Of a stretch of DNA of 64,000 nucleotides, positions 1 through 64,000 are shown one piece after another (position 1 is the stretch's first letter; the number at the start of each line of letters is the position of its first letter). The DNA lies in NCBI GenBank assembly GCA_011525665.1, contig WYAU01000075.1, forward strand, positions 124,001 through 188,000, written 5' to 3'. The position numbers and the translations under genes are program-made. The notes beneath the pieces were generated by a model. That model saw nothing but the letters and a program-made list of their open reading frames with translations, did no database searches and had not been told where the DNA came from. The DNA is from Candidatus Brocadia sp. (GTDB lineage Bacteria > Planctomycetota > Brocadiia > Brocadiales > Brocadiaceae).

Positions 1-1632
1 GGTTGCATCTGCAGGAGATGAATCAAGGTATCTTTCCAGTATTTCAATGGCGGTGGCATATTTTCCCATTTCAATGCACAGGTCGCTCAGATCGAGATAG
101 ACATCGTTATTCTGAATATCGGACTTTAGCATATTCTGGACAAATATATTGGGGCTCTTCCAGTCACCCTTTCTATGCATAATTCTTTCAGAAAGGCATT
201 TAAGACGAAGGTTATCAGGGTAACAAGGAGTTATTTCACTTAACGTCTTTTCCGCAAGTGCGATCTGATTTGTTTTAATAAATAAGATGATCAAATGGAT
301 GTATGCAGTTATATTCTTACTGTCTCCCTGAATGGACTGTTTAAAAGCGTCGATTGCTGCCATGTATCTTCTTTGTGAACTGTAAATCTTTCCCTGCAAT
401 AGATAGATGAAATGATTACTGATGCCGAGTATTACAGCAGAATTAACTGTATGTTCAGCCTCGTCCAAACGATTTTGAGAAATATAGAGTTGTGCTAGAT
501 GTGAGTAGTATAACGGTTCCTTCCTGTTCAGCTCTATTGCCTTTTTATAAGCTATTTCAGCCTCACGAAAAAGCCCCAGGTTTTTGTAGCATTCGCCGAT
601 ATTGTTGTAGGCGCCGTGTTCGTAGTGGTAAAAATCGGCTGAGAGCACCGTGAAGGAAGGTTCCCTGTTTTCTCTTTCCTTTAAAGCAAGATACTTTTTG
701 AAGTAATTCAGCGCATCGCTGAATGCCCTTTTTTTCAGCAATATTTCTCCCCGTACCAGGTGGACATCAAATGATTCCGGGTTTTCTTCCAGCGCTCTTT
801 TACAGACTTCTTCAGCCCTGTCCGCTTGATTTGTATTTAACAGCGCATGAACGAGATCGATGGATATTCTTTGTCTTTGAATTTTAAAGACGAGATCTGT
901 TTGTGAGGGTAACTGATTTAACCCTTTTTCTCCTAATTCAATAACCTTTTCAAAGTTGTATTCATTTCTGTAGTTTCGGATAAGATTTGCCAGGACAAAA
1001 ATATTATCGGGATTTTCGGCTAATTGCTGCCGTAACAGATCGCCTGTCCTTTTATATTTCTTTTGCATCTCGGATTCGCATAAATTATACCCATAGTGAT
1101 AAAGCCGTATTTCAGATTGAAGCGCCTTGCCTTCAAAGACGAGCTGATTGTGTACAATTCCCTCAAAGCGTGCCTTTCCCCTGCGAAATATTCGTTGGAA
1201 GTAATGTTTTGCCTGGCCTCCGGGGAGTTCACTAAATATGGCGACAAATATGACATTGTAAGTATCGGCGTTTATTAACTTTTGTAAAAGAGGTATGTCC
1301 GCCTGTTCCAGCGCCTCGTCCGCATCTATTTGCAGAATCCAATCTCCTGTTGCGTGACTCAGGGAGTGATTTCGAGCCTCACTAAAGCTATTCTTCCAGG
1401 GGTGATGATAAACTTTTGCCCCAAAGGATTGCGCAATTTCACATGTTCTGTCGGTTGAACCCGTGTCCACAATAATCATTTCATCCACGACATTTTTGAT
1501 ACTGTTTAAGCACTGTGGCAAAAATTTCTCCTCATTCCTCACGATCATGCACGCGGAGAGGGTAGGCGTTGCTTGGCTCTGTACAGTCTGATGACCTGAA
1601 CTTGACAGTGTTTTGTGCTTTCCCGGTGACAT
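1..1632 (-). CDS. GT2 glycosyltransferase with C-terminal TPR array (3' end beyond window)
   Basis: The frame stays open from an ATG at 1632 to the window edge, giving at least 544 residues. The N-terminal third is a family 2 (GT-A) glycosyltransferase: ACMIVRNEE opens the fold, IIVDTGSTDRT is the first nucleotide-binding strand, and QIDADE is the DxD-like metal/nucleotide motif. Helical TPR repeats follow to the edge. The N-terminal domain closely matches the next gene upstream (1750-3183), so the two are tandem paralogues. Proteins of this type transfer a sugar in the cytoplasm, with the TPRs presumably holding a protein partner. The sugar and acceptor cannot be read from sequence. The true C-terminus lies outside the window. 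Confidence 0.85.
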   Translation of the reverse strand, partial: MSPGKHKTLSSSGHQTVQSQATPTLSACMIVRNEEKFLPQCLNSIKNVVDEMIIVDTGSTDRTCEIAQSFGAKVYHHPWKNSFSEARNHSLSHATGDWILQIDADEALEQADIPLLQKLINADTYNVIFVAIFSELPGGQAKHYFQRIFRRGKARFEGIVHNQLVFEGKALQSEIRLYHYGYNLCESEMQKKYKRTGDLLRQQLAENPDNIFVLANLIRNYRNEYNFEKVIELGEKGLNQLPSQTDLVFKIQRQRISIDLVHALLNTNQADRAEEVCKRALEENPESFDVHLVRGEILLKKRAFSDALNYFKKYLALKERENREPSFTVLSADFYHYEHGAYNNIGECYKNLGLFREAEIAYKKAIELNRKEPLYYSHLAQLYISQNRLDEAEHTVNSAVILGISNHFIYLLQGKIYSSQRRYMAAIDAFKQSIQGDSKNITAYIHLIILFIKTNQIALAEKTLSEITPCYPDNLRLKCLSERIMHRKGDWKSPNIFVQNMLKSDIQNNDVYLDLSDLCIEMGKYATAIEILERYLDSSPADAT

Positions 1633-1749
1633 AACTTGCCTGTAGCTGTTAAAGAGTAACGTAGTATGGGGAAATTATTTTATTTATTTTTTATTAAGAG
1701 GGTTTCGTCCATTATGGATGCATAATAATTTAGCGTGTTGTTTCCTGGT

Positions 1750-3183
1750 TTAAAATCTGACCTCTGGTTTTCGCTCACCCTCTTCCCTGCTCAGGGCAGT
1801 TTTGTGACCAACAAGGGCTGCCCCCAAATTTCCCAATTGTTCATACGATTGAGCAAGTGTTAGCAAGGCTCCTTTATCTTCGGGGTGTTTTTTCAAATAC
1901 ATTTCGAAACAGTGTACAGCTTTTTTATAGGCTTTTTGTTCTCGGTAGAACTCTGCCAATTTTAACATTACATCATCGTCTGCTATGCCCTCAGAGACGG
2001 CTTTTAAGAGGGTATTGGCGGCTTCAGCGATATCCTTAACTTGGAAATAGCAGGATGCCAGGTTTTTATAGGCAATAAGGTATTTGGGGTTATGTGAGAT
2101 GGATTTCAAAAAATATGTTATGGCTTCTTTCCATTTCCCCAAATTTCCAAAACAGTAACCTATCCCATGATACGCTGCGTAATCGTATCCCAGCGTATCA
2201 ACCAGAAGAAGATTTGTATTAATATTTTGAAGATACCACTTTCGTAAAGACAGAAACCGATTAAAGTGGTCAATTGCTTTGTAGTGGCACCCTTCCTGCG
2301 TGTAGGCGCAGGCAAGGGTAAAAATAATGTCTATATTATCCGGGCTGTTTTGCAGTTTTCTTAACTTTGATAGGGCGGTATTACACAATTCCTTAGTTTT
2401 TAAAATATTTTTATTGTGGAGGTAACAATTTGCCGTTTCATAAATTATCATGGCATAGTGGTGTAAATTGACTGATGTCTCTTGAGATTTGACGGGGAGA
2501 TCTGGATAAATTAACGAAAGCGCTTTCTCGCCAGCCCTTATGCCATCCTGAAACAGTTCTTGTGTCCGATAGTTACGTATCAGGTTAAACCATGCAAAGC
2601 CATCAAATTTGCTTTGTTCAATTTGCTTTTTCAGCAGGTATGTCGTTCGCTGCCATTTTTCCTCCATCTTTTTTTTGTCGAGATTGTACCCGTGATGGTA
2701 GAGACTTATTTCTGTCGGCAGACGCTTGCCTTCTGTAACGATTTGTTCGTGAATAATATCTTTGTAGAATCCCTTGCCGCGCCTGAAAAGGCGCGTGTTG
2801 TAAAATTTATGGGTGTTGTCTTTTATGATGCTGTGGATGGCTACGACAATAGCGGTATATTCAAAATTATTAACGGCAGTCTGAAGGAGGGGAATGTCTG
2901 CCTGTTCCAACTCTTCGTCAGCGTCTATCTGCAGAATCCAGTCACCCGATGCATACAGGAGAGAATGGTTTCTTGCCTCACTAAAACTGTCATTCCATAA
3001 ATAGTTATACACCTTTGCCCCAGAATTCTTGGCAATGGTTATCGTATTGTCTGTTGACCCCGTATCCACAATAATTATTTCGTCGACGGCATTTTGAATG
3101 CTGCGTAAACAGCGAGGGAGAAATTCCTCCTCGTTTTTTACGATCATACAGGCTGATATTGTTTGTTTCCGTATACTTTTCAT
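1750..3183 (-). CDS. GT2 glycosyltransferase with C-terminal TPR array
   Basis: About 477 residues. The GT2 domain occupies roughly the first 230 residues, with SACMIVKNEE, IIVDTGSTDNT and QIDADEE. TPR units follow to the C-terminus, among them repeats with YKNLASCYFQ and LAQSYEQLGNLGAA signatures. I chose the ATG at 3183: it has an AGGG about 9 bases upstream and starts just before the GT2 fold. The frame also extends to a TTG at 3276, adding 31 residues that resemble no domain. The gene lies 104 bases downstream of the CgeB-like gene and upstream of its own paralogue, so the three probably form one unit. Acceptor unknown. Confidence 0.85.
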   Translation of the reverse strand: MKSIRKQTISACMIVKNEEEFLPRCLRSIQNAVDEIIIVDTGSTDNTITIAKNSGAKVYNYLWNDSFSEARNHSLLYASGDWILQIDADEELEQADIPLLQTAVNNFEYTAIVVAIHSIIKDNTHKFYNTRLFRRGKGFYKDIIHEQIVTEGKRLPTEISLYHHGYNLDKKKMEEKWQRTTYLLKKQIEQSKFDGFAWFNLIRNYRTQELFQDGIRAGEKALSLIYPDLPVKSQETSVNLHHYAMIIYETANCYLHNKNILKTKELCNTALSKLRKLQNSPDNIDIIFTLACAYTQEGCHYKAIDHFNRFLSLRKWYLQNINTNLLLVDTLGYDYAAYHGIGYCFGNLGKWKEAITYFLKSISHNPKYLIAYKNLASCYFQVKDIAEAANTLLKAVSEGIADDDVMLKLAEFYREQKAYKKAVHCFEMYLKKHPEDKGALLTLAQSYEQLGNLGAALVGHKTALSREEGERKPEVRF

Positions 3184-3287
3184 TAAGTTTGACCCTGTTA
3201 AATTACGGTGGTTAATCTGCTTTGCAGAAAGAGTGTCAAAAGTAAATTTATGATAAGCTTTTTCCAAACGAACCAAGCAGAAACTCT

Positions 3288-5414
3288 TTATCTCTTGAGA
3301 ATATGTTTCTGATGTATTTCGTAATTATGAAAGGGTATTTCATCGTATGAAACTTGTTCGGTAAAGAACTGAAATTCTTTTCTGAAAGTAAGGCTATCGA
3401 GGTGGAGCAGGGGAAAAACCCTCTCTTTCACCTTTTCTTTTTCTCCCCTGGCCAATTCAATCTTTGAAAGCCAGAGGTGTGCGTTTTCGTTGAGGGGGGA
3501 ATACTGCAAAAGCCTGCGAAGATAAATTTCAGCCGTATCCCACTGTTCATCATCACAGTAAAGCTTACTCACTTTTTCCAGAATAAATTCGTTGCGGGGG
3601 CAATATTCTAAGGCCGACAGATATGCGCGTATCGCGTTATCCCTGTTATTTAATTTTTCATAATAGTTTCCTTTGTACTCCAGGATTCTCCATAAAATGG
3701 TCCTTGTAAATCCGTTTTGATATCGGAGACCCTGATCAGGGAAAGACTTTAATAAAGATTCAAGCTCCAGAAGGAAAATGTGACTTTCCGGCATTTGTTC
3801 TCCAGAATTTTCCAAGTAAAAAAATAATTCATTACCGGAAAACATCGGCAGTGTGATTGTTTTGTTTGATATGTTGCTTATTAAAGAATCTGCTAAGTGT
3901 AAAAATCTTTCGTGGTTAAACTGAACAAATCGGTAAAAAGAAATCAAATTAAAAACTGAAACAACTGTCTCTGTCCCTGGCCGATTGGCTATCATGAGCA
4001 AAGGTTCAATGAGGGGACTTGTTTGTTTTTTTAAGAATGTTTGCACCATTAAACAGACGGCAAGGTTGTTGTAATATGTTTTATTGTTCTCGTTGATCAT
4101 GATAGCTTTGGAAAACCGTAAAATGGCCAGATCATATTCTTTGGCGTAAAAACTTGAGATTCCCAGTGCATTGAATTTCATGTCGTCGGTTAATTTATTT
4201 GCGGGTTTTGATGTCACAATAACTTTAGATTGTTCGATTTCCTGAATAACATTTTTCATAAGCGATACGATATTGGCGTACTGATAATTCCTTCTGACAG
4301 CCTGCTTGACTATTTGTCTCCTTTCTCTGTCATGGTTTAAATAATACTCAATGATTTGTTCAAAATTATCTTCAGTGAAAAGCACAACCTCTTTATCCGG
4401 GACAAAAAATTCTTCAATGGAGTGGTCTCCCGCTTCATGCAATAATAAAGCACCACATGCAATCGCTTCGAACGGTCTCAGGTTTACTCCACCTTGTATA
4501 CTGGGACAATGGATGACGATTTTTGCCCGTTTCATAATTTCATAACAGTCACCGAGGGAAGGCACTCTGCCAGCAAAAATCCTGTACCGTTGCGCCAATT
4601 TCAGGAGTCTCCAGACATACTGACCTCTTTTCCTGTAGAAATGATTGCAGAGCGTTCCAGTGATCACTACATCGTATTCTTTCTTGTGATGAGGCGGAAG
4701 GGGCTTTATAGATTGCCAGGGGATTAATCCCTGAATTCCCGAGTTGGAACTGTAGAGTGTTTTTACATTTCCCAGCAACGCATAAGCAGGGCAGAGGCAT
4801 TTCACCGCCGGCATTACTGCGTCAAAGAATTTTACATCACAAAACGATTTGTAAAATTTCCACGGATCACCGGGTAATCCAATAACGGGATAGGGAGATT
4901 TCTCTAATCCTGCAGGCAATGAATGTGTCTCTGTCAGAAAAAGCAGCACATAGTCCGGTTTCCATTGAGGGGGCAATTGGCTGATCACATCCATAAACGA
5001 GTCCTTGTGGAGTCTGTAGTTTACGACACTTGCATGTAGTCTCTTCAGATGGGATCCCGGCACAAATGAAATGGTATCTGCATGAGGAAGCAGGCTTAAG
5101 CCGATCCTTCCCCCAACAATGTTCGTTAAAATCCGCGGGCGCGCGTCTGAGAGTTTCGCTCCGTGAATAACCCGAAATTCATTTACCAGAGTCCACAGTG
5201 CTGCCCCCTGACTGTGATGGCGATAAATATTTAATAATATATTGTTAGCTTCGCGAATTAAGCCTAACCGTTCATAAATAATTCCCTTAATACATCGTGA
5301 CAGGAGAGGGAGCTTGTCTTCAGGGATGTTATCGAGAGATTTTCCCAGTACTTCCAGTTCTTTTTTTGTTTTTTTCTGAGCTTGTTCAATGCTTAACTGT
5401 GATATTTGGTTCAT
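3288..5414 (-). CDS. CgeB-like GT-B glycosyltransferase with TPR domain
   Basis: 708 residues. The first ~410 resemble the CgeB/Glyco_trans_1_2 group of GT-B glycosyltransferases. The nucleotide-sugar-binding half contains IVHCPSIQGGVNLRPFEAIA followed by CGALLLHEAG, the usual helix-loop region carrying the acidic catalytic residue. From about residue 430 there are helical repeats, including clear TPRs near the C-terminus (AIRAYLSALEYCPRNEF, AEIYLRRLLQYSPLNE). It sits 40 bases after the DegT-family gene and 12 bases before the TTG that would extend the next gene, consistent with co-transcription. The same CgeB-like fold recurs inside the giant protein at 13538-18982. Substrate unknown. Confidence 0.8.
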   Translation of the reverse strand: MNQISQLSIEQAQKKTKKELEVLGKSLDNIPEDKLPLLSRCIKGIIYERLGLIREANNILLNIYRHHSQGAALWTLVNEFRVIHGAKLSDARPRILTNIVGGRIGLSLLPHADTISFVPGSHLKRLHASVVNYRLHKDSFMDVISQLPPQWKPDYVLLFLTETHSLPAGLEKSPYPVIGLPGDPWKFYKSFCDVKFFDAVMPAVKCLCPAYALLGNVKTLYSSNSGIQGLIPWQSIKPLPPHHKKEYDVVITGTLCNHFYRKRGQYVWRLLKLAQRYRIFAGRVPSLGDCYEIMKRAKIVIHCPSIQGGVNLRPFEAIACGALLLHEAGDHSIEEFFVPDKEVVLFTEDNFEQIIEYYLNHDRERRQIVKQAVRRNYQYANIVSLMKNVIQEIEQSKVIVTSKPANKLTDDMKFNALGISSFYAKEYDLAILRFSKAIMINENNKTYYNNLAVCLMVQTFLKKQTSPLIEPLLMIANRPGTETVVSVFNLISFYRFVQFNHERFLHLADSLISNISNKTITLPMFSGNELFFYLENSGEQMPESHIFLLELESLLKSFPDQGLRYQNGFTRTILWRILEYKGNYYEKLNNRDNAIRAYLSALEYCPRNEFILEKVSKLYCDDEQWDTAEIYLRRLLQYSPLNENAHLWLSKIELARGEKEKVKERVFPLLHLDSLTFRKEFQFFTEQVSYDEIPFHNYEIHQKHILKR

Positions 5415-5454
5415 TTTTTTATGTTTACCGCTTTTTCCGTTTATATGCCGTGGG

Positions 5455-6672
5455 TCATTTTCCGGCTTTTTGTGATAAAAAATCCTCTACAACATCAAGA
5501 AAATACTCGATGTGTTCTTTTCCCAGATCTTGATGAATGCCAATATGAAGCCCGTTGTTTCCGATGTACTCCGCATTCGGAAAATCCCCTGTTTTGTATC
5601 CCAGAAACCGGAAGCCGTTGCATTGTGTTGGCATGGACGAAAATAAGTTTCGAGTGTCAATTCCACGGTTTTCGAGAAAATTCACCAGTTGATTCCTCGT
5701 AAAGTGAGCCCCTTCCTGAATGATAACGGGAAAGGCATGCGGGCCGATTCTCTCGAAGGATTCTTCATGAATACTCTCCAGGTATGAACCAAATTTTTTA
5801 AATTTATCCAGCAGATACATCAAATTGTTTCTTCTTTTTTCCAGGATGGTATGGTATTCATCGAGATTTCCGATACCTACAGCCGCTTCCAACTCATTCA
5901 TCTTTGATGAATATCCTACCCGTTCAAAGGTAAACCGTATGTCTTCACCATCTTTCCCTTGAAATCTTCTGGCGCAGTAACCTGACGTTATGTTTAATAC
6001 GCATTGTTCACATTTGCATGCCCGTCCATGAGACCGAAGCGATCTCAGGATTTCTGCGAAATCCGAATTATTCGTTGTGACAATCCCTCCTTCAATGGTA
6101 GTTATGATGTGAGCGATATATAAGCTGAATGCCCCCATATCACCGATCGTTCCAACATTTTTTCCCTTATAGAGCGCCCCATGAGCCTCGGCTGCATCTT
6201 CAATGACGGAGAGACCATTTTTTTTTGCAATATGAGTGATTGTATCCATCTCCGCCGGTTTTCCCATGAGATGCACCGGCATGATTGCCACGGTTTTTTC
6301 CGTGATCGCCTTCTCTATTTTCCCCGGATCAATGTTGAGTGTTTTTCTGTCAATGTCCACAAAAACGGGAGTAAAGCCTGCATGCAACACCGCATTTCCA
6401 GTTGCAACGAAGGATAACGCCGGCACAATTACCTCGTCTCCCCTCCGGGCGCCAATGTCATAAAGAACAGACAACGCCAGAACATCGGCATCTGTCCCGC
6501 TGCTGACAGCGACCGCCTCTTGTACGCCGAGAAGTGCAGCAAACCCCTTTTCGAATTCCCTTACGTATTTTCCGTTAGAAACCCTCTTTGACTCTAGCAC
6601 TTCAATAATGATCGTTTTTGACCTTTCCGGTATCGAAATTGTCCCGAAAGGCAGGCGTATTTTTTCAGCCAT
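5455..6672 (-). CDS. DegT-family PLP/PMP protein, probable sugar 3-dehydrase
   Basis: 405 residues of the DegT/DnrJ/EryC1/StrS fold. SGTDAD and IEDAAEAHGA (Asp159) make the cofactor pocket. At the position where aminotransferases carry the Schiff-base lysine (SFYPxK) the sequence reads SLYIAHII, placing His188 there. That substitution marks the ColD/RfbH deoxygenases, which use PMP to remove a C3 hydroxyl. A cysteine cluster follows (Cys219, 221, 224 and 233, in ACKCEQC and GYCARRF), in the region where RfbH-type E1 proteins bind a [2Fe-2S] centre. The predicted role is 3-deoxygenation of a nucleotide 4-keto sugar; the nucleotide is not determined. SD GAGG lies 6 bases before the ATG, and the start overlaps hddC by 8 bases. 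Confidence 0.78.
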   Translation of the reverse strand: MAEKIRLPFGTISIPERSKTIIIEVLESKRVSNGKYVREFEKGFAALLGVQEAVAVSSGTDADVLALSVLYDIGARRGDEVIVPALSFVATGNAVLHAGFTPVFVDIDRKTLNIDPGKIEKAITEKTVAIMPVHLMGKPAEMDTITHIAKKNGLSVIEDAAEAHGALYKGKNVGTIGDMGAFSLYIAHIITTIEGGIVTTNNSDFAEILRSLRSHGRACKCEQCVLNITSGYCARRFQGKDGEDIRFTFERVGYSSKMNELEAAVGIGNLDEYHTILEKRRNNLMYLLDKFKKFGSYLESIHEESFERIGPHAFPVIIQEGAHFTRNQLVNFLENRGIDTRNLFSSMPTQCNGFRFLGYKTGDFPNAEYIGNNGLHIGIHQDLGKEHIEYFLDVVEDFLSQKAGK

Positions 6673-7420
6673 TTTGTGCCTCGTGATTTAAGTAAGTAAT
6701 GTTTGTAAATACTTTCTGTGCAAATTCATATCTTTCAGGCGTTCCAATATCAATGAGTTCCTGATTTGCAGGAAAACCATAAACATCCTTGGTATGAACA
6801 AGAGCAGGGAACAGTTCATATTCGAGAGAATAACTCCTGTGTGCCGGTATGAGAGAAAGCATCTCCCGGTTGAACAGATAGAATCCCGCACTCACAAGGC
6901 CTTCCTTCTCCGCCTGTCTTTTTTCCTGAAAACTGATAAGCCGATAGTCATCATTTATTTGCACGGCGCCGCAGTCCGCAGACCTCTTTTTTGTCAGCGC
7001 GATACATGCAAATGCCTTTTTTGAAGCGTGGAACGCAAGAAAGTTATGCATATTCAGCTTGCAGAACGAATCGCCGTTCATTGCTAAAAAAACGCTGCTC
7101 TGTATCAGTATCTCTGCATTTTTTATGGCTCCTCCGGTGCCTAAAGACACTTTTTCTTCAGAAAAAATAAATGTCTTTTGGACATTTATTTTTTCATAGT
7201 ATTTTCTGATAACATCCCCCCTGTATCCGGTACAGAGGATGAAACGTTTAAATCCCTGTTTGGCGATATAATCTATAAGAATGTCGAGAAAAGGTCGGTG
7301 ATTTATTTCAGCCATGGGCTTGGGACGATCGGATATAACCTTTTTCAATCGTGTGCCCTGACCTCCGCAAAGGATAACAACGTCCATTGATTCAGGGTTC
7401 AACAGAGCATGTGAGTTCAT
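6665..7420 (-). CDS. hddC: HddC-like heptose-1-phosphate nucleotidyltransferase
   Basis: 251 residues with the sugar-phosphate nucleotidyltransferase signature LCGGQGTRLKKVISDRPKPM near residue 17 and a GDSF metal-binding motif later. The DRPKPMA spacing and the position beside an HddA-type kinase point to D-glycero-alpha-D-manno-heptose 1-phosphate guanylyltransferase, the last step to GDP-heptose. A different NDP-sugar pyrophosphorylase cannot be excluded. The ATG at 7420 and a second ATG at 7387, directly before the fold, both lack a strong SD, so the first 11 residues are uncertain. The gene follows hddA after a gap holding a gmhA-like remnant. Confidence 0.72.
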   Translation of the reverse strand: MNSHALLNPESMDVVILCGGQGTRLKKVISDRPKPMAEINHRPFLDILIDYIAKQGFKRFILCTGYRGDVIRKYYEKINVQKTFIFSEEKVSLGTGGAIKNAEILIQSSVFLAMNGDSFCKLNMHNFLAFHASKKAFACIALTKKRSADCGAVQINDDYRLISFQEKRQAEKEGLVSAGFYLFNREMLSLIPAHRSYSLEYELFPALVHTKDVYGFPANQELIDIGTPERYEFAQKVFTNITYLNHEAQNG

Positions 7421-7458
7421 AGGAGCGTCCCGAAAATCGTATTTTTAGGTACGGCTTT

Positions 7459-7630
7459 TTAAAATAAAAACGTGAAGCTACAAAGCAGGCATCGTACTCG
7501 GCCGTTTTTTTTATTCCACAAGTTTGCAACTTCTTCTATGCGTTTCGCTGTGCACTGTTCAATCAGTTTGACTGTTACTCCGCTATGTTTGGCTGATTGT
7601 GCTAAGGAAAAGCGATTCCTTATGTATCAT
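7459..7630 (-). pseudogene. Probable gmhA (sedoheptulose-7-phosphate isomerase) remnant
   Basis: An ATG at 7630, in the hddA frame, begins MIHKESL. After a run of four Ts (plus-strand As 7608-7611) the reading shifts by one base into a second open frame ending at 7459-7461. That frame includes VKLIEQCTAKRIEEVAN and NGRVRCLLCS. The pattern resembles the N-terminal helix and first strand of SIS-domain phosphoheptose isomerases just before their GNGGSAAD loop, where the fragment stops. About three quarters of such a gene is missing. The position between hddA and hddC is where gmhA is often found in GDP-heptose operons. The assignment is inference from a short match. It overlaps the end of hddA. 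Confidence 0.45.
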
Positions 7631-8680
7631 TCTTTCCCGTATTTTCACGACATGAGGTCTTGCAATAAGCTCTCTGTTCTCGACTCTTTGTATTTGCGGC
7701 TGGTAAACAATAATCTGGCTGCCATTGTTCTCTAATCGGAAAGGAACCAATAAAACCCCTTTCAGGCATTTTTTGATTTTAGGCTGATCTTCCGGTTTGG
7801 CAAAGACAAGCATAAAGCCGCCTCCACCGGCGCCAATTAACTTTCCACCGATTGCACCTGATTCGCGGGCTGACTCGTAAATTGCATCGATTTGAGGTGT
7901 AGTTATCTTATCTGAAAGGCTTTTTTTTAATTTCCATGACTCGTGCAGCAATGCTCCAAACTCTGTAATATCTCTCTTGCTGTTGTTCAGTATGGTTATT
8001 GCTTCATCGACCATCTGACGGATAATCCACAATTCGTGTCTCCGGTTGCTGGTATTTGCAATCTGACTTTTTGCAACTTCTGAGGCGTATCGCGAAAATC
8101 CCGTGAAATAAAGCATCAAATGATCCTGTAGCTGACGTACTCTGTCATTGTCAATAATTATGGGATTTACATGAAACGAATTGTCGGATTTAAACAGTAT
8201 TTTATTGAATCCTCCAAAGGATGCCAAAACCTGGTCTTGTGAGCCAACGTTTTCTTTAATAATATTTTGTTCAATATTTATGGCATCCTGCGCCAATTGT
8301 GTCTTTGTAGGCATGATCCCCTTTAAGGCATAGAGGGCATGCAACAATCCTACTGTAAATGATGAGCTTGAACCAAGTCCAGTCCTGGCCGGTAGGTCTC
8401 CGTCATGATGAATTTCCACCCCATCCGTGACATCCATAAAGTGCAAAGTTGCCTTTACCGATGGATGTTCAATCTCGGAAATTTCTTTTACTGCTTCTAT
8501 TTTCGAATAGACAACACGATGTTTGTGCTCAAAAAATGGGGGCAAATACCTGCAACTGATGTAACAATACTTGTCAATGGTTGTTGCCAATACGGCACCC
8601 TCATTTTCCCGGTACCATACGGGATAATCCGTGCCACCTCCAAAAAAGGATATTCTAAACGGTGTCCTGCTAATTATCAT
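7583..8680 (-). CDS. hddA: HddA-like heptose-7-phosphate kinase (GHMP family)
   Basis: 365 residues. SFFGGGTDYP near residue 11 and RTGLGSSSSFTVG at about 99-111 (the GHMP phosphate-binding loop), plus GGKLIGAGGGGF late in the protein, fit D-glycero-D-manno-heptose 7-phosphate kinase. HddA makes heptose 1,7-bisphosphate for the GDP-heptose route. The family normally ends near SQIIVYQP (about residue 328). The last ~37 residues are an unusual tail that appears to read into the start of a broken gmhA. Start ATG at 8680 with AGAAG upstream. It is first in a minus-strand set, divergent from the plus-strand epimerase. A GmhB phosphatase is not present in the window. Confidence 0.78.
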   Translation of the reverse strand: MIISRTPFRISFFGGGTDYPVWYRENEGAVLATTIDKYCYISCRYLPPFFEHKHRVVYSKIEAVKEISEIEHPSVKATLHFMDVTDGVEIHHDGDLPARTGLGSSSSFTVGLLHALYALKGIMPTKTQLAQDAINIEQNIIKENVGSQDQVLASFGGFNKILFKSDNSFHVNPIIIDNDRVRQLQDHLMLYFTGFSRYASEVAKSQIANTSNRRHELWIIRQMVDEAITILNNSKRDITEFGALLHESWKLKKSLSDKITTPQIDAIYESARESGAIGGKLIGAGGGGFMLVFAKPEDQPKIKKCLKGVLLVPFRLENNGSQIIVYQPQIQRVENRELIARPHVVKIRERMIHKESLFLSTISQT

Positions 8681-9176
8681 GGCAAAGCTTCTCGAAAAGA
8701 GTTTTTCGTTTTATTCATTGGTATGCAAATACATCGCAATGATGATGTGTTGTGTAAAAGCAAACATTATGCCACACATAGATAATGACATTACATGGAT
8801 AAAGGCCATATTCAATTATGCGTTATTAACTTTTGTATACACATAATCATATCTTCAAGATACTGAAAGTTTTCCAGATGTCACACTGAATTAGAATATT
8901 TCAACAGCACTGTCTTGTTTTTACACAGAGTGATTATTGTTTAAACAAATATGTAGCTTGGGCGCATCTGCCTCGAGGCCAAAGAATGAGTCAAGAGCTT
9001 AGCAAACTACGGAGAGTGGCAAGACGCGCCTTGCCGTGAAGCGGTTGCACGGTTGCCGAAGGCCTGATTTACTGTTTTTTATTTGATAGGCATGTTGTTT
9101 GCGAAATTCTGCAATGGCAGTCGTTTGTTACGGTAAAATTTTATCCCGAACTTTTTTATCGAGGAAAATGTGATTC
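8681..9176. other. Divergent intergenic region, 496 bp
   Basis: This stretch separates hddA (leftward) from the epimerase gene (rightward) and must hold promoters for both, but I see no confident sigma-70 or sigma-28 site. It is AT-rich except for a GC-richer block at about 8950-9065. That block contains an inverted repeat with arms GGCAAG (9018-9023) and CTTGCC (9030-9035). I see no convincing gene and no riboswitch I can name. Confidence 0.5.
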
Positions 9177-10115
9177 ATGAAGTTGAACATTTTGGTTACG
9201 GGAGGGGCGGGCTATATAGGGTCGGTACTGGTTCCCCACCTGTTAAAATCGGGGCATACGGTAACGGTATTAGATAATTTTATGTTTGGTCAGAACTCAT
9301 TGCTTGAATGTTGCGCATTCGGAAATTTTAATGTAGTAAAGGGTGATGCGCGGGATGAGGATACATTAAGACCTCTTTTAAAACAAACTGATTACATTAT
9401 TCCCTTGGCGGCTTTAGTCGGTGCCCCGCTTTGTAAGCGGGACAAAATTGGTGCAACAACCACCATCAGAGACGCGGTAGTCTCTCTAGTAAAACTCACG
9501 TCGAGGGAGCAGGGGATCATTATACCCACAACGAACAGCGGTTACGGTGTTGGCCAAAAAGGGGTCTATTGCACGGAAGAAACTCCGCTCAACCCGATTT
9601 CTCTGTATGGAAAAGTCAAAATGGAATCGGAGCAGATTGTGCTCGGCAGGGGAAACTCCATAAGCTTCCGATTAGCCACTGTTTTTGGTATGTCTCCGCG
9701 GATGAGGATTGATTTATTGGTAAATGATTTTATTTATCGTGCCGTTAAAGACCGGTTTGTAGTGATATTTGAGGGACATTTTAAGAGAAACTACATTCAT
9801 ATTCGTGATGTGGCAAGGGCGTTTATGCATGCCATAGACAACTTTCATACGATGAAGAATCAGGCATACAATGTAGGCTTATCAGATGCTAATCTTTCCA
9901 AGCGTGAACTTTGCGCTAAAATAAAAGAACACATTCCTGATTTTGTATACTTAGAGTCTCCGATTGGCGAAGACCCTGACAAAAGGGACTATATTGTTTC
10001 TAATGAAAAGATAGAGAAAACGGGATTTAAGCCTGAATACACGCTTGATATGGGCATCAGAGAATTGATAAAAGGCTATACGATTATTACGAACAGTAAA
10101 TATGGTAATGTCTGA
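9177..10115 (+). CDS. NAD-dependent sugar epimerase/dehydratase (extended SDR)
   Basis: 312 residues. The Rossmann motif VTGGAGYIGS is at residues 7-16 and the active-site pair Y144-x3-K148 lies in SLYGKVKME, with the Ser/Thr partner in TTNSGYG. This is an extended SDR acting on a nucleotide sugar. Whether it is a 4-epimerase, dehydratase or reductase cannot be set from sequence. SD GAGGAAA precedes the ATG. It opens a four-gene plus-strand block (epimerase, B12 radical SAM, two transketolase halves) next to the divergent GDP-heptose genes. A GDP-heptose-derived substrate is therefore plausible but inferred. Confidence 0.85.
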   Translation: MKLNILVTGGAGYIGSVLVPHLLKSGHTVTVLDNFMFGQNSLLECCAFGNFNVVKGDARDEDTLRPLLKQTDYIIPLAALVGAPLCKRDKIGATTTIRDAVVSLVKLTSREQGIIIPTTNSGYGVGQKGVYCTEETPLNPISLYGKVKMESEQIVLGRGNSISFRLATVFGMSPRMRIDLLVNDFIYRAVKDRFVVIFEGHFKRNYIHIRDVARAFMHAIDNFHTMKNQAYNVGLSDANLSKRELCAKIKEHIPDFVYLESPIGEDPDKRDYIVSNEKIEKTGFKPEYTLDMGIRELIKGYTIITNSKYGNV

Positions 10116-10167
10116 ATAATCTTCCGCGCTCCTGGTTTTATACGTAAGGTCATCAACGGAAAAATCA

Positions 10168-11667
10168 ATGAAAAGCGATGTTTTATTTATACACCCGGGC
10201 GATCAGAAAAAAACCTATCAGGATTTATCAAAAGAATACACTGCCGTTGCCACACCTGCATGGACGTTACTCCTGGCCAGTTATATAAGAAATAAAGGAT
10301 ATGCTGCTGCAATCTATGATGTGAACATCAGCGGCTGGGATGAAGGTACGGCGAAAGAACTCATGAGCAGGTACAATCCTGAATTAATAGTTATTATGGT
10401 TTACGGCCATAATCCATCTGCATCGACCCAGACCATGCCTTCAGCGGGTAGCATTGCTCGAGAGCTTAAAAAATGTAATAAGGATGTTCCCATTAGTATG
10501 GGTGGTACCCATCCTTCTGCGCTGCCGGAAATGACTCTCAGGGAGGAAGACATTGATTTTGTAATACAGGGTGAAGGCGCATACACGGTGGAAGGCCTAA
10601 TAAATTACATAAAGGGCAGGGGAGATATCGAAACAGTAAAAGGTTTGTGGTTTAGAAATAATAATTCTGTGCTCTTTACATTACCTGCGCCAATTTTTGC
10701 GAATTTAGACGAAGTGTTTGAAGATTACGCCTGGGATTTATTGCCTGATATTAACCGGTACAGGGCGCACAATATGCACTGCTTTCAGGATTTTGAAAAG
10801 AGTAAATCTCACGATTTCTCTGACGTGAGGTCACCCTACGTTGCAATGAATACTTCTTTAGGATGTCCCTATGCATGCCACTATTGCTGTATCAATTCAG
10901 TTTTCGGGAAAGCAGGAATAAGGTATTGGTCTCTGGAGAGGGTCGCGTCATGGATTGACACTCTTGTGAATAAATACAAAGTAAAAAATATAAGATTTGA
11001 CGACGAACTCTTCATATTGTCTCCGGGAAGAGTGGAGAGATTCTGCGATTTGATGATAGAACGAAAATATAATCTCAATATCTGGGTATATGGAAGGGTT
11101 GATACCATAACCGGATCCATGCTTAAAAAGCTCAAGAAGGCTGGGGTAAACTGGATATGCCTGGGAATCGAGTCCGGCAACGAAAAGGTGAGAAATGCGG
11201 TCAACAAAAATATTAAAAGAGATGTAAAGAATGCAGTAGAAATGATACAGGCGCATGACATCTATGTCCTCGGCAACTACATGTTTGGCCTGCCTGAAGA
11301 TGACATGAACACCATGGAAGATACTCTTTTGCTTGCAATGGACTTAAATTGTGAGTTTGCGAATTTTTATTCGGTGATGGCGTATCCGGGGTCGAAACTC
11401 TATGAATGGGCTGTGCGGCACGAAGGATACTTACCGGAAAGCTGGAAGGGTTTTTCTCAGCTTGGTTACGAAACACAGCCACTTCCTACCCGATATGTAT
11501 CGGCAAAAGAAGTGCTAAGATTCAGAGACCATGCTTTTTTTACGTATTATACAAGTTCCGAATATTTAGATATGATTGCGGAAAAATTCGGAGAAAAAGT
11601 AAAGAATCATATAGCAAAGATGATTAACGTAAAAATGAAAAGAAGAATAGTGGAAGATACTCAATAA
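10168..11667 (+). CDS. B12-binding domain radical SAM enzyme
   Basis: 499 residues. The N-terminal ~170 residues form a cobalamin-binding Rossmann-like domain (class B layout, with GGTHPSALPEMTL and IQGEGAYTVE). The radical SAM cluster motif CPYACHYCC is at about residue 233, with the three cysteines spaced CxxxCxxC. The second half continues the TIM-barrel core (GIESGNEKVRN, YMFGLPEDD). Class B enzymes often methylate unactivated carbons, but many members do other radical chemistry. Between an epimerase and a split transketolase it may C-methylate or rearrange a sugar; that role is inference. It ends 16 bases before the transketolase N-subunit. Confidence 0.85.
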   Translation: MKSDVLFIHPGDQKKTYQDLSKEYTAVATPAWTLLLASYIRNKGYAAAIYDVNISGWDEGTAKELMSRYNPELIVIMVYGHNPSASTQTMPSAGSIARELKKCNKDVPISMGGTHPSALPEMTLREEDIDFVIQGEGAYTVEGLINYIKGRGDIETVKGLWFRNNNSVLFTLPAPIFANLDEVFEDYAWDLLPDINRYRAHNMHCFQDFEKSKSHDFSDVRSPYVAMNTSLGCPYACHYCCINSVFGKAGIRYWSLERVASWIDTLVNKYKVKNIRFDDELFILSPGRVERFCDLMIERKYNLNIWVYGRVDTITGSMLKKLKKAGVNWICLGIESGNEKVRNAVNKNIKRDVKNAVEMIQAHDIYVLGNYMFGLPEDDMNTMEDTLLLAMDLNCEFANFYSVMAYPGSKLYEWAVRHEGYLPESWKGFSQLGYETQPLPTRYVSAKEVLRFRDHAFFTYYTSSEYLDMIAEKFGEKVKNHIAKMINVKMKRRIVEDTQ

Positions 11668-11683
11668 CAGGGAGGCACAAAAA

Positions 11684-12520
11684 ATGAGCGCTTTCGTTTC
11701 TCAATTGAAGAAAAAATCATATCACATAAGAAAAACCGTTCTCGAGATGTGCGTCAAGGCGGGCACAGGGCATGTAACTTCGTCATTATCAGGCATTGAC
11801 ATCCTTGTTGCATTGTACTACGGGAATATTTTGAAGTTCGATCCGGCAAACCCTGAGTGGAAAAAGCGAGACAGGTTTATCCTGAGCAAAGGACAGGCAA
11901 GTCCCGCACTTTATGCCATACTCGCCGATTTGGGCTATTTTGACCGAAAGGAACTGGACAAGTTTGCCCAAAAGGACGGCAAATTCGGCGTTCATTTGCA
12001 GAAAGACGTACCGGGCGTGGAAATAACATCCGGATCGCTGGGACAGGGATTTGGCATTGCCGCAGGGATCGCATTAGGCGCAAAAATGAATAAGGAACTT
12101 TATTTGGTGTTTACAGTGCTTGGAGACGGTGAATGCTATGAAGGCTCGGTATGGGAAACGGCAATGTTTGCAAGCCACAATAAATTAAATAATCTGATAG
12201 CAATTATAGACAGGAATTATCTGTGTGTTACCGATTTTACCGAGAATCTCATGGAGTTGGAGCCAATGGAGGATAAATGGTCGTCATTTGGTTGGGAAGT
12301 TTGCCGAATAAACGGCCATTCTTTTGAAGACATTCTGGATGCGTTAAGCACGGTAAGATCAAGGAGGTCGGGCAAACCTCTGGTTTTGATAGCCGATACA
12401 GTAAAAGGGGAAGGAATTGAATATCTCTCAAACATTCCTTTGTGGCATGGCGTCGCACCTAAAGAAAATGAGGCGGACCTGTGCAGAACGGACTTAGAAA
12501 GGAGATATAATGGAGAATAA
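11684..12520 (+). CDS. Transketolase-like, N-terminal (TPP-binding) subunit
   Basis: 278 residues, the length of stand-alone TktN subunits. GTGHVTSSLSG at about residue 28 and the TPP/metal motif GDGECYEGSVWE (from 147) through Asn178 are present. At residues 68-71 the usual SKGH of transketolases reads SKGQ, replacing a histidine that touches substrate in canonical enzymes. SD GGGAGGC lies before the ATG. It overlaps the C-terminal subunit gene by 11 bases, so the two are translationally coupled. It probably transfers a two-carbon unit between sugars. This could supply sedoheptulose 7-phosphate to the heptose genes or build a branched sugar. Confidence 0.87.
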   Translation: MSAFVSQLKKKSYHIRKTVLEMCVKAGTGHVTSSLSGIDILVALYYGNILKFDPANPEWKKRDRFILSKGQASPALYAILADLGYFDRKELDKFAQKDGKFGVHLQKDVPGVEITSGSLGQGFGIAAGIALGAKMNKELYLVFTVLGDGECYEGSVWETAMFASHNKLNNLIAIIDRNYLCVTDFTENLMELEPMEDKWSSFGWEVCRINGHSFEDILDALSTVRSRRSGKPLVLIADTVKGEGIEYLSNIPLWHGVAPKENEADLCRTDLERRYNGE

Positions 12521-13445
12521 TATTTCACAGAGAGACGCTTTCTGGAATAAGGTTTATGAATTAGCAAAAGCCGACAGAGACATTGTGATCATCACTGCTG
12601 ACATGGGCGCGCCTGCTCTTGATAGAATAAGAAAAGACCTTGCCTCACAATTCGTCAATGTAGGAATAGCGGAGCAAAATGCGATAACCCTTGCGGCCGG
12701 TTTGTCATTGACGGGAAAGCGTGTTTTTGCTTACGCGATTGCCCCATTCATTACTTTGCGATGCCTCGAACAGATACGGGTTGAAAACGCCATTATGAAG
12801 ATACCGGTAACCATAGTTGGCGTTGGAGCTGGATTTGGCTACGAAGATTCTGGCCCCACCCACCACCTAATCGAGGATATTGCTATTATAAGGGCAATGC
12901 CGGACATAACGATACATAGTATAACGGATAGTGTGATGGCATCTGCGTTTGCGGAACTGTCCTGCACGATGCAGACAGCTAACTATATCAGGCTGGACAG
13001 ACAGGTGATGCCAAATATTTACCGTGAAAACACCGATTTTACTGCGGGCATTTCTGTGCTGAAGGAAAATAAAAACACGTATATAATTTCAACTGGCTGT
13101 ATGACCCATATGGCCATTGATATTGCATACAGGCTTGAAAAACAGAAAATGCAAGTTGGGGTGATCGATGTATATACCCTGCCGATAAATGACCGTTTAC
13201 TGCTGGAGGCACTCAAAGGCGTAAGAAAAATCATCACCTTGGAGGAGCATTTCTTGCCGGGAGGTCTGGGCAGCGCCTTGTGTGAAATTCTGAATGATAA
13301 CAATTTATTTATTCCCGTAAAGCGTTTAGGGCTATCTACCAGTAGAGGATATTGCTATAAATACGGCGGAAGGGAAGCTATTAGAAACTATTACGGAGCG
13401 GATAAAGACAGTGTGGAAGCGAAAATAAAAGAATTCCTGGCGTAA
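12510..13445 (+). CDS. Transketolase-like, C-terminal (pyrimidine-binding) subunit
   Basis: 311 residues, pairing with the preceding half to form one TPP enzyme. The catalytic glutamate that activates TPP is Glu55 in VGIAEQNAI. The transketolase central domain is followed by a C-terminal fold with IITLEEHFLPGGLGSALCE. Its ATG sits inside the end of the upstream gene. Its stop is followed within 20 bases by a hairpin terminator, making it the last gene of the plus-strand island. Split transketolases are common in sugar and cofactor clusters and are not broken genes. The donor and acceptor sugars are unknown. Confidence 0.87.
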   Translation: MENNISQRDAFWNKVYELAKADRDIVIITADMGAPALDRIRKDLASQFVNVGIAEQNAITLAAGLSLTGKRVFAYAIAPFITLRCLEQIRVENAIMKIPVTIVGVGAGFGYEDSGPTHHLIEDIAIIRAMPDITIHSITDSVMASAFAELSCTMQTANYIRLDRQVMPNIYRENTDFTAGISVLKENKNTYIISTGCMTHMAIDIAYRLEKQKMQVGVIDVYTLPINDRLLLEALKGVRKIITLEEHFLPGGLGSALCEILNDNNLFIPVKRLGLSTSRGYCYKYGGREAIRNYYGADKDSVEAKIKEFLA

Positions 13446-13454
13446 CCCTGCCAA

Positions 13455-13482
13455 AGAAAGCCCGCCGAAGCGGATTTTTTCT
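13455..13482. terminator. Bidirectional intrinsic terminator
   Basis: Between two convergent genes lies a stem CCGC (13462-13465) / GCGG (13470-13473) with a 4-base loop. A T6 tract follows on the plus strand. Read on the minus strand the loop is TTCG, a stable tetraloop, and the stem is followed by GCTTTCTTT. It would end both the transketolase transcript and the giant glycosyltransferase transcript. Confidence 0.55.
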
Positions 13483-13537
13483 CTGCTGAAACATTTCTAC
13501 TTGCAGTTCCCCAGGCGTGATAATACAGCGGATATTT

Positions 13538-16500
13538 TTAAAAAAGTGATTCCTCTTTTATATCAGGAATAACGCCGATTTCTTTCCCCTCATTTCGCTG
13601 GGCATACCTTTCTGCGCTCAATTCTCCCCGGAGAAATGCCTTTCTCCAGTCGTAAACAATCTGTCTTGTCTTATCCATAAGGGATAAAATATCTTTACCC
13701 CGTTCTTCCATAGGTGCATGCCATTGATGAATACCCTGGAAACCCGGTGGATTATGTATGGAATAACCAACGGCCAGAAGGCGAAACATGAGATCAAGGT
13801 CATCATGGCGAGGTACGGGTAAGTTTTCGATAAAACCGCCAATCCTGAGAAACCCATCCTTTCTGAACGAGGCTAACAGGGGTAACCAAAACTTATAGCC
13901 AAGCCGGGTGCTTTCCTTGCGGACGTAAGAATGTGTCAGTATTCGTTCTATATCCTCATGCCATATTTTGTCGATTTTCTCCTGATCCTCTTTTGTCAAA
14001 ACAACTCCCATTCTGGCGCTTACCCAGAGTTTGTTTTCCCATACATGAGGCTTGTAGAATTCCTCGAGCATTCTTTCCGAAAATAACACTTCCGGGTGTG
14101 TCCACAGGACAACGTCACCGCGCGATTGTTTTACAGCAAAGTTAAACCATCCTGCGTTTGGACCGGGACCTTCCTGCGGGATGAAAAAATATCGGACATT
14201 TAAGCCGTATTTTTGTACGGCACTACGAATAATTTCTCTCGAGTTGTCAGTGCTGCTGTCAATTATTAAAATCTCGAATGCCTGTCTTGGAAAGGTTTGT
14301 TTTCCGAACTGATACAGTGATCTTGCCATATATTCTGCTCTGTTAAAATTAAGCATGAAAACCGATAACAGAATTTTTGAGGTGTCGTAGTCTACTTTTT
14401 TTATGGAATACAAATCTTCAAGATTATTTCGGACCTCGTCTTTGAAATCATGTCTATGATCGATAAGCAAACACCGCAGAAAACAGGAAATAGATTCATC
14501 GTTGCGGCCCTGTTTCCGGTATAATTTACCAAGCAATACAAGACCGGCACTATTGTCCGGATGTTCTTTAACGCCTAACGATAACCATCTTTCCGCCTCA
14601 ACAAGATCGCCTTTTTGGATGAATATTTGCCCCATCGAATTATAAATGCCGGGGCTTTGACGATGCCGTTCGAGCGATACCCTCAGGTGTCTCTCTGCTT
14701 CATTTACATCTCCAAGATTTAGACAAGCCTCTCCCATCCGCCGATCAATCTCGTGTGACCGTAGCGGAACTTTTAGTGCGCTTTGTAATATATCTCTGGC
14801 TTCTCGGGGTGATCCTTGCCCTGAATAATAATCGCTTAATAGGAGATAGGCATCGAGGCATTTGGGATCATGGTAAATGATTTTTTTCAAATAGGGAAGT
14901 GTTATAATTCCCACACCCCTGTTATGCAGATATTTTGCCTGGCCCAATAATACGCGATCGGAAGTGCTATTCGTAAACTGTTTTATCTCATCATGATATA
15001 GTGTCATTCTGTCATGTGTATCACCATTTAGGACGGAAAATATTTCGCTTGCAAGAGACTCTTCGCTCTCCAGCCAAAATCCACGTCTTACGCCTTTTGT
15101 TTCGGCAATTTTTACATAATCCAATGAGGCGCCGGAAATAAAACATACATCAGTTTCTCCGTTCAGTGTAACAGCCCATTCTGGCATTTCATCGTTGTTC
15201 TCTGCCATATCGGGATGCCACCATTGCATTATGACGGGGTGTAACGTTTTTTTTATCTTCCTGAGCGTGTGCGGATAAATGTCCCTGCCCCCCAAAAGCA
15301 GCACTATATCAGGACGAAATTCCGATGTGCCTTCTACAAGCAGATGATTCATGACGTCGGCGTCCATTCGTGCTGTCAAATCAGTGCTAACAACATGGAA
15401 AACCGTGTGTTCATGTCTTGACAGACGGTCAACAGCGTTTTGTATTGTTTGGTGAAAAGTATTTTTGTCAAATGCATAAACAACGAGAATTTTGTATCGC
15501 TTGATTTCCGGCGAAGCGGAATTTGTGTTTTCGACGTATGCATCCCACTTTCGACAAAACAATTTCTGGCTCTTTTTCAAAAATTCCTTCGTTGTTTCAG
15601 CGGCTTCCGCATCCGCTCCGTGATCAATAATTACGCTTGCGGGACAATACATATTCTTGTACCCCGCGATGCGAACCCGCATTCCAAAATCGGCGTCAGC
15701 GCAATATTTCCCGAAGCTTTCATCAATTCCTCCGATTTTTTCCCAAACCTCCCTTTTCATGACCCAGTAATACCCATACTCCACTTCCCGAATATGTTTG
15801 CTTTCAGGAATCTGATCGGGTTCCAGTTTTTTTGTAAAATACCCTTTTGTTCCAGGGATCGGCTTTAACTGCGGATACTTTTTGCTCAGTATTTTATCAA
15901 TTATTCCCATGGAGCGAATGCATCCATCTGCTGTAATAATCAGTGGTGTGGCGGTTCCGTATGAGGGATCCTTTTTCAGGAGTGAAACAAGTGCGGTATC
16001 CCATCCATCCATAACTTCAATGTCATCGTTTACAAATCCGATATAGATGCCATGGGACAGATGAAATCCTCTGTTCATGCTTCTGTGCTGTCCTGTGTGG
16101 CATTGGTTATGTATGGTTGTAATATTCGGGTGTTTTGTCTTCATTTCGTCCAGCCATTCCCGTGTGCCATCAGAGCAGGGGTCGTCTACGACAATGATTT
16201 CAATATTTTGTTCGCTATTTCTTAACAGGCTTTCTATACATCTCTGAAGATGGGATTTGCGGTTGTATGTCGCGATAATAACCGATAAAGTCGGGTGTGA
16301 TGAGGTGCGTATTCCGGAACTATGGGCAGCGTGTTTTGCCTTATTTATCGTGTGCACAGAGCAGCCGTCCTGAAACACATCATTAAATATCTTTTGCAGA
16401 CGATGGTGAAAAGTATGTCTGGAGTTCACTTCCCGGTAGCCAGCCAGTGCAATAGTCTCCCGCTCTTCTTCATGCGACAGATAATATTCTGCCAGTTCTT

Positions 16501-18982
16501 CAATGTTGGCGTCATGAAAATAAACAAGCTGGATACGATCCCTGAATAGTTTGGATTCTTCCGGTATGCAGTTTGTGAAAACAAGGCTGCCGCACCCCAT
16601 GGCCTCAAAGACACGCTGTTGTATCCCCGTCTGCCCGATGCCCAGATTTAAGACAATCTTCGACTCGTTAAATCGTTTTACCATGTCATCCATAAAGGCG
16701 CGGCCTACAAAAAGATTAAATCGTTTTGCCAGCCGGTTGATCAGTGCCTTCCTGTTCGGATATACATTTCCGATAAAGCAGATATCATGCTCCTTTTTCA
16801 CAAGAAACATTTTTCTGTGGACTTCCGGACTCATTGCGAGCGGGAGGTATCGTGGGTCACGTACCCCTAATTCACGATACCGTTCCAATGCCATTTCGTC
16901 AAACGAATAGACCGTGTCAAATGCCCATCCATTATGAGATATGTGTTGCGGTGCATGATCAGTTGAAAAAACATCATCCTGATACCAGAGTATCGTTTTG
17001 TACGGCAATTTGCTGATCAATTCCGGAGGAATGCCATTGCCTTTTATAACAAGCATGACGTGGGCTTCGCGGGAAAACAATCCGGGCAAGCGATCAAAGT
17101 CCCTCCTAAAATCGGTATCAATTATGGTCACGCCATGCTTTTCGAGTGCCCGGTGGATTTCATTTTCCATTCCCCAGGGATGATTGGACCATCGCGCGCC
17201 TACAAGATGGATAACAAGGGGCTCTTCATAGTTATCTTTTCTGATGAATTGCCGCCCGTCTTCCTGCCGGACAAGCTGACACCCGGCATAGTCCTTTGAC
17301 ATAAGCTTTAATTTTGAGGCTGAGCCGGTAACAGAAATGAAAGTCGGTGCTGCGTCATTGTTTGTTTTCTCAAGGACACTGTTCTGCCGTGATGAACTTT
17401 GTAATATATTTTTTAGTATTTTATTGATTTCCCGGCGGAAATTCTCGATGTCCCACTGCATCCTCACAGAGGAATAAATTTTCTCACTCATTTTTCTGCG
17501 CAAGGCGTTATTCCTTGCCATATCTCGCATTTTCTGTGCCATATCGTCGACGTCTACATGGACGCCTTCAATAAAAATACCCTGATAATTTTTTCGTTCA
17601 GCGACTCGGCACAGGAATCCTGTTTCACCGTTGCGTACAAATTCATTCATAGGGGAGGCGTCAACAGTTATAACCGGCAGAGCACAGCCGATAGATTCAA
17701 GAAATGTCAGACCCAACCCTTCCCATTTGGATGGAAGCACCGCAACATCGGAATTTTGATACATTGTGATGATTTCTTTTCTGGGCACTGTTCCGGAGAT
17801 GATTCTGACGTTATTCCTTTGCTGAATGCCGGAACCGTTCTGTGTATGGATTAACAATTCCGCATTTACATCATTCAGCCTTTGGAATGCGTCAATAACA
17901 AACTGAGTTCCGCGACGAGCATGCAACCCACCCCATCCGGCAGGATGGAAAAATCTGACCGGCTTATTTCCCTGTTTCTCAATGGGTTTGAATAGGTTTA
18001 AGTCTATTCCCCATTGGACATACACGATATTATCCATCCCCAGCTTTTTAAATTTCTCGTAACAAGCGTGTGTAGGACAGATAATTTTATCGTAGAGGCG
18101 TTTGCACGCGGTGGCTAATTGGGGGTCAAATAATTCCCAGACGTAGTATCCGGCAGTCTTTAGCCCGCACTGTTTTGCAATTTCTACTAATCCAAGATCA
18201 TATTCTTCATTGAAAAAGACGACATCGAGATTGTTGTGTACCACCCAGTTTTTAAATATTTCATGGGGTATTTTGTATTCAGGGTATGCCGTAAGATTGG
18301 CGGTTTCCCATTCACCGGTAGTTCGTAACAGAGGTTTATCAAATGTTCCGCCGTTTCTTGCAAGGATAAATGTTGTATAATCGTAATCCAGTGCATCCCG
18401 GATCGTCTTTGTCACGTATGCCTGTCCTCGTTCGTACCACAGGCTTACGAATCCTATTTTATGGCAATGATGTATGGGCGTTTGCTGTAATAGAGGAAAG
18501 GGGACGTTACTTTTTAATTTTTCATGTACTTTTTTCAAATTATCCTGTGCTTCTTTGTAATTTCGTTCAAGCACAAGTGCCTTTTGAAAATAAAACTGTG
18601 CCTCGTTTAAGGCATTGTTTGCGTAAAGTATGACGCCTATGTTATTAAGTGCAGAGGCGTCACCGGGGTCTAGTTCGATGACCTTTTTAAGATGAATGAG
18701 GGCGTTATCAAATTGATGCGCTTTGTGATAAAGAAGGGCGAGTGTATAGTGTGCGCCACTAAAATGAGGATCTATTTCTATGGCTTTTTTGTAGAATTCA
18801 ATTGCCTTCTCCTGAAATCCATTTTCCCTGTAGGCTTCTGCCTCATCAAAATATTTTTGAGCTGGCGCTGTTGGCATAATGTGACAATATGTGTTTAACG
18901 GAGGCAAAACGGAACGGTGAAGTATCCCTGTGTCTGTCTTACAAAGGTTAACTACAGCAATATTTATACCAAAAACCTGCAT
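13538..18982 (-). CDS. Giant multidomain glycosyltransferase (TPR-GT4-CgeB-GT2-TPR-GT2)
   Basis: 1814 residues from the outermost ATG; about 1779 if the ATG at 18877, directly before the first TPR, is used. Neither has a clear SD. Approximate order: TPR 36-155; GT4-type GT-B 165-540 (SKWEGLGLTFLESIG); CgeB-like GT-B 590-885 (FIGNVYPNRKAL, QRVFEAMGCGSLVFTNC); GT2 from 900 (LSVIIATYNRKSHLQRC, VNDDIEV); a region of unknown fold 1165-1300; TPR 1330-1520; and a final GT2 from 1530 (LSVFMLNFNRAEYM). Four transferase domains on one chain suggest successive sugar additions. No signal peptide or membrane span is visible, so it is cytoplasmic. The acceptor is unknown. Confidence 0.85.
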   Translation of the reverse strand: MQVFGINIAVVNLCKTDTGILHRSVLPPLNTYCHIMPTAPAQKYFDEAEAYRENGFQEKAIEFYKKAIEIDPHFSGAHYTLALLYHKAHQFDNALIHLKKVIELDPGDASALNNIGVILYANNALNEAQFYFQKALVLERNYKEAQDNLKKVHEKLKSNVPFPLLQQTPIHHCHKIGFVSLWYERGQAYVTKTIRDALDYDYTTFILARNGGTFDKPLLRTTGEWETANLTAYPEYKIPHEIFKNWVVHNNLDVVFFNEEYDLGLVEIAKQCGLKTAGYYVWELFDPQLATACKRLYDKIICPTHACYEKFKKLGMDNIVYVQWGIDLNLFKPIEKQGNKPVRFFHPAGWGGLHARRGTQFVIDAFQRLNDVNAELLIHTQNGSGIQQRNNVRIISGTVPRKEIITMYQNSDVAVLPSKWEGLGLTFLESIGCALPVITVDASPMNEFVRNGETGFLCRVAERKNYQGIFIEGVHVDVDDMAQKMRDMARNNALRRKMSEKIYSSVRMQWDIENFRREINKILKNILQSSSRQNSVLEKTNNDAAPTFISVTGSASKLKLMSKDYAGCQLVRQEDGRQFIRKDNYEEPLVIHLVGARWSNHPWGMENEIHRALEKHGVTIIDTDFRRDFDRLPGLFSREAHVMLVIKGNGIPPELISKLPYKTILWYQDDVFSTDHAPQHISHNGWAFDTVYSFDEMALERYRELGVRDPRYLPLAMSPEVHRKMFLVKKEHDICFIGNVYPNRKALINRLAKRFNLFVGRAFMDDMVKRFNESKIVLNLGIGQTGIQQRVFEAMGCGSLVFTNCIPEESKLFRDRIQLVYFHDANIEELAEYYLSHEEERETIALAGYREVNSRHTFHHRLQKIFNDVFQDGCSVHTINKAKHAAHSSGIRTSSHPTLSVIIATYNRKSHLQRCIESLLRNSEQNIEIIVVDDPCSDGTREWLDEMKTKHPNITTIHNQCHTGQHRSMNRGFHLSHGIYIGFVNDDIEVMDGWDTALVSLLKKDPSYGTATPLIITADGCIRSMGIIDKILSKKYPQLKPIPGTKGYFTKKLEPDQIPESKHIREVEYGYYWVMKREVWEKIGGIDESFGKYCADADFGMRVRIAGYKNMYCPASVIIDHGADAEAAETTKEFLKKSQKLFCRKWDAYVENTNSASPEIKRYKILVVYAFDKNTFHQTIQNAVDRLSRHEHTVFHVVSTDLTARMDADVMNHLLVEGTSEFRPDIVLLLGGRDIYPHTLRKIKKTLHPVIMQWWHPDMAENNDEMPEWAVTLNGETDVCFISGASLDYVKIAETKGVRRGFWLESEESLASEIFSVLNGDTHDRMTLYHDEIKQFTNSTSDRVLLGQAKYLHNRGVGIITLPYLKKIIYHDPKCLDAYLLLSDYYSGQGSPREARDILQSALKVPLRSHEIDRRMGEACLNLGDVNEAERHLRVSLERHRQSPGIYNSMGQIFIQKGDLVEAERWLSLGVKEHPDNSAGLVLLGKLYRKQGRNDESISCFLRCLLIDHRHDFKDEVRNNLEDLYSIKKVDYDTSKILLSVFMLNFNRAEYMARSLYQFGKQTFPRQAFEILIIDSSTDNSREIIRSAVQKYGLNVRYFFIPQEGPGPNAGWFNFAVKQSRGDVVLWTHPEVLFSERMLEEFYKPHVWENKLWVSARMGVVLTKEDQEKIDKIWHEDIERILTHSYVRKESTRLGYKFWLPLLASFRKDGFLRIGGFIENLPVPRHDDLDLMFRLLAVGYSIHNPPGFQGIHQWHAPMEERGKDILSLMDKTRQIVYDWRKAFLRGELSAERYAQRNEGKEIGVIPDIKEESLF

Positions 18983-19341
18983 TTACGTGCATGTTCGTTT
19001 TGTTGTGAAAATGTAAGTCGTCTCTGCGTCGGCTGGATTTTACGCCTGCCATTACATCAAAAAAAAGAGCCCTGCGGTTACTGTGTGATGTTTTTTTGGG
19101 TTGAATGGAACGGAGGGCTGTATACGATGAAAAATAATTGTGGGAAAAATCGATGAAATTGTTGAAATTGTAAACGTTTTTCGTATTTTATAGTTTGCTC
19201 TGTAAAAACTTCTTTTTTTTGTTAAGTTTTTACCGCTCCTTCGTCCCCTCCTTGTGAAGGAGGGCATGAAGGGGCGATTGTCTTTGGTTGCGGCTATGCT
19301 GCGCTAGGGTATGAGAAGTTTAAACAGTTTGCTGGCTAGCG
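18983..19341. other. Intergenic region between two giant glycosyltransferase genes, 359 bp
   Basis: AT-rich spacer between the stop of the 1190-residue gene and the start of the 1814-residue gene. It holds the inverted repeat at 19246-19264 and poly-T/poly-A tracts. No promoter is clear enough to call. A 71-codon frame at 19052-19267 starts inside the repeat and looks spurious. Confidence 0.5.
19246..19264. repeat. Perfect 8-bp inverted repeat, REP-like hairpin
   Basis: Arms CCCTCCTT (19246-19253) and AAGGAGGG (19257-19264) are separated by 3 bases, within a longer G-rich block up to about 19275. It lies 78 bases past the stop of the 1190-residue gene. There is no T tract on either strand, so it is not a standard terminator. 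It may slow transcription or be a dispersed extragenic palindrome. Confidence 0.55.
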
Positions 19342-22300
19342 TCAGTTTTCAGCTTTTTTCTCCGATGCTCTTGCTATTTTTTTGATATTTTCCTGCGCTT
19401 CTTTATAATCGGGTTCTAATGCTAATGCCTTTTCAAAACATACCCTGGCATCTTTATAGAGGGCATTTTTAAAATATAATACTCCCAGATTGTTATACAG
19501 GGAGGCGTCGTCACCACTTAATCGGGTTGCTTTTTTATAAGCCTCCAGGGCGTCATTTATTTTTCCGCATCTTTGATATGCGATCCCGATGCCGCACAGG
19601 GCTGTCACATCGATAGGATTGGTTTTCAGTACTTTTGAGTAGAGTTCGATGGATTCCTCGATATTTCCTGATTCCAGCGCCTGTTGCCCTTGAGTGACGA
19701 GGACGGTGTTGGTATCAATCAAACTACTGTGTAATTCAAGCATCTGCTCATAGTCAGCAGTGGGCCATTTTTCTCTGAACTTTGACTCATTGAGAGAGAG
19801 TGTGTTTCGATAATCAATCTTGTTTTCTCTAAAGGTCTGACTTCTGAAATGATGGATAAATACACTCTCATCCACCATAATGGCATAACCTTTTTCGCGG
19901 ACCATTAAACACAGGTCGTCATCCTCGTAGTTTCCTGTGCCAAAGGTTTCATTCAGTCCTCCAACTTCGTTATAAAGAGTCTTCCGTATAAGAACTGCAA
20001 AACCTGCGATACGGAGGCGGGGGGTTAGCCTTCCCCGATATGTTTTTCTGATTTGGTGGGCAAATTTATGGAATCCTTCCTCGTCATGATATGGAATGGA
20101 TATTACCTGCTGTCTGCCACTGATGGAGTTTGTGATGGGGCCCACCATTCCGATTTTTTCATCCCTCTCAAGACTTTCCACCAGGCCTTCCAGCCAGCCG
20201 TCGGAAACAAGGACATCATTATTCAGCAGCATCACGAATTCTCCGCAGGCTGTTTTAACACCCTGGTTATTGGCGGCCGCAAAGCCCCTGTTTTCCGAGT
20301 TTTCAATAAGGCTATAGTCGGGATATGCTTTCATCAGTTTGCGAAGGTACTCAACGGTGCCGTCTGTTGACGCGTTGTCCACGAAAATGATCTCATGGGG
20401 ATAGCGCGTGTGATCCTGGATGGAGCGGATGCATCTTTTTGTATATTCCAGGGCGTTCCACGTCAGGATAATAACGGAAACAACCTTTTGCGGTGTGTTC
20501 GTTGACGATCCGTCTTTACCAACAGGGGGCATATAATAGCGTTGTATTTTCTTATTTTCATTCATTTCGATTAATCCGGTTTCCCTGATGACGATATCCG
20601 GTGCAATCCTGCCGAGCCATTTATCATGCAGACGTCGAATGTTTTCGTAAAGTTTTGAAAACCGTTCCGGGCCGCTGGTGGATTCATGATGGATGACGAC
20701 ACTTTCTGGCTGATAGACGAGTTTCCATCCCTTTCCCTGAAGTTTGAAACACAAATCGACATCCTCATATCCATTCCAATATCCTTCATCAAATTCTCCG
20801 GCATCATTAAATGCTGATTTCCGTACAAGCAGACAGGCGGCGGTAAGCGCCTGATAGGTTCTTTGCTGGTTTGCTTCGGGCAGATCCGCTGGTTCATGGG
20901 CGTAAATATGTATAGCCGATAAAGGGTCATTTACGCTTTTATTATCAGTAATAATAACTCCTGCATGTTGTATGGTCTCATCAGGAAACAGAAGTTTACT
21001 TCCTGCCGCTGCTACAGAATCGTCTCTCATGAGGATTTCAAGAAGCGGTTCCAGCCAGCCAGGCTTGGGTTCCGTATCGTTGTTTAAAAAAAGAAGGTAA
21101 TCCGTCGATGCCGTTCGTGCCCCCTGATTACAGGCCCTGGCAAATCCGCGGTTCCTGTCATTGGTGATAATTGTAATATTGCCTTCCATACACTGAAGAA
21201 AATCCTTCGTGCCATCCGTTGAAGCGTTATCGATGATGATGATTTCATACAATTCTCTCGGAGTATTTTTCATTAGTGCCGCAATGCATTTTTTCGTATA
21301 TTTAACCTTGTTAAAGACGGGAATAATAAGAGAAACTCGTTTATTTCCCTCTTTAGTGTAAGGAGGATAAACCTCTGCGTTGTCTTTCGATGTCGGTTTT
21401 TGCCAGAAATTTGTCGTCATTTCCTTCTGTGCTTTTACTACATGCGGTTTTCCCGAAGAATATTCTCTATATTTTTTATAGACAATCGAAAGGGTATTGA
21501 AAAATTCAGCTCTTTTTATGCTTGTCATACTTGTGCCATCTGTTCTCCAGGTAAATTCGCAGGTGATTTTTCTGATGTGAATAAATTGAAAAAGCCTTGA
21601 CATGCGAATCCATAAATCCCAATCCTCAAGGACTTTCAGAGATTCATCAAATAATCCTGTACTGTTCAAACAATTCTTTTCATGCATAACGCAAAGAACG
21701 GGAATGAAATTACTCACAAGGATATAATCATCGTTGAAATCATAAGAATAAGGCACATCTCTTCTTTTCGTGACATACTTTCCTTCATCCTTTTCCTGAT
21801 GTACACGGTATGCATCGGTATACGCCACTTTATGGCCTCTGTTTTCCAAAAAATTAACGAGTGTTTCCACATGATCATCGTAAAAAATGTCATCATCGTC
21901 AAGGTAGGCAATATATTTCCCCTGTGCAGCGTTGATTCCCGTATTTCTGGAGGATGCAAGACCTTTATTTCTATCGTGAACACAATATTTGACAGATAGC
22001 CGGTTGCGGAAAGTGTCTATAATACCTGCGACATCTTCTCCCGCATCATTTACTACAATTGCTTCGATATTTTTGTATGTTTGTGCTGCAATACTTTCCA
22101 GTGCTCTTTTCAGTGTGTTGGGTCTGTTGTATGTGGGTACTATTATCGATACGAGGGGGGAGAACGGCACTTGTTTGTGAGTGCAATTTTCCACGATGGA
22201 TTGCGCTTCTGCTATGATATTCGCGCTGTAAAGGTTCGGGTGATTCAAGACGATCCGGGCTGTTAATTCACTATGATGTCTGAGGGCATTAGTATACATG

Positions 22301-22914
22301 CTGCTTTCTTTTACACGATACAAAAATAACGGTTCCGGTATTCTCCTCCCATAAAAACCTTTTTCGCCACAACCGATCCAGAAATCCCAGTCCTCATACC
22401 CCATGGCCATATTAGGATTATATCCTCCTACCGCTATCCAGGCTTCTTTTCGATACAGTGAACAATAATTAAGATGGTTTTGTGCGCGGAGGCGTTGAAA
22501 ATCATATTCTCCACTCTGGACAATTTTATTCGACTGGCCAAAATATTTTACATCGGTATACGCAATGGCAATTTCCCGATACTGCTCTAATAATGAAACT
22601 GTTTTATGTAACATTTCCGGGTGTAACAGATCATCCGCATCCAGGGGTAGCATATATTTTCCGGTCGAAGCTTTCATCCCGGTATTTCGTGCATTTGCCA
22701 AACCGCTGTTTTTCTGGTTTATAAGCCGAATTTTCTTATCAGTGTATTTGCTGATCAAGGAACGGGCAACCGGGCATGTGTTATCGTTACTTCCGTCATT
22801 GACTATTATACATTCCCAGTCGGTAAATGATTGTTTGACTACCGATTCTAATGCTTCCGGCAGGTAGTTTGCCTGATTATAACAGGGAATAATTATTGAT
22901 ACAGTAGTGCTCAT
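19342..22914 (-). CDS. Four-module GT2 glycosyltransferase with C-terminal TPR
   Basis: 1190 residues holding four consecutive family 2 glycosyltransferase domains: from ~4 (VSIIIPCYNQANYL), ~251 (VSIIVPTYNRPNTL), ~525 (VSLIIPVFNKVKYT) and ~808 (VSVIILTWNALEYT). Their DxD-like motifs read PLDADD, YLDDDD, LNNDTE and LNNDVL. Domains 3 and 4 share IIIDNASTDGT / IFVDNASTDGT and look like an internal duplication, with rhamnosyltransferase-like NASTDG signatures. TPRs fill residues ~1078-1185. The start ATG overlaps the stop of the 2492-residue gene (ATGA), so the two giants are translationally coupled. No membrane segment is seen. Sugars and acceptor unknown. Confidence 0.88.
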   Translation of the reverse strand: MSTTVSIIIPCYNQANYLPEALESVVKQSFTDWECIIVNDGSNDNTCPVARSLISKYTDKKIRLINQKNSGLANARNTGMKASTGKYMLPLDADDLLHPEMLHKTVSLLEQYREIAIAYTDVKYFGQSNKIVQSGEYDFQRLRAQNHLNYCSLYRKEAWIAVGGYNPNMAMGYEDWDFWIGCGEKGFYGRRIPEPLFLYRVKESSMYTNALRHHSELTARIVLNHPNLYSANIIAEAQSIVENCTHKQVPFSPLVSIIVPTYNRPNTLKRALESIAAQTYKNIEAIVVNDAGEDVAGIIDTFRNRLSVKYCVHDRNKGLASSRNTGINAAQGKYIAYLDDDDIFYDDHVETLVNFLENRGHKVAYTDAYRVHQEKDEGKYVTKRRDVPYSYDFNDDYILVSNFIPVLCVMHEKNCLNSTGLFDESLKVLEDWDLWIRMSRLFQFIHIRKITCEFTWRTDGTSMTSIKRAEFFNTLSIVYKKYREYSSGKPHVVKAQKEMTTNFWQKPTSKDNAEVYPPYTKEGNKRVSLIIPVFNKVKYTKKCIAALMKNTPRELYEIIIIDNASTDGTKDFLQCMEGNITIITNDRNRGFARACNQGARTASTDYLLFLNNDTEPKPGWLEPLLEILMRDDSVAAAGSKLLFPDETIQHAGVIITDNKSVNDPLSAIHIYAHEPADLPEANQQRTYQALTAACLLVRKSAFNDAGEFDEGYWNGYEDVDLCFKLQGKGWKLVYQPESVVIHHESTSGPERFSKLYENIRRLHDKWLGRIAPDIVIRETGLIEMNENKKIQRYYMPPVGKDGSSTNTPQKVVSVIILTWNALEYTKRCIRSIQDHTRYPHEIIFVDNASTDGTVEYLRKLMKAYPDYSLIENSENRGFAAANNQGVKTACGEFVMLLNNDVLVSDGWLEGLVESLERDEKIGMVGPITNSISGRQQVISIPYHDEEGFHKFAHQIRKTYRGRLTPRLRIAGFAVLIRKTLYNEVGGLNETFGTGNYEDDDLCLMVREKGYAIMVDESVFIHHFRSQTFRENKIDYRNTLSLNESKFREKWPTADYEQMLELHSSLIDTNTVLVTQGQQALESGNIEESIELYSKVLKTNPIDVTALCGIGIAYQRCGKINDALEAYKKATRLSGDDASLYNNLGVLYFKNALYKDARVCFEKALALEPDYKEAQENIKKIARASEKKAEN

Positions 22915-25900
22915 TGATTTGTATTAACAAAATCAAGGGAAATTTCCTGGTGGCAGGCATTGGGGGTAAAACCTGCGTATTTTTCGATGTCTATTCTGTA
23001 TCCTTCTCCAAATTTAATTGCAAGCATTTCACGGGAATAGCAATGCTCATTTCCGGAGCGATTCTCGCAAACGTCCTGCACTTTATTCACCGGCGCACAA
23101 AACGTCAGAGATAATTTGTTACACAGAAGCATAGGCCTTGCGGATGCATATATACGTTTATTGGCATCCATTTGATTTTCCAGGATGTTGGGATTTGAGA
23201 AATTAATCTGAACAAGCAGAGGGTAGAGTTCTTTGACCCGGTACAATGAACTAGAAACTTCCAGAGGATAACCAAAATCCCGCTCTGCGGACGTCCAGTC
23301 GTATTTTAAAATATCATCCGGAATATGAGTGAATGCCGGTATATTTTGTGGAGAATCCACAGTGTAACAATACGCGGTATTCTCGCCGAGCCGCAAAGAA
23401 AATCCTATGGCGTTTGTATTTTCTTTCAGAATGTCTGCTAAATGAGAAATATGAAAATTTCTCAAAAAAATATTATCATCCACCAAGAATAGAACATAGG
23501 TATACTGTCTGAGAAGCGACAATACCTGTTCTTTAAAATTTTGTTCCGTTATAAATTCTGTATTGCCGTAATATTTTTTCAAGTCTTCATAGTGATTTTT
23601 GTGCAGCGGATGGGATGCTTTATAAATTACCTTGGTATCAATTACCGCCGCATCTTTGCAATGCATATAAAATGATCTCAGCGTACCATCCAGTTGCATC
23701 GCTCTGTCCTTGCTGAATATCAATCCTAATATTTTATGAAAAGTTTTTGCAGATGAAGTTTCTTTCAGGATCTTATTCACTTTCTCAAGATTATCTCGCG
23801 CCTCTTTATAAGTATCCTGCATGAGCAAAGCTATTTCACAATAAGTCTTTGCATCCAAATACCTGCATTTTTTGAATGATAATGCACCAAGGTTGTTATA
23901 AACAGAAGCATCATTGGGGCACAAGTGAATTACTTTTTCAAGAATTTCAATGGCATTCTCTGTCTGATTTGTTTTCGCATAGGCAATTGCAAGGCTGAAG
24001 TATGCGTCGGGAAAATAAGGATTTATCTCAATGGTTTTTTGGTAATTGTAAATCGCCTCCTTATACGTCCCCTTGCTAAAATATTCTTCTGCTTTTTTAA
24101 AAAAACTGAAATGGGTATCTGCCGGCGTGCAGTCTTTATTTGCCGGCAACCGATCATCGTTTGAAATAACCTGTACGATGGGTAACTCATTGTTTACTGT
24201 TTTTTTAGAAGCGTTTGCGGGGTTCGATTTTTCCATATCCACGTGATAGCCGACAGTAAATTGATCGATAAAATGTTTTTCTTCCAGTGCGAAAAGATAC
24301 CGTGGAATCCAATTGCCAAATAAATTTCGTATAATTTCAACATTAGTATCATGCAGATGCTGGTGTTCCGGGAGGGTCCATGCCACCCGTGCACATTCCT
24401 GAGCCAGCAGCTTAAAAAAGCCGCCGTTAGGAACTATTTCCTTTATTTCCAATCCGAATATATGGCTGAAATGTCTGTACCATTGTGGTGAAAATCCGCC
24501 GTAATAATGATAGGGGAGTTGATGTAATCCTGAACCTAATGGTGCAGTAACCAGCATTCTTCCACCCGGCCTTAAAATTCGTGACATTTCGCGTAAAGCA
24601 GCTATCGGCTCAGGAACATGCTCAAGTACTTCGGTGCACAAAATAACGTCAAAAGAACTATCCGGTACCGGTATATCGGTAATTTCAGATATATAGTCAA
24701 TATTTCCGTATTCTGTAGTATTGCCAAGCTTAACTCCCTTATACTTTTTAAAATCATGTGTCTTATAATCACAATGATCAAAGAGGGAACGATACGGACA
24801 TGTTCCTGCTCCAACATCTAATACCCGTGACCCGGCCGGAATACTTACAGCCTTTTCCCGAATCCATTTGTCACGTGACTTCTGGTTAAAATCGTGAATT
24901 TTTTCTAAAGGAAGTTCAGAAACTGCTGTAGATACCAAAGGAGGGATATTCGTGAATGCCGAAATGTCTGGGAGCGGTATTTTATCCGGCGCTTCAATAC
25001 AGTTTTCTTTAATCACCGCGTGAAGTTGTCTTGTCCATATTTGGTGAGTAGAATTTTCTCCATCGGTAACCGTACTTTCCCGGAGCAATCTCTCAGCGGT
25101 AATTAGTTGATCATCTAAATGAACATTTCTGGATTTTATTGCGACTACTTCTACATTTGACAAATAAGGTTCATGTTTCCATGACCAATGACGAACGTTA
25201 CGGCATTCAAATCCTAATTCTTTAAGGGTGTGTTCAAATCTCTCCGCAAACCAGTGGTCCTTATGATACGCCAAGGGTGCGGCCTGATCTCCGGCTATAT
25301 GGCGAACAACACCCATCTTGATTTTCAGGGATACGCCGGAAATCAACGTCTTTGCGCTGCCAATTAAATCAGGTGCCTCAATATGCAGCTTACCGCCGAT
25401 TCGTAACCATTTGTGCCATTTAATAATCGTTGCCAAGGCGGTTACCCGGTCAAAATGCTCAAATAGATGATGGGATCGGATTTCATCCACGCACTCCGCC
25501 GGGCAATCAAGCGTGATAATATTTGCATACATATCCGCTTTCACATCCATCACGTTGTGTTCGGAGGGGGGGTAATCAATATTTACGTATCCGTCAAGAT
25601 TCTTTTCACCGCATCCAAGGTGAAGTCTCAGCGGCTGTCCATCATTCCACATTCCGGCCTTACGCAATTGGTCTAATATATTGCAATTAGGTGTTATTGT
25701 ATAAGCGTGCTCCGTCGATCTGGGATTAAGAGATGCATCCGTATTCCTGAAATCTGAATCGTTCAGCATGTTCTTATTCCAGATTAAACGTCTTGGTTCC
25801 GGTAGCTTTATTGGTACAAAATGTTTCCATCTTTCTGAATAAAGCTTTATATCAAGATTGCTATACCGAAGATTTGCTTTCTTCTGATTATCCAGTATAT

Positions 25901-28900
25901 TATTATGTTTCACAAGGGAGCATGGAAGGGGAATCAATGTTTTGCCGTTTTGATAGAGTTTTAAACAAAGGTCACTATCAGCACAGTAAAACTGGTAATC
26001 TTCATCCAGTCCGCGTACCTCGTTGAAAGATGTTCTTCTTAACAACCCGTAATTCATTAGTAGCTTTTGCCCATAGGTAAAATCTATACCAAATACCTCC
26101 CATCCGGGATCGGCGATCACATTTTTATAGAAGAAAATACCTCCGGCAACCGATGTATTTTGTTTATTCAGTATTGTAACAGCCTTCGTTATGCATTCGT
26201 CATTAAAAATAATGTCATCGCTTGCATACATTACCCATTTGCCCCGAGTTTTTGAAAAACCGAAGTTATATAATTGAGGCCAGGAATGTCTGCCTTTACC
26301 CAGATATTCTGTTTCATTATAAATTTGCGTAATACCATGTTTTTGCAAAATTTCTAAGGTATTATCGGAGGAATTGCCCTCAATAGCAATAACCTCATAA
26401 CGTAAACCAGGGGTAGCTTTTGCCAGGCTTGTAAGCATTTCATCAAGAAGATTGGAGCGATCTTTTGTTGCGATAACAATGCTAACGTCAACTATGCCGG
26501 ATAAATTGCATTCCTCCCGGAGAGGGGAGCTATCAAGAGAAGACACTTGATTGAGCAGTGTAATGTTTTCTTTTGCTATTATGTTAGTGTTATCAATACG
26601 TAAGACTTTTTCCAAAAGATGCCTTGCTGTAGTGTAGTTTTTTTCATGAATGTCAATGACAGCAAGATTGTTTAATGCATCAATATGTTTATCATCGGCC
26701 TCTAGCATTCTCTCCAGTATTTCACGCGCCTGTGAATAATTTCTTTGTTCAATTAATTTTTTCACTTCGTAGAGTGATTTATGAAAATATACCTGATTCT
26801 CTAAGTATTTGGCATTTTCGCGTGCAATCTGATTGGCCGGATCGATTTGAAGGACTTTCTGCAATATCTCTTGCGCAGATTTCCAGTCTCTTTCCATCAT
26901 CCTCGCCACGGCAAAATTATTAAGCGCTTTCACATTGTAGGGAGATTGGTGAAGAACTTCTGTTAATAGTTCTTTTGTTTTTTGAACATCGCCACGTTGT
27001 AATGCTTGTTTGGCCTGTTTATTTATTTCATTCGCGCTCTCTCTTACGGATTGATGCTTTTCGTATATATCTTCATACAGTCTGCGGTATTTGTTTGCCT
27101 GGATTTCAAGCGCATATAACTCCTCAGCCTTTTTACGACAGCGCTCAGATAATTTCACCATCGTCTCTTCAGAGGAAGACATTATCCAGTTAATCCCTTT
27201 AGCCAGATCTTCAGCGTCCATCGGCTTTGCAACGTAGCCATTTTCCTTGTGGTCTATCATGTCGGAAATCCCGCCGATATTGAATCCGACAACCGGCGTT
27301 CCGCATGACAGAGATTCAACGACTGTATTAGGAAGGTTATCCTCGACTGACGGTATAACAAACAAATCCGCCATACTATACGCCATAGCAAGTTGTTTTG
27401 TCTCTGTAATGACGCCAATATTTTTAACCGGATACTGTATATTTACTGCTACGTTATCGGGGAGATGTCCGAATGTAACAAGAACAACTTTATGCTTTTC
27501 AGTATCCGAGAGGTTGTTCAGGGCTTTTAAAAGATAGATAAACCCCTTTCTCTTATTAATTACAGAATCTGCTCCAAAAAGTATTATTTTTGCAGATGTG
27601 TCTATCTGAAAAGACTCCCGCGCATCTTTTTTATTATAGGGCTTGAAAGTATCGACAGGGCAACTGTTCGGAATAATGCTTACGGGAAATTGTGAAAACA
27701 GGCTGCTTTCCGATGCGCACTTTGCAAGCCACTTGCTCGGAGATACGATATGTAAATTCAGTAATGGATACGCGTCGTATTTCTTTCTCCATCCGATGTT
27801 TGAAAGGTCATGTTCATTTTCCGATCCCAGTTGCGGGCATTTCCCGCATGCCGTTGTGTAGCGTCTGCAATCTCCCGTATAATGACACCCGCCGGTAAAG
27901 GGGTTCATATCGTGTATTGTCCAGACAATGGGCTTTCCTGCCAGAGAAAATGGCGCTTTCTTGCAGTCAAGCACGCCGTTTACCCAGTGCAAATTTATGA
28001 CATCTGCATCCTGAACCTCTTTTATAAGCTCAAGCCGAACGTCGGAATCTGCATCGCGGAAAATCTCTAATCCTTCGGGTCTCTTTGGGTAATGAGTCAG
28101 TAACGTTCCCCATCTCTGTGCCTGCTTCTGCCACGTTAGCGAATCATGGTTCGGAATATCAATGCACGGCGTCATAGGACCAGAATAGGTATCAGGTATT
28201 ACTTTTACGCTGGCATCTTCGCTCATTTTATTCAGGACAAGCAGTGTAGAATTCACGCCGACCGACAGAAGTCCACGATGAAGCCTGTATGCAGCCCCTC
28301 CGGCTCCTCCAAAGTCCTGCATGCAGAGGTGAACAATTTTTATTGCCCTTTTCTCATTATCCCTTATCATAATGAATTTTTCCTTTTTAATTGCCTCAAC
28401 GAATAGTGAGTCGGGTTTACGCACTGAGCCATCAGGTTCAATATCCAGTAAGTAAGAGTTAAAATCCGGGATAAGGGACTCATAGGCGCTGCATATCCTG
28501 ATTTCTTCAAACCCGGCTTCTTTCAGCAACGCGGGTAGTGAGTAACGGTCATACATCCACTGATGGTTTTGACCGGAAAGCATGAAGCGGCCAATCTGCT
28601 CTGGCGTCATTTCTGATTCAAAAGCAACGCGGTCTTCTCTCCGGGAACCGTGTGAATGGTTTCTCAGGTAATTTATTGCATGGAGCGCCTCGGAACCGCA
28701 TCTTTCTATAACAAACGATTCAGCGGGTATAGGGTTTTGTTCCCAGTATTTAAGCATTTCACCACCCGATACCCTGCGCACCATCTGATCGAAAAGCTCA
28801 AGCATAATCCATTCATACCGTTTCTGCGCATCCTGGTCTCCGTTAATGCACTTTTCCAATAAAGTTGAGTACCATTTAATTATTTGTTCAAGATCCGGGA

Positions 28901-30389
28901 CAACCACGCGAATAATTCCGCCATCTTTGAGAACCCGGCGGCATTCGTTCATAAATCTTTTGGCGTCGCTTTTTGAGAAGTGCTCAAGGAGATGAGAATG
29001 GTAAACTACATCAAAGGAATTGCTGCCAAAAGGGATGCCACTGCTCAGATCATGAGCAATTACGCCCGGTCCGGTTGAATTAAAATCAACATTGATCCAG
29101 CCCTCTTTGTAATGTGAACCGCAACCGAGATTGAGTAGCTTTGCAATTCTCTCTTTCTCCTGCCCGTCACCGGCGCCATGTCTATTTTCCTCACACGCTC
29201 TATCGTCCTTCTCATGAAGCAAAATATCCGATATATCAGCTAATATTCTTTCATAACATCTTCCAAATTCGTACCGATAAAAATTTTCAAGGCAGTTCTT
29301 TGTAAAGTGCGCATAATGTTGCATTATTTTTTCAAAAATACTTTTTCCTAGTTCTCTTGCGTCATTAACTACCGTTCCGCAGCCGTTGTTCTCCACGAGT
29401 TCCTGCATTCCGGGAATATTGTTACCGATAATCGGAACCCCTGCCCTCATAAAATCATATAATTTTCCTGATGATCCGGCAGCGTACTTTAAATTGGTAT
29501 CGACTGGCTCAAAAAAAACCAGCCCGATGTCGGCAGATTGAAAAATCGTGTATTTCTCTTTTGGGTGTACAATATCTGTAGATAAAAATATTTTCCCCTT
29601 TTTTGAATGCATTCTGGAAAGAACTATAGATTCAAACTTTTTATCCGGGATCCACCCGTGGAGCACTAAAACAAACTCGTCCGGCCAGTTATCGACGGAT
29701 TCCAAAATTTTGTCCACGCAATGAATAGGGAGCAGGGTGCCGGTTGCCAAAACTATTTTTTTGTCTTTAGGGATAGTGAATTTTTTATGAAAATAATCAC
29801 TCTTTTCAGGTAGCGCTTCTCCAAAAGCGCTGTTGTAAGCTATCTTTATCTTGTTTCTTTTAATGCCATTCAGTTGTGATAAAATGTTTGCCCTAACATC
29901 ATCCTGTGTAAGGGTAAGAATTGCCCTTTGGGAAAACCATTTCTCTGCGTTTTTTTCTGGCCCGGAGCGGTCGTTTATTTCGAGAGAATGATAAACATAA
30001 GGGACCTTCCAGTATGAGCTCAATAAACCTGACCTGGCCAATCCTTCCGGATCGAATCCGATTATCCAATCATAGTGTCTTGGAGGCGATATATAATGAG
30101 AAACAAATTCTAAAGTATCTTGTGAAATGTGTATATCCGGGGGGGGCGTGACGCTCATGTGAGTATCTGCTCTGCTTTTGTATATACGGATGTTCTCTTC
30201 ATGCAAATGGGGAATGCCAATTCCGAGAGCAGTGCATATTTCATCATCGGCTACGAAAATATCTACCATGTAGCCCTTTTGGGAAAGGAAAGTGGCCGTC
30301 ATTATAACAGGCGTGGAGATACCAACCCATCCGTGTGCTGTGACAAGAGCTACTGTCTGATTGTCTTTTCCGGCGGTTTCTTTATTCAT
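22911..30389 (-). CDS. 2492-residue glycosyltransferase/methyltransferase megaprotein
   Basis: Approximate modules in order: GT4 1-400; SAM methyltransferase from 418 (LNLGCGSHYKEGW); second GT4 from 683 (LCMQDFGGAGGAAYRLHRG, IPSVEDNLPNTVVESLSCG); TPR 1120-1290; GT2 from 1300 (VSIVIATKDRSNLL, YASDDI); methyltransferase from 1586 (LHLGCGEKNLDGY); methyltransferase from 1850 (VLDVGAGTCPYRSL, LCTEVLEHVPEP); TPR 2093-2210; and a C-terminal domain from 2216 beginning LGLIFSKDRAMQLDGTLRSF with VDDN as a possible DxD motif. SD GAGG precedes the ATG. Its stop overlaps the next giant gene. It probably builds and methylates a glycan on a TPR-held acceptor; this is inferred from modules only. No signal peptide or membrane segment. 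Confidence 0.87.
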   Translation of the reverse strand: MNKETAGKDNQTVALVTAHGWVGISTPVIMTATFLSQKGYMVDIFVADDEICTALGIGIPHLHEENIRIYKSRADTHMSVTPPPDIHISQDTLEFVSHYISPPRHYDWIIGFDPEGLARSGLLSSYWKVPYVYHSLEINDRSGPEKNAEKWFSQRAILTLTQDDVRANILSQLNGIKRNKIKIAYNSAFGEALPEKSDYFHKKFTIPKDKKIVLATGTLLPIHCVDKILESVDNWPDEFVLVLHGWIPDKKFESIVLSRMHSKKGKIFLSTDIVHPKEKYTIFQSADIGLVFFEPVDTNLKYAAGSSGKLYDFMRAGVPIIGNNIPGMQELVENNGCGTVVNDARELGKSIFEKIMQHYAHFTKNCLENFYRYEFGRCYERILADISDILLHEKDDRACEENRHGAGDGQEKERIAKLLNLGCGSHYKEGWINVDFNSTGPGVIAHDLSSGIPFGSNSFDVVYHSHLLEHFSKSDAKRFMNECRRVLKDGGIIRVVVPDLEQIIKWYSTLLEKCINGDQDAQKRYEWIMLELFDQMVRRVSGGEMLKYWEQNPIPAESFVIERCGSEALHAINYLRNHSHGSRREDRVAFESEMTPEQIGRFMLSGQNHQWMYDRYSLPALLKEAGFEEIRICSAYESLIPDFNSYLLDIEPDGSVRKPDSLFVEAIKKEKFIMIRDNEKRAIKIVHLCMQDFGGAGGAAYRLHRGLLSVGVNSTLLVLNKMSEDASVKVIPDTYSGPMTPCIDIPNHDSLTWQKQAQRWGTLLTHYPKRPEGLEIFRDADSDVRLELIKEVQDADVINLHWVNGVLDCKKAPFSLAGKPIVWTIHDMNPFTGGCHYTGDCRRYTTACGKCPQLGSENEHDLSNIGWRKKYDAYPLLNLHIVSPSKWLAKCASESSLFSQFPVSIIPNSCPVDTFKPYNKKDARESFQIDTSAKIILFGADSVINKRKGFIYLLKALNNLSDTEKHKVVLVTFGHLPDNVAVNIQYPVKNIGVITETKQLAMAYSMADLFVIPSVEDNLPNTVVESLSCGTPVVGFNIGGISDMIDHKENGYVAKPMDAEDLAKGINWIMSSSEETMVKLSERCRKKAEELYALEIQANKYRRLYEDIYEKHQSVRESANEINKQAKQALQRGDVQKTKELLTEVLHQSPYNVKALNNFAVARMMERDWKSAQEILQKVLQIDPANQIARENAKYLENQVYFHKSLYEVKKLIEQRNYSQAREILERMLEADDKHIDALNNLAVIDIHEKNYTTARHLLEKVLRIDNTNIIAKENITLLNQVSSLDSSPLREECNLSGIVDVSIVIATKDRSNLLDEMLTSLAKATPGLRYEVIAIEGNSSDNTLEILQKHGITQIYNETEYLGKGRHSWPQLYNFGFSKTRGKWVMYASDDIIFNDECITKAVTILNKQNTSVAGGIFFYKNVIADPGWEVFGIDFTYGQKLLMNYGLLRRTSFNEVRGLDEDYQFYCADSDLCLKLYQNGKTLIPLPCSLVKHNNILDNQKKANLRYSNLDIKLYSERWKHFVPIKLPEPRRLIWNKNMLNDSDFRNTDASLNPRSTEHAYTITPNCNILDQLRKAGMWNDGQPLRLHLGCGEKNLDGYVNIDYPPSEHNVMDVKADMYANIITLDCPAECVDEIRSHHLFEHFDRVTALATIIKWHKWLRIGGKLHIEAPDLIGSAKTLISGVSLKIKMGVVRHIAGDQAAPLAYHKDHWFAERFEHTLKELGFECRNVRHWSWKHEPYLSNVEVVAIKSRNVHLDDQLITAERLLRESTVTDGENSTHQIWTRQLHAVIKENCIEAPDKIPLPDISAFTNIPPLVSTAVSELPLEKIHDFNQKSRDKWIREKAVSIPAGSRVLDVGAGTCPYRSLFDHCDYKTHDFKKYKGVKLGNTTEYGNIDYISEITDIPVPDSSFDVILCTEVLEHVPEPIAALREMSRILRPGGRMLVTAPLGSGLHQLPYHYYGGFSPQWYRHFSHIFGLEIKEIVPNGGFFKLLAQECARVAWTLPEHQHLHDTNVEIIRNLFGNWIPRYLFALEEKHFIDQFTVGYHVDMEKSNPANASKKTVNNELPIVQVISNDDRLPANKDCTPADTHFSFFKKAEEYFSKGTYKEAIYNYQKTIEINPYFPDAYFSLAIAYAKTNQTENAIEILEKVIHLCPNDASVYNNLGALSFKKCRYLDAKTYCEIALLMQDTYKEARDNLEKVNKILKETSSAKTFHKILGLIFSKDRAMQLDGTLRSFYMHCKDAAVIDTKVIYKASHPLHKNHYEDLKKYYGNTEFITEQNFKEQVLSLLRQYTYVLFLVDDNIFLRNFHISHLADILKENTNAIGFSLRLGENTAYCYTVDSPQNIPAFTHIPDDILKYDWTSAERDFGYPLEVSSSLYRVKELYPLLVQINFSNPNILENQMDANKRIYASARPMLLCNKLSLTFCAPVNKVQDVCENRSGNEHCYSREMLAIKFGEGYRIDIEKYAGFTPNACHQEISLDFVNTNQ

Positions 30390-30398
30390 TCAGTATCC

Positions 30399-31187
30399 TC
30401 AGCACGTGTAGTTCGCTTTTATCTGAGGCACTCCGAGAAAATAGATACCCCACGTATCAAAACCCGGTGATTTATTGCTCATCCATTCGGCACAATATTT
30501 TTGCTTAAAACCGGATAATGTTAAAAAATACTCAACTTCCGGTATGAAGAGATATCTCATACTGTGTGTTTCATTAATTTCTGAAACCCTCCCTGTTTTT
30601 TTATCTGTGACCACAAGGTGATAATTTACATCGACCCTGTTCTCATTTGGAAAAAGTCCCGGTTCGGCAATGCGAATAATGCTGATTTTTTTATTTTCAA
30701 CTCTTTTGATGCGTCTTTCCGGCTTTTGTGTCAATACGGCAGGACCATACCAGCAGTCAAAAATAAACAGGCCGTCCTTCTTCAAATGCGCTTTGGCCGT
30801 TTCAAAAAACTTCAAAAGGTCATTGTTTGTCACCTGGTAACTGATTACATGAAACAGAGAAATAACAACGTCGTAGGTTTTGTTTGTTCTGTAGGTGCGC
30901 ACATCGCCTTTATGAAACTCCAGGTGCCTTTGAGATTCACCGGTATCTGTAAGTTTTGCGTGTACCTTTCTGATGTTATATTCTGAGCAGTCTATTCCTG
31001 TAATATTGTATCCTTTTTGCGCTAAACGAAAATCATGGTTTCCCGTGCCGCAACCGAGATCCAGGATTGTTTTTGCAGAGGGGTGGTTTTTTTTAATAAT
31101 AGTATCGATAAAGCCTGCCTCGGAAGCATAATCCTTGTCGTTGTAAATAATATCATAATACTCAGCGTATTTATCAAACACCTTCAT
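30399..31187 (-). CDS. Class I SAM-dependent methyltransferase
   Basis: 262 residues with the class I SAM-binding motif ILDLGCGTGNHDFRLAQKG at about residue 40, then GIDCSE and VVISLFHVISYQ. The domain fills residues 1-190, with a short C-terminal extension. SD GAGGTG lies 5 bases before the ATG. Its start overlaps the stop of the aminotransferase gene by 4 bases, and it ends 9 bases before the 2492-residue gene. The tight packing suggests it acts on an amino sugar made by the neighbouring aminotransferase, possibly as an N- or O-methyltransferase. The acceptor is unknown. Confidence 0.85.
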   Translation of the reverse strand: MKVFDKYAEYYDIIYNDKDYASEAGFIDTIIKKNHPSAKTILDLGCGTGNHDFRLAQKGYNITGIDCSEYNIRKVHAKLTDTGESQRHLEFHKGDVRTYRTNKTYDVVISLFHVISYQVTNNDLLKFFETAKAHLKKDGLFIFDCWYGPAVLTQKPERRIKRVENKKISIIRIAEPGLFPNENRVDVNYHLVVTDKKTGRVSEINETHSMRYLFIPEVEYFLTLSGFKQKYCAEWMSNKSPGFDTWGIYFLGVPQIKANYTC

Positions 31188-32293
31188 GCCAGCACCTCGT
31201 GAAGCGCCCGGGAAACTTCATTTATTTGGTTCTCCGTTAAGGCCAGGCCGCTGGGGATATAAAATCCACGGCGGGAAATCCTCTCAGCAACAGGATAGGA
31301 CTCTTTCTCAAACAGTGCTGTTTTCCTGAAGGCTGGTTGTTCATGCATCGGCCAGAAAAAAGGACGTGTACCGATCCCTTTTTTGCCCAGTTGTTTCATG
31401 ACTTCCTCTGCATCAAGGGGGATTTCGTCTTTTAGTACAATGCCATATACCCAATAGATGTTTTCTGCATAATCAGTTCTTTGTACCGGCAGGTCAATTG
31501 ATTTGATATCAGACAGCATTTCAGTATATTTTTGCCCCATTTTATGTTTTTTAGCAACAAACGCGTCCAGCTGTTCTAGCTGGGCAATTCCAAGGGCTGC
31601 CTGAAGGTTGGTCATTCGGAAATTCCAGCCGAGTTCTTCATGGATAAATCTTTTTTTCTCCTGAAAACAAAGGTTTCTCAAAGAGCGACACTTCTCTGCC
31701 AGAACGTCATCATTTGTCAGTACCATTCCCCCTTCACCGGTGGTTACGTGCTTGTTAGGGTAAAAACTCACAGTACTTATATTGCCAAAGCTGCCGCAGG
31801 GCCGCCCCTTATAAGTTTGACCGAGCATTTCTGCAGCATCTTCAATAATCAAGAGATGATATTTTTCTGCCAGTTCTAATATAGGGTCCATGTCCACCGG
31901 AAGGCCGTAAATGTGAACAACCATAATTGCCTTTGTTTTTGATGTGATCCTTGCTTCTATCTGTTTGATGTCCATATTCCAGGTAATTGGGTCAGAGTCT
32001 ATCAATGCTGGTACTGCACCGGCACGAACCACAGCAGCAGCACATGATATTATGGTGAAGGTAGGTATGATAACCTCATCTCCCTTGCCTATGCCGAGGG
32101 CTGCAACCGCCATTTCCAGCGCAACGGAACCGTTGCTTACGGCGATTCCATGCCTTCTTGATACACGCGCAGCAATACCCTGTTCAAAACGGCTGACGAA
32201 CGGCCCTTCTGATGATATCCACCCGGTATCGATGCATTCTGTCAGATATTTTTTCTCATTACCGTTTAGTAGTGGTTCGTTGACGGGTATCAT
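31184..32293 (-). CDS. DegT-family sugar aminotransferase (perosamine synthetase-like)
   Basis: 369 residues. The PLP lysine is Lys181 in SFYPNKHVTTGEGG and the cofactor Asp is in IIEDAAEMLG. Overall it resembles GDP-perosamine synthetase/PglE-type enzymes, which aminate C4 of nucleotide 4-keto-6-deoxy sugars. Unlike the paralogue at 5455-6672 it keeps the catalytic lysine, so it should be a true aminotransferase. Its start overlaps the end of a small four-helix-bundle reading frame by 4 bases and its stop overlaps the methyltransferase by 4 bases. No matching 4,6-dehydratase lies directly beside it; legB is 17 kb away. Confidence 0.87.
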   Translation of the reverse strand: MIPVNEPLLNGNEKKYLTECIDTGWISSEGPFVSRFEQGIAARVSRRHGIAVSNGSVALEMAVAALGIGKGDEVIIPTFTIISCAAAVVRAGAVPALIDSDPITWNMDIKQIEARITSKTKAIMVVHIYGLPVDMDPILELAEKYHLLIIEDAAEMLGQTYKGRPCGSFGNISTVSFYPNKHVTTGEGGMVLTNDDVLAEKCRSLRNLCFQEKKRFIHEELGWNFRMTNLQAALGIAQLEQLDAFVAKKHKMGQKYTEMLSDIKSIDLPVQRTDYAENIYWVYGIVLKDEIPLDAEEVMKQLGKKGIGTRPFFWPMHEQPAFRKTALFEKESYPVAERISRRGFYIPSGLALTENQINEVSRALHEVLA

Positions 32294-32589
32294 GATTTAG
32301 TATACCCAGATTTAGGTTGAGATTGAGATTTAAATTGAGGATTTAGGGACTTAATAAACCGATGGATTGATTCATGTACTTTATTGGGTTTCGAGACTCT
32401 GGAAAAATAATAGAAATTAATTGTATCGTTTCCGTGGTATCGAACAAATGCCTCTGCACTATTGGCAGAGATACTTAAGGATGCTCGTCGTATTTGAGAA
32501 GTAAGACCGTAATCCTCCTTCTTTGGAAGGGATTTCGTTCGCCGGAAAACCGATTCTGCCATCTCCATTACCTCGCTCCCTATAGGCAT
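32290..32589 (-). pseudogene. Degenerate four-helix-bundle (S23-like) protein
   Basis: 99 codons. The core LTSQIRRASLSISANSAEAF, preceded by LPKKEDYG, is the signature of four-helix-bundle proteins encoded in 23S rRNA intervening sequences and as free copies. After FYYFSRVS, where the family normally continues with a Gly-Ser-x-x-E helix, the sequence diverges into a polar, lysine-rich, low-complexity tail (SQSQPKS). The N-terminus is also shorter than usual. I read it as a truncated or frame-damaged copy, though it may still be translated and overlaps the aminotransferase start by 4 bases. Function of the family is unknown. Confidence 0.6.
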
Positions 32590-32627
32590 TTCCCTGAAAC
32601 TTTTATACAGTCTTCAACCACAATCTC

Positions 32628-33038
32628 TTAAAACCTTTCCTTATCTTCTTCACCGGCATATGGTCCCTGCTTTACCTCGATCATTTCCGTTTCTTCAAGC
32701 ATCAAAAAATCGTGGCCTCCCGATACAAGCAGGATTACATCTCCTGTTTTCAATGTTCTGGAATCGAGATACTGTTTTTCTTCATTATAGAAATTTACCT
32801 TAACCCTTCCTTTTTTTAGAAACAGGGTTTCCTGCGTATATTTAACACTTCTTTGAACGGCCTTGTGGATATGTGCCTGAATCGTATATCCGGCAGGCCG
32901 TTTCATGTATGCAAGCTGCTGTGAGAAATTATCCGGCGTTAAGAATTCAATGCCCTCTTTTTCGTATTCAGCATAGATGATAATTGCAATCATCCGATAG
33001 TCGTCGAATATTTGCTCTATTTTATTCATATCATACAT
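32628..33038 (-). CDS. Cupin-fold small protein of polysaccharide clusters
   Basis: 136 residues with a predicted single cupin barrel: HIHKAVQRSVKYTQETLFL carries the histidine region of motif 1, and LKTGDVILLVSGGHDFLML forms the second half. It closely resembles conserved small cupins found in sugar-biosynthesis clusters, whose reaction is not established; related WxcM/FdtA folds are sugar ketoisomerases. It is the first gene after the sigma-28-like promoter at 33172-33198. The ATG at 33038 or the one three codons later could be used; neither has a strong SD. Confidence 0.7.
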   Translation of the reverse strand: MYDMNKIEQIFDDYRMIAIIIYAEYEKEGIEFLTPDNFSQQLAYMKRPAGYTIQAHIHKAVQRSVKYTQETLFLKKGRVKVNFYNEEKQYLDSRTLKTGDVILLVSGGHDFLMLEETEMIEVKQGPYAGEEDKERF

Positions 33039-33171
33039 TTACAGTTTAGGGTACGACTCTTACACGTTATCCGCCATAATAAAAAAGTCGTCACAATATT
33101 TTCTCCATTTGATCGCTTAAAATTCCCTCCTTTTTTCAAAAAAACTAAATTGTTATCAAGTATCTTATAGG

Positions 33172-33198
33172 CTATCGGCTTATTATTGAAACTTTTTA
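33172..33198 (-). promoter_or_regulatory. Sigma-28 (FliA)-type promoter
   Basis: On the minus strand: TAAA (33198-33195), 15 bases including AGTTT, then GCCGATAG (33179-33172). This differs from the sigma-28 consensus TAAA-N15-GCCGATAA at one position. It begins right after the GT2-TPR stop codon and faces the cupin gene, about 130 bases from its ATG. It would place the cupin, aminotransferase, methyltransferase and giant glycosyltransferases under late flagellar control. Confidence 0.65.
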
Positions 33199-34596
33199 TC
33201 AGGCCTGGCTAAGTCTGGACTTTAGTATGCGTTCAACGAACCGAACTGTCTTCTGTGGTGCTGTTTTCAGTTCACCTAATAACGCCTGCTGATTTTTCAA
33301 TAAGATATCCACTGCCTGTTTATTATTGGGCTGAATAGTTAGTTCAGTAATGGCCGCACGTATTGCTTCCCGTGAATGGTTGAGTGCGGACAAACAAAAG
33401 GCGCGGGTTAGATGTAAGTTTGGCATATGGGGACATAAATTTGTAACCATATCCAATCTGGACAGTGCGGTAACTATATCGTCGGACTTAATGATATCAA
33501 AGGCTTCCCTGAACAGATCCTGAGCCATCATCTGTGGCCATTGTGGGTGTGCAGGGCGTCTTTGGATGCGATCGCGTACCTCGTGAATTTTATCATGCTC
33601 CCGGGGGTCTAATTCAGGGAGCCGGTAATCCAAATAGTTTCCCTTTAGTACCCACTCCAGAAGTGTTTTGCTTTTTCGTACTGCCTCCTGATGAAAAAGA
33701 AATCCGTCAACGTAAGCATTATGAATCCGCGTATAAATAATGTGTTTATATTGATCATAAGCGGGAAGATTTGGTGAAGTTCTATTCTCTCTCTGGTAGT
33801 CAGGGATGTTTATATTTACTATCCCCTTATTTTGCCTTATTTGTGCATAGGAATCACAAACTCCCTGGTAAAAAAATCTGTTTTCAAAGTAAGTTGCGGT
33901 GAGTCTTTCCCGTGGAATGTGGTGATATACCTTTGCGCCCGGGGCATAGACCGCCTTAAGCCCTTTTGCCTTTATTTTCATTGCTAGTCCCGTTTCCCCA
34001 TCACCCTGAAAGTGTTGTAAATATCTTGGTATATTATCGGGATGAAATCCTCCTAATTCAAAAAGCGTTTTTCTTCTTATTGCAAAATTCAGTCCCCAGA
34101 CACATACGGGATCTATTTCCATCCTTTCCTTTCCTTTATCGAGGAGACTCAGTGAACCGCATGTTAACTGGTCCTCTTTCCAGGAACAATATTTATCGAC
34201 CCATGCGGGAGGGTCTGCTTCATACCGGGGAAGGCTGGGGCCACCGACCAGGTGAACAGAGTCATCTTCGAATTCAGCCATTATTGCCGATAACCACCCC
34301 TTAACCGCTTCAATGTCATCATCGACAAAAATAAGAATTTCTCCTTTTGCTTCCAACGCGCCACAATGTCTGCCGGAGAGGAGGCCGGGAACGGGTTCAT
34401 ATATATATCTAATCGTGTATTTATTCACTGATGCAATGTGTTCCGTTATTTCTCTTGTGTTGTCTGTTGAACCGTTATCTACTACAATGATTTCGTATTG
34501 GGAGGAAGGGAAGTCTTGTTCAACAAAAGACCGGATTGCGGAAATTAGCCATTTGGAACGGTTGCGAGTTGGCGCTATTATTGATGCATTCATCAT
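33199..34596 (-). CDS. GT2 glycosyltransferase with C-terminal TPR-like helices
   Basis: 465 residues. The GT2 domain opens with ASIIAPTRNRSKWL, has IIVVDNGSTDNTR and the DxD-type FVDDDIE, and carries a WGLNFAIRR segment typical of the acceptor side. From about residue 365 the chain is helical, with TPR-like repeats (AFCLSALNHSREAIRAAITE). The start is one base after the TAA of the 590-residue gene, with AGGA just upstream. The stop abuts the sigma-28-type promoter, so this is probably the last gene of the nonulosonate transcript. Substrate unknown. Confidence 0.85.
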   Translation of the reverse strand: MMNASIIAPTRNRSKWLISAIRSFVEQDFPSSQYEIIVVDNGSTDNTREITEHIASVNKYTIRYIYEPVPGLLSGRHCGALEAKGEILIFVDDDIEAVKGWLSAIMAEFEDDSVHLVGGPSLPRYEADPPAWVDKYCSWKEDQLTCGSLSLLDKGKERMEIDPVCVWGLNFAIRRKTLFELGGFHPDNIPRYLQHFQGDGETGLAMKIKAKGLKAVYAPGAKVYHHIPRERLTATYFENRFFYQGVCDSYAQIRQNKGIVNINIPDYQRENRTSPNLPAYDQYKHIIYTRIHNAYVDGFLFHQEAVRKSKTLLEWVLKGNYLDYRLPELDPREHDKIHEVRDRIQRRPAHPQWPQMMAQDLFREAFDIIKSDDIVTALSRLDMVTNLCPHMPNLHLTRAFCLSALNHSREAIRAAITELTIQPNNKQAVDILLKNQQALLGELKTAPQKTVRFVERILKSRLSQA

Positions 34597-34597
34597 T

Positions 34598-36370
34598 TTA
34601 TCCTGTTCTTGTTTTTCCGGTTTTCAGCTTCCTTGTTATTTCAATGGCCGCATCATAAATATCTTTCCATTCTATTTCGTAGTTAGAGGTAAAAGCATCA
34701 TCTCCGCTGTCATACTTTACACGTACAGGAATAGCCAATTCACAGTTCTCTCTCCTGTTCATACAAAAAGGTTCGTTTCGCATCCACGTGCTATGTGTAT
34801 GGACTATTCCGGTCTTGTTGGCTAGTGAAGTGAAATTTGTTCCGTTACCGTAAGGAGCTATATAAAAATCTATGGCATGAGCCCAAACGACGGTCTCATG
34901 TATCTTACAGTCTAAGGCATCGTATGTGGCAATACCCTGTGTTAATAAACGGCGAATGTCTTCCATTAATGGTCTTTCCGCAGGCATACCATCAAAGATG
35001 ATGCCCAAAGCGGGAAAGTTTTTGTATAAAAGATTAATAATATTGGCCAAACCATCCTTTTGTGAAAGCCATATCCTGTTGTGGCTTCTTAAGGTTATCC
35101 ATACAAGAGGCCAATGCCTTCTCGATTCATCTACTTCCTGAAAAAAAGACGTGGTGCATTTGGTCGCAGATGTGTGGTATATTTTTTTTGCCAGTTCTTC
35201 CTGGATAGGGCCGCGATGGCACAAGCGAAATGTAAAACAGTTATTCTCCAGAAGAATTTTAAAAAGAAATATACTATTCTGAGAAGCAGTACCACTTATA
35301 GGGAGTTTTGGGAAAATATCCCCTATGGTGAAATAATCATGGCTGCCTATTAGGAAGGTGTTTATTTTATTGATATCTCCGGTGTCATATAATTTCTGAA
35401 CAGCGGACAATTCATCTGCCAGATGGTGACCCAAATTGGATACGAAACCTATTAAACAGACGTTACGCTTTTTCTTCGTTTGTGAGACATAGTGTTCTCT
35501 ATTATTCCAGCAAAAGAGGATATGCTTCTTAAAATCATTTATCCATTTTTCATAGTACTCTTTGTTATAGGGAGCCTCACACGATGGACAATCATTATAA
35601 AAAATGAAATTTACCATCAATTCATCTTCCGGCATATACATTCCTATCTTTCTCTGTTGTGAATCTCCTATGAGTAAATAAAATATCTTGCAGCAACAAA
35701 AACGATAAAATATTAGTTGGTGATATGAATTGGTAAACATACAGAAAGATTGATCGGTTTTGCATACTTTACCGCATGAGGGACAAGGAGAAAAAACATA
35801 TCCGGTACACAGCATGCTTTGAAGAAAGAAGGGAATTTCCCTCTGCCGTCTGATAAGTTTTGGGTCAAAGTTCATCCTGGTCAGATATTCTTTCTCGCGT
35901 TTACAATTATCCTCGCTGATCAGTTTCAGATACTCCCTGGAATATCCGCTGTTTTTTAAAAGAATTTCTTCATCGTCTTTTAGTCTGAACAGTTTGATGT
36001 AAGTATATTTTTCCCTTAAAGGAGCGATAACGCTTCGATTATCCTCTGCATCCAGAATATCAAGCATATCCACCTTTAGTGACTGTGTTCTTTTTTTATG
36101 TAAGACACCATAAAAATGATTATCTTTTCCACAGGACAAATAAATGTCAATACTGTCAAGGAACTCATCAAGGTTTACAAATACATTATGGCCATGAATT
36201 CTCCCCATTTCATCGTGAACATAGGTAGCGGATATCTTTGTTTCAGCAAGAATGCGCAGGATATCCGGATTTAGACTTTCAAATCCATAAGGGCAGATAC
36301 CTGCTCTTTTATTGAATAAGATTTCCTTTAATTTCTCAAATTTATATTTGATAATATCGGTGATATCCAT
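34598..36370 (-). CDS. Large protein of unknown function with cysteine-rich insert
   Basis: 590 residues not assigned to a named family. The N-terminal ~200 residues are soluble and charged. A cysteine-rich segment follows at about 200-290 with CPSCGKVC and CPSCEAPY pairs separated by a CCC run, a likely zinc ribbon. The C-terminal ~300 residues look like an alpha/beta enzyme: VCLIGFVSNLGHHLADE, WITLRSHNRIWLSQKDG, IIFDGMPAER and IAPYGNGTNFTSLANKTG resemble the nucleotide-binding end of GT-B glycosyltransferases. The last match is by eye and weak. It is packed between the DUF115 fusion and a GT2 gene. A cytoplasmic glycosyltransferase is the best guess. Confidence 0.6.
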   Translation of the reverse strand: MDITDIIKYKFEKLKEILFNKRAGICPYGFESLNPDILRILAETKISATYVHDEMGRIHGHNVFVNLDEFLDSIDIYLSCGKDNHFYGVLHKKRTQSLKVDMLDILDAEDNRSVIAPLREKYTYIKLFRLKDDEEILLKNSGYSREYLKLISEDNCKREKEYLTRMNFDPKLIRRQREIPFFLQSMLCTGYVFSPCPSCGKVCKTDQSFCMFTNSYHQLIFYRFCCCKIFYLLIGDSQQRKIGMYMPEDELMVNFIFYNDCPSCEAPYNKEYYEKWINDFKKHILFCWNNREHYVSQTKKKRNVCLIGFVSNLGHHLADELSAVQKLYDTGDINKINTFLIGSHDYFTIGDIFPKLPISGTASQNSIFLFKILLENNCFTFRLCHRGPIQEELAKKIYHTSATKCTTSFFQEVDESRRHWPLVWITLRSHNRIWLSQKDGLANIINLLYKNFPALGIIFDGMPAERPLMEDIRRLLTQGIATYDALDCKIHETVVWAHAIDFYIAPYGNGTNFTSLANKTGIVHTHSTWMRNEPFCMNRRENCELAIPVRVKYDSGDDAFTSNYEIEWKDIYDAAIEITRKLKTGKTRTG

Positions 36371-36437
36371 CTTTTTACTATTTCCATAGTAACTGCGGTT
36401 CAGCAGAGTTCAGTACTGTCGTTGTCGGCATAACATG

Positions 36438-39110
36438 TTATCCTTCATTGTGTTTCTTTTCACAGTAAAGCATAAAGAAACAATAAATTCTTTGTCCCTT
36501 GTAATATTTATTTAGATTTTCTATGTTGTTGAAATATATTATCCGGGCATCTAAATTTTCTGGAATGTTGGAATGAATTCGTTGTTCGAATGATTCGGGG
36601 GAATAAAAGCGATCAAAAGGAACATTATACTCATCGTCACGCCAAACCCTCAGCGCCTCTTTTTCTATAGGTATGTTTTGCTGATCGCATAAAAGGCTTG
36701 TGGACACAAAATGAGTATCTTCTAAATAAAGTGGGGCAATAGCGCACCGTCCGTTTATTTTTAAAATTCTCTCCGCTTCTTTTAAAAATCTGATATCGTC
36801 GTCACCCATGAAGCATTCAAACGCGCAATGCAAAGCCAGTGTGCTGCAGAAACCGTCAGGGAGTCTGGAATCACATGCATTTGTTCCGATATTGATTCCG
36901 TTTAAACCCTGAGGATATGCCATATCCAGACGGTATGACCTTATTCCCCTGCAGTTTAAAACTTCCGCCCACGGGCTTCCTGATGCAGCTATATCAATAA
37001 AAATATCACTGCGGGCAATGTTTAAATAACGATACGTTACATAATGTTCCAGGCACTTTTCTATAAAAACGTCGCCATGATTTCGATAGTGGTTTTTAAT
37101 CTCTGAAAACTGATTCAACCATTGATTAAAATCATCGATCTCAATTTCCTTCTCTTCCACTGTCATACCAAGTGAGATCAGCCTTTCTTTTATGTCTCTA
37201 TAATAATCTATGTTCGACAGCGGATCTTTTGTATGATCATAGTATGATTGTCTTAATTCCTTGGGAACGTTATGAAGGCTGTATAACTGGCAGGTTTTTT
37301 CAGAAGCTTCTTTAGTTGTCATTCGAAATGATTTAGACTGTAAAGTGTGTGATCTCGGATAGTGCTTTTCGAAATGAGAGAGATTTTCCCACAGGGTTTT
37401 GTTATGAGGATCAAGTATCAGGACATATTTTAATAATTCCGCTGCCGAGTCTCTGTATCCTTGATGAAGATCCACGATACCTAAATTGACTAATAAATCA
37501 ACCTTGTCCGGCGATTGTTTTAGGCGTTCTAAAAGGAGAAGTTTTTTCCCCTGTAAATTTTCTGTCCCTGTTTTTTTCGTAACCTCTCCGCTGAGCAAAT
37601 CAGGAGATTCCGGGTATGTATTTTGCGCTCTGTTGCATCCTTCATCGTTTTTTGGTTGCTTCCCGTAGATGACAAGACTTGTTCCTTCTATGTGTGTTAA
37701 CGGAAATATTTTGCTTACCGTTTCAAGAGCCTTTATCACGCCGGGTGCATATTCGGCATAGTCGTGCCAGATGATCATACCATCGGGTTTTATCATGTGA
37801 AAAGCATTCATACTGTCCTGTAGCACGAAGTCGTAATGATGGCAGGCATCGACAAATATAATATCCATCTGTCCATGGTATGGTGAATAGTCGAAACTTC
37901 GGGTGTCTCCATAGAGTTGTCTGATTCTGCAGGCATATGTGCTCGAAAAATGTTTGACGCCCGGCCGTTCCGGATAGACGTCCAGTGTAGGATCATTGAT
38001 GGCAGGGGGGTGATAATCCATATGGCCCTTTGGCGGCAGATCGAGCGTATATACAACCGCATCGCTGTTTGCCGCGAGGCAGATTGTGGTTGATCCCTGA
38101 AAGGTGCCGATTTCAAAAATTGCTTTTGGATTTTGATTTTTTATTATCTTGCACAGGATTTCCCTCTCCTGCACGGGCATTTCTCCATAATCGACGTTTT
38201 TATCGGTATCTGACAGGGTGATGGAATGGCGCGGCGGCAGCAATTGATCCACGCTGCATTTAGTAATCCCGCATGGAGAACATGCGTGGAGAGCAATAAG
38301 ATCGGAGAAGGTTTCCCTGGCTGCGTCCTCAAAACGGAGTCTGGGAAATACCTCAAGTTTTCCACCGGCTGTACAGTTATATATTTTTACGCCTAATTTC
38401 TTTACTTCATGATCTACAAGGGAAAATTCCTCGTTTCCGCAAGATGAATTTTCTCTGGATGTCATTTCCTTCTTTCTAAAATAATCCGGATATAAATTCC
38501 TGGCCGTATTATTTAACTGCAAAAGATTCGGGTAGTGTTCAGCGGTTCCGTAAAAATGTGCTTTTTCCATACTCAAGTCTTTATAATCATTGTCGCAACC
38601 CACTAAGAAAATTTGTTTAAATCCCATATAAACGGCTATCGGAATTACTGCCTGAATAACGACAGATACCCGTGTTCCATGTAAACATTTAGTAATGTCC
38701 AGATTATAGCCAGCGTCAACAATTAATGGCGATTCAGTAGTTTCAATATAGCAGATATTATCGTAAGGATAGCCGATTATCGGTTTTGCTTCACTGTTGA
38801 GAAAGCATGTGATGTCATTTTTCCGCAGCTTTGGGATGAGGTCATCTTTTAAAAAATCAGACTTCATCAATCGTGGATTTGTTGCAACATAATAGGTGGG
38901 GAGAAGCTGATCGAAGTCTTTGTGGGTAATGAAGGCATTCACCGCGAAAGTGGTCTTACCCTTTAACAGTAAAAGATTTGTCTGATTAAGAGAAGGACCA
39001 TTACCGATGATCCAGCAGGTTTTACCTTCATGCAGCCTATAAAAGTCTTTTAATTTTTCTATTTCCTGTTTGTTTAACAATTTTCCACCACACGTTTGGC
39101 AATTCGCCAA
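36438..39110 (-). CDS. DUF115 (Maf-related) protein fused to two methyltransferase domains
   Basis: 890 residues. The N-terminal ~270 form a DUF115/MptE-like domain (CWIIGNGPSLNQTNLLLLKG, VVIQAVIPIAVYMGF, VGCDNDY), the fold shared with Maf motility accessory factors that glycosylate flagellin. A SAM methyltransferase lies at about 315-480 (AIFEIGTFQGSTTICLA, IIFVDACHHYDF), a short TPR pair at 520-580, and a second methyltransferase-like fold at 690-880 (IFIDIAASGSPWAEV, RILKINGRCAIAPL). The only plausible start is a TTG at 39110 with AAGAG upstream; it begins MANCQTCGGK, a small CxxC motif. It may transfer or modify the nonulosonic acid made by the flanking genes. Confidence 0.78.
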   Translation of the reverse strand: MANCQTCGGKLLNKQEIEKLKDFYRLHEGKTCWIIGNGPSLNQTNLLLLKGKTTFAVNAFITHKDFDQLLPTYYVATNPRLMKSDFLKDDLIPKLRKNDITCFLNSEAKPIIGYPYDNICYIETTESPLIVDAGYNLDITKCLHGTRVSVVIQAVIPIAVYMGFKQIFLVGCDNDYKDLSMEKAHFYGTAEHYPNLLQLNNTARNLYPDYFRKKEMTSRENSSCGNEEFSLVDHEVKKLGVKIYNCTAGGKLEVFPRLRFEDAARETFSDLIALHACSPCGITKCSVDQLLPPRHSITLSDTDKNVDYGEMPVQEREILCKIIKNQNPKAIFEIGTFQGSTTICLAANSDAVVYTLDLPPKGHMDYHPPAINDPTLDVYPERPGVKHFSSTYACRIRQLYGDTRSFDYSPYHGQMDIIFVDACHHYDFVLQDSMNAFHMIKPDGMIIWHDYAEYAPGVIKALETVSKIFPLTHIEGTSLVIYGKQPKNDEGCNRAQNTYPESPDLLSGEVTKKTGTENLQGKKLLLLERLKQSPDKVDLLVNLGIVDLHQGYRDSAAELLKYVLILDPHNKTLWENLSHFEKHYPRSHTLQSKSFRMTTKEASEKTCQLYSLHNVPKELRQSYYDHTKDPLSNIDYYRDIKERLISLGMTVEEKEIEIDDFNQWLNQFSEIKNHYRNHGDVFIEKCLEHYVTYRYLNIARSDIFIDIAASGSPWAEVLNCRGIRSYRLDMAYPQGLNGINIGTNACDSRLPDGFCSTLALHCAFECFMGDDDIRFLKEAERILKINGRCAIAPLYLEDTHFVSTSLLCDQQNIPIEKEALRVWRDDEYNVPFDRFYSPESFEQRIHSNIPENLDARIIYFNNIENLNKYYKGQRIYCFFMLYCEKKHNEG

Positions 39111-39151
39111 GAAATGCTCTTAAAAAGTAAGTTGTGTTATTTTTTGCTTCG

Positions 39152-39850
39152 TCAACTGTCTCTTAAGATTTTTCTTGATTTTTCAATTCCACAATTAAAA
39201 AGCAGATCAATACTGCTGAGATACGGGATAAACTCTCCATGCGCTTGTTGGTACACGGGATGTCTGAATTCCTGCCATAAAATTTCAATGCCGGCGTCGT
39301 CGAATAGCGTATAATCTAAATAATCTTTTGCCCCGATTCCTGATAAATATCTGGCGGCATTTACCTTCTTTACAATATCAACCAGCATTTCAGTTTTTTT
39401 ACCTGCCGGATGGAGGGAACGGGAAAAAATCATATCTGTTTTAATATCAAACAATTCACAGAGCATTTTTACCGACACCATATTGAAATCTACCAGCTTA
39501 CTACAGGAACAACTGTATATGTTTTCAATATAGGGAAAGATTTCCCTGTAAAAGGGGGTTTTCCTATATGCCTCCCGGATTTTATTTAAATTATTTGTTT
39601 TCCAGTCAGTGGTATTGGAAAGAACCACCTCATTAATCGGCGTTTGCATTTCGCATTTTTTTACCGGAAGGGTTAACCATTTTATACCGTTGGCTGTCTT
39701 TATCTTATCTCTGTGGATCCAGCAATCGCTCCCTCCCCGGGTAAACTGTACATGATCCAGGATAACAAAAACGTCTGCATAAAGTAGCCGGTGAAAAAAA
39801 CCGAGATACGGCAAAAAATCAGGTTGATGAATTACTGCCGTTTTTTTCAT
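39152..39850 (-). CDS. WbqC family protein
   Basis: 232 residues matching the WbqC-like family: AVIHQPDFLPYLGFFHRLLY at the N-terminus, FVILDHVQFTRGG, then the WLTLPVKK strand and YLSGIGAKDYLD near the C-terminus. WbqC proteins occur in O-antigen and glycan clusters; a role as N-acyl or amino-acid transferase for amino sugars has been suggested but is not settled. Here it follows the PseG-like gene with a 4-base overlap. No conventional acetyltransferase lies in this nonulosonate operon, so WbqC is a candidate for the acylation step. That is inference. Confidence 0.82.
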   Translation of the reverse strand: MKKTAVIHQPDFLPYLGFFHRLLYADVFVILDHVQFTRGGSDCWIHRDKIKTANGIKWLTLPVKKCEMQTPINEVVLSNTTDWKTNNLNKIREAYRKTPFYREIFPYIENIYSCSCSKLVDFNMVSVKMLCELFDIKTDMIFSRSLHPAGKKTEMLVDIVKKVNAARYLSGIGAKDYLDYTLFDDAGIEILWQEFRHPVYQQAHGEFIPYLSSIDLLFNCGIEKSRKILRDS

Positions 39851-40794
39851 AAAGATGCTATTTGTCTGAGAATGTTTTCAGATCCGGAGAGTTTAATATG
39901 TCGAATCCCTGCCATGCTCATTTTTTCAATATCCAAATTCAGATCAATGAAATCGTCTCTTATTTCTTTGTAATACCCTGCAAAAGTAGAAGAACCCAAT
40001 CTCTCCAAAAACTTGCCATTGCCCATTTCAAACGGCTCGTTTGCCACTATTATACAAGGAAGCCCGGATGCATTGGCCTCAAAAGGCGTTATGCCACCAC
40101 CGGTAATGGCCAGATCAAAATTGTAAAATTCTTCAATGAGGGAAGGAACGGCATTTTTAATTTTAAAAAGATCATTGGCAGCGTGTGCCAGTTCATCCCT
40201 GTGCGTAAATGAAGGACCTGTAATAACAGTTGCGTAAATTCCTAATTCGCGCAGAATCTTGACTACTTTTATTGTTACGCCATAAGTGTCCGATCCGCCC
40301 AGAGTAATCAAAATATTTCTAATTTCTTTTCTGATTCTTTTTTGATTAGCGATTTCTTTATTTAAGATTAAATATTGGGTTCCCCCTAAAATATTTTTTC
40401 CCTGTAATCTTTCCGATGTATCTAATGCCATAGCGCAAAAATTTAAATCTGCCAACTCTGAGCCACTCCCCGCATCGTCGAGTGTGACAAGCTTAATCTT
40501 GTTTTTTTTCACGTTTAGGGAATGTAAAATGTCCGTATTCAGTCTGTCATTTATCCAAATGTCTATGCTGTATTTTTTAATGAGATTGGACTCCCAATCA
40601 CTTTTTAAATCCTTTAAGTCCACAATTTCATAAACCAGATTATGTGATCTGATAATATTCACTGCAACGGGGTCATTATTCACAAATACAATGAAACGTG
40701 TATTCAGAGAACGGAGGTATTTTATAAAATTTAACATGCGAAATAAGTGACCCATACCTTTTATGTGTGAGGATTCTATGCAAATTCCAAACAT
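39847..40794 (-). CDS. PseG-like nucleotide-sugar hydrolase
   Basis: 315 residues with a GT-B-like fold. The N-terminal GMGHLFRML corresponds to the glycine-rich G-x-GH-x-x-R loop of PseG, with catalytic His. The C-terminal half has ITLGGSDTYG and AITGGGITPFEANASGLP, the UDP-binding part. In pseudaminic acid synthesis PseG removes UDP from the diacetamido-trideoxy sugar to give the free sugar for the NeuB-like synthase, which fits the position next to neuB and spsF genes. The exact sugar is not determined. It overlaps the cytidylyltransferase by 19 bases and WbqC by 4. Confidence 0.82.
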   Translation of the reverse strand: MFGICIESSHIKGMGHLFRMLNFIKYLRSLNTRFIVFVNNDPVAVNIIRSHNLVYEIVDLKDLKSDWESNLIKKYSIDIWINDRLNTDILHSLNVKKNKIKLVTLDDAGSGSELADLNFCAMALDTSERLQGKNILGGTQYLILNKEIANQKRIRKEIRNILITLGGSDTYGVTIKVVKILRELGIYATVITGPSFTHRDELAHAANDLFKIKNAVPSLIEEFYNFDLAITGGGITPFEANASGLPCIIVANEPFEMGNGKFLERLGSSTFAGYYKEIRDDFIDLNLDIEKMSMAGIRHIKLSGSENILRQIASL

Positions 40795-41453
40795 AAACGA
40801 ATTGCCTCTTCCGTTGTGATAAATTTACATTTGCTCTGTTCAACTATGTAACATGCTTTCCTGTAATCTTCTTCTGTATCCACTGTCAGGCGTATATCCG
40901 GTCTCTTCTTGTTTTCGGCGACATCCAGAATAATGGTTTTGAAAATTTCCGGATGTTCCAGCATATACTCATTTACATGCTCGATATGATGAGGTTTTTT
41001 CCCTTCACAATAACTTTTTTCAAGGGCATCGAATGTAAATATCTCTGCTCCGACTCCAACCGGCAATGCTTCGAAAGAATTTGCAAAATCTGAGCCAGCC
41101 TCAAGATGTGAATCTATCAATCTGTCTATCTCTTCGATGTCCGGGAACGGATTATCCGCTGTCAATCTCACGATATGATCAAATCGATAATATTTTGCAC
41201 ACAAATAGTATCGTTCGAGTACATTATCTTCGCTCCCCCTGAAACAGTGAATATTATTCTTCCGGCAAAATATTTCGACAATATCGTTTTGTGGTAAATT
41301 GCTTGTTGCCAACACAACGGTGGCATTATGTCTGAGAAATTTAAGCCTGAAAAATATGTGCTCCAGTAGAGACATGTTTCCTATTATTTTTAAGATTTTT
41401 CCGGGGAGCCTGGAAGAACCCATACGAGCTTGCAAAACGATACCAATCTTCAT
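40776..41453 (-). CDS. SpsF/PseF-like cytidylyltransferase
   Basis: 225 residues from the ATG at 41453, which sits one base after the neuB-family stop and directly before the fold (MKIGIVLQARMGSSRLPGKI). An in-frame ATG at 41492 lies inside the upstream gene and adds only 13 unrelated residues. The domain is the CMP-nonulosonate/CMP-KDO synthetase type (SpsF group): VVLATSNLPQND, FRGSEDNVLERYY and RLTADNPFPD. It is expected to activate the nonulosonic acid made by the neighbouring synthase as a CMP sugar for transfer. Among SpsF members the substrate varies. Confidence 0.85.
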   Translation of the reverse strand: MKIGIVLQARMGSSRLPGKILKIIGNMSLLEHIFFRLKFLRHNATVVLATSNLPQNDIVEIFCRKNNIHCFRGSEDNVLERYYLCAKYYRFDHIVRLTADNPFPDIEEIDRLIDSHLEAGSDFANSFEALPVGVGAEIFTFDALEKSYCEGKKPHHIEHVNEYMLEHPEIFKTIILDVAENKKRPDIRLTVDTEEDYRKACYIVEQSKCKFITTEEAIRLCLEFA

Positions 41454-41454
41454 A

Positions 41455-42468
41455 TTAAAAGTCGTCCCACGTGAGGACATCCTCCTTAGCAAGGTCTTTG
41501 CTTACCACTCTGCCTATCACCTGTTCAATGTATTTGGGTGGTATACCGTACCCCGGACGTTTGAGTACAATATGATTTTTTGTGATTTTTTCTCCCGCTT
41601 TAATAGCCATGTCCATGACAATGCTTTTTCTGGTATTAATCCGGGACGTTTTTTCACTGCCTGCGGGCTTCTTGATACCGTTCCCTCTCATAATTTCAAA
41701 TTCGCGGATCCTCTGGACAATTTCTTTCATCTCTTCCGGACATGCCGAATGTATATGATCAGGTCCTTCCGCTTTTTTGTCATAGGTAAAATGTTTTTCG
41801 ATAATCTGGGCGCCCATGGCGACGGCGCAAATGACTGCAGTTGTTCCCAACGTGTGATCGGAATAACCAACAGGGATTGAGGGGAACTTTTCAATCATGG
41901 ATTTTATAGCCAGGAGGTTGATGCTTATCGGATGAGCGGGATAGGAACTGACTGCATGTAACAAAAACAATCGGTCATTCCCTTCTTCTAGAATAGCGTC
42001 CACAGATTCCTGCACCTCCTGCATCGTGCACATACCGGTTGCAAGAATGATTGGCTTGCCTGTTCTGGCCACATATTTTAACAGAGGGATGTTACATGCG
42101 TCGTCTGAGCCAATTTTATAAACCCCGACACCCAGCCTTTCCAGCATATTTACATCATTTTGATGCGAAGGGGTGGAAAACCAGTCCAGATTTTGTGACG
42201 ATGCATACTCAAATACCTCTTTATGTAAACGTTCGCTGATTTCATATGTTTTAAACAAACCATATTGGGGTATAGTGCCGGTGTTCTCAAAATCAAACAT
42301 CGCCTTTTTGCTCGTAAGTGTATCGGCCCGGTATGTTTGTAACTTTATTGCATCAACTCTACATTTTTTTGCTTCGTCAACCAATTTTTTTGCCTGCTTA
42401 AGTGTTGTGAAGTTTCCCCCTATTTCTGCAATGATGTAACAGCGATTTTTATTATATCTTTTAAACAT
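41455..42468 (-). CDS. NeuB/PseI/LegI-family nonulosonic acid synthase
   Basis: 337 residues from the ATG at 42468, which has GGAGGT 13 bases and AGGTG about 8 bases upstream. An in-frame ATG at 42492 overlaps the radical SAM gene. The NeuB TIM barrel begins YIIAEIGGNFTTLKQAKKLV. It has IKLQTY, the substrate segments FSTPSHQNDV and YKIGSDD, and EKHFT, whose Glu/His bind metal. A SAF/antifreeze-like domain from about 280 ends with RPGYGIPP. It condenses a 6-carbon amino sugar with phosphoenolpyruvate to give a 9-carbon nonulosonic acid. Which one (neuraminic, pseudaminic, legionaminic) is not readable from sequence. Confidence 0.88.
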   Translation of the reverse strand: MFKRYNKNRCYIIAEIGGNFTTLKQAKKLVDEAKKCRVDAIKLQTYRADTLTSKKAMFDFENTGTIPQYGLFKTYEISERLHKEVFEYASSQNLDWFSTPSHQNDVNMLERLGVGVYKIGSDDACNIPLLKYVARTGKPIILATGMCTMQEVQESVDAILEEGNDRLFLLHAVSSYPAHPISINLLAIKSMIEKFPSIPVGYSDHTLGTTAVICAVAMGAQIIEKHFTYDKKAEGPDHIHSACPEEMKEIVQRIREFEIMRGNGIKKPAGSEKTSRINTRKSIVMDMAIKAGEKITKNHIVLKRPGYGIPPKYIEQVIGRVVSKDLAKEDVLTWDDF

Positions 42469-42478
42469 AGAGAAACAC

Positions 42479-43558
42479 CTACCTCCCGACATCCTGTGCT
42501 CTGTTTACATAGTTATGTATTATAAATTTTCTGCCATTCACGGTCGCTTCTTCATCTCCATGTGTTTTTCGTGGTAAAAAACATTTTCTACACACCGAGA
42601 TGTTTTTGAATCCGTCGTTCCGTTTATGAATTTCCCTGATGGAGTTAAGTTTTTTCCCATGCCATATCTGATAAATCGTCTGATTGTTGGCATTGCCTAT
42701 ATGCTGGGTGTTCTCTTCGTCATTGGTGCACATAATTGCTTCTCCGTCGGCGCCGATAACCAGCCGCTCATATATTTGAGGGCAAAAAAAATTGTCAATG
42801 TATTCTATTACGGTTTCTTCATCTTTGCCTAAATAGTCTATCAGGGGATTAAAAGCAATAAGGTTGACATAGGGCTTAAACGTATTGTAAAATTCCTCTG
42901 CATTTTCCCGTATCGCCGGCCAGACGGACTGAATCTTGATAACCGGACGATGTCTGTTATGCTTTATTTTTATCTCGTTCATATTTATGATTTTCTGCAA
43001 AATCTCTTCGAATTTCAGAGGACGCCGTATATTATTATATGTGTCGTACAGTCCATCCACGGAAATGGTAATCCAGTCAACGCCTGCCAATAATAATTCT
43101 TCAAAAAGATTTTTTTCTAATTTACTGCCGTTTGTAAGGAAGGAAATTTCCTTAATACCTTTTGCCTTGGCATACTTTACGCAGTCAACAATCCTTGGAT
43201 GTAAAGTGGATTCTCCGCGCAGGCTCAAACGGAGTGCTTTGACCTTGCCTCCGATTTCATCTACGATTCCGGTAAAAAGGGCATATTTCATCAGCACGTT
43301 ATCGCTTTTTTTGCTATATGCATCCTTGCTGCGAAAACACATTGGACATTTTAAGTTGCAGACATTGGAGAGCTCGGCGTCGACTTGGAGGGGATATTCG
43401 GAGACTATCTGCTTTTTGGCAAACTCCGACCAATTTTTACGATATTCTGCATACTCTTCTTCCCAGCCCGCAGAGCGATATTTATCAAACTGTTCTAACC
43501 TTTCCGGTGGTTCCATGCTGCTGTAATTACCTTTATTGATGGGGATACATTTCTTCAT
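42479..43558 (-). CDS. Radical SAM/SPASM enzyme 1
   Basis: 359 residues. The radical SAM cluster cysteines are Cys67, Cys71 and Cys74 in CNLKCPMC. A SPASM-type C-terminal extension carries further cysteines (FFCPQ, IMCTND, ISVCRKCFLP) for auxiliary iron-sulfur clusters. The segments LSLRGESTLHP and ISVDGLYDTYNNIRRP are typical core strands. SPASM enzymes modify peptides or small molecules, and members occur in many polysaccharide clusters. Its place between a second SPASM enzyme and the NeuB-like synthase suggests radical modification of the amino sugar or of the carrier protein. This is not established. Confidence 0.82.
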   Translation of the reverse strand: MKKCIPINKGNYSSMEPPERLEQFDKYRSAGWEEEYAEYRKNWSEFAKKQIVSEYPLQVDAELSNVCNLKCPMCFRSKDAYSKKSDNVLMKYALFTGIVDEIGGKVKALRLSLRGESTLHPRIVDCVKYAKAKGIKEISFLTNGSKLEKNLFEELLLAGVDWITISVDGLYDTYNNIRRPLKFEEILQKIINMNEIKIKHNRHRPVIKIQSVWPAIRENAEEFYNTFKPYVNLIAFNPLIDYLGKDEETVIEYIDNFFCPQIYERLVIGADGEAIMCTNDEENTQHIGNANNQTIYQIWHGKKLNSIREIHKRNDGFKNISVCRKCFLPRKTHGDEEATVNGRKFIIHNYVNRAQDVGR

Positions 43559-43582
43559 AATAACTTTTTCATTGACGAGATG

Positions 43583-44584
43583 TTACAATTCAGGCATAAA
43601 TTGCGATTCTTTTTTTCTTTCCTTGGTATTTACCGTATAGGGGGCGCTGCATGTACTGCATAATTTAAGTTCATTATGCCGTCCTTCTCCCATTAATTTC
43701 AACAATTCCAGTCTTTTTTCTCCGTGCCATATTTCCACCAAAGTTTGTTTGTTTACATCGCCGATTATCATTTGAGAATTATAGTCAATGCAACAGGACT
43801 GTACCTTTCCTTCCCAAGAGAGAACGAAAATATTTTTCATATCGCCGCAAATAAAAGGTTTTTCTTGAAAAATTTCTCTTTCGCTAAGTTCTGGTAAATT
43901 TAATGTTCCCCTCCAATTACTTGCATAAAAACTGCTAAATTCAGCACCTTCGAATTTTTTTTTGAACTGCTCTGATATTTCAAGATTTTTATTCACACCC
44001 CTGAACTTTAATACTTCAATAACTGCTTTCGTACCTTTTTTTATTGCCAGAAATCTTTGAATATTTGTCTTCACTTGTTCATAGTTGGAATTAAGTCTCA
44101 TTTTTTCATAAAACTCAGGGTCTTCGCCTTCAAAACTGAAAGATATTTCTGAAATCCCGGCTTGCACAAGCCGTCGGCCTTTTTCCTCATCTAGCAGTAC
44201 CCCATTGGTGTGAAGAAGGACGTACAACTCCCTTTTGGATGCATAGGCGACCATATCGACAAGACTTTCGTGCAGCAAAGGCTCGCCGTTTACATGCAAG
44301 GCAACTATTGGATAATAATCTTTTATGGATTCAATATCGTCAATGACCTTCTTATAAAGACTAAAATCCATGGAGCCTTTATTTTCAATCAGGCCGTATC
44401 CTTGCGGGCACATTCTGCACCTGAGATTACAGAAGTTTGTAATATCAAAATATACCCGTTTTGGAAGTTGGAATAAGCTTTTGTCTATTTTTCCAATCAT
44501 AGGAACCTGTTTCTCACGGAGATCAGTCATATGGCTGCAAAAACTCGTTGTCAGCCAGATATTTTTAAAAATATTCCCACGCAT
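43583..44584 (-). CDS. Radical SAM/SPASM enzyme 2
   Basis: 333 residues with the cluster motif CNLRCRMCP (Cys52, 56, 59). The core strands include LHVNGEPLLHE and LHTNGVLLDEEKG, and the SPASM-like C-terminal part has PFICGDM, SCCIDYN and LCSTCSAPY. It shares the IWHG(E/K)K(R/L) segment with the next gene, so the two are paralogues. Start ATG at 44584; an ATG at 44497 (MIGKIDKS) is a possible shorter alternative. A small open frame ends 7 bases upstream. Its substrate is unknown. Confidence 0.82.
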   Translation of the reverse strand: MRGNIFKNIWLTTSFCSHMTDLREKQVPMIGKIDKSLFQLPKRVYFDITNFCNLRCRMCPQGYGLIENKGSMDFSLYKKVIDDIESIKDYYPIVALHVNGEPLLHESLVDMVAYASKRELYVLLHTNGVLLDEEKGRRLVQAGISEISFSFEGEDPEFYEKMRLNSNYEQVKTNIQRFLAIKKGTKAVIEVLKFRGVNKNLEISEQFKKKFEGAEFSSFYASNWRGTLNLPELSEREIFQEKPFICGDMKNIFVLSWEGKVQSCCIDYNSQMIIGDVNKQTLVEIWHGEKRLELLKLMGEGRHNELKLCSTCSAPYTVNTKERKKESQFMPEL

Positions 44585-44591
44585 TCATAAA

Positions 44592-44750
44592 TTATTCACT
44601 GTCTCTGAAAACTAGTTCTTTGAAGAAAAAGTCAATTTCATGCGTAAGGCTGGGTAATCTTAAGAGTTCATTGCGAACGTTTTCCGCCCCCGGTTTTTCT
44701 GGCGTTTGCACTTTGACATTCCTTAAAACCTGCTTTATACAAAATTTCAT
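44592..44750 (-). CDS. Small hypothetical ORF (52 residues) or gene fragment
   Basis: Between the sulfotransferase and a radical SAM gene an open frame runs from an ATG at 44750 to TAA at 44592-44594. It reads as normal protein (MKFCIKQVLRNVKVQTPEKP at the start, HEIDFFFKELVF near the end). The same frame is open about 16 codons further upstream (VHLPDIEFIL...), back to a stop overlapping the sulfotransferase end. This suggests the tail of a larger, decayed gene or a frameshifted extension of the sulfotransferase. There is no clear SD. I recognise no family. Confidence 0.35.
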   Translation of the reverse strand: MKFCIKQVLRNVKVQTPEKPGAENVRNELLRLPSLTHEIDFFFKELVFRDSE

Positions 44751-44799
44751 CAAAGGTGGTTGGTGTAAAATAAACTCAATGTCCGGGAGGTGAACAAGT

Positions 44800-46077
44800 T
44801 TAATTTATTTCAGTAATGATTGAAGTTGTCATTAAATCCCTGGCTTTTTTATAATATTTAATATCGTAAAAATAACTTTCTATCGCTTTTGAATCAATCT
44901 TTTCAGCCAGTTTGTTGTTAATTATTAACAATTTCTGACGGATCATTTCTTGTGACATTTCTTTTAACTGCGCTGACGCTGTCATGTCTCTGTAATATTT
45001 CTGAATCCATTCCTGCAACTCATCGGCAGGAATCACGGGAGAATTAAATAATAGATCGTCATGCAAACCAAGATTGCCGCTTCCCTGAAATTTGTAACCG
45101 AACAATCTCATTTCAGGAAAACAGAGCTGTTCAATAAATTCTATTTCTTCCTGAGACAACACTTCCTTCCATTTGTCAATGCGCGTTTGATCAAATATTC
45201 CTTTTTTGTCATTAAATACGAGATATCCGTCCTCCTTCCCGACACAATTGTAGCTTGAATTTTGTATCCACTTATTACCCCTACCGTCTTTAAAGTCATC
45301 TGGATCGAGCATTTTTTCATCCAGAGGAATATTAAGAAATGCGCAGATTTCGCTGATTTTTTTGGCTGGAGAACGTAAAAGCTCTTCGTATTGCAGATAA
45401 TATATCCTGTGCTTTAACGGAGAAAATTCTTTTAAGATCCATGAAAGAATGGCCAGTTTTCTCCACTGCCTTATTAAAAATAGCCAGGGATATTTTTCGT
45501 TTTTTACTTTATCCGTAGCTTTTAGGGAGCCAGCGTTTTTTGAGGCGCATACAGCCCGCGGATCCCTGTTCACAAGAATAAACTTTGCATGAGGGTATGC
45601 ATAAGCTAAGGCGGGGAGAAATTCCGTCACCCAAACTTCCTTATTTCCACAAAGTCGTTCCCGGCTGTTACCGTAATATCTTGGGATGAACTGAATGAGT
45701 CCTTCATATACTTCCTTGAAAGTATTTCCATATAGATGATTTAAATTTTCGGTTATTTTGGGACAGGTCATTCTGCCTCTTGCCTTTAATTTCTTTACTA
45801 ATTCATCATCAATAGAATGGTCAAACTCTATATCCAGTGAAGATTTCATGATCTCCTTAAGTAAATCTGACTGTATTTCATCTGCAAAATAATCACCGAT
45901 ATATTCAAAGGGCTGTGTCTTTATCCCTTTTTTTTGAGCTATGCGATCCCTGAAAGCGTTAAAAAAAGGGGTAAACATATCAGGGATACATGAAATATCA
46001 TCGTGTGCATCTAATATTTTGGAAATCAGGGTCGTACCGGAGCGAAACATGCCCGTGATCATAAAGTAGTTTTCCAT
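44800..46077 (-). CDS. Sulfotransferase family protein
   Basis: About 425 residues. The N-terminal P-loop-like 5'-phosphosulfate-binding motif GMFRSGTTLISKIL starts at residue 9. The 3'-phosphate-binding motif is AKFILVNRDPRAVCASK, and a C-terminal helical extension follows to residue 425. It should transfer sulfate from PAPS to a hydroxyl or amine, most likely on a glycan given the operon. I chose the ATG at 46077. ATG 46098 and TTG 46125 are in frame but overlap the upstream methyltransferase, and SD evidence does not separate them. Related folds also act as protein or carbohydrate sulfotransferases. Confidence 0.82.
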   Translation of the reverse strand: MENYFMITGMFRSGTTLISKILDAHDDISCIPDMFTPFFNAFRDRIAQKKGIKTQPFEYIGDYFADEIQSDLLKEIMKSSLDIEFDHSIDDELVKKLKARGRMTCPKITENLNHLYGNTFKEVYEGLIQFIPRYYGNSRERLCGNKEVWVTEFLPALAYAYPHAKFILVNRDPRAVCASKNAGSLKATDKVKNEKYPWLFLIRQWRKLAILSWILKEFSPLKHRIYYLQYEELLRSPAKKISEICAFLNIPLDEKMLDPDDFKDGRGNKWIQNSSYNCVGKEDGYLVFNDKKGIFDQTRIDKWKEVLSQEEIEFIEQLCFPEMRLFGYKFQGSGNLGLHDDLLFNSPVIPADELQEWIQKYYRDMTASAQLKEMSQEMIRQKLLIINNKLAEKIDSKAIESYFYDIKYYKKARDLMTTSIITEIN

Positions 46078-46084
46078 ATCGCTG

Positions 46085-47209
46085 TCAAAATGTTTCATTT
46101 GCCTGAGATTTGGCGACTCCTGCAAATATCATTTCATCCGAAAGTTTTCCCGCATCCAGCTGTTCCTGCAAACTGTTAATTACCCGCTTAAGTATTTCTC
46201 GCGTTTCATTATTTTGAAGCGCAAAGGAAGTCTGTGATACAAGTTCGTAGATATCCATTCCAAAATACCATGCGGCTACAATATCAAATCCATTCTTACG
46301 AAAACACCCGGACAGTGAAAAATCCGTGAATATTTGTATATGACCGATTGGGTCGAGGTGTCTTACGACAGAATCCGGAAATGTTTTTTGAATAGCTGTC
46401 GAGAATGAATTCCAGCGTGGTACTTCGACGATAACCATGCCTTTTTTTTTCGACAGGACACGATATGCGGCTTTAATCATTTCCTGGGGATAGGGAACGC
46501 ATTCTAGTACTCCCCAGAAAGTGACAACATCGTAATCGGAGTCATTGAATTCCCCGGAGTCGCTTAAAAAGTCTTTGTTCATCAGTTCAATACCAAAGTT
46601 ATTCCTGCAGAACTCTATTCCTTGTTGGCTGATTTCAATTCCGTCAGCGCTAATGCCTCTTTTTCTGCACGCATACACAAAATGGCCTGCTCCGGCGCCG
46701 ACGTCTAAAATCGCTTCAGGCCTGCGATGATAAATCCGCCCGAATTCCTTCAATACCCACTCTAATTTTGGCACTGACACCTGATTCACCCGTGCCTGAA
46801 TTATTTTATTATCCGTATAAGTTGCTCTGTAGTATTCATCGTGCTTAAAATACTCTTCCAGCTTGTTCTTCGATAGCCGCCTTAGTAAAAAACAATGGCT
46901 GCATTTAGTGCACTGATAATATGGCTGTCCGTGTATTTTTACAACTTCCGAGGCACTATCAGTTCCCGTTTTACAGAGGGGACACAATTCCACTTTTTCT
47001 AAGTTCTCTGTATTTAGCCATAACTTCACGGACTCTTTCTTTTTGTGAACGCTGTGAGCAAAATCTTCAATGGTATTTTTTTTTACTGTTAATATATCAA
47101 TCGGTTTTCCGTGGGTTACCTGTACTTTGTATTCATTCCCGGCAAGAAACCATTTTTCCATTTGACAGCTATGGGCGACAAGAGGGATTTGTCTGAAATT
47201 TTGCATCAT
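46085..47209 (-). CDS. Zinc-ribbon class I methyltransferase
   Basis: 374 residues. The N-terminal part has a zinc-ribbon pair, Cys76-x2-Cys79 and Cys100-x2-Cys103 (LCPLC, YQCTKCSHC). The SAM domain follows with ILDVGAGAGHFVYACRKRG, then VTFWGVLECVPYPQEMI and IVEVPRW. This layout is shared by many glycan-cluster C- and O-methyltransferases. It lies between a PIG-L deacetylase and a sulfotransferase. An N-terminal ~65 residues precede the zinc ribbon and match nothing I know. The methylated position is unknown. Confidence 0.82.
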   Translation of the reverse strand: MMQNFRQIPLVAHSCQMEKWFLAGNEYKVQVTHGKPIDILTVKKNTIEDFAHSVHKKKESVKLWLNTENLEKVELCPLCKTGTDSASEVVKIHGQPYYQCTKCSHCFLLRRLSKNKLEEYFKHDEYYRATYTDNKIIQARVNQVSVPKLEWVLKEFGRIYHRRPEAILDVGAGAGHFVYACRKRGISADGIEISQQGIEFCRNNFGIELMNKDFLSDSGEFNDSDYDVVTFWGVLECVPYPQEMIKAAYRVLSKKKGMVIVEVPRWNSFSTAIQKTFPDSVVRHLDPIGHIQIFTDFSLSGCFRKNGFDIVAAWYFGMDIYELVSQTSFALQNNETREILKRVINSLQEQLDAGKLSDEMIFAGVAKSQANETF

Positions 47210-47273
47210 TGTGTTTTTTTGTTTGAAAGAATAATAGGTAAAAATTATATCAACAAAACCCGGCAGCTATTTG

Positions 47274-47900
47274 TCATAGTAAATATCTGATTGCCTCAAA
47301 TGTTTCAGCATATTTAACCCCGATCTTTTGACCGTCATTTTGATTCTGATTATTGAAAAACTCCAGCCAGCTGTTCCTTACTCTTACGAGTTCTGACTTG
47401 TGTGCTCGAATAACCTGCCTTTTTTTTCCCATGACATGAGAAATATCGGAATAGACATTTCCCCTGAACATCTGGTCTGTGTCGTAATAATTAGGCCGAT
47501 ACATGAGATATCTTTTCACATGCCGCCCGGCCATAAGGGCATTTTTACCTACGTATTGATGATCTCTGTGGAGATCGTGTATCCAGGGCGCATACAGGAT
47601 ATCTATGTTTTTATCCTCAACAATACGGGTAATCTTTTTTGTCAACTCTTCACTAAAAGGAACGAGGAAGGTTTTATAGTTTAAGCAGATCAGTTCTGCG
47701 CCAATGATTTCCGCTGCTTTCTGACCTTCTTGAAATGCGGTTTCAGTATCCCGTATCAATTCACCGCTCGGATTTCGGTAGGAAGAGTCAGTAACAACAA
47801 GCATCGTTACGTTGTCCCCTTTTTGTCTGTGTTTAATTAAAGTTCCGCTGCACCCGAGCTCAATATCATCAAAATGGGCGCCGATGGCCAATACATTCAT
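47274..47900 (-). CDS. PIG-L/LmbE-family deacetylase
   Basis: 208 residues. The zinc-binding motif AHFDDIELGCSG begins at residue 8 (His9, Asp11, Asp12) and the second site is HDLHRDHQYVG around residue 107. PIG-L proteins remove N-acetyl groups from GlcNAc-containing substrates or related amino sugars. SD AGGAAG lies about 8 bases before the ATG, and it starts 5 bases after the aminotransferase stop. In a nonulosonate operon it could unmask an amine for another acyl group, or process the precursor GlcNAc. The exact substrate is open. Confidence 0.86.
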   Translation of the reverse strand: MNVLAIGAHFDDIELGCSGTLIKHRQKGDNVTMLVVTDSSYRNPSGELIRDTETAFQEGQKAAEIIGAELICLNYKTFLVPFSEELTKKITRIVEDKNIDILYAPWIHDLHRDHQYVGKNALMAGRHVKRYLMYRPNYYDTDQMFRGNVYSDISHVMGKKRQVIRAHKSELVRVRNSWLEFFNNQNQNDGQKIGVKYAETFEAIRYLL

Positions 47901-47905
47901 TGCAT

Positions 47906-49045
47906 TTACTTCCTGATAAAATAGTCACAAATGGCACTGCACACAAGGTGAACATCGTCTTCATCCATAGATGGGTAAAGGGGCAAGGTGACTTCTCTTT
48001 TCGATACATCTTCCGTGATCGAAAGCATTCCTTCTTTGTGCCCGTACATACGACGGTAAAAATCAAAGAGGTGTGCCGGAGGATAGTGAATGCTGGTCTG
48101 AATGCCATGCTGTTTCATATACTCCATAAATTGGGCACGGTCTGTTTCTTTTGGCAGAAGAACAGGGAGAATATGACTGGAGGATACGGAAAATTTATCA
48201 CAGGAAATCATCGAAAGTTCCAGAATCTTGGATAAAACTTGCCGGTATTTTGCTGTCAGTATCCTGCGTCTTTCGTTATTTTCCCGGAGTTTTTCAAGCT
48301 GGACAATACCAAGGGCGGAATGGATCTCGTCCAGACGATAGTTAAATCCAAGCGCTGTGACGTCATAACTGTAAGCGTGTCCTTTATGCCGGTCAAGAGT
48401 GAGGGAGGTCATGCCGTGGGAGCGCAAGGACTGGATTTTTTTGGCAATGGTGCCATTATTTGTGGTAATCATTCCCCCTTCTCCCGTGGTCATATTTTTA
48501 TTAGAGAAGAAGCTAAAACATCCAATATCTCCCAGTGCGCCGCATTTTTTCCCTTTATATTCCGCTCCGGGAGAGTGGGCACAATCTTCAATAACGAAGA
48601 GACCGTGCTTTTTGGCAAGCCCTGTAATGCTTTCCATATCGCACGGTATTCCTGCATAATGCATAATCTGAATGGCCTTTGTTTTTGCCGTGATTTTTTT
48701 TTCAATATCTTCGGGTGAAATATTCAGGATTGTCCTGCTGGTTATATCTGCAAAAACAGGTTTTGCTCCCGTGTAGAGAACGGAGTTTGGCGCAGCAACA
48801 AATGTTAGAGAAGGACATACAACTTCATCGCCTTCTCCTATATCAAGGGCAAGAGCGGCAAGGTGCAGCGCGGAGGTGCAGGATGAAACGGCAAATGCAT
48901 GCTCTGTGCCTATATACCTGGAAAAACGAGTTTCGAAATCTTTTGTAACCTCACCCATGGTAAGCCAACCCGAAGAAAGCACGTTTTGGACTGCTTCTGA
49001 TTCTTTTCGGTCGAAACTAACGTTGGATAACGGTATTTTCCACAT
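47906..49045 (-). CDS. DegT-family nucleotide-sugar aminotransferase
   Basis: 379 residues. Lys183 in FFSNKNMTTGEGG is the PLP lysine and IEDCAHSPGA holds the cofactor Asp. The protein fits C4 aminotransferases of the PseC/LegC/Per group that act on 4-keto-6-deoxy sugars. It lies directly after the nucleotidyltransferase, with the LegB-type dehydratase two genes upstream. That order predicts it aminates the LegB product on the way to a nonulosonic acid. AAGGAA precedes the ATG by 11 bases. Confidence 0.86.
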   Translation of the reverse strand: MWKIPLSNVSFDRKESEAVQNVLSSGWLTMGEVTKDFETRFSRYIGTEHAFAVSSCTSALHLAALALDIGEGDEVVCPSLTFVAAPNSVLYTGAKPVFADITSRTILNISPEDIEKKITAKTKAIQIMHYAGIPCDMESITGLAKKHGLFVIEDCAHSPGAEYKGKKCGALGDIGCFSFFSNKNMTTGEGGMITTNNGTIAKKIQSLRSHGMTSLTLDRHKGHAYSYDVTALGFNYRLDEIHSALGIVQLEKLRENNERRRILTAKYRQVLSKILELSMISCDKFSVSSSHILPVLLPKETDRAQFMEYMKQHGIQTSIHYPPAHLFDFYRRMYGHKEGMLSITEDVSKREVTLPLYPSMDEDDVHLVCSAICDYFIRK

Positions 49046-49052
49046 TATTTTT

Positions 49053-49766
49053 TCAATTCCTTAAAAACAAAAACTCGTTTTTTTCAAATTCATCAATGGC
49101 CTGTATATAATCATCCGGTCTTCCGATGTCAAGCCAGCAGCCGTTAAAAGGTTTTACCGTTGCGGGCTTTCCTGCTTTAATTAAATCGATCATGAGATTA
49201 TCAAAGCCGTAAGGTTTGTTATGGGGGATGTATTCAAGTATGGTTCTGTTTGCCATGTATATACCCATGCTGACGTTGTAACGGATGACCGGTTTTTCCT
49301 TAAAATGCCTCAATTTTGCGTTTTTATCAAATTCTAATACCCCAAATTCACTTTTCAGTTCTCTCTTATAAGAAGAAATTGAAAAGATGCATTTGCTGTT
49401 GACATGAAACTGATAGAATTCCGAATAATTTAAGTCCGTTAGTATATCGCCATTCATGACCAGAAAGTCCTCCGGCAGATTGCTTATTAACTTTAACGGC
49501 GCAATTGTGCTGAGAGGCTTGTCTTCAAAGGAATAATCGATTTTCACATTCCATTTTTTCCCTGTTCTGAAGAATGCCTGAATAATTTCGGCCTGATGAT
49601 TTACGGCCATAGTAATGTGGTCAAAACCGTGAAATGCAAGCTGTTTTACAACAACTTCAAGAATAGGGTATTCTCCGATCGGCATTAATGGCTTGGGCAG
49701 AACAATTGTATAAGGCAACAATCGTTTTCCCTTGCCGCCTGCAAGTATGATTGCTCTTTTAGACAT
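49053..49766 (-). CDS. Sugar-phosphate nucleotidyltransferase
   Basis: 237 residues. ILAGGKGKRLLPYTIVLPKP is the NTP-binding N-terminus, NGDILTDLNY the metal-binding motif, and WLDIGRPDDY the C-terminal signature. It belongs to the RmlA/ManC-like group. In Campylobacter legionaminic acid synthesis, PtmE activates GlcN/GlcNAc-1-phosphate as a GDP sugar before LegB. The same gene order (PtmE-like enzyme coupled to LegB) is seen here, so a GDP- or UDP-GlcNAc precursor is plausible. The nucleotide is not determined. It overlaps legB by 8 bases. Confidence 0.82.
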   Translation of the reverse strand: MSKRAIILAGGKGKRLLPYTIVLPKPLMPIGEYPILEVVVKQLAFHGFDHITMAVNHQAEIIQAFFRTGKKWNVKIDYSFEDKPLSTIAPLKLISNLPEDFLVMNGDILTDLNYSEFYQFHVNSKCIFSISSYKRELKSEFGVLEFDKNAKLRHFKEKPVIRYNVSMGIYMANRTILEYIPHNKPYGFDNLMIDLIKAGKPATVKPFNGCWLDIGRPDDYIQAIDEFEKNEFLFLRN

Positions 49767-50745
49767 TGTAGATATCCATTTTATATTGTGATAGGTTTAT
49801 CGGATCGATAAACCAGTTAATGGTCTTTTCAAGGCCTTCTTCAAGCGTGTGTTGGGGAGAAAATCCGGTAAGTTTTTTTAGTTTAGAGTTATCACAACAT
49901 AACCTCAACACTTCAGATGTTTCCGGTCGCAATCTTTCCCTGTCCGTCGCTAAACGTGCGTCGCTTGCCATTATCCTCTTTACCATGTTAAAAATCTCAT
50001 ATACAGACGTCTCATTGCCAGAGCCGATATTTACTGTTTCTCCAACGGCCATATCGCATTTCGACAGAGCAATTAACCCGCGGCAGGTGTCTTCTACGTA
50101 GTTCATATCTCTTGTTGGAGATACATCCCCCAGCGCAATCTCTTTTTTACCGCCGGCAATCTGAGAGATGATTGTCGGTATTACCGCCCTGGCAGATTGT
50201 CGCGGTCCGTATGTATTAAAAGGCCTTGCAATAACTACGGGTATTTTGTACGAATAGTAAAAACTCATGGCAACGGCATCTGCCCCGATTTTACTTGCGC
50301 TGTAAGGTGACTGTGGTTTCAAGGGATGTTTTTCATCTATAGGAATATATTGAGCTGTACCATATACCTCGCTTGTTGATGTGTGAATCAATCTCTTGCA
50401 GCCATTCTCTAATGCAGCCCTGCACATGTTAAGAGTCCCTTTGATGTTTGTATCAACATAGCTGTCCGGGGAGATGTACGAATAGGGTACGGCTACCAAT
50501 GCCGCTAAATGGAATACCATGTCGACATTTTTTGTAATACGATTACAGAAATGGGAGTCTCTGACGTCTCCCGTGATAATCTCTATTTTTTTTTGACAGC
50601 CTATACTTTCAAGCCATCCCCAATTGTTAAACGAATTATAATAACTCAAGGCCTTTACAGCCGCCCCTTCTTTTACCAATGCCTCCGTTAGATGTGAACC
50701 TATAAAACCGTCAGCACCTGTTATCAGTACGGTAGTATTTTTCAT
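49759..50745 (-). CDS. legB: LegB-type NAD-dependent 4,6-dehydratase
   Basis: 328 residues of the extended SDR family. TGADGFIGS (residues 9-17) binds NAD, Y148-x3-K152 in YSASK is the active pair, and TSTSEVYG supplies the Thr. ALSYYNSFNNWGWL and VSPTRDMNYVED are features of the LegB subgroup, which makes the 4-keto-6-deoxy GlcNAc nucleotide that begins legionaminic acid synthesis. It is the first gene of the nonulosonate operon, behind the sigma-70-like promoter at 50805-50832, with a purine-rich SD (GGAAAGAGAGG). An epimerizing 4,6-dehydratase of a related pathway is the main alternative. Confidence 0.83.
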   Translation of the reverse strand: MKNTTVLITGADGFIGSHLTEALVKEGAAVKALSYYNSFNNWGWLESIGCQKKIEIITGDVRDSHFCNRITKNVDMVFHLAALVAVPYSYISPDSYVDTNIKGTLNMCRAALENGCKRLIHTSTSEVYGTAQYIPIDEKHPLKPQSPYSASKIGADAVAMSFYYSYKIPVVIARPFNTYGPRQSARAVIPTIISQIAGGKKEIALGDVSPTRDMNYVEDTCRGLIALSKCDMAVGETVNIGSGNETSVYEIFNMVKRIMASDARLATDRERLRPETSEVLRLCCDNSKLKKLTGFSPQHTLEEGLEKTINWFIDPINLSQYKMDIYNV

Positions 50746-50804
50746 CCCCTCTCTTTCCGTTTTCCCGAAAAAGATTCACGGTAAAAATTCAGCCCCTTGA
50801 TCAT

Positions 50805-50832
50805 TGTATAAACCATATATAATCCGTTTCAA
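50805..50832 (-). promoter_or_regulatory. Sigma-70-like promoter for the nonulosonate operon
   Basis: Minus-strand reading: -35 TTGAAA (50832-50827), 16-base spacer, -10 TATACA (50810-50805). The inferred transcript start is about 50 bases before the legB ATG. The match is 5 of 6 at -35 and 4 of 6 at -10. Confidence 0.5.
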
Positions 50833-51527
50833 ATTATAGTTAAATCGCAGTATCCAAATTTTTATGTTAGCAATCTTGATACCAATACGTGAGTAAGTAT
50901 AGCAGCAGGATATAAATCAGGAAATGCCAGATCTGGGTAGGAAAGGGGAGGGAGAGAATGGGCATAAATCAGTAAGTAGCAGGGTGGAGAAAAAAAACAT
51001 ATGCGGCAAGAAAATCGCTTTAAATGGCAGATGTCTAAATACTAATGACCGGAAGATAAGACTGTTTCATGGATAACTGTTAAAGTCGGTTGACTTGAAA
51101 TGCAGGTTCTTCCGTACTCAAATTTCACACGCTTCATTCAGAAAAGAGTTTTTAATAATAGCATAGTTCACGGAAGTAGTGAAAATTTTTATGAACAACG
51201 ACTAAAAATTTTTCAAAAACGGGGAAATAGGGGGGAAATATGTACAAAAAATATACATAATGCCAAAAAATAAAAGACCGGCCAAGAATTTATGGAAAAT
51301 TGAGGAGGGGTGATTGAAAAGTGATGGATTGTGGAGGTTCAATTGGGGTTGCCTTTTGTTGCAGCAAGTCTTTTTCCATAGCGATTATTGGTCAGCGGTG
51401 ATAGAGGATACATGATGCCTTCTCGAGGGGGGGGAATAGGAACTTTACTGAGTAAAAAAGTTATCAAAGGGTGTATCTGTTTCAACCTTTCTCCTGAGGA
51501 CATATTTTCGGTTAATCTCTGCCGAAT

Positions 51528-51558
51528 GACAGGAGAATATGGATTGGCTTCTCCTGCC
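51528..51558 (-). repeat. 10-bp stem-loop after the TPR gene
   Basis: Arms GACAGGAGAA (51528-51537) and TTCTCCTGCC (51549-51558) pair with one G-T wobble around an 11-base loop. It lies 24 bases past the TPR stop codon. No T tract follows, so it may protect the 3' end of the fliW-csrA-TPR mRNA rather than terminate it. Confidence 0.4.
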
Positions 51559-51582
51559 ATTGTAATGATGAAAAACAATTTC

Positions 51583-52701
51583 CTAGTCGATTACGAGGCT
51601 CACCCGTTTATGTAGCGGCTGTGGCAGAACGGCTAAAGCGTCTTTTATGTCCTGCTGTTGGGGTTGTATGGCTAATGATTTTTCCCACAGAGTGCGTGAC
51701 TTTGCCGGGTTTTTTGCCATTTTATAGCAATGTCCCAGTAAATTATAAAGTGGCACAATTTTTTCATCATCCATAGGCGTGGTTTCCGACCACAGTGAGT
51801 TGATGCTGTCAGACGCCTCTTTATTTTTCACAAATTCTTCCAGAGTTGAAATGGCATCTCCGTATTTTTCTTGCGTGTAATAGAGATTTCCCAGGTTGTA
51901 AAATGCCTCCAGGTATGAGTTGTCAAGTTTAATGGCCATTGCGAAAAAGGTTTCCGCCTGTTTATCCATACCAGACTCCACGCAGCACTCGCCCAGCAGG
52001 TTATATGCTTCTATGTTGTTTTTATCTTCGAGCAGCGTTTTTCTAAGGTAATGCATTGACCGGGTATACTTTTTTTGAATTTTGTAGATAATGCCGAGCA
52101 GGAGTGTCACTTCAGGCAGAGAAGGATTATTCATGAGGATATGCAGCAGTATGTTTTTTGCCTTCGTAAAGTTGTTTTTCTTCATAAGGAGTTTGCAAAG
52201 GGATATTGCCGGTGGTATGGATTCCGCCTTTAACCTGTGAGACTCCGAAAGGAAGGATTCTGCTTCATTTTCCATATTATTATGGATGCAGCATAATCCC
52301 ATGAGGTAATAGGTTTCATGGTCGTCGGGATTCGCAACGACGACCTCTTTAAAATGGGAAAGAGCCATAGTGTATTCCTTACGTTCCATGTGCAGAACTG
52401 CAAGGTTGTAATGTGCTTCTGTCAGAGAAAAATCAGCCTGTAATGCTTTTTTAAAATTATCGATTGCCTCCGTGTATTTTTTCTTTCTGACGTAAAAAAT
52501 ACCAAGATGGTTGTATCCTTGTGAATATGCGGGATTCATAGAAACGGCGGTTTTTAGATACGGATATGCCTCCTCCCAGTTGTCTTTTTCAATGTGTGTA
52601 TTTGCGAGCGCTACGGTGACTTCAAAATCGCTATGATGATTTTTGGGTTCCTCTGTGACGGGTAGAGTCTGTAATGAATTTTTTTGCTTGAGATTTACCA
52701 T
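51583..52701 (-). CDS. TPR-repeat protein downstream of csrA
   Basis: 372 residues composed almost wholly of TPR repeats (for example AYSQGYNHLGIFYVRKKKYT and LTEAHYNLAVLHMERKEYT), with no catalytic domain, signal peptide or membrane segment. SD AAAGGA lies 8 bases before the ATG at 52701. It follows csrA by 23 bases and should be co-expressed with fliW-csrA. Its repeats resemble those fused to the glycosyltransferases in this region. A scaffold linking flagellar protein and modification enzymes is possible but unproven. Confidence 0.82.
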   Translation of the reverse strand: MVNLKQKNSLQTLPVTEEPKNHHSDFEVTVALANTHIEKDNWEEAYPYLKTAVSMNPAYSQGYNHLGIFYVRKKKYTEAIDNFKKALQADFSLTEAHYNLAVLHMERKEYTMALSHFKEVVVANPDDHETYYLMGLCCIHNNMENEAESFLSESHRLKAESIPPAISLCKLLMKKNNFTKAKNILLHILMNNPSLPEVTLLLGIIYKIQKKYTRSMHYLRKTLLEDKNNIEAYNLLGECCVESGMDKQAETFFAMAIKLDNSYLEAFYNLGNLYYTQEKYGDAISTLEEFVKNKEASDSINSLWSETTPMDDEKIVPLYNLLGHCYKMAKNPAKSRTLWEKSLAIQPQQQDIKDALAVLPQPLHKRVSLVID

Positions 52702-52724
52702 GGCTGTTTTCCTTTAAATAAGAT

Positions 52725-53000
52725 TTAGAGAGAAGAGACGGGTTCTTTTTCTTCAGAATTTGTTTTTTTGGCGTCCTTTCGCCACTGTTTTGCGATTTCA
52801 ATTATGGCTTGTTTCGGTATCGCCGCAGATTTTTTGTTTTCTTCCTGAATCTTTTCAAATATTTCTTCCCGATGAACCTTAATGTCCTTCGGCGCAATGA
52901 TACCCAGTTTGACCTGTTTGCCCTGACAGTCGACAATGGTAATTTTTATCTCATTACCTATGGTGATGCTTTCTCCTAACTTCCTTGTCAGTATTAACAC
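52725..53000 (-). CDS. csrA: Carbon storage regulator CsrA
   Basis: 91 residues. [16 protein letters not shown] and [19 protein letters not shown] are the conserved CsrA beta-barrel. The usual protein is about 61 residues. This one has a charged ~30-residue C-terminal extension ([26 protein letters not shown]) of the kind seen in FliW-regulated CsrA. The start codon is GTG at 53000, with AAAGGTG 7 bases upstream. CsrA binds GGA motifs on target mRNAs, classically flagellin mRNA, and is held off by FliW. It sits directly after fliW. Confidence 0.95.
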
Positions 53001-53029
53001 GATATTTCACCTTTCCAAGAATTGATGGA

Positions 53030-53497
53030 CTATTTTCGAACAAGTGGATGATGTAAGCTATAATAGTCTTCAGTCAATGCATATTGTTTTCCCCTTTTAT
53101 TTTTCATGTTGATAATGATAGGGCCTTTGAGGTTTATGGTGACGTCCGAGGGGCTGTTACCTAATGTGACCGTACAAAATATTTCAGCGGTTTTCGTATC
53201 CTTGATGCCTAATGACGACAAATCACCTATGGATTTCAGTGGATGATAGTCGGTAAAAAAAGGCATGGGGTTAAGGATGGGAAAGGCAATGAGGGGGTCT
53301 TTTATTGAAACCAGCCATTCAAAAGGCAGACACTCTTCAATGTCGATTATAATAAATTGCCTCAAATCTTCGAATCCCAGTATGCCATTTTCAAATGTGA
53401 TGACGTTTTCCTTTTCGATACGCAAATTGCCGAATTTTTCTGTCGATAAATTGAGCGTGTCAGGGATTTCTCGTTGTCTGTTTTCCATTTTTAACAT
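53030..53497 (-). CDS. fliW: Flagellar assembly factor FliW
   Basis: 155 residues of the FliW family: FENGILGFEDLRQFIII, FEWLVSIKDPLIAFPILNP and a C-terminal NMKNKRGKQYAL. FliW binds free flagellin or CsrA, which couples flagellin secretion to its translation. SD AGGAG lies 5 bases before the ATG. A second ATG three codons in is also possible. The gene pairs with csrA 29 bases downstream and follows flgL after a terminator-like hairpin, so it likely has its own promoter. The flagellin gene itself is not in the window. Confidence 0.93.
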   Translation of the reverse strand: MLKMENRQREIPDTLNLSTEKFGNLRIEKENVITFENGILGFEDLRQFIIIDIEECLPFEWLVSIKDPLIAFPILNPMPFFTDYHPLKSIGDLSSLGIKDTKTAEIFCTVTLGNSPSDVTINLKGPIIINMKNKRGKQYALTEDYYSLHHPLVRK

Positions 53498-53604
53498 TTT
53501 TACTCCTATCGGAAAAAGGTTTAAAAAGTGGTAGTTTTACGATGACAATTTAGCAAACATTGTACCATCTGAAATACAGTCGTAAACAATGAAGCAATAA
53601 AGTC

Positions 53605-53631
53605 CTATCGTATATTTTGGTAAATAGTTAA
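53605..53631 (-). promoter_or_regulatory. Possible sigma-28-like promoter for fliW-csrA
   Basis: Minus-strand TTAA (53631-53628), 15-base spacer, TACGATAG (53612-53605). It matches the sigma-28 consensus at 3 of 4 and 5 of 8 positions, much weaker than the site at 33172. The position, after the flgL terminator and about 110 bases before fliW, is what supports it. Confidence 0.3.
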
Positions 53632-53689
53632 AGATTGTTTTGTGCTCTCAGTGTTTGTTAAAAATATGATCGTCGGGAAGGGAGGGGGG

Positions 53690-53724
53690 AAAATTCTTCC
53701 GGCTGGGTGTGGGCCATGGAAGAA
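53690..53724 (-). terminator. Intrinsic terminator after flgL
   Basis: On the minus strand TTCTTCC (53724-53718) pairs with GGAAGAA (53700-53694), with a smaller GGC/GCC stem inside the loop. TTTT and then C-rich sequence follow. It lies 46 bases past the flgL stop and separates the flg operon from fliW-csrA. Confidence 0.5.
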
Positions 53725-53769
53725 GGGGGTATAATTTCTTTACAATAATGATAAATTTTGCAACGGGTT

Positions 53770-54681
53770 TTATCGCAAGAAATCGAGGAGGGTCGGTTGA
53801 ATAATTCGCGCGCCGGTTTCAAGCGATGATTGCAGGATATTTTCCTGGTGCTTCAAGTCCATGATCAAAGATGCGATGTCCGCATCTTCCGTGTACGATA
53901 TTAGCTCTTTTAATGCTATTCGTGAGTTTTCAAGGCTATGTGCAGTCAAATCCAGTCTGTTTGCCTTTGCGCCGAATCTGGTGGTCTCAGATAATAAGGT
54001 GTCGGTTGTGGTGTCCAGATCGTTTCTCAGGGATAAAAAGGCTGAAGAATCAAAAGTGTCTGATTCAAGTGCGTCTCTCAAGGATATCAGGGTTGAAAAA
54101 ACCCCGTTGTTTTGAAAGAACGTTCCGCCGGTTATGTTTACCTGGATATAGGTGTTTGGACCTATCTGGTATTTAATTTCTTCATTGTTTCCGTTGTACG
54201 ATACGGAAGATATTTTTCCGTTGCTATCACGTGTGGGTGAAAAGGGGATTGAGGAGGTTTTTGTCCCGGAAAATATATACTGGCCATCGTTATCCATATT
54301 TGAGAATTGCAGGACCGATTCCAGTAATTCATTCAGTTCACCGGCGATGATCCTTCTTTCGGATTGTCCCAGCGTGTCATTTGTAGCCTGCATGGTTAGC
54401 CCTTTTACCTGCGCAAGGATTTCCTGAAGATTTTCCAGGGTATTGAAGGTATAGTTTATTTGCTCCTTTGCCGCTGCCGTGTTATTCAAATATTGCTGAA
54501 ATTGAATTTCCTCCGTCTTTAATCCAAGGATTTTACGCGTGCCTGAGGGGTCATCCGAGGGGCGGTTTATTTGTTTTCCGCTCGAGAGTTTTTCCTGTAT
54601 TTCCTGCAATTTTTTAAAATTGAGATTTATGTTGGAAAGGGTGGTACGGTTTATACTTTCCTGGGTTATTCTGAATGACAT
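53770..54681 (-). CDS. flgL: Flagellar hook-associated protein 3 (FlgL)
   Basis: 303 residues with the flagellin-like N-terminal D0/D1 helix (FRITQESINRTTLSNINLNF) and KLSSGKQINRPSDDPSGT, plus the matching C-terminal coiled-coil helices (ARIALKELISYTEDADIAS). This is the normal size for FlgL, which joins the hook to the filament and is exported by the type III system. SD AGGAG lies before the ATG. It follows flgK by 35 bases and ends the flg operon ahead of a hairpin. Confidence 0.95.
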   Translation of the reverse strand: MSFRITQESINRTTLSNINLNFKKLQEIQEKLSSGKQINRPSDDPSGTRKILGLKTEEIQFQQYLNNTAAAKEQINYTFNTLENLQEILAQVKGLTMQATNDTLGQSERRIIAGELNELLESVLQFSNMDNDGQYIFSGTKTSSIPFSPTRDSNGKISSVSYNGNNEEIKYQIGPNTYIQVNITGGTFFQNNGVFSTLISLRDALESDTFDSSAFLSLRNDLDTTTDTLLSETTRFGAKANRLDLTAHSLENSRIALKELISYTEDADIASLIMDLKHQENILQSSLETGARIIQPTLLDFLR

Positions 54682-54716
54682 GGTTTACTCCTTTCTCATT
54701 ATAATGCCTCTTCGTA

Positions 54717-56678
54717 TTAACCAAAAGAGCTTAATAATCTCTCAACAAGACCGTCAACGATAGAAATATATTTTGCGGAGGCTTGATATGCCTGTTGAAA
54801 TCTTATCAGGTTGACCAATTCTTCATCCGTGGATACTCCGGATATCTCGTCCCTGCGATTACCCAGGCTTGTTTCCAGGGCGGAAAAGCTTTCTTCTGAT
54901 TTATAGGCATTGCTGGATTCTTCTCCCAATGATGATGCAATCTGGTGCAGATAATCCGAGAACGTCGTGTTATCAATGGCGCTGGTATCGTCCTGTAACG
55001 CGGCCAGGCGCAATGCATTCGTATTGTTTCCCTCCTCGGCGGTGGAGGCTGCAATCAGCGACACGTCGCTGCTGATGCCTGAATGCACCTTTATATCAGA
55101 GGCATCGGCTCCGCTGAAGAAGGTATTTATTCCCAATGCAGCCAGCAGATCCGTTGTATCCGAATCGTTTATAACGTCTACGGTAAGTGTGTCTCCCGCG
55201 GTAATAGCGCCGCCGGAAAGTGCAAGGGAAACCCCGTTCCCGACATTGATTATGTTGCCCGGGGTGTAATCACTGCCTACATCCAGCGTTGCTATAATCG
55301 CGCCACTGCTGTCCTTTACCTCAATTTGAAGTCCGGCAGTGCTGCCGATTGTGCCGGTGCCGAGGGCGGTAAAGGTGTAAGTATCGTTGGATTGTCCTGA
55401 GTAAATACCGGAAACGGAAAGCGTAGATGTCCCCAGTGACCCCGGATCAGGGTCTAACGCGTACGAAAAATTATATTGGTAGCCTGAGTCGGCTTTGATG
55501 AGAAGTTTATTGTCCACTATGGATGCTGAAATGTTTGCAAGACCGTCTATGGAGGCCTGGAGGTCGGTGAGGGAATCTGTTGTAACATCCACAGAAATTT
55601 TGTTCTTTGTCACTGCTCCCGTGGTTGTATTGATTACCGTAATATAAATGTCCCCCGAAGAGGGTGTAATGTCCAGTCCGGCAGCATTAAGCGCAGCGGT
55701 GGAGCTCGATACTGCATTGGTTGACAGTATACTGGCGAATCCACCCGATAGTCCCACGCCTTCGCTATGAATGCGATTGACATCCTTTATAAAACCGAAC
55801 GCCAGGGCGTCGAGCTTTTTCTTGTAACTAACAATGGTCTCGTTGTAAAAACCCTGTAATCCTTTTATTTCACCGGTTTTAAAAATGTATTGAGTGTTTT
55901 TACTCGCGGAATTTATGATAGTGATGGCTCCCGATGCATCTACTTCGGAAGTGATGGTTGTAGAACGGGTGCCGGATACGAGCGTTCCTCCAGATGTTGC
56001 CACATTCACGATTCCATTATCCTGGGTGATAATGGTGATATTGATCAACTTGCTGAGATCGAGGAGCAACGCCTCCCGCTTATCTAAAAGATCATTTGAT
56101 TCGATGCCTTTCACGTTAAGGGCGGAGATTTGTTTATTGATATTCGCTATGTTTGCCGTCAGATTATTGACGTCTGATATTTTGCTTTCTATGCTTTGTT
56201 TTACAAAGAGTTTCATCTGGTTCAGTTCATTTACTGTCCTGTGAAAGGTGTCTGTAAGGGTATTGGCTTTTTCCAAAAGGGTTGCACGGGAGCTTATATT
56301 CTGCGTGTTTTGTGAAAGATCGTTTATGCCTCTGAAAAAGGATGCCATCGCATTGTTTAAGCTGGCTTCTGAAGTTTCATTGAAAACGGTTTCCAGTTCT
56401 CTGAGGTACTGGCTTTCTATGGATGCCTTGCCAAGGGACGATGAAATATCCCTCAAGCGGCTGTTGAGGTAGTCGTCTTTGTGTCTGATGATCTTTGCAA
56501 TTTCTACGCCCTGTCCAATAGTGCCTGCGGTCGTCATCACCGGCAGTCGTGTGGCCATGATGGTAGACTGTCTTGTGTAGCCTTTTGTGTTTGAGTTTGA
56601 AATATTGTGAGCCGTGACCAGCATGGCGCGCTGGGCGGCTAATATTCCGCTTAAACCGATTTGTAAGTCAGAAGACAT
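54717..56678 (-). CDS. flgK: Flagellar hook-associated protein 1 (FlgK)
   Basis: 653 residues, longer than the ~550 of enteric FlgK. Conserved ends are present: LQIGLSGILAAQRAMLVTAH / NISNSNTKGYTRQ at the N-terminus and NLIRFQQAYQASAKYISIVD at the C-terminus. The extra length is in the exposed middle domain (about 320-530), rich in Ser, Thr, Gly and Ala. Such a domain is a common site for O-glycosylation, so it could be an acceptor for the glycan genes nearby (inference). SD GAGGAG lies 9 bases before the ATG. Confidence 0.95.
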   Translation of the reverse strand: MSSDLQIGLSGILAAQRAMLVTAHNISNSNTKGYTRQSTIMATRLPVMTTAGTIGQGVEIAKIIRHKDDYLNSRLRDISSSLGKASIESQYLRELETVFNETSEASLNNAMASFFRGINDLSQNTQNISSRATLLEKANTLTDTFHRTVNELNQMKLFVKQSIESKISDVNNLTANIANINKQISALNVKGIESNDLLDKREALLLDLSKLINITIITQDNGIVNVATSGGTLVSGTRSTTITSEVDASGAITIINSASKNTQYIFKTGEIKGLQGFYNETIVSYKKKLDALAFGFIKDVNRIHSEGVGLSGGFASILSTNAVSSSTAALNAAGLDITPSSGDIYITVINTTTGAVTKNKISVDVTTDSLTDLQASIDGLANISASIVDNKLLIKADSGYQYNFSYALDPDPGSLGTSTLSVSGIYSGQSNDTYTFTALGTGTIGSTAGLQIEVKDSSGAIIATLDVGSDYTPGNIINVGNGVSLALSGGAITAGDTLTVDVINDSDTTDLLAALGINTFFSGADASDIKVHSGISSDVSLIAASTAEEGNNTNALRLAALQDDTSAIDNTTFSDYLHQIASSLGEESSNAYKSEESFSALETSLGNRRDEISGVSTDEELVNLIRFQQAYQASAKYISIVDGLVERLLSSFG

Positions 56679-56691
56679 TTTCCCGTTCTCC

Positions 56692-57192
56692 TCAGATTTC
56701 CGTATCGATTAAAACCATCGGCATTTCATTCTCTTTGATTTTTCCGGTGTAATGGTATACTGGGTATTGAAACGCAGGGGGGCAGAATATCTTTATGATA
56801 TCTTCCGTAATCTCAAGCGAATAGTGCGTAAGGGTGGCATTGGCCCGGTTGACCTTCTGGAGTTGCTTTATCGACTGTGTCAATTTGTTTAACTGGCAGC
56901 CGATCTTTTCGCGGCGCGAAGCATCCATCTTATTTATCAAAGACTTCATGGTGGCATTTTTCACGGCTGTGGTGTTATTTTTGCAATAGCGGACTATAAT
57001 GTTTTGTCTTTTTTCTTCAAGGAGGCGGGCGATTTCAGACTGATTCTTTTCCTGGTAAAGAAGTGTCTCCAGTTCTTCAATATTTCCTGATATCAAACAG
57101 CGTTGTTTTGCCTTTGCAGTTTCTAGCAGTTCATCGTAAATGATCGATATTCGGTCAAAAGTTTCAGATAATTCGTCTAACAAGGTATTCAT
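56692..57192 (-). CDS. flgN: Flagellar export chaperone FlgN
   Basis: 166 residues, helical, with the FlgN-family layout: a long heptad-like N-terminal helix (LSETFDRISIIYDELLETAK), a basic middle and a conserved late segment LTQSIKQLQKVNRANATLT. FlgN is the cytoplasmic chaperone of FlgK and FlgL before export, which fits its place between flgJ and flgK. The start ATG overlaps the flgJ stop by 4 bases. FlgN sequences diverge strongly, so part of the call rests on position. Confidence 0.82.
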   Translation of the reverse strand: MNTLLDELSETFDRISIIYDELLETAKAKQRCLISGNIEELETLLYQEKNQSEIARLLEEKRQNIIVRYCKNNTTAVKNATMKSLINKMDASRREKIGCQLNKLTQSIKQLQKVNRANATLTHYSLEITEDIIKIFCPPAFQYPVYHYTGKIKENEMPMVLIDTEI

Positions 57193-57650
57193 GATGGATT
57201 AACTCCCGTGGTATCTTTTTCGTTGTTTCCCCGGACGCACTCATTTGCGTCTGTCTTTTTTCCCTCGCGTATGATGTTTTTGTCCCTGGTCAGAAAAAGT
57301 GCGTTTTGTGGCTTTCCGGCAATTTCTTTCTCGTGCATCAGTTGTTTATAAATTACCGATGCAACCCCGAAGCCTCCTTTGGAAACGATGTCGTGTGCAA
57401 GGGCGGTGTGCATCATTTCAGTGTAGGTCTCCATTCCTGCAGTGTTTTCGTCGAACAAGCCTGATTTTGGTATCGTTTTCCACATGGCATCGATGACGAA
57501 GTTAACAAGAATTGATTCGAAGTCCTGTGACGCCTTCTGCAGAGAATGCGCTGTATTATTTGTGGCCTCCCCCTGGCGGAGATTTTTGATTGTTTCAGCC
57601 GAAGAAGGCTGAGAAAGGAGCAATGGGTTTATTGCCGAATAATTTTCCAT
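57189..57650 (-). CDS. flgJ: Rod-binding protein FlgJ, N-terminal domain only
   Basis: 153 residues from the ATG at 57650, with GGAG 6 bases upstream. In-frame ATGs farther upstream (57662, 57707) lack this SD. The FlgJ rod-binding domain is present (QDFESILVNFVIDAMWKTIP, SGLFDENTAGMETYTEMM, AHDIVSKGGFGVASVIYKQL). The C-terminal muramidase domain of enteric FlgJ is absent, as in many non-proteobacteria, so peptidoglycan opening must be done by another enzyme. It overlaps flgN by 4 bases. Confidence 0.9.
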   Translation of the reverse strand: MENYSAINPLLLSQPSSAETIKNLRQGEATNNTAHSLQKASQDFESILVNFVIDAMWKTIPKSGLFDENTAGMETYTEMMHTALAHDIVSKGGFGVASVIYKQLMHEKEIAGKPQNALFLTRDKNIIREGKKTDANECVRGNNEKDTTGVNPS

Positions 57651-57707
57651 GGCGAACTCCATCGTGTAAAAAATTGTTCGAAAAGTGAAGGGTATTAAGA
57701 AAAGCAC

Positions 57708-58832
57708 TTACATAAGGATAAGTTCCGCGTGAAGGGCTCCGGCCTTTTTGATTGCCTGGAATATAGAGATCAAATCCCGGGGTGTTACCCCCAACACATT
57801 AAGAGCACGTGCGACATCGGATATCGTCACTCCCTCCTGGATTACGTTTAATTTTTTCTCTTCTTCTGTTACTTGAATATCCGTCCTGGGTACTTCGGTT
57901 GTTTGACCGGATGACAATGCTCCGGGTTGTGAAACCTCGGTTCTTTCATTAATGGTGATACTTAAATTCCCGTGTGCAATAGCAACCGTTGATATACGGA
58001 CATTTTCACCGGCAACGATTGTTCCCGTGCGTTCGTTGATAATGACCCTGGCAATACTGTCCGGCTTAACATACAATTCTTCAATATTTGCCACAAATCG
58101 TATAATGGAATCCTCCGATTGAAAATCTTTTGGAGGCATTATTGTAACGACGGCAGCGTCTTTTGCCCGTGCTGTGTTGGGGTAGAAATTATTAATTACT
58201 TCTACCAATCGGCTCGCAGTAGTAAAATCAGGGTCTCGGAGAACCACGCTTAATGACGCACCATACAAAACGGACGATTGTATCTCTTTTTCTACAATGG
58301 CGCCGTTTGAGAGATATGCCGTCGTGGATATATTTTTGCGGAGGGATTGGGCCTGGCCTTCCACGTTGTATCCGCCAATGGATACAGGTCCCTGTGCCAC
58401 CGCGTATACCTCATTGTCCGCGCCCTGTAATGCCGTTTGGAGCAGGACGCCTCCTTCGAGGCTTTTCGCATCGCCAAGAGAAGAAACGACAACGTCAAGT
58501 TTGTCCCCCGGTCTTGCAAAGGCCGGAATATTAACGGTGACCATAACCGCAGCAATGTTTTTTGACAAAAAATCTGAATCCGATATGAGTACCCCCAATT
58601 TTTGGAAAATATTTACGGCCAGCTGTCGTGTAACCCTGAATATCTGGCTATCTCCGCTTCCCTGAAGTCCCACGACAAGTCCGTATCCATAAAGCTGATT
58701 GTCGCGAACGCCCTGCACGTAGGCTATATCCTTGATTCGAACGGCTGCTTGCGTATATTTGCAAAGCGATGTCATCAACAGGGAGGCTACGATAACGAAT
58801 GCAACCACACGGCACTGAATGATTGTGTTCAT
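57708..58832 (-). CDS. flgI: Flagellar P-ring protein FlgI
   Basis: 374 residues from the ATG at 58832, which has AAGGT about 7 bases upstream. An ATG at 58853 adds 7 residues without an SD. A Sec signal peptide (VVAFVIVASLLMTSLCKYTQA) precedes VRIKDIAYVQGVRDNQLYGY and GYGLVVGLQGSGDS, the P-ring signature. The C-terminal segment GVTPRDLISIFQAIKKAGAL is also conserved. FlgI assembles in the periplasm around the rod. It lies 24 bases past flgH. Confidence 0.95.
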   Translation of the reverse strand: MNTIIQCRVVAFVIVASLLMTSLCKYTQAAVRIKDIAYVQGVRDNQLYGYGLVVGLQGSGDSQIFRVTRQLAVNIFQKLGVLISDSDFLSKNIAAVMVTVNIPAFARPGDKLDVVVSSLGDAKSLEGGVLLQTALQGADNEVYAVAQGPVSIGGYNVEGQAQSLRKNISTTAYLSNGAIVEKEIQSSVLYGASLSVVLRDPDFTTASRLVEVINNFYPNTARAKDAAVVTIMPPKDFQSEDSIIRFVANIEELYVKPDSIARVIINERTGTIVAGENVRISTVAIAHGNLSITINERTEVSQPGALSSGQTTEVPRTDIQVTEEEKKLNVIQEGVTISDVARALNVLGVTPRDLISIFQAIKKAGALHAELILM

Positions 58833-58856
58833 GGTGGATACCTTGTTTTTCATAAT

Positions 58857-59489
58857 TTAAAATGGCCACACGGCTTCATAGATCCGATTCCACCATCCCC
58901 GTTTTCCCGCACGCGTCAAAAACCCTTTTCCCTCAAGCGTAATATTGGCATTTGCAATTGATGACGATTGAATCACATTGCCGATACTGATGTCGATAGG
59001 CCGCACTATTCCCGATACCTTGATGTTATATTTTTCACCATTGATATTGACGTCACGATTCCCTTCAATAATCAAATTTCCATTAGCCAGTATTTCTGTG
59101 ACAACGGCAGTAAGCTCTAAACTGATATTGCGGTTGCTCTCATAGGCTCCTTTGCCGCTAAAACTATGATTCGTATCAGCCGAAAAATTGGGTAAATAGC
59201 CGCTCGTATCTCCCAGCGGTTTTGTAAAGAAGTTTGTGGTATCTACTTTAACGCTATGGCTTTTCTTGCTATCTGCGCTGGAATCTTCTACTCCTGTAAT
59301 TTCTGTTGATTCATTGATTCGCACCGTTACAATGTCTCCGATTCCTCTTGCCCTGTTATCGTTGAACAGGTTTGTGTTCAGCGTCACCCGTTTTTTCCAG
59401 ATCGATTCGGCCTGAAGGTTGTTGCTTGTGGCTAACAGCGCCAGGCTTACAATAAGATACGTGAGAGCCTTTTGCCGGAAAAACAACAT
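58857..59489 (-). CDS. flgH: Flagellar L-ring protein FlgH, without lipobox cysteine
   Basis: 210 residues from the ATG at 59489, which starts a signal peptide (ALTYLIVSLALLATSNNLQA). The frame is open back to 59585, but that extension is not signal-like. Core motifs: NLFNDNRARGIGDIVTVRIN, ANGNLIIEGNRDVNINGE and VSGIVRPIDISIGNVI. Classic FlgH is a lipoprotein with a cysteine right after the signal peptide. This protein has no cysteine at all, so it cannot be lipidated in the standard way. It should form the outer-membrane ring above FlgI. Confidence 0.93.
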   Translation of the reverse strand: MLFFRQKALTYLIVSLALLATSNNLQAESIWKKRVTLNTNLFNDNRARGIGDIVTVRINESTEITGVEDSSADSKKSHSVKVDTTNFFTKPLGDTSGYLPNFSADTNHSFSGKGAYESNRNISLELTAVVTEILANGNLIIEGNRDVNINGEKYNIKVSGIVRPIDISIGNVIQSSSIANANITLEGKGFLTRAGKRGWWNRIYEAVWPF

Positions 59490-59596
59490 TATTTTCTCAA
59501 TTTTTTTTGTCCCTTTTCCCGGGAGGGGAAAGGCGGAGGGGATAATGTGAGTATGGCTGAACTGGGTTGTGATTGTGCGTTCCATAAGTTACTTCC

Positions 59597-60568
59597 TTAA
59601 AAAACGATCTTGACTGAGGTCGAATCCTCTACCCTGCCGTAGAGTTCTTTATTCGAATCGATGTTTTTTATTCTGATGATCTTCCCTGAATAGCCATCTT
59701 CCTTTGCCACTCCTTTTGTTACTACATGAAGATTTCCTGTTTGAATAAAAATTTTGATGAATTCACCCTTTTTTATGACAGGGGGATTGTCCACTATCTC
59801 TGCGGTGATTGGTGTATTGGGCAAGATCGGATGTATGGCGCGTTTTCCCCGGAGGTCTTCAACACTGTTAAAGGCCAATCCGGCAAGCTTTGTCGTTTCC
59901 ATTCTTCTTATCACAAGGTTATCCGTACACAGGATATCATTTCTGTCTATTTTTCTCTTGGAAGTAACAATGTCTTCGTACAACCGGATATGAAAGAATA
60001 CTGGTATCTTCAGGTGCTGTTTATCATTAACGAATATATGAACAATAAGTTGCACGTTGCCTCTGTCTTTATTGGCATCAATTTGTGATACCTCCAGACG
60101 GATGATTCCCTCATTTGCGGGTAATAATTTGTCCCTGGGAGGCCTGTCGGATTCGATAATTATTTCACGATCAGGATGATTCAGTCTGGCCTGAAGATAT
60201 TCTTTTGCTTTTTTTAAGATGTATTCTCCCGGAATGGTTATTGACTCAACGGAGACCAATGAAGATGTTGTACTGCCGTAAGCAATATCGTTCACATTGA
60301 TGCCTTCGTCTATAAGACGCGCATTAATGATATCCCGTTCTATTTTCCTGACGTTGCCAGGCCATGGGGTGTTTCCGATGAGAATACCGCTGATCCTTTC
60401 CACAAGGGAAGGATCAGCGCATGAGACGGATGCAATATCTCCCACGGTTATTTGCTTTTCGGGCAGGGTTACCCTATCCTTGACTTCGATGGCAATTTTT
60501 CCGCCCATTGCGGCATGTAAGGCGAAGAAGATTGCCAGAGGTAAAGGTATGAAAAAATGCAATTTCAT
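59597..60568 (-). CDS. flgA: Flagellar P-ring chaperone FlgA
   Basis: 323 residues from the ATG at 60568 with GGAG 7 bases upstream. The frame is open to 60667, but that part is not signal-like. A signal peptide (MKLHFFIPLPLAIFFALHAA) is followed by repeated SAF-type domains, with ITVGDIASVSCADP and a C-terminal IQTGNLHVVTKGVAKEDGYS and IRIKNIDSNKELYGRV typical of FlgA. FlgA is the periplasmic chaperone for P-ring assembly. It lies between flgG and flgH, with an inverted repeat upstream. Confidence 0.92.
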   Translation of the reverse strand: MKLHFFIPLPLAIFFALHAAMGGKIAIEVKDRVTLPEKQITVGDIASVSCADPSLVERISGILIGNTPWPGNVRKIERDIINARLIDEGINVNDIAYGSTTSSLVSVESITIPGEYILKKAKEYLQARLNHPDREIIIESDRPPRDKLLPANEGIIRLEVSQIDANKDRGNVQLIVHIFVNDKQHLKIPVFFHIRLYEDIVTSKRKIDRNDILCTDNLVIRRMETTKLAGLAFNSVEDLRGKRAIHPILPNTPITAEIVDNPPVIKKGEFIKIFIQTGNLHVVTKGVAKEDGYSGKIIRIKNIDSNKELYGRVEDSTSVKIVF

Positions 60569-60665
60569 GATAAATCTCCATCGTTCATCAAATGCTTTCG
60601 CAGATATATGGTAAAAGAGAAAGAAAGTATGACATATCACCCTGTATAAGACGTTTCCTCTATTC

Positions 60666-60722
60666 ACCTTACTTCATTGCCTTCCTTAGAGGGCAAGGGG
60701 CAGAAGATGGATGAAGTGAGGT
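60666..60722. repeat. Large imperfect palindrome between flgG and flgA
   Basis: Arms ACCTTACTTCAT (60666-60677) and ATGAAGTGAGGT (60711-60722) pair over 12 bases with one wobble. An inner TTGCC/GGCAA stem sits in the loop. It lies 10 bases past the flgG stop and about 100 bases before the flgA start. There is no T tract. A processing or attenuation structure, or a dispersed palindrome, is possible. Confidence 0.5.
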
Positions 60723-60731
60723 CTTGCTGCG

Positions 60732-61511
60732 CTACGTCATATTGTTAATGGTAGACAACATCTCGTCGCTGGCCTTTATTGCCCTGGAATTAATTTCGTA
60801 AGCGCGCTGGGCTGTGATGAGGTTAACAAGTTCTGTGACGGTTTCGACATTGGAATTTTCAAGGGCTCCCTGATAAATCTCGCCGGTTCCTTGTTCACCG
60901 GGCACCGAAACTACGGGGGCACCTGATGCGACAGTTTCCGCATACATATTTCTTCCAAGACTATCCAGGCCTGCCGGGTTAGGAAAATTCGCCAGCATAA
61001 TTTGTCCGACATTCTGAAGGGTGTTATCGGAGCCCTTTATGAATACAGTTCCATCCGTTCCAATCGAAATTTCTTTGGCGTCCTGAATGGTGATACTCGG
61101 CGTCAATGGCAAGCCCTCGGTTGTAACTATTTCTCCCTTGCTGTTCAATTCAAATGCGCCATCCCTTGTATAAGCAATAGTGCCGTCCGGCCGGCTGATT
61201 TGAAAGAAACCATTTCCCTGAATGGCAAGGTCCATGGTTCGGTTGGTGGTCTGTTGATTTCCCTGGGTGAATACCTTTGAGGTTGAAATGGGCCTTACAC
61301 CACCACCCATCTGGATGCCCGAAGGTATCTCGAAGCCTTGTGCAGATTCAGAACCGGCGATAAATTTCTTTTCGTAGAGAAGGTCCTGGAAATTGACCTG
61401 GCTTCTTTTGAATCCGGTAGTATTGATGTTCGCTAAATTATTTGAGACATTATCTAAGAATAACTGTTGAGCCTTCATGCCCGTAGCAGCTGTATATAAT
61501 GCCCTTATCAT
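60732..61511 (-). CDS. flgG: Flagellar distal rod protein FlgG
   Basis: 259 residues, the usual FlgG length. The N-terminal rod motif is MIRALYTAATGMKAQQLFLD followed by NVSNNLANINTTGFKRSQ. The middle has GGGVRPISTSKVFTQGN and MDLAIQGNGFFQI. The C-terminus NVETVTELVNLITAQRAYEI is conserved across axial proteins. It builds the distal rod and is exported by the flagellar type III apparatus. SD AAGGAGA lies 5 bases before the ATG. Confidence 0.96.
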   Translation of the reverse strand: MIRALYTAATGMKAQQLFLDNVSNNLANINTTGFKRSQVNFQDLLYEKKFIAGSESAQGFEIPSGIQMGGGVRPISTSKVFTQGNQQTTNRTMDLAIQGNGFFQISRPDGTIAYTRDGAFELNSKGEIVTTEGLPLTPSITIQDAKEISIGTDGTVFIKGSDNTLQNVGQIMLANFPNPAGLDSLGRNMYAETVASGAPVVSVPGEQGTGEIYQGALENSNVETVTELVNLITAQRAYEINSRAIKASDEMLSTINNMT

Positions 61512-61638
61512 ATTAATCTCCTTTTACCTGGTATTATGCCTGTATCGGTTATTTACTGTGTTATTCGTATTTTTCAAACGTCTAAATCCTTATGCATCCT
61601 CATAGTTCGTTCTTATTTGCCCATGTGCTTATGTGCTG

Positions 61639-62367
61639 TTATGTTGCAAGTTTAATGAGTTTTTTTAGCGTTTCATCGATGGAGTTTGTGACCTTATAGC
61701 CAGACTGATAGCCTCTCATATTGGCTATCATGTTGACCATTTCGTCTATCGCATTTACGTTTGACTGTTCCCGAAAGCGGTGTGCTATTTTAAAATCCGT
61801 TGAATCTTCCGGTTCTTGCGCATTATCAGACAGCTTATAAGCGCATCCCACGGTGGGTTCGAGAGTGGCCGGGTCAGCCACTGTAACAACTTTAATCTTT
61901 CCGATTTCCTTGCCGCCGGCAGAAATACCCCCATCTTCTTTGACCGTAATGTCTTTTGCATTTCGAGGGAGCTGTATTTCTCCGCCCTTGCCAAGGAGAT
62001 ACCATCCCTCGGGTGTGACGATCTTCATGTCCCGTGACAGCATAAATTGCCCTTTTTTTGTATAACGAACGCCATCATTTGCTTTTACCACAAAAAATCC
62101 ATTTCCCTTTATTGCAATATCAAGATCGCTGCCGGTGTATTCCAAAGCACCTTGAGAAAAATCCGTGGCAATGGTTCCTAAACTGCTTCCGACACCACGG
62201 GCGGTATTTTGACCTTTTTTTTGTGCAGCCGTTACATAGGACTGAAAAACAGCGACATTTTTCTTAAACCCAGTGGTGTTAATATTCGCCAGATTCCGTG
62301 CAATGACTGCCTGGTAATCTCCCTGACTGACCATACTGGATGCGCCTGTATAAAGCCCTACAATCAT
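61639..62367 (-). CDS. flgF: Flagellar basal-body rod protein FlgF
   Basis: 242 residues from the ATG at 62367, preceded by GGGG about 6 bases upstream. The frame is open to 62469, but the rod motif MIVGLYTGASSMVSQ begins exactly at this ATG. NLANINTTGFKKNVAVFQSY, LDIAIKGNGFFVV and the C-terminal MVNMIANMRGYQSGYKV are the axial-protein signatures. FlgF is the proximal rod homologue of FlgG, and position and length favour FlgF. It lies between flgE and flgG. Confidence 0.88.
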   Translation of the reverse strand: MIVGLYTGASSMVSQGDYQAVIARNLANINTTGFKKNVAVFQSYVTAAQKKGQNTARGVGSSLGTIATDFSQGALEYTGSDLDIAIKGNGFFVVKANDGVRYTKKGQFMLSRDMKIVTPEGWYLLGKGGEIQLPRNAKDITVKEDGGISAGGKEIGKIKVVTVADPATLEPTVGCAYKLSDNAQEPEDSTDFKIAHRFREQSNVNAIDEMVNMIANMRGYQSGYKVTNSIDETLKKLIKLAT

Positions 62368-62679
62368 GAGTGCCCCCGTATAAAGAAAACGACAGATTAA
62401 TTTGTTTACCTTGAGAGCAATCCTGATACCAAAGAGGCAAACGGGCGTCTTTAATATATTTTTTTCCATAACATTCCTTTTGACAATAAGTTCTATTTGT
62501 TAGTGACGGCATACAAAACAGATCAAAAAGAATTTATGAAATACAGGTGAGTAAATATTTCATGGTGGCTTGAATAAATTTTCCCATCACTCGTATGGAC
62601 GTTTAAAAAATTTACATGAAAAACCATGAATAAGGAAAGGGATTTAGGTGTGATGTAAAAAGGCAGATAAAAGATTTTT

Positions 62680-62703
62680 AGGGGCGAACGGATGTTCGCC
62701 CCT
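62680..62703. repeat. Perfect 10-bp palindrome between flgE and flgF
   Basis: Arms AGGGGCGAAC (62680-62689) and GTTCGCCCCT (62694-62703) enclose a 4-base loop, 21 bases past the flgE stop. On the transcript it is followed by AAAAATCTTTTATC rather than a pure U tract. It could be a partial terminator that lowers expression downstream of flgE, or a REP-like element. Confidence 0.6.
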
Positions 62704-62723
62704 ATCGTCAGTTTGTAGTTTCG

Positions 62724-64000
62724 TTATCTCTTGAGGTTGACAACCTCAGCCAGTATTTCATCGGCAGTGGTGATGACCTTTGTATTGAGCTGGAAGCCTC
62801 GCTGTGCCGTAATCAGTGAAGTCAATTCTGTAGCCATATCCACATTGGATCCTTCCAGGTAGCCGCTCGAAACAGAGCCGGCACGACCGGAATTAGCATT
62901 TACGTAAATAGGCTCTCCGGACGCCGAAGTTTGTTCATATAAGTTATCTCCTACTTTATTCAAGCCGTTGAGGTTGTTGAATAAAGCGAGTTTTAGAGTC
63001 GCAACAGTGTCCGTGATACCGTTGGTGTACAATGCCTTTATGGTACCGTCTGAATTTACAGAGACGGAATCAAAAGTGCCATACTCATAACCATCCTGTT
63101 TTGTGACCGCCGCCGTTGAGTCGCCGCCATTCTGCGTAAGGCCATCATTTTTCCCTGATGTGCCAAGATCAAAAATAACGGACTGTGTGCTGCTTATGCC
63201 ATTAAAATTGAATTGAAGCGTAGTATCACCGCTTGTGCTGAATGTTCCGTCGTCATTGAATGTAATACCCGTTATCTGATTGTCACTGCTGGCGAATGTA
63301 CCTTCACTGCTGTCCATTGAGGCGGTGAGGTCCCATTCGTTGTCCATTTGTTTTGTAAATCTGAGGGTAACCGCATGCCGGGTTCCCTGGGAATCAAAGA
63401 TATCTACAGAGGTAATATACGTGGAGCCGCTGAAGGTGTGGTCTGTCCACGTCGTTGCGCCGGTATTGGAGCCACCATCTGCAAGGGTGAGAGATAAATC
63501 GTCATTTCCGGTCGTGTCTGACTTGAGGAGAATCTTTCCTGATGAATCAAGGCTGGCGGTTGCGTCTCCTGAAAAAGCGGTGTTTATTGCAGCGAGAAGC
63601 GTGGCAACCGTATCGCCGGCTGCATAGGTATACGTTGCGGAAACGGCGGTTCCATCAGATTTAGTTCCGGTAATCAGAATGGTGTCTCCGGCGGCGTAGT
63701 CGGTCGTATTAGAGTCCAAACTGTTTAAGGTGGTTGCCGTAGTCGCCGCTGAGCCGCCTGAGGTAAGGGCGCTTGACATTATCAATACCTCGGCTGTGGA
63801 GCTTGATGCCGATGCATCGAGATTGCCGGTAATGTAAGCCCTGGAGGTAGCCTTGCCGGAAACCGTTGAATCATAAGGTATGGTGATTTCTTTCCCATTT
63901 GTATCTAACACCTTATATCCTGTACTTGAGTCAATGAGATAATTGTCTTCATCGGTCGAAAAGGCGCCGACTCTTGTAAAGTAGTCCTTGCTGCCTCCAT
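62724..64000 (-). CDS. flgE: Flagellar hook protein FlgE (5' end beyond window)
   Basis: The frame is open from the right edge, with DYFTRVGAFSTDEDNYL and GYKVLDTNGKEI in the first visible residues, so the true start lies outside. The visible 424 residues cover the hook D1/D2 domains, rich in Ser, Thr, Gly and Asp (for example GTSGKNDGLTQNGGDST). The C-terminal SSGYLEGSNVDMATELTSLI and TAQRGFQLNTKVITTADEIL are the conserved FlgE ending. A GTG at 63911 is internal, not the start. It is the first visible gene of the flg operon. Confidence 0.93.
   Translation of the reverse strand, partial: GGSKDYFTRVGAFSTDEDNYLIDSSTGYKVLDTNGKEITIPYDSTVSGKATSRAYITGNLDASASSSTAEVLIMSSALTSGGSAATTATTLNSLDSNTTDYAAGDTILITGTKSDGTAVSATYTYAAGDTVATLLAAINTAFSGDATASLDSSGKILLKSDTTGNDDLSLTLADGGSNTGATTWTDHTFSGSTYITSVDIFDSQGTRHAVTLRFTKQMDNEWDLTASMDSSEGTFASSDNQITGITFNDDGTFSTSGDTTLQFNFNGISSTQSVIFDLGTSGKNDGLTQNGGDSTAAVTKQDGYEYGTFDSVSVNSDGTIKALYTNGITDTVATLKLALFNNLNGLNKVGDNLYEQTSASGEPIYVNANSGRAGSVSSGYLEGSNVDMATELTSLITAQRGFQLNTKVITTADEILAEVVNLKR

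Follow-up and report, generated by a model that had tools for sequence, protein, structure and literature searches.

Three giant proteins near the flagellar genes of Candidatus Brocadia join about twelve glycosyltransferase and three methyltransferase modules

Known multidomain glycosyltransferases and the giant gene trio

In A064R of PBCV-1, two glycosyltransferases (GTs) and a methyltransferase (MT) follow one another in one chain, as shown biochemically (PMC9614988), and PBCV-1 A111/114R contains three putative GTs (PMC7826918). In both cases several transferases reside in one soluble chain and act on one glycan. According to a 2022 review, an enzyme with three transferase domains is one of few described (PMC9614988). 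C. difficile GT2 (CDR20291_0242), which acts on type B flagellin, joins one GT domain to one MT domain; it adds two rhamnoses to flagellin-bound GlcNAc, and methylation has been proposed (PMC5207246). O7 ORF6 and O12 WbbB of Klebsiella are likewise single chains, with further catalytic modules besides GT and MT (PMC11231755). In OGT and SPINDLY, a superhelix of tetratricopeptide repeats (TPRs) precedes the GT.

The window analysed here, a stretch of 64,000 nucleotides of a Ca. Brocadia genome, contains three giant genes near flagellum genes, in whose products about 12 GT and three MT modules are joined. Ca. Brocadia is an anammox bacterium, and named matches place the relatives compared here in the anammox Brocadiales. 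All three genes lie on the reverse strand, as do the modules given below, and all are open reading frames (ORFs) without stops: protein 1 (22911-30389; 2492 aa), protein 2 (19342-22914; 1190 aa) and protein 3 (13538-18982; 1814 aa), whose likelier start is the in-frame ATG at codon 36. The genes for proteins 1 and 2 overlap by four bases (ATGA). A preliminary description of this DNA had reported three adjacent genes of 2492, 1190 and about 1800 residues with this overlap, and our analysis found them as described. It had also reported at least nine GT and three MT domains, of GT4, CgeB-like, GT2 and MT types with TPR blocks. Using Pfam and hidden Markov models (HMMs) built from the window's own modules, we found all of these types, but the GTs had been undercounted: the trio contains 12 GT and three MT modules, plus TPR blocks. 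The number 12 is reached because the C-terminal module of protein 1, here called GTAX, has a GT-A fold.

By these Pfam and HMM matches, the order is GT4-MT-GT4-TPR-GT2-MT-MT-TPR-GTAX in protein 1, GT2-GT2-GT2-GT2-TPR in protein 2, and TPR-GT4-CgeB-like-GT2-stretch without family-TPR-GT2 in protein 3. No convincing transmembrane segments were found in the three proteins. An assembly artefact joining separate genes was ruled out by homologous giants in the complete genome of Ca. Brocadia pituitae (AP021856.1) and in Geomonas edaphica, an isolate whose 3045-aa homologue lies on a 1.15-Mb contig.

Protein 1, like A064R, contains at least two GT modules and an MT in one polypeptide, but the PBCV-1 enzymes have three modules against the seven of protein 1, and no TPR has been reported in them. 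C. difficile GT2 shares the joining of GT and MT, although it has one of each and its other GTs are separate genes. The Klebsiella enzymes differ in their product, an O-polysaccharide of repeating units that an ABC transporter exports, and the spacer of O7 ORF6 is a coiled coil rather than a TPR block. The TPRs of all three giant proteins match those of OGT and SPINDLY in sequence, and are followed by a GT2, GT4 or GTAX module or by the end of the chain. Membership in the OGT/SPINDLY family (GT41) was rejected, since GT41 does not appear in the Pfam listing, which shows 25 of 34 families for protein 1 and 25 of 26 for protein 3. Polyketide and peptide megasynthases likewise have many catalytic modules per chain, keep them in a conserved order and gain, lose and exchange them module by module; the analogy is organisational only, because no carrier protein or thioester chemistry was seen in the trio. 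Our literature search found no description of comparable giant glycosyltransferases with many modules, and the trio appears to be a much larger, new variant of multidomain glycosyltransferases like PBCV-1 A064R.

Modules of the three proteins and their integrity

Protein 1 begins with GT4a (residues 8-392; 29214..30368), a weak GT4-type match with a variant motif that scores 26.0 bits with PF00534 (cut-off 26.4) and 26.3 with PF13692 (cut-off 27). It is 57% identical to its counterpart in Ca. Kuenenia hertensis (genome G025), with a pN of 0.27 against a pS of 0.75. Next come MTa (410-670; 28380..29162), a SAM methyltransferase of the Methyltransf_11 family with a conserved LGCG glycine loop, and GT4b (681-1110; 27060..28349), matched by PF00534 with its best stretch at 920-1088 and 79% identical in Ca. 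Kuenenia hertensis. A first TPR block (1115-1290; 26520..27047; TPR_19 and related Pfam families) precedes GT2a (1298-1511; 25857..26498; PF00535, E 8.5e-16), which has the motifs ASDD and ADSD. Two further SAM methyltransferases follow: MTb (1583-1790; 25020..25643), matched by our own MT HMM at 1583-1744, and MTc (1810-2050; 24240..24962), matched by Methyltransf_11 (best stretch 1857-1946) and Methyltransf_23. A second TPR block (2093-2210; 23760..24113; TPR_2 and others) leads to GTAX (2215-2492; 22914..23747), the last 278 residues.

GTAX has no Pfam or NCBIfam family match and no sequence relative in the PDB. Its AlphaFold model (mean pLDDT 79) resembles GT-A enzymes in a Foldseek comparison, best GnT-I (E 9.2e-9) and also TarP and SpsA. 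By this fold match, GTAX is predicted to be a GT-A glycosyltransferase, and its family is missing from both Pfam and NCBIfam. The motifs SKDRA and VDD are invariant in the alignment. Relatives of 281-341 aa stand alone in other Planctomycetota, among them the distant loci L132, L133 and L134; at L134 the gene immediately preceding GTAX encodes an MT that, judged by eye, looks like MTc.

Protein 2 consists of GT2b (1-245; 22180..22914; PF00535), whose motifs VNDGS, DADD and GYEDWD are kept in nine genomes, GT2c (250-470; 21505..22167; PF00535; motifs NDA, DDDD and ED), GT2d (522-765; 20620..21351) and GT2e (806-1062; 19729..20499), the last two identified by Pfam and alignment, and a TPR block (1069-1175; 19390..19710; TPR_1 and others). 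The motifs of all four GT2 modules are intact in the nine aligned genomes, save in one homologue that lacks GT2d.

In protein 3, a Pfam-matched TPR block (41-155; 18518..18862) is followed by GT4c (166-530; 17393..18487; PF00534), with an EX7E motif from E421, by the CgeB-like module (559-880; 16343..17308; Glyco_trans_1_2 and DUF3880), which is a separate gene in several relatives, and by GT2f (894-1145; 15548..16303; PF00535), whose NDD motif is conserved in Ca. Kuenenia hertensis. The stretch of about 225 residues at 1150-1375 (14858..15535) matches no Pfam or NCBIfam family, and Foldseek gave no match below E 0.1 for its AlphaFold model (pLDDT 41); it is present in two of 294 Planctomycetota genomes, that of the window (G000) and G025. 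A second TPR block (1380-1530; 14393..14845; TPR_19, best stretch 1424-1480) and GT2g (1533-1790; 13613..14386; PF00535, 49.3 bits) complete the chain. GT2g has HPE at the DxD position in both genomes compared, the window and Kuenenia.

Catalytic motifs were judged by eye from a regular-expression listing and alignments. They are present in every GT2 module except GT2g; both GT4 modules of protein 1 carry variant motifs, and MTa, MTb and MTc retain the glycine loop. A check of catalytic residues domain by domain, as the preliminary description had proposed, thus finds the motifs in nearly all modules, with GT2g lacking DxD and GT4a weak. A comparison of the window with Ca. Kuenenia hertensis gives every module a pN clearly lower than its pS (0.08-0.43 against 0.45-0.94); ratios are not quoted because pS is saturated in several modules. 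The least conserved parts are the stretch at 1150-1375 and the second TPR block of protein 3. Every module is under purifying selection. Dead domains are ruled out by the motifs together with the low pN, GT2g alone being uncertain.

Module order and module exchange among relatives

The series MT-MT-GTAX-GT2-GT2-GT2-GT2, divided here between two genes, occurs in part or whole in single proteins of 0.9-3.5 thousand residues in Geomonas, Nitrospira, Ignavibacteria, Thiotrichales and others. Since the series is continuous in these proteins, the junction between proteins 1 and 2 is a split, and the two proteins would be halves of one module series. In Thiotrichales (L071), a 2717-aa chain reads MTb-MTc-GTAX-GT2b-GT2c-GT2d, where GT2d is a best-match call below the threshold of the order test described next. 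The 3045-aa chain of Geomonas edaphica includes GTAX-GT2b-GT2c-GT2d, with six GT2 and two GT4 stretches (Pfam) in all besides GTAX (HMM).

We gathered 79 named loci by means of two peptides. GT2b is present in these loci by selection because both peptides lie within it; the other modules are not. Among 22 ORFs with GTAX, a GT2 module directly follows GTAX in most. For a test of module order, we used ORFs in which two or more modules could be assigned with confidence, each module being assigned to the best window module at thresholds chosen by the authors and run at one setting. In the 26 ORFs from outside Brocadiales, 107 module pairs are in the order of the window and one is reversed, whereas 20000 shuffles averaged 54 pairs in window order and reached 80 at most. 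The reversed pair is a swap of MTc and MTb in a Methylomicrobium MAG (L074, 917-8335). The search for the same domain order in other genomes that had been suggested for this DNA therefore succeeded, partial or whole series being found across phyla. Common descent alone could be the source of the shared order. The several descriptive comparisons made on these loci, of selection, codon divergence, order and linkage to flagellin, are uncorrected counts, apart from the shuffle tests used for order and for the codon patchiness described below.

Within Brocadiales, the chains differ by insertion, loss, fusion and splitting, with the breakpoints at the borders of modules. Conservation of protein 2 extends over its length in eight relatives, one of which (G031) lacks exactly GT2d by an in-frame loss, and in six of the eight a CgeB-like module is fused ahead of the homologue. 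The gene before the protein 2 homologue varies, with MTb-MTc often retained; this pair also occurs in G001, G004, G007, G008, G024, G030, G031 and Thiotrichales L071. The Kuenenia chain has an inserted sulfotransferase and TylF methyltransferase, which separate GT4a from MTa, and it is broken ahead of TPR-GTAX. In Ca. Brocadia sapporoensis, the neighbour (L022, 6011-14182) encodes 2723 aa with pyruvyltransferase-like, FkbM methyltransferase, GT9, GT2, MT, GT2 and GT4 modules. The relatives of protein 3 form a ladder of fusion: TPR, GT4 and CgeB are separate ORFs in G004, TPR-GT4 adjoins CgeB in G001, TPR-GT4-MT-CgeB is one chain in G006, G009, G012 and G028, and the long forms are those of the window and Kuenenia.

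Codons that changed between the window and Ca. Kuenenia hertensis at unchanged residues are unevenly distributed along proteins 1 and 2 (none of 2000 permutations was as uneven). Synonymous divergence is 0.24-0.39 over residues 1500-2492 of protein 1 and 1-210 of protein 2, compared with 0.45-0.60 over several other stretches and 0.56 in flagellar core genes. This patchiness is best read as a probable exchange of module blocks, and differing codon constraint may also produce it.

Flagellar neighbourhood and possible function

The trio lies between flagellin, fliD and fliS on one side and flgL and flgK on the other, an arrangement shared with relatives. On contig WYAU01000075.1, one flagellin is at 113.3 kb, another at 121.1 kb, and flgL is at 178.3 kb. 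Left of the window are a flagellin, FliD-like and FliS-like genes (FliD and FliS being named by reading the sequences), a second flagellin and GT2-TPR genes. At L033 (11784-17277), three GT2-TPR genes of 601, 601 and 508 aa stand beside the flagellin, and the two 601-aa genes look like close paralogues. Inside the window, fliW, a flgL-like gene with a flagellin domain, flgK, flgI and a flgE-like gene occupy 53030..63911 on the reverse strand.

A SAM methyltransferase (30399-31187) and a DegT aminotransferase (31184-32293), both on the reverse strand, form a tight gene run with the giants. Farther along the same strand (36438..42492) are an 890-aa protein, a WbqC-like gene, a 315-aa ORF, a CMP-sugar synthetase and NeuB. 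The 890-aa protein (36438-39110) joins an MptE/MAF-like domain to Methyltransf_24 and also matches a second methyltransferase weakly; the 315-aa ORF (39847-40794) and one of 590 aa (34598-36370), both within the run of sugar genes, have no Pfam family, and two radical SAM/SPASM genes (42479-44584) adjoin NeuB. The sugar-nucleotide genes of the window comprise an RmlA/RmlB-type nucleotidyltransferase and dehydratase, aminotransferases, NeuB, the CMP-sugar synthetase, PIG-L and a sulfotransferase. Opposite to the giants, on the forward strand at 9177-13445, an epimerase, a B12-binding radical SAM protein and a transketolase in two genes are possibly a sugar-modifying set.

In the Brocadia genomes, which share ancestry and are not independent, the distance from flagellin to genes of the protein 3 type is 8-16 kb in G000, G001, G004, G006, G008 and G009, and giants with MT-MT or four GT2 modules are 3-24 kb away from flgL in G000, G001, G004, G008 and G010. 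Glycosylation genes are thus placed beside flagellar genes and keep this position in relatives, as in a flagellin glycosylation island. Among 40 loci with a chain of at least three modules, 10 carry a flagellin/FlgL-type gene (nine outside Brocadia; Pfam-confirmed in all tested), against about 0.65 expected by a rough estimate from the density in G000 (three such genes per 3.63 Mb). Flagellin is not expected in Bacteroidota and Cyanobacteria. Because many other matches are in these groups (related GT2 arrays in Bacteroidota), the wider family would serve other acceptors besides flagellin.

Our favoured reading, held with somewhat better than even confidence, is that the trio is a modular system that builds methylated O-glycan(s) on flagellar proteins in the cytoplasm. 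The fused GT and MT chains, spaced by TPR blocks, would make and methylate a single defined O-glycan or a small number of them, sugars being added one by one from activated nucleotide sugars ahead of export, mostly sequentially and in a roughly ordered series. A064R is a direct precedent for GT, GT and MT acting in turn within one chain (PMC9614988), and C. difficile GT2 for a GT-MT protein that works on flagellin (PMC5207246). Protein 3 would be a second, flagellin-linked unit that arose by fusion of TPR-GT4 and CgeB and then gained GT2 modules; the TPR blocks may dock the acceptor or a partner, and species may alter the glycan by inserting, losing or exchanging modules. The preliminary description had pictured an assembly line that makes a defined oligosaccharide on one bound protein. 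This picture is partly supported, by selection on all modules, the order kept across phyla, the module-wise change and the flagellar position, whereas we infer the assembly on the protein in the cytoplasm, the flagellin acceptor, the binding role of the TPRs and the roughly ordered transfers.

The main rival acceptor is the anammox S-layer protein, because this is heavily O-glycosylated and methylated, the Kuenenia glycan being a highly methylated hexasaccharide (PMC5088730). The chains would then build the methylated O-glycan of an S-layer or matrix protein, on the protein or on a lipid carrier from which it is transferred later. The giants of Ca. Kuenenia hertensis, on contigs without detected flagellin, agree with this, as do the polyprenyl-phosphate transferases, flippases and Wzy/ligase-type genes of the window's genome (PF02397, PF01943 and PF04932). 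However, all matches for this lipid pathway fall outside the window's contig, and flagellar genes flank the giants on both sides in a position kept in other Brocadia; we consider the S-layer reading unlikely. Membership in a Wzx/Wzy or oligosaccharyltransferase pathway is not supported, as the initiating polyprenyl-sugar transferase, flippase and ligase families searched for (the three just named) are not in the cluster. Synthesis of a lipopolysaccharide or capsule of the ABC-transporter type, as by WbbB or O7 ORF6, has in its favour that multimodule GT-MT enzymes are established there (PMC11231755), but given the flagellar context and a contig with no polymerase, flippase or initiating transferase match, it is very unlikely.

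The relation between modules and product can also be read in other ways than as a roughly ordered series. The modules may be merely fused and co-expressed, with independent acceptors, and their order may reflect descent from an ancestral giant gene. Free genes or split chains in relatives, an order inherited along with the sequence, and the MTc-MTb swap of L074 would fit this; yet the order outlasts insertions, duplications and losses in several phyla, and split chains remain adjacent with short overlaps, and we regard such independence as quite improbable. At the other extreme is a colinear glycan megasynthase found in many phyla and including the GTAX family, in which the sequence of modules dictates the sequence of sugars and methyl groups in a glycan attached to protein, TPRs hold the growing glycoprotein and species rewrite the glycan by swapping modules, in the manner of polyketide synthases. 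We consider this full version unlikely; that module order equals sugar order is something we infer.

Under the favoured reading of cytoplasmic O-glycan assembly on flagellar proteins, the trio, with part of its order recurring in single giant proteins of other phyla, suggests that whole surface sugar chains are made by a few swappable multi-enzyme chains. If chains of seven or eight modules do keep their order and are swapped between species, glycan structure would be partly readable from genes, and such chains would supply parts for made-to-order glycans. Cultured Geomonas offers a test bed for module order against sugar order, and the finding is relevant to the surface chemistry of the anammox bacteria used in wastewater treatment.
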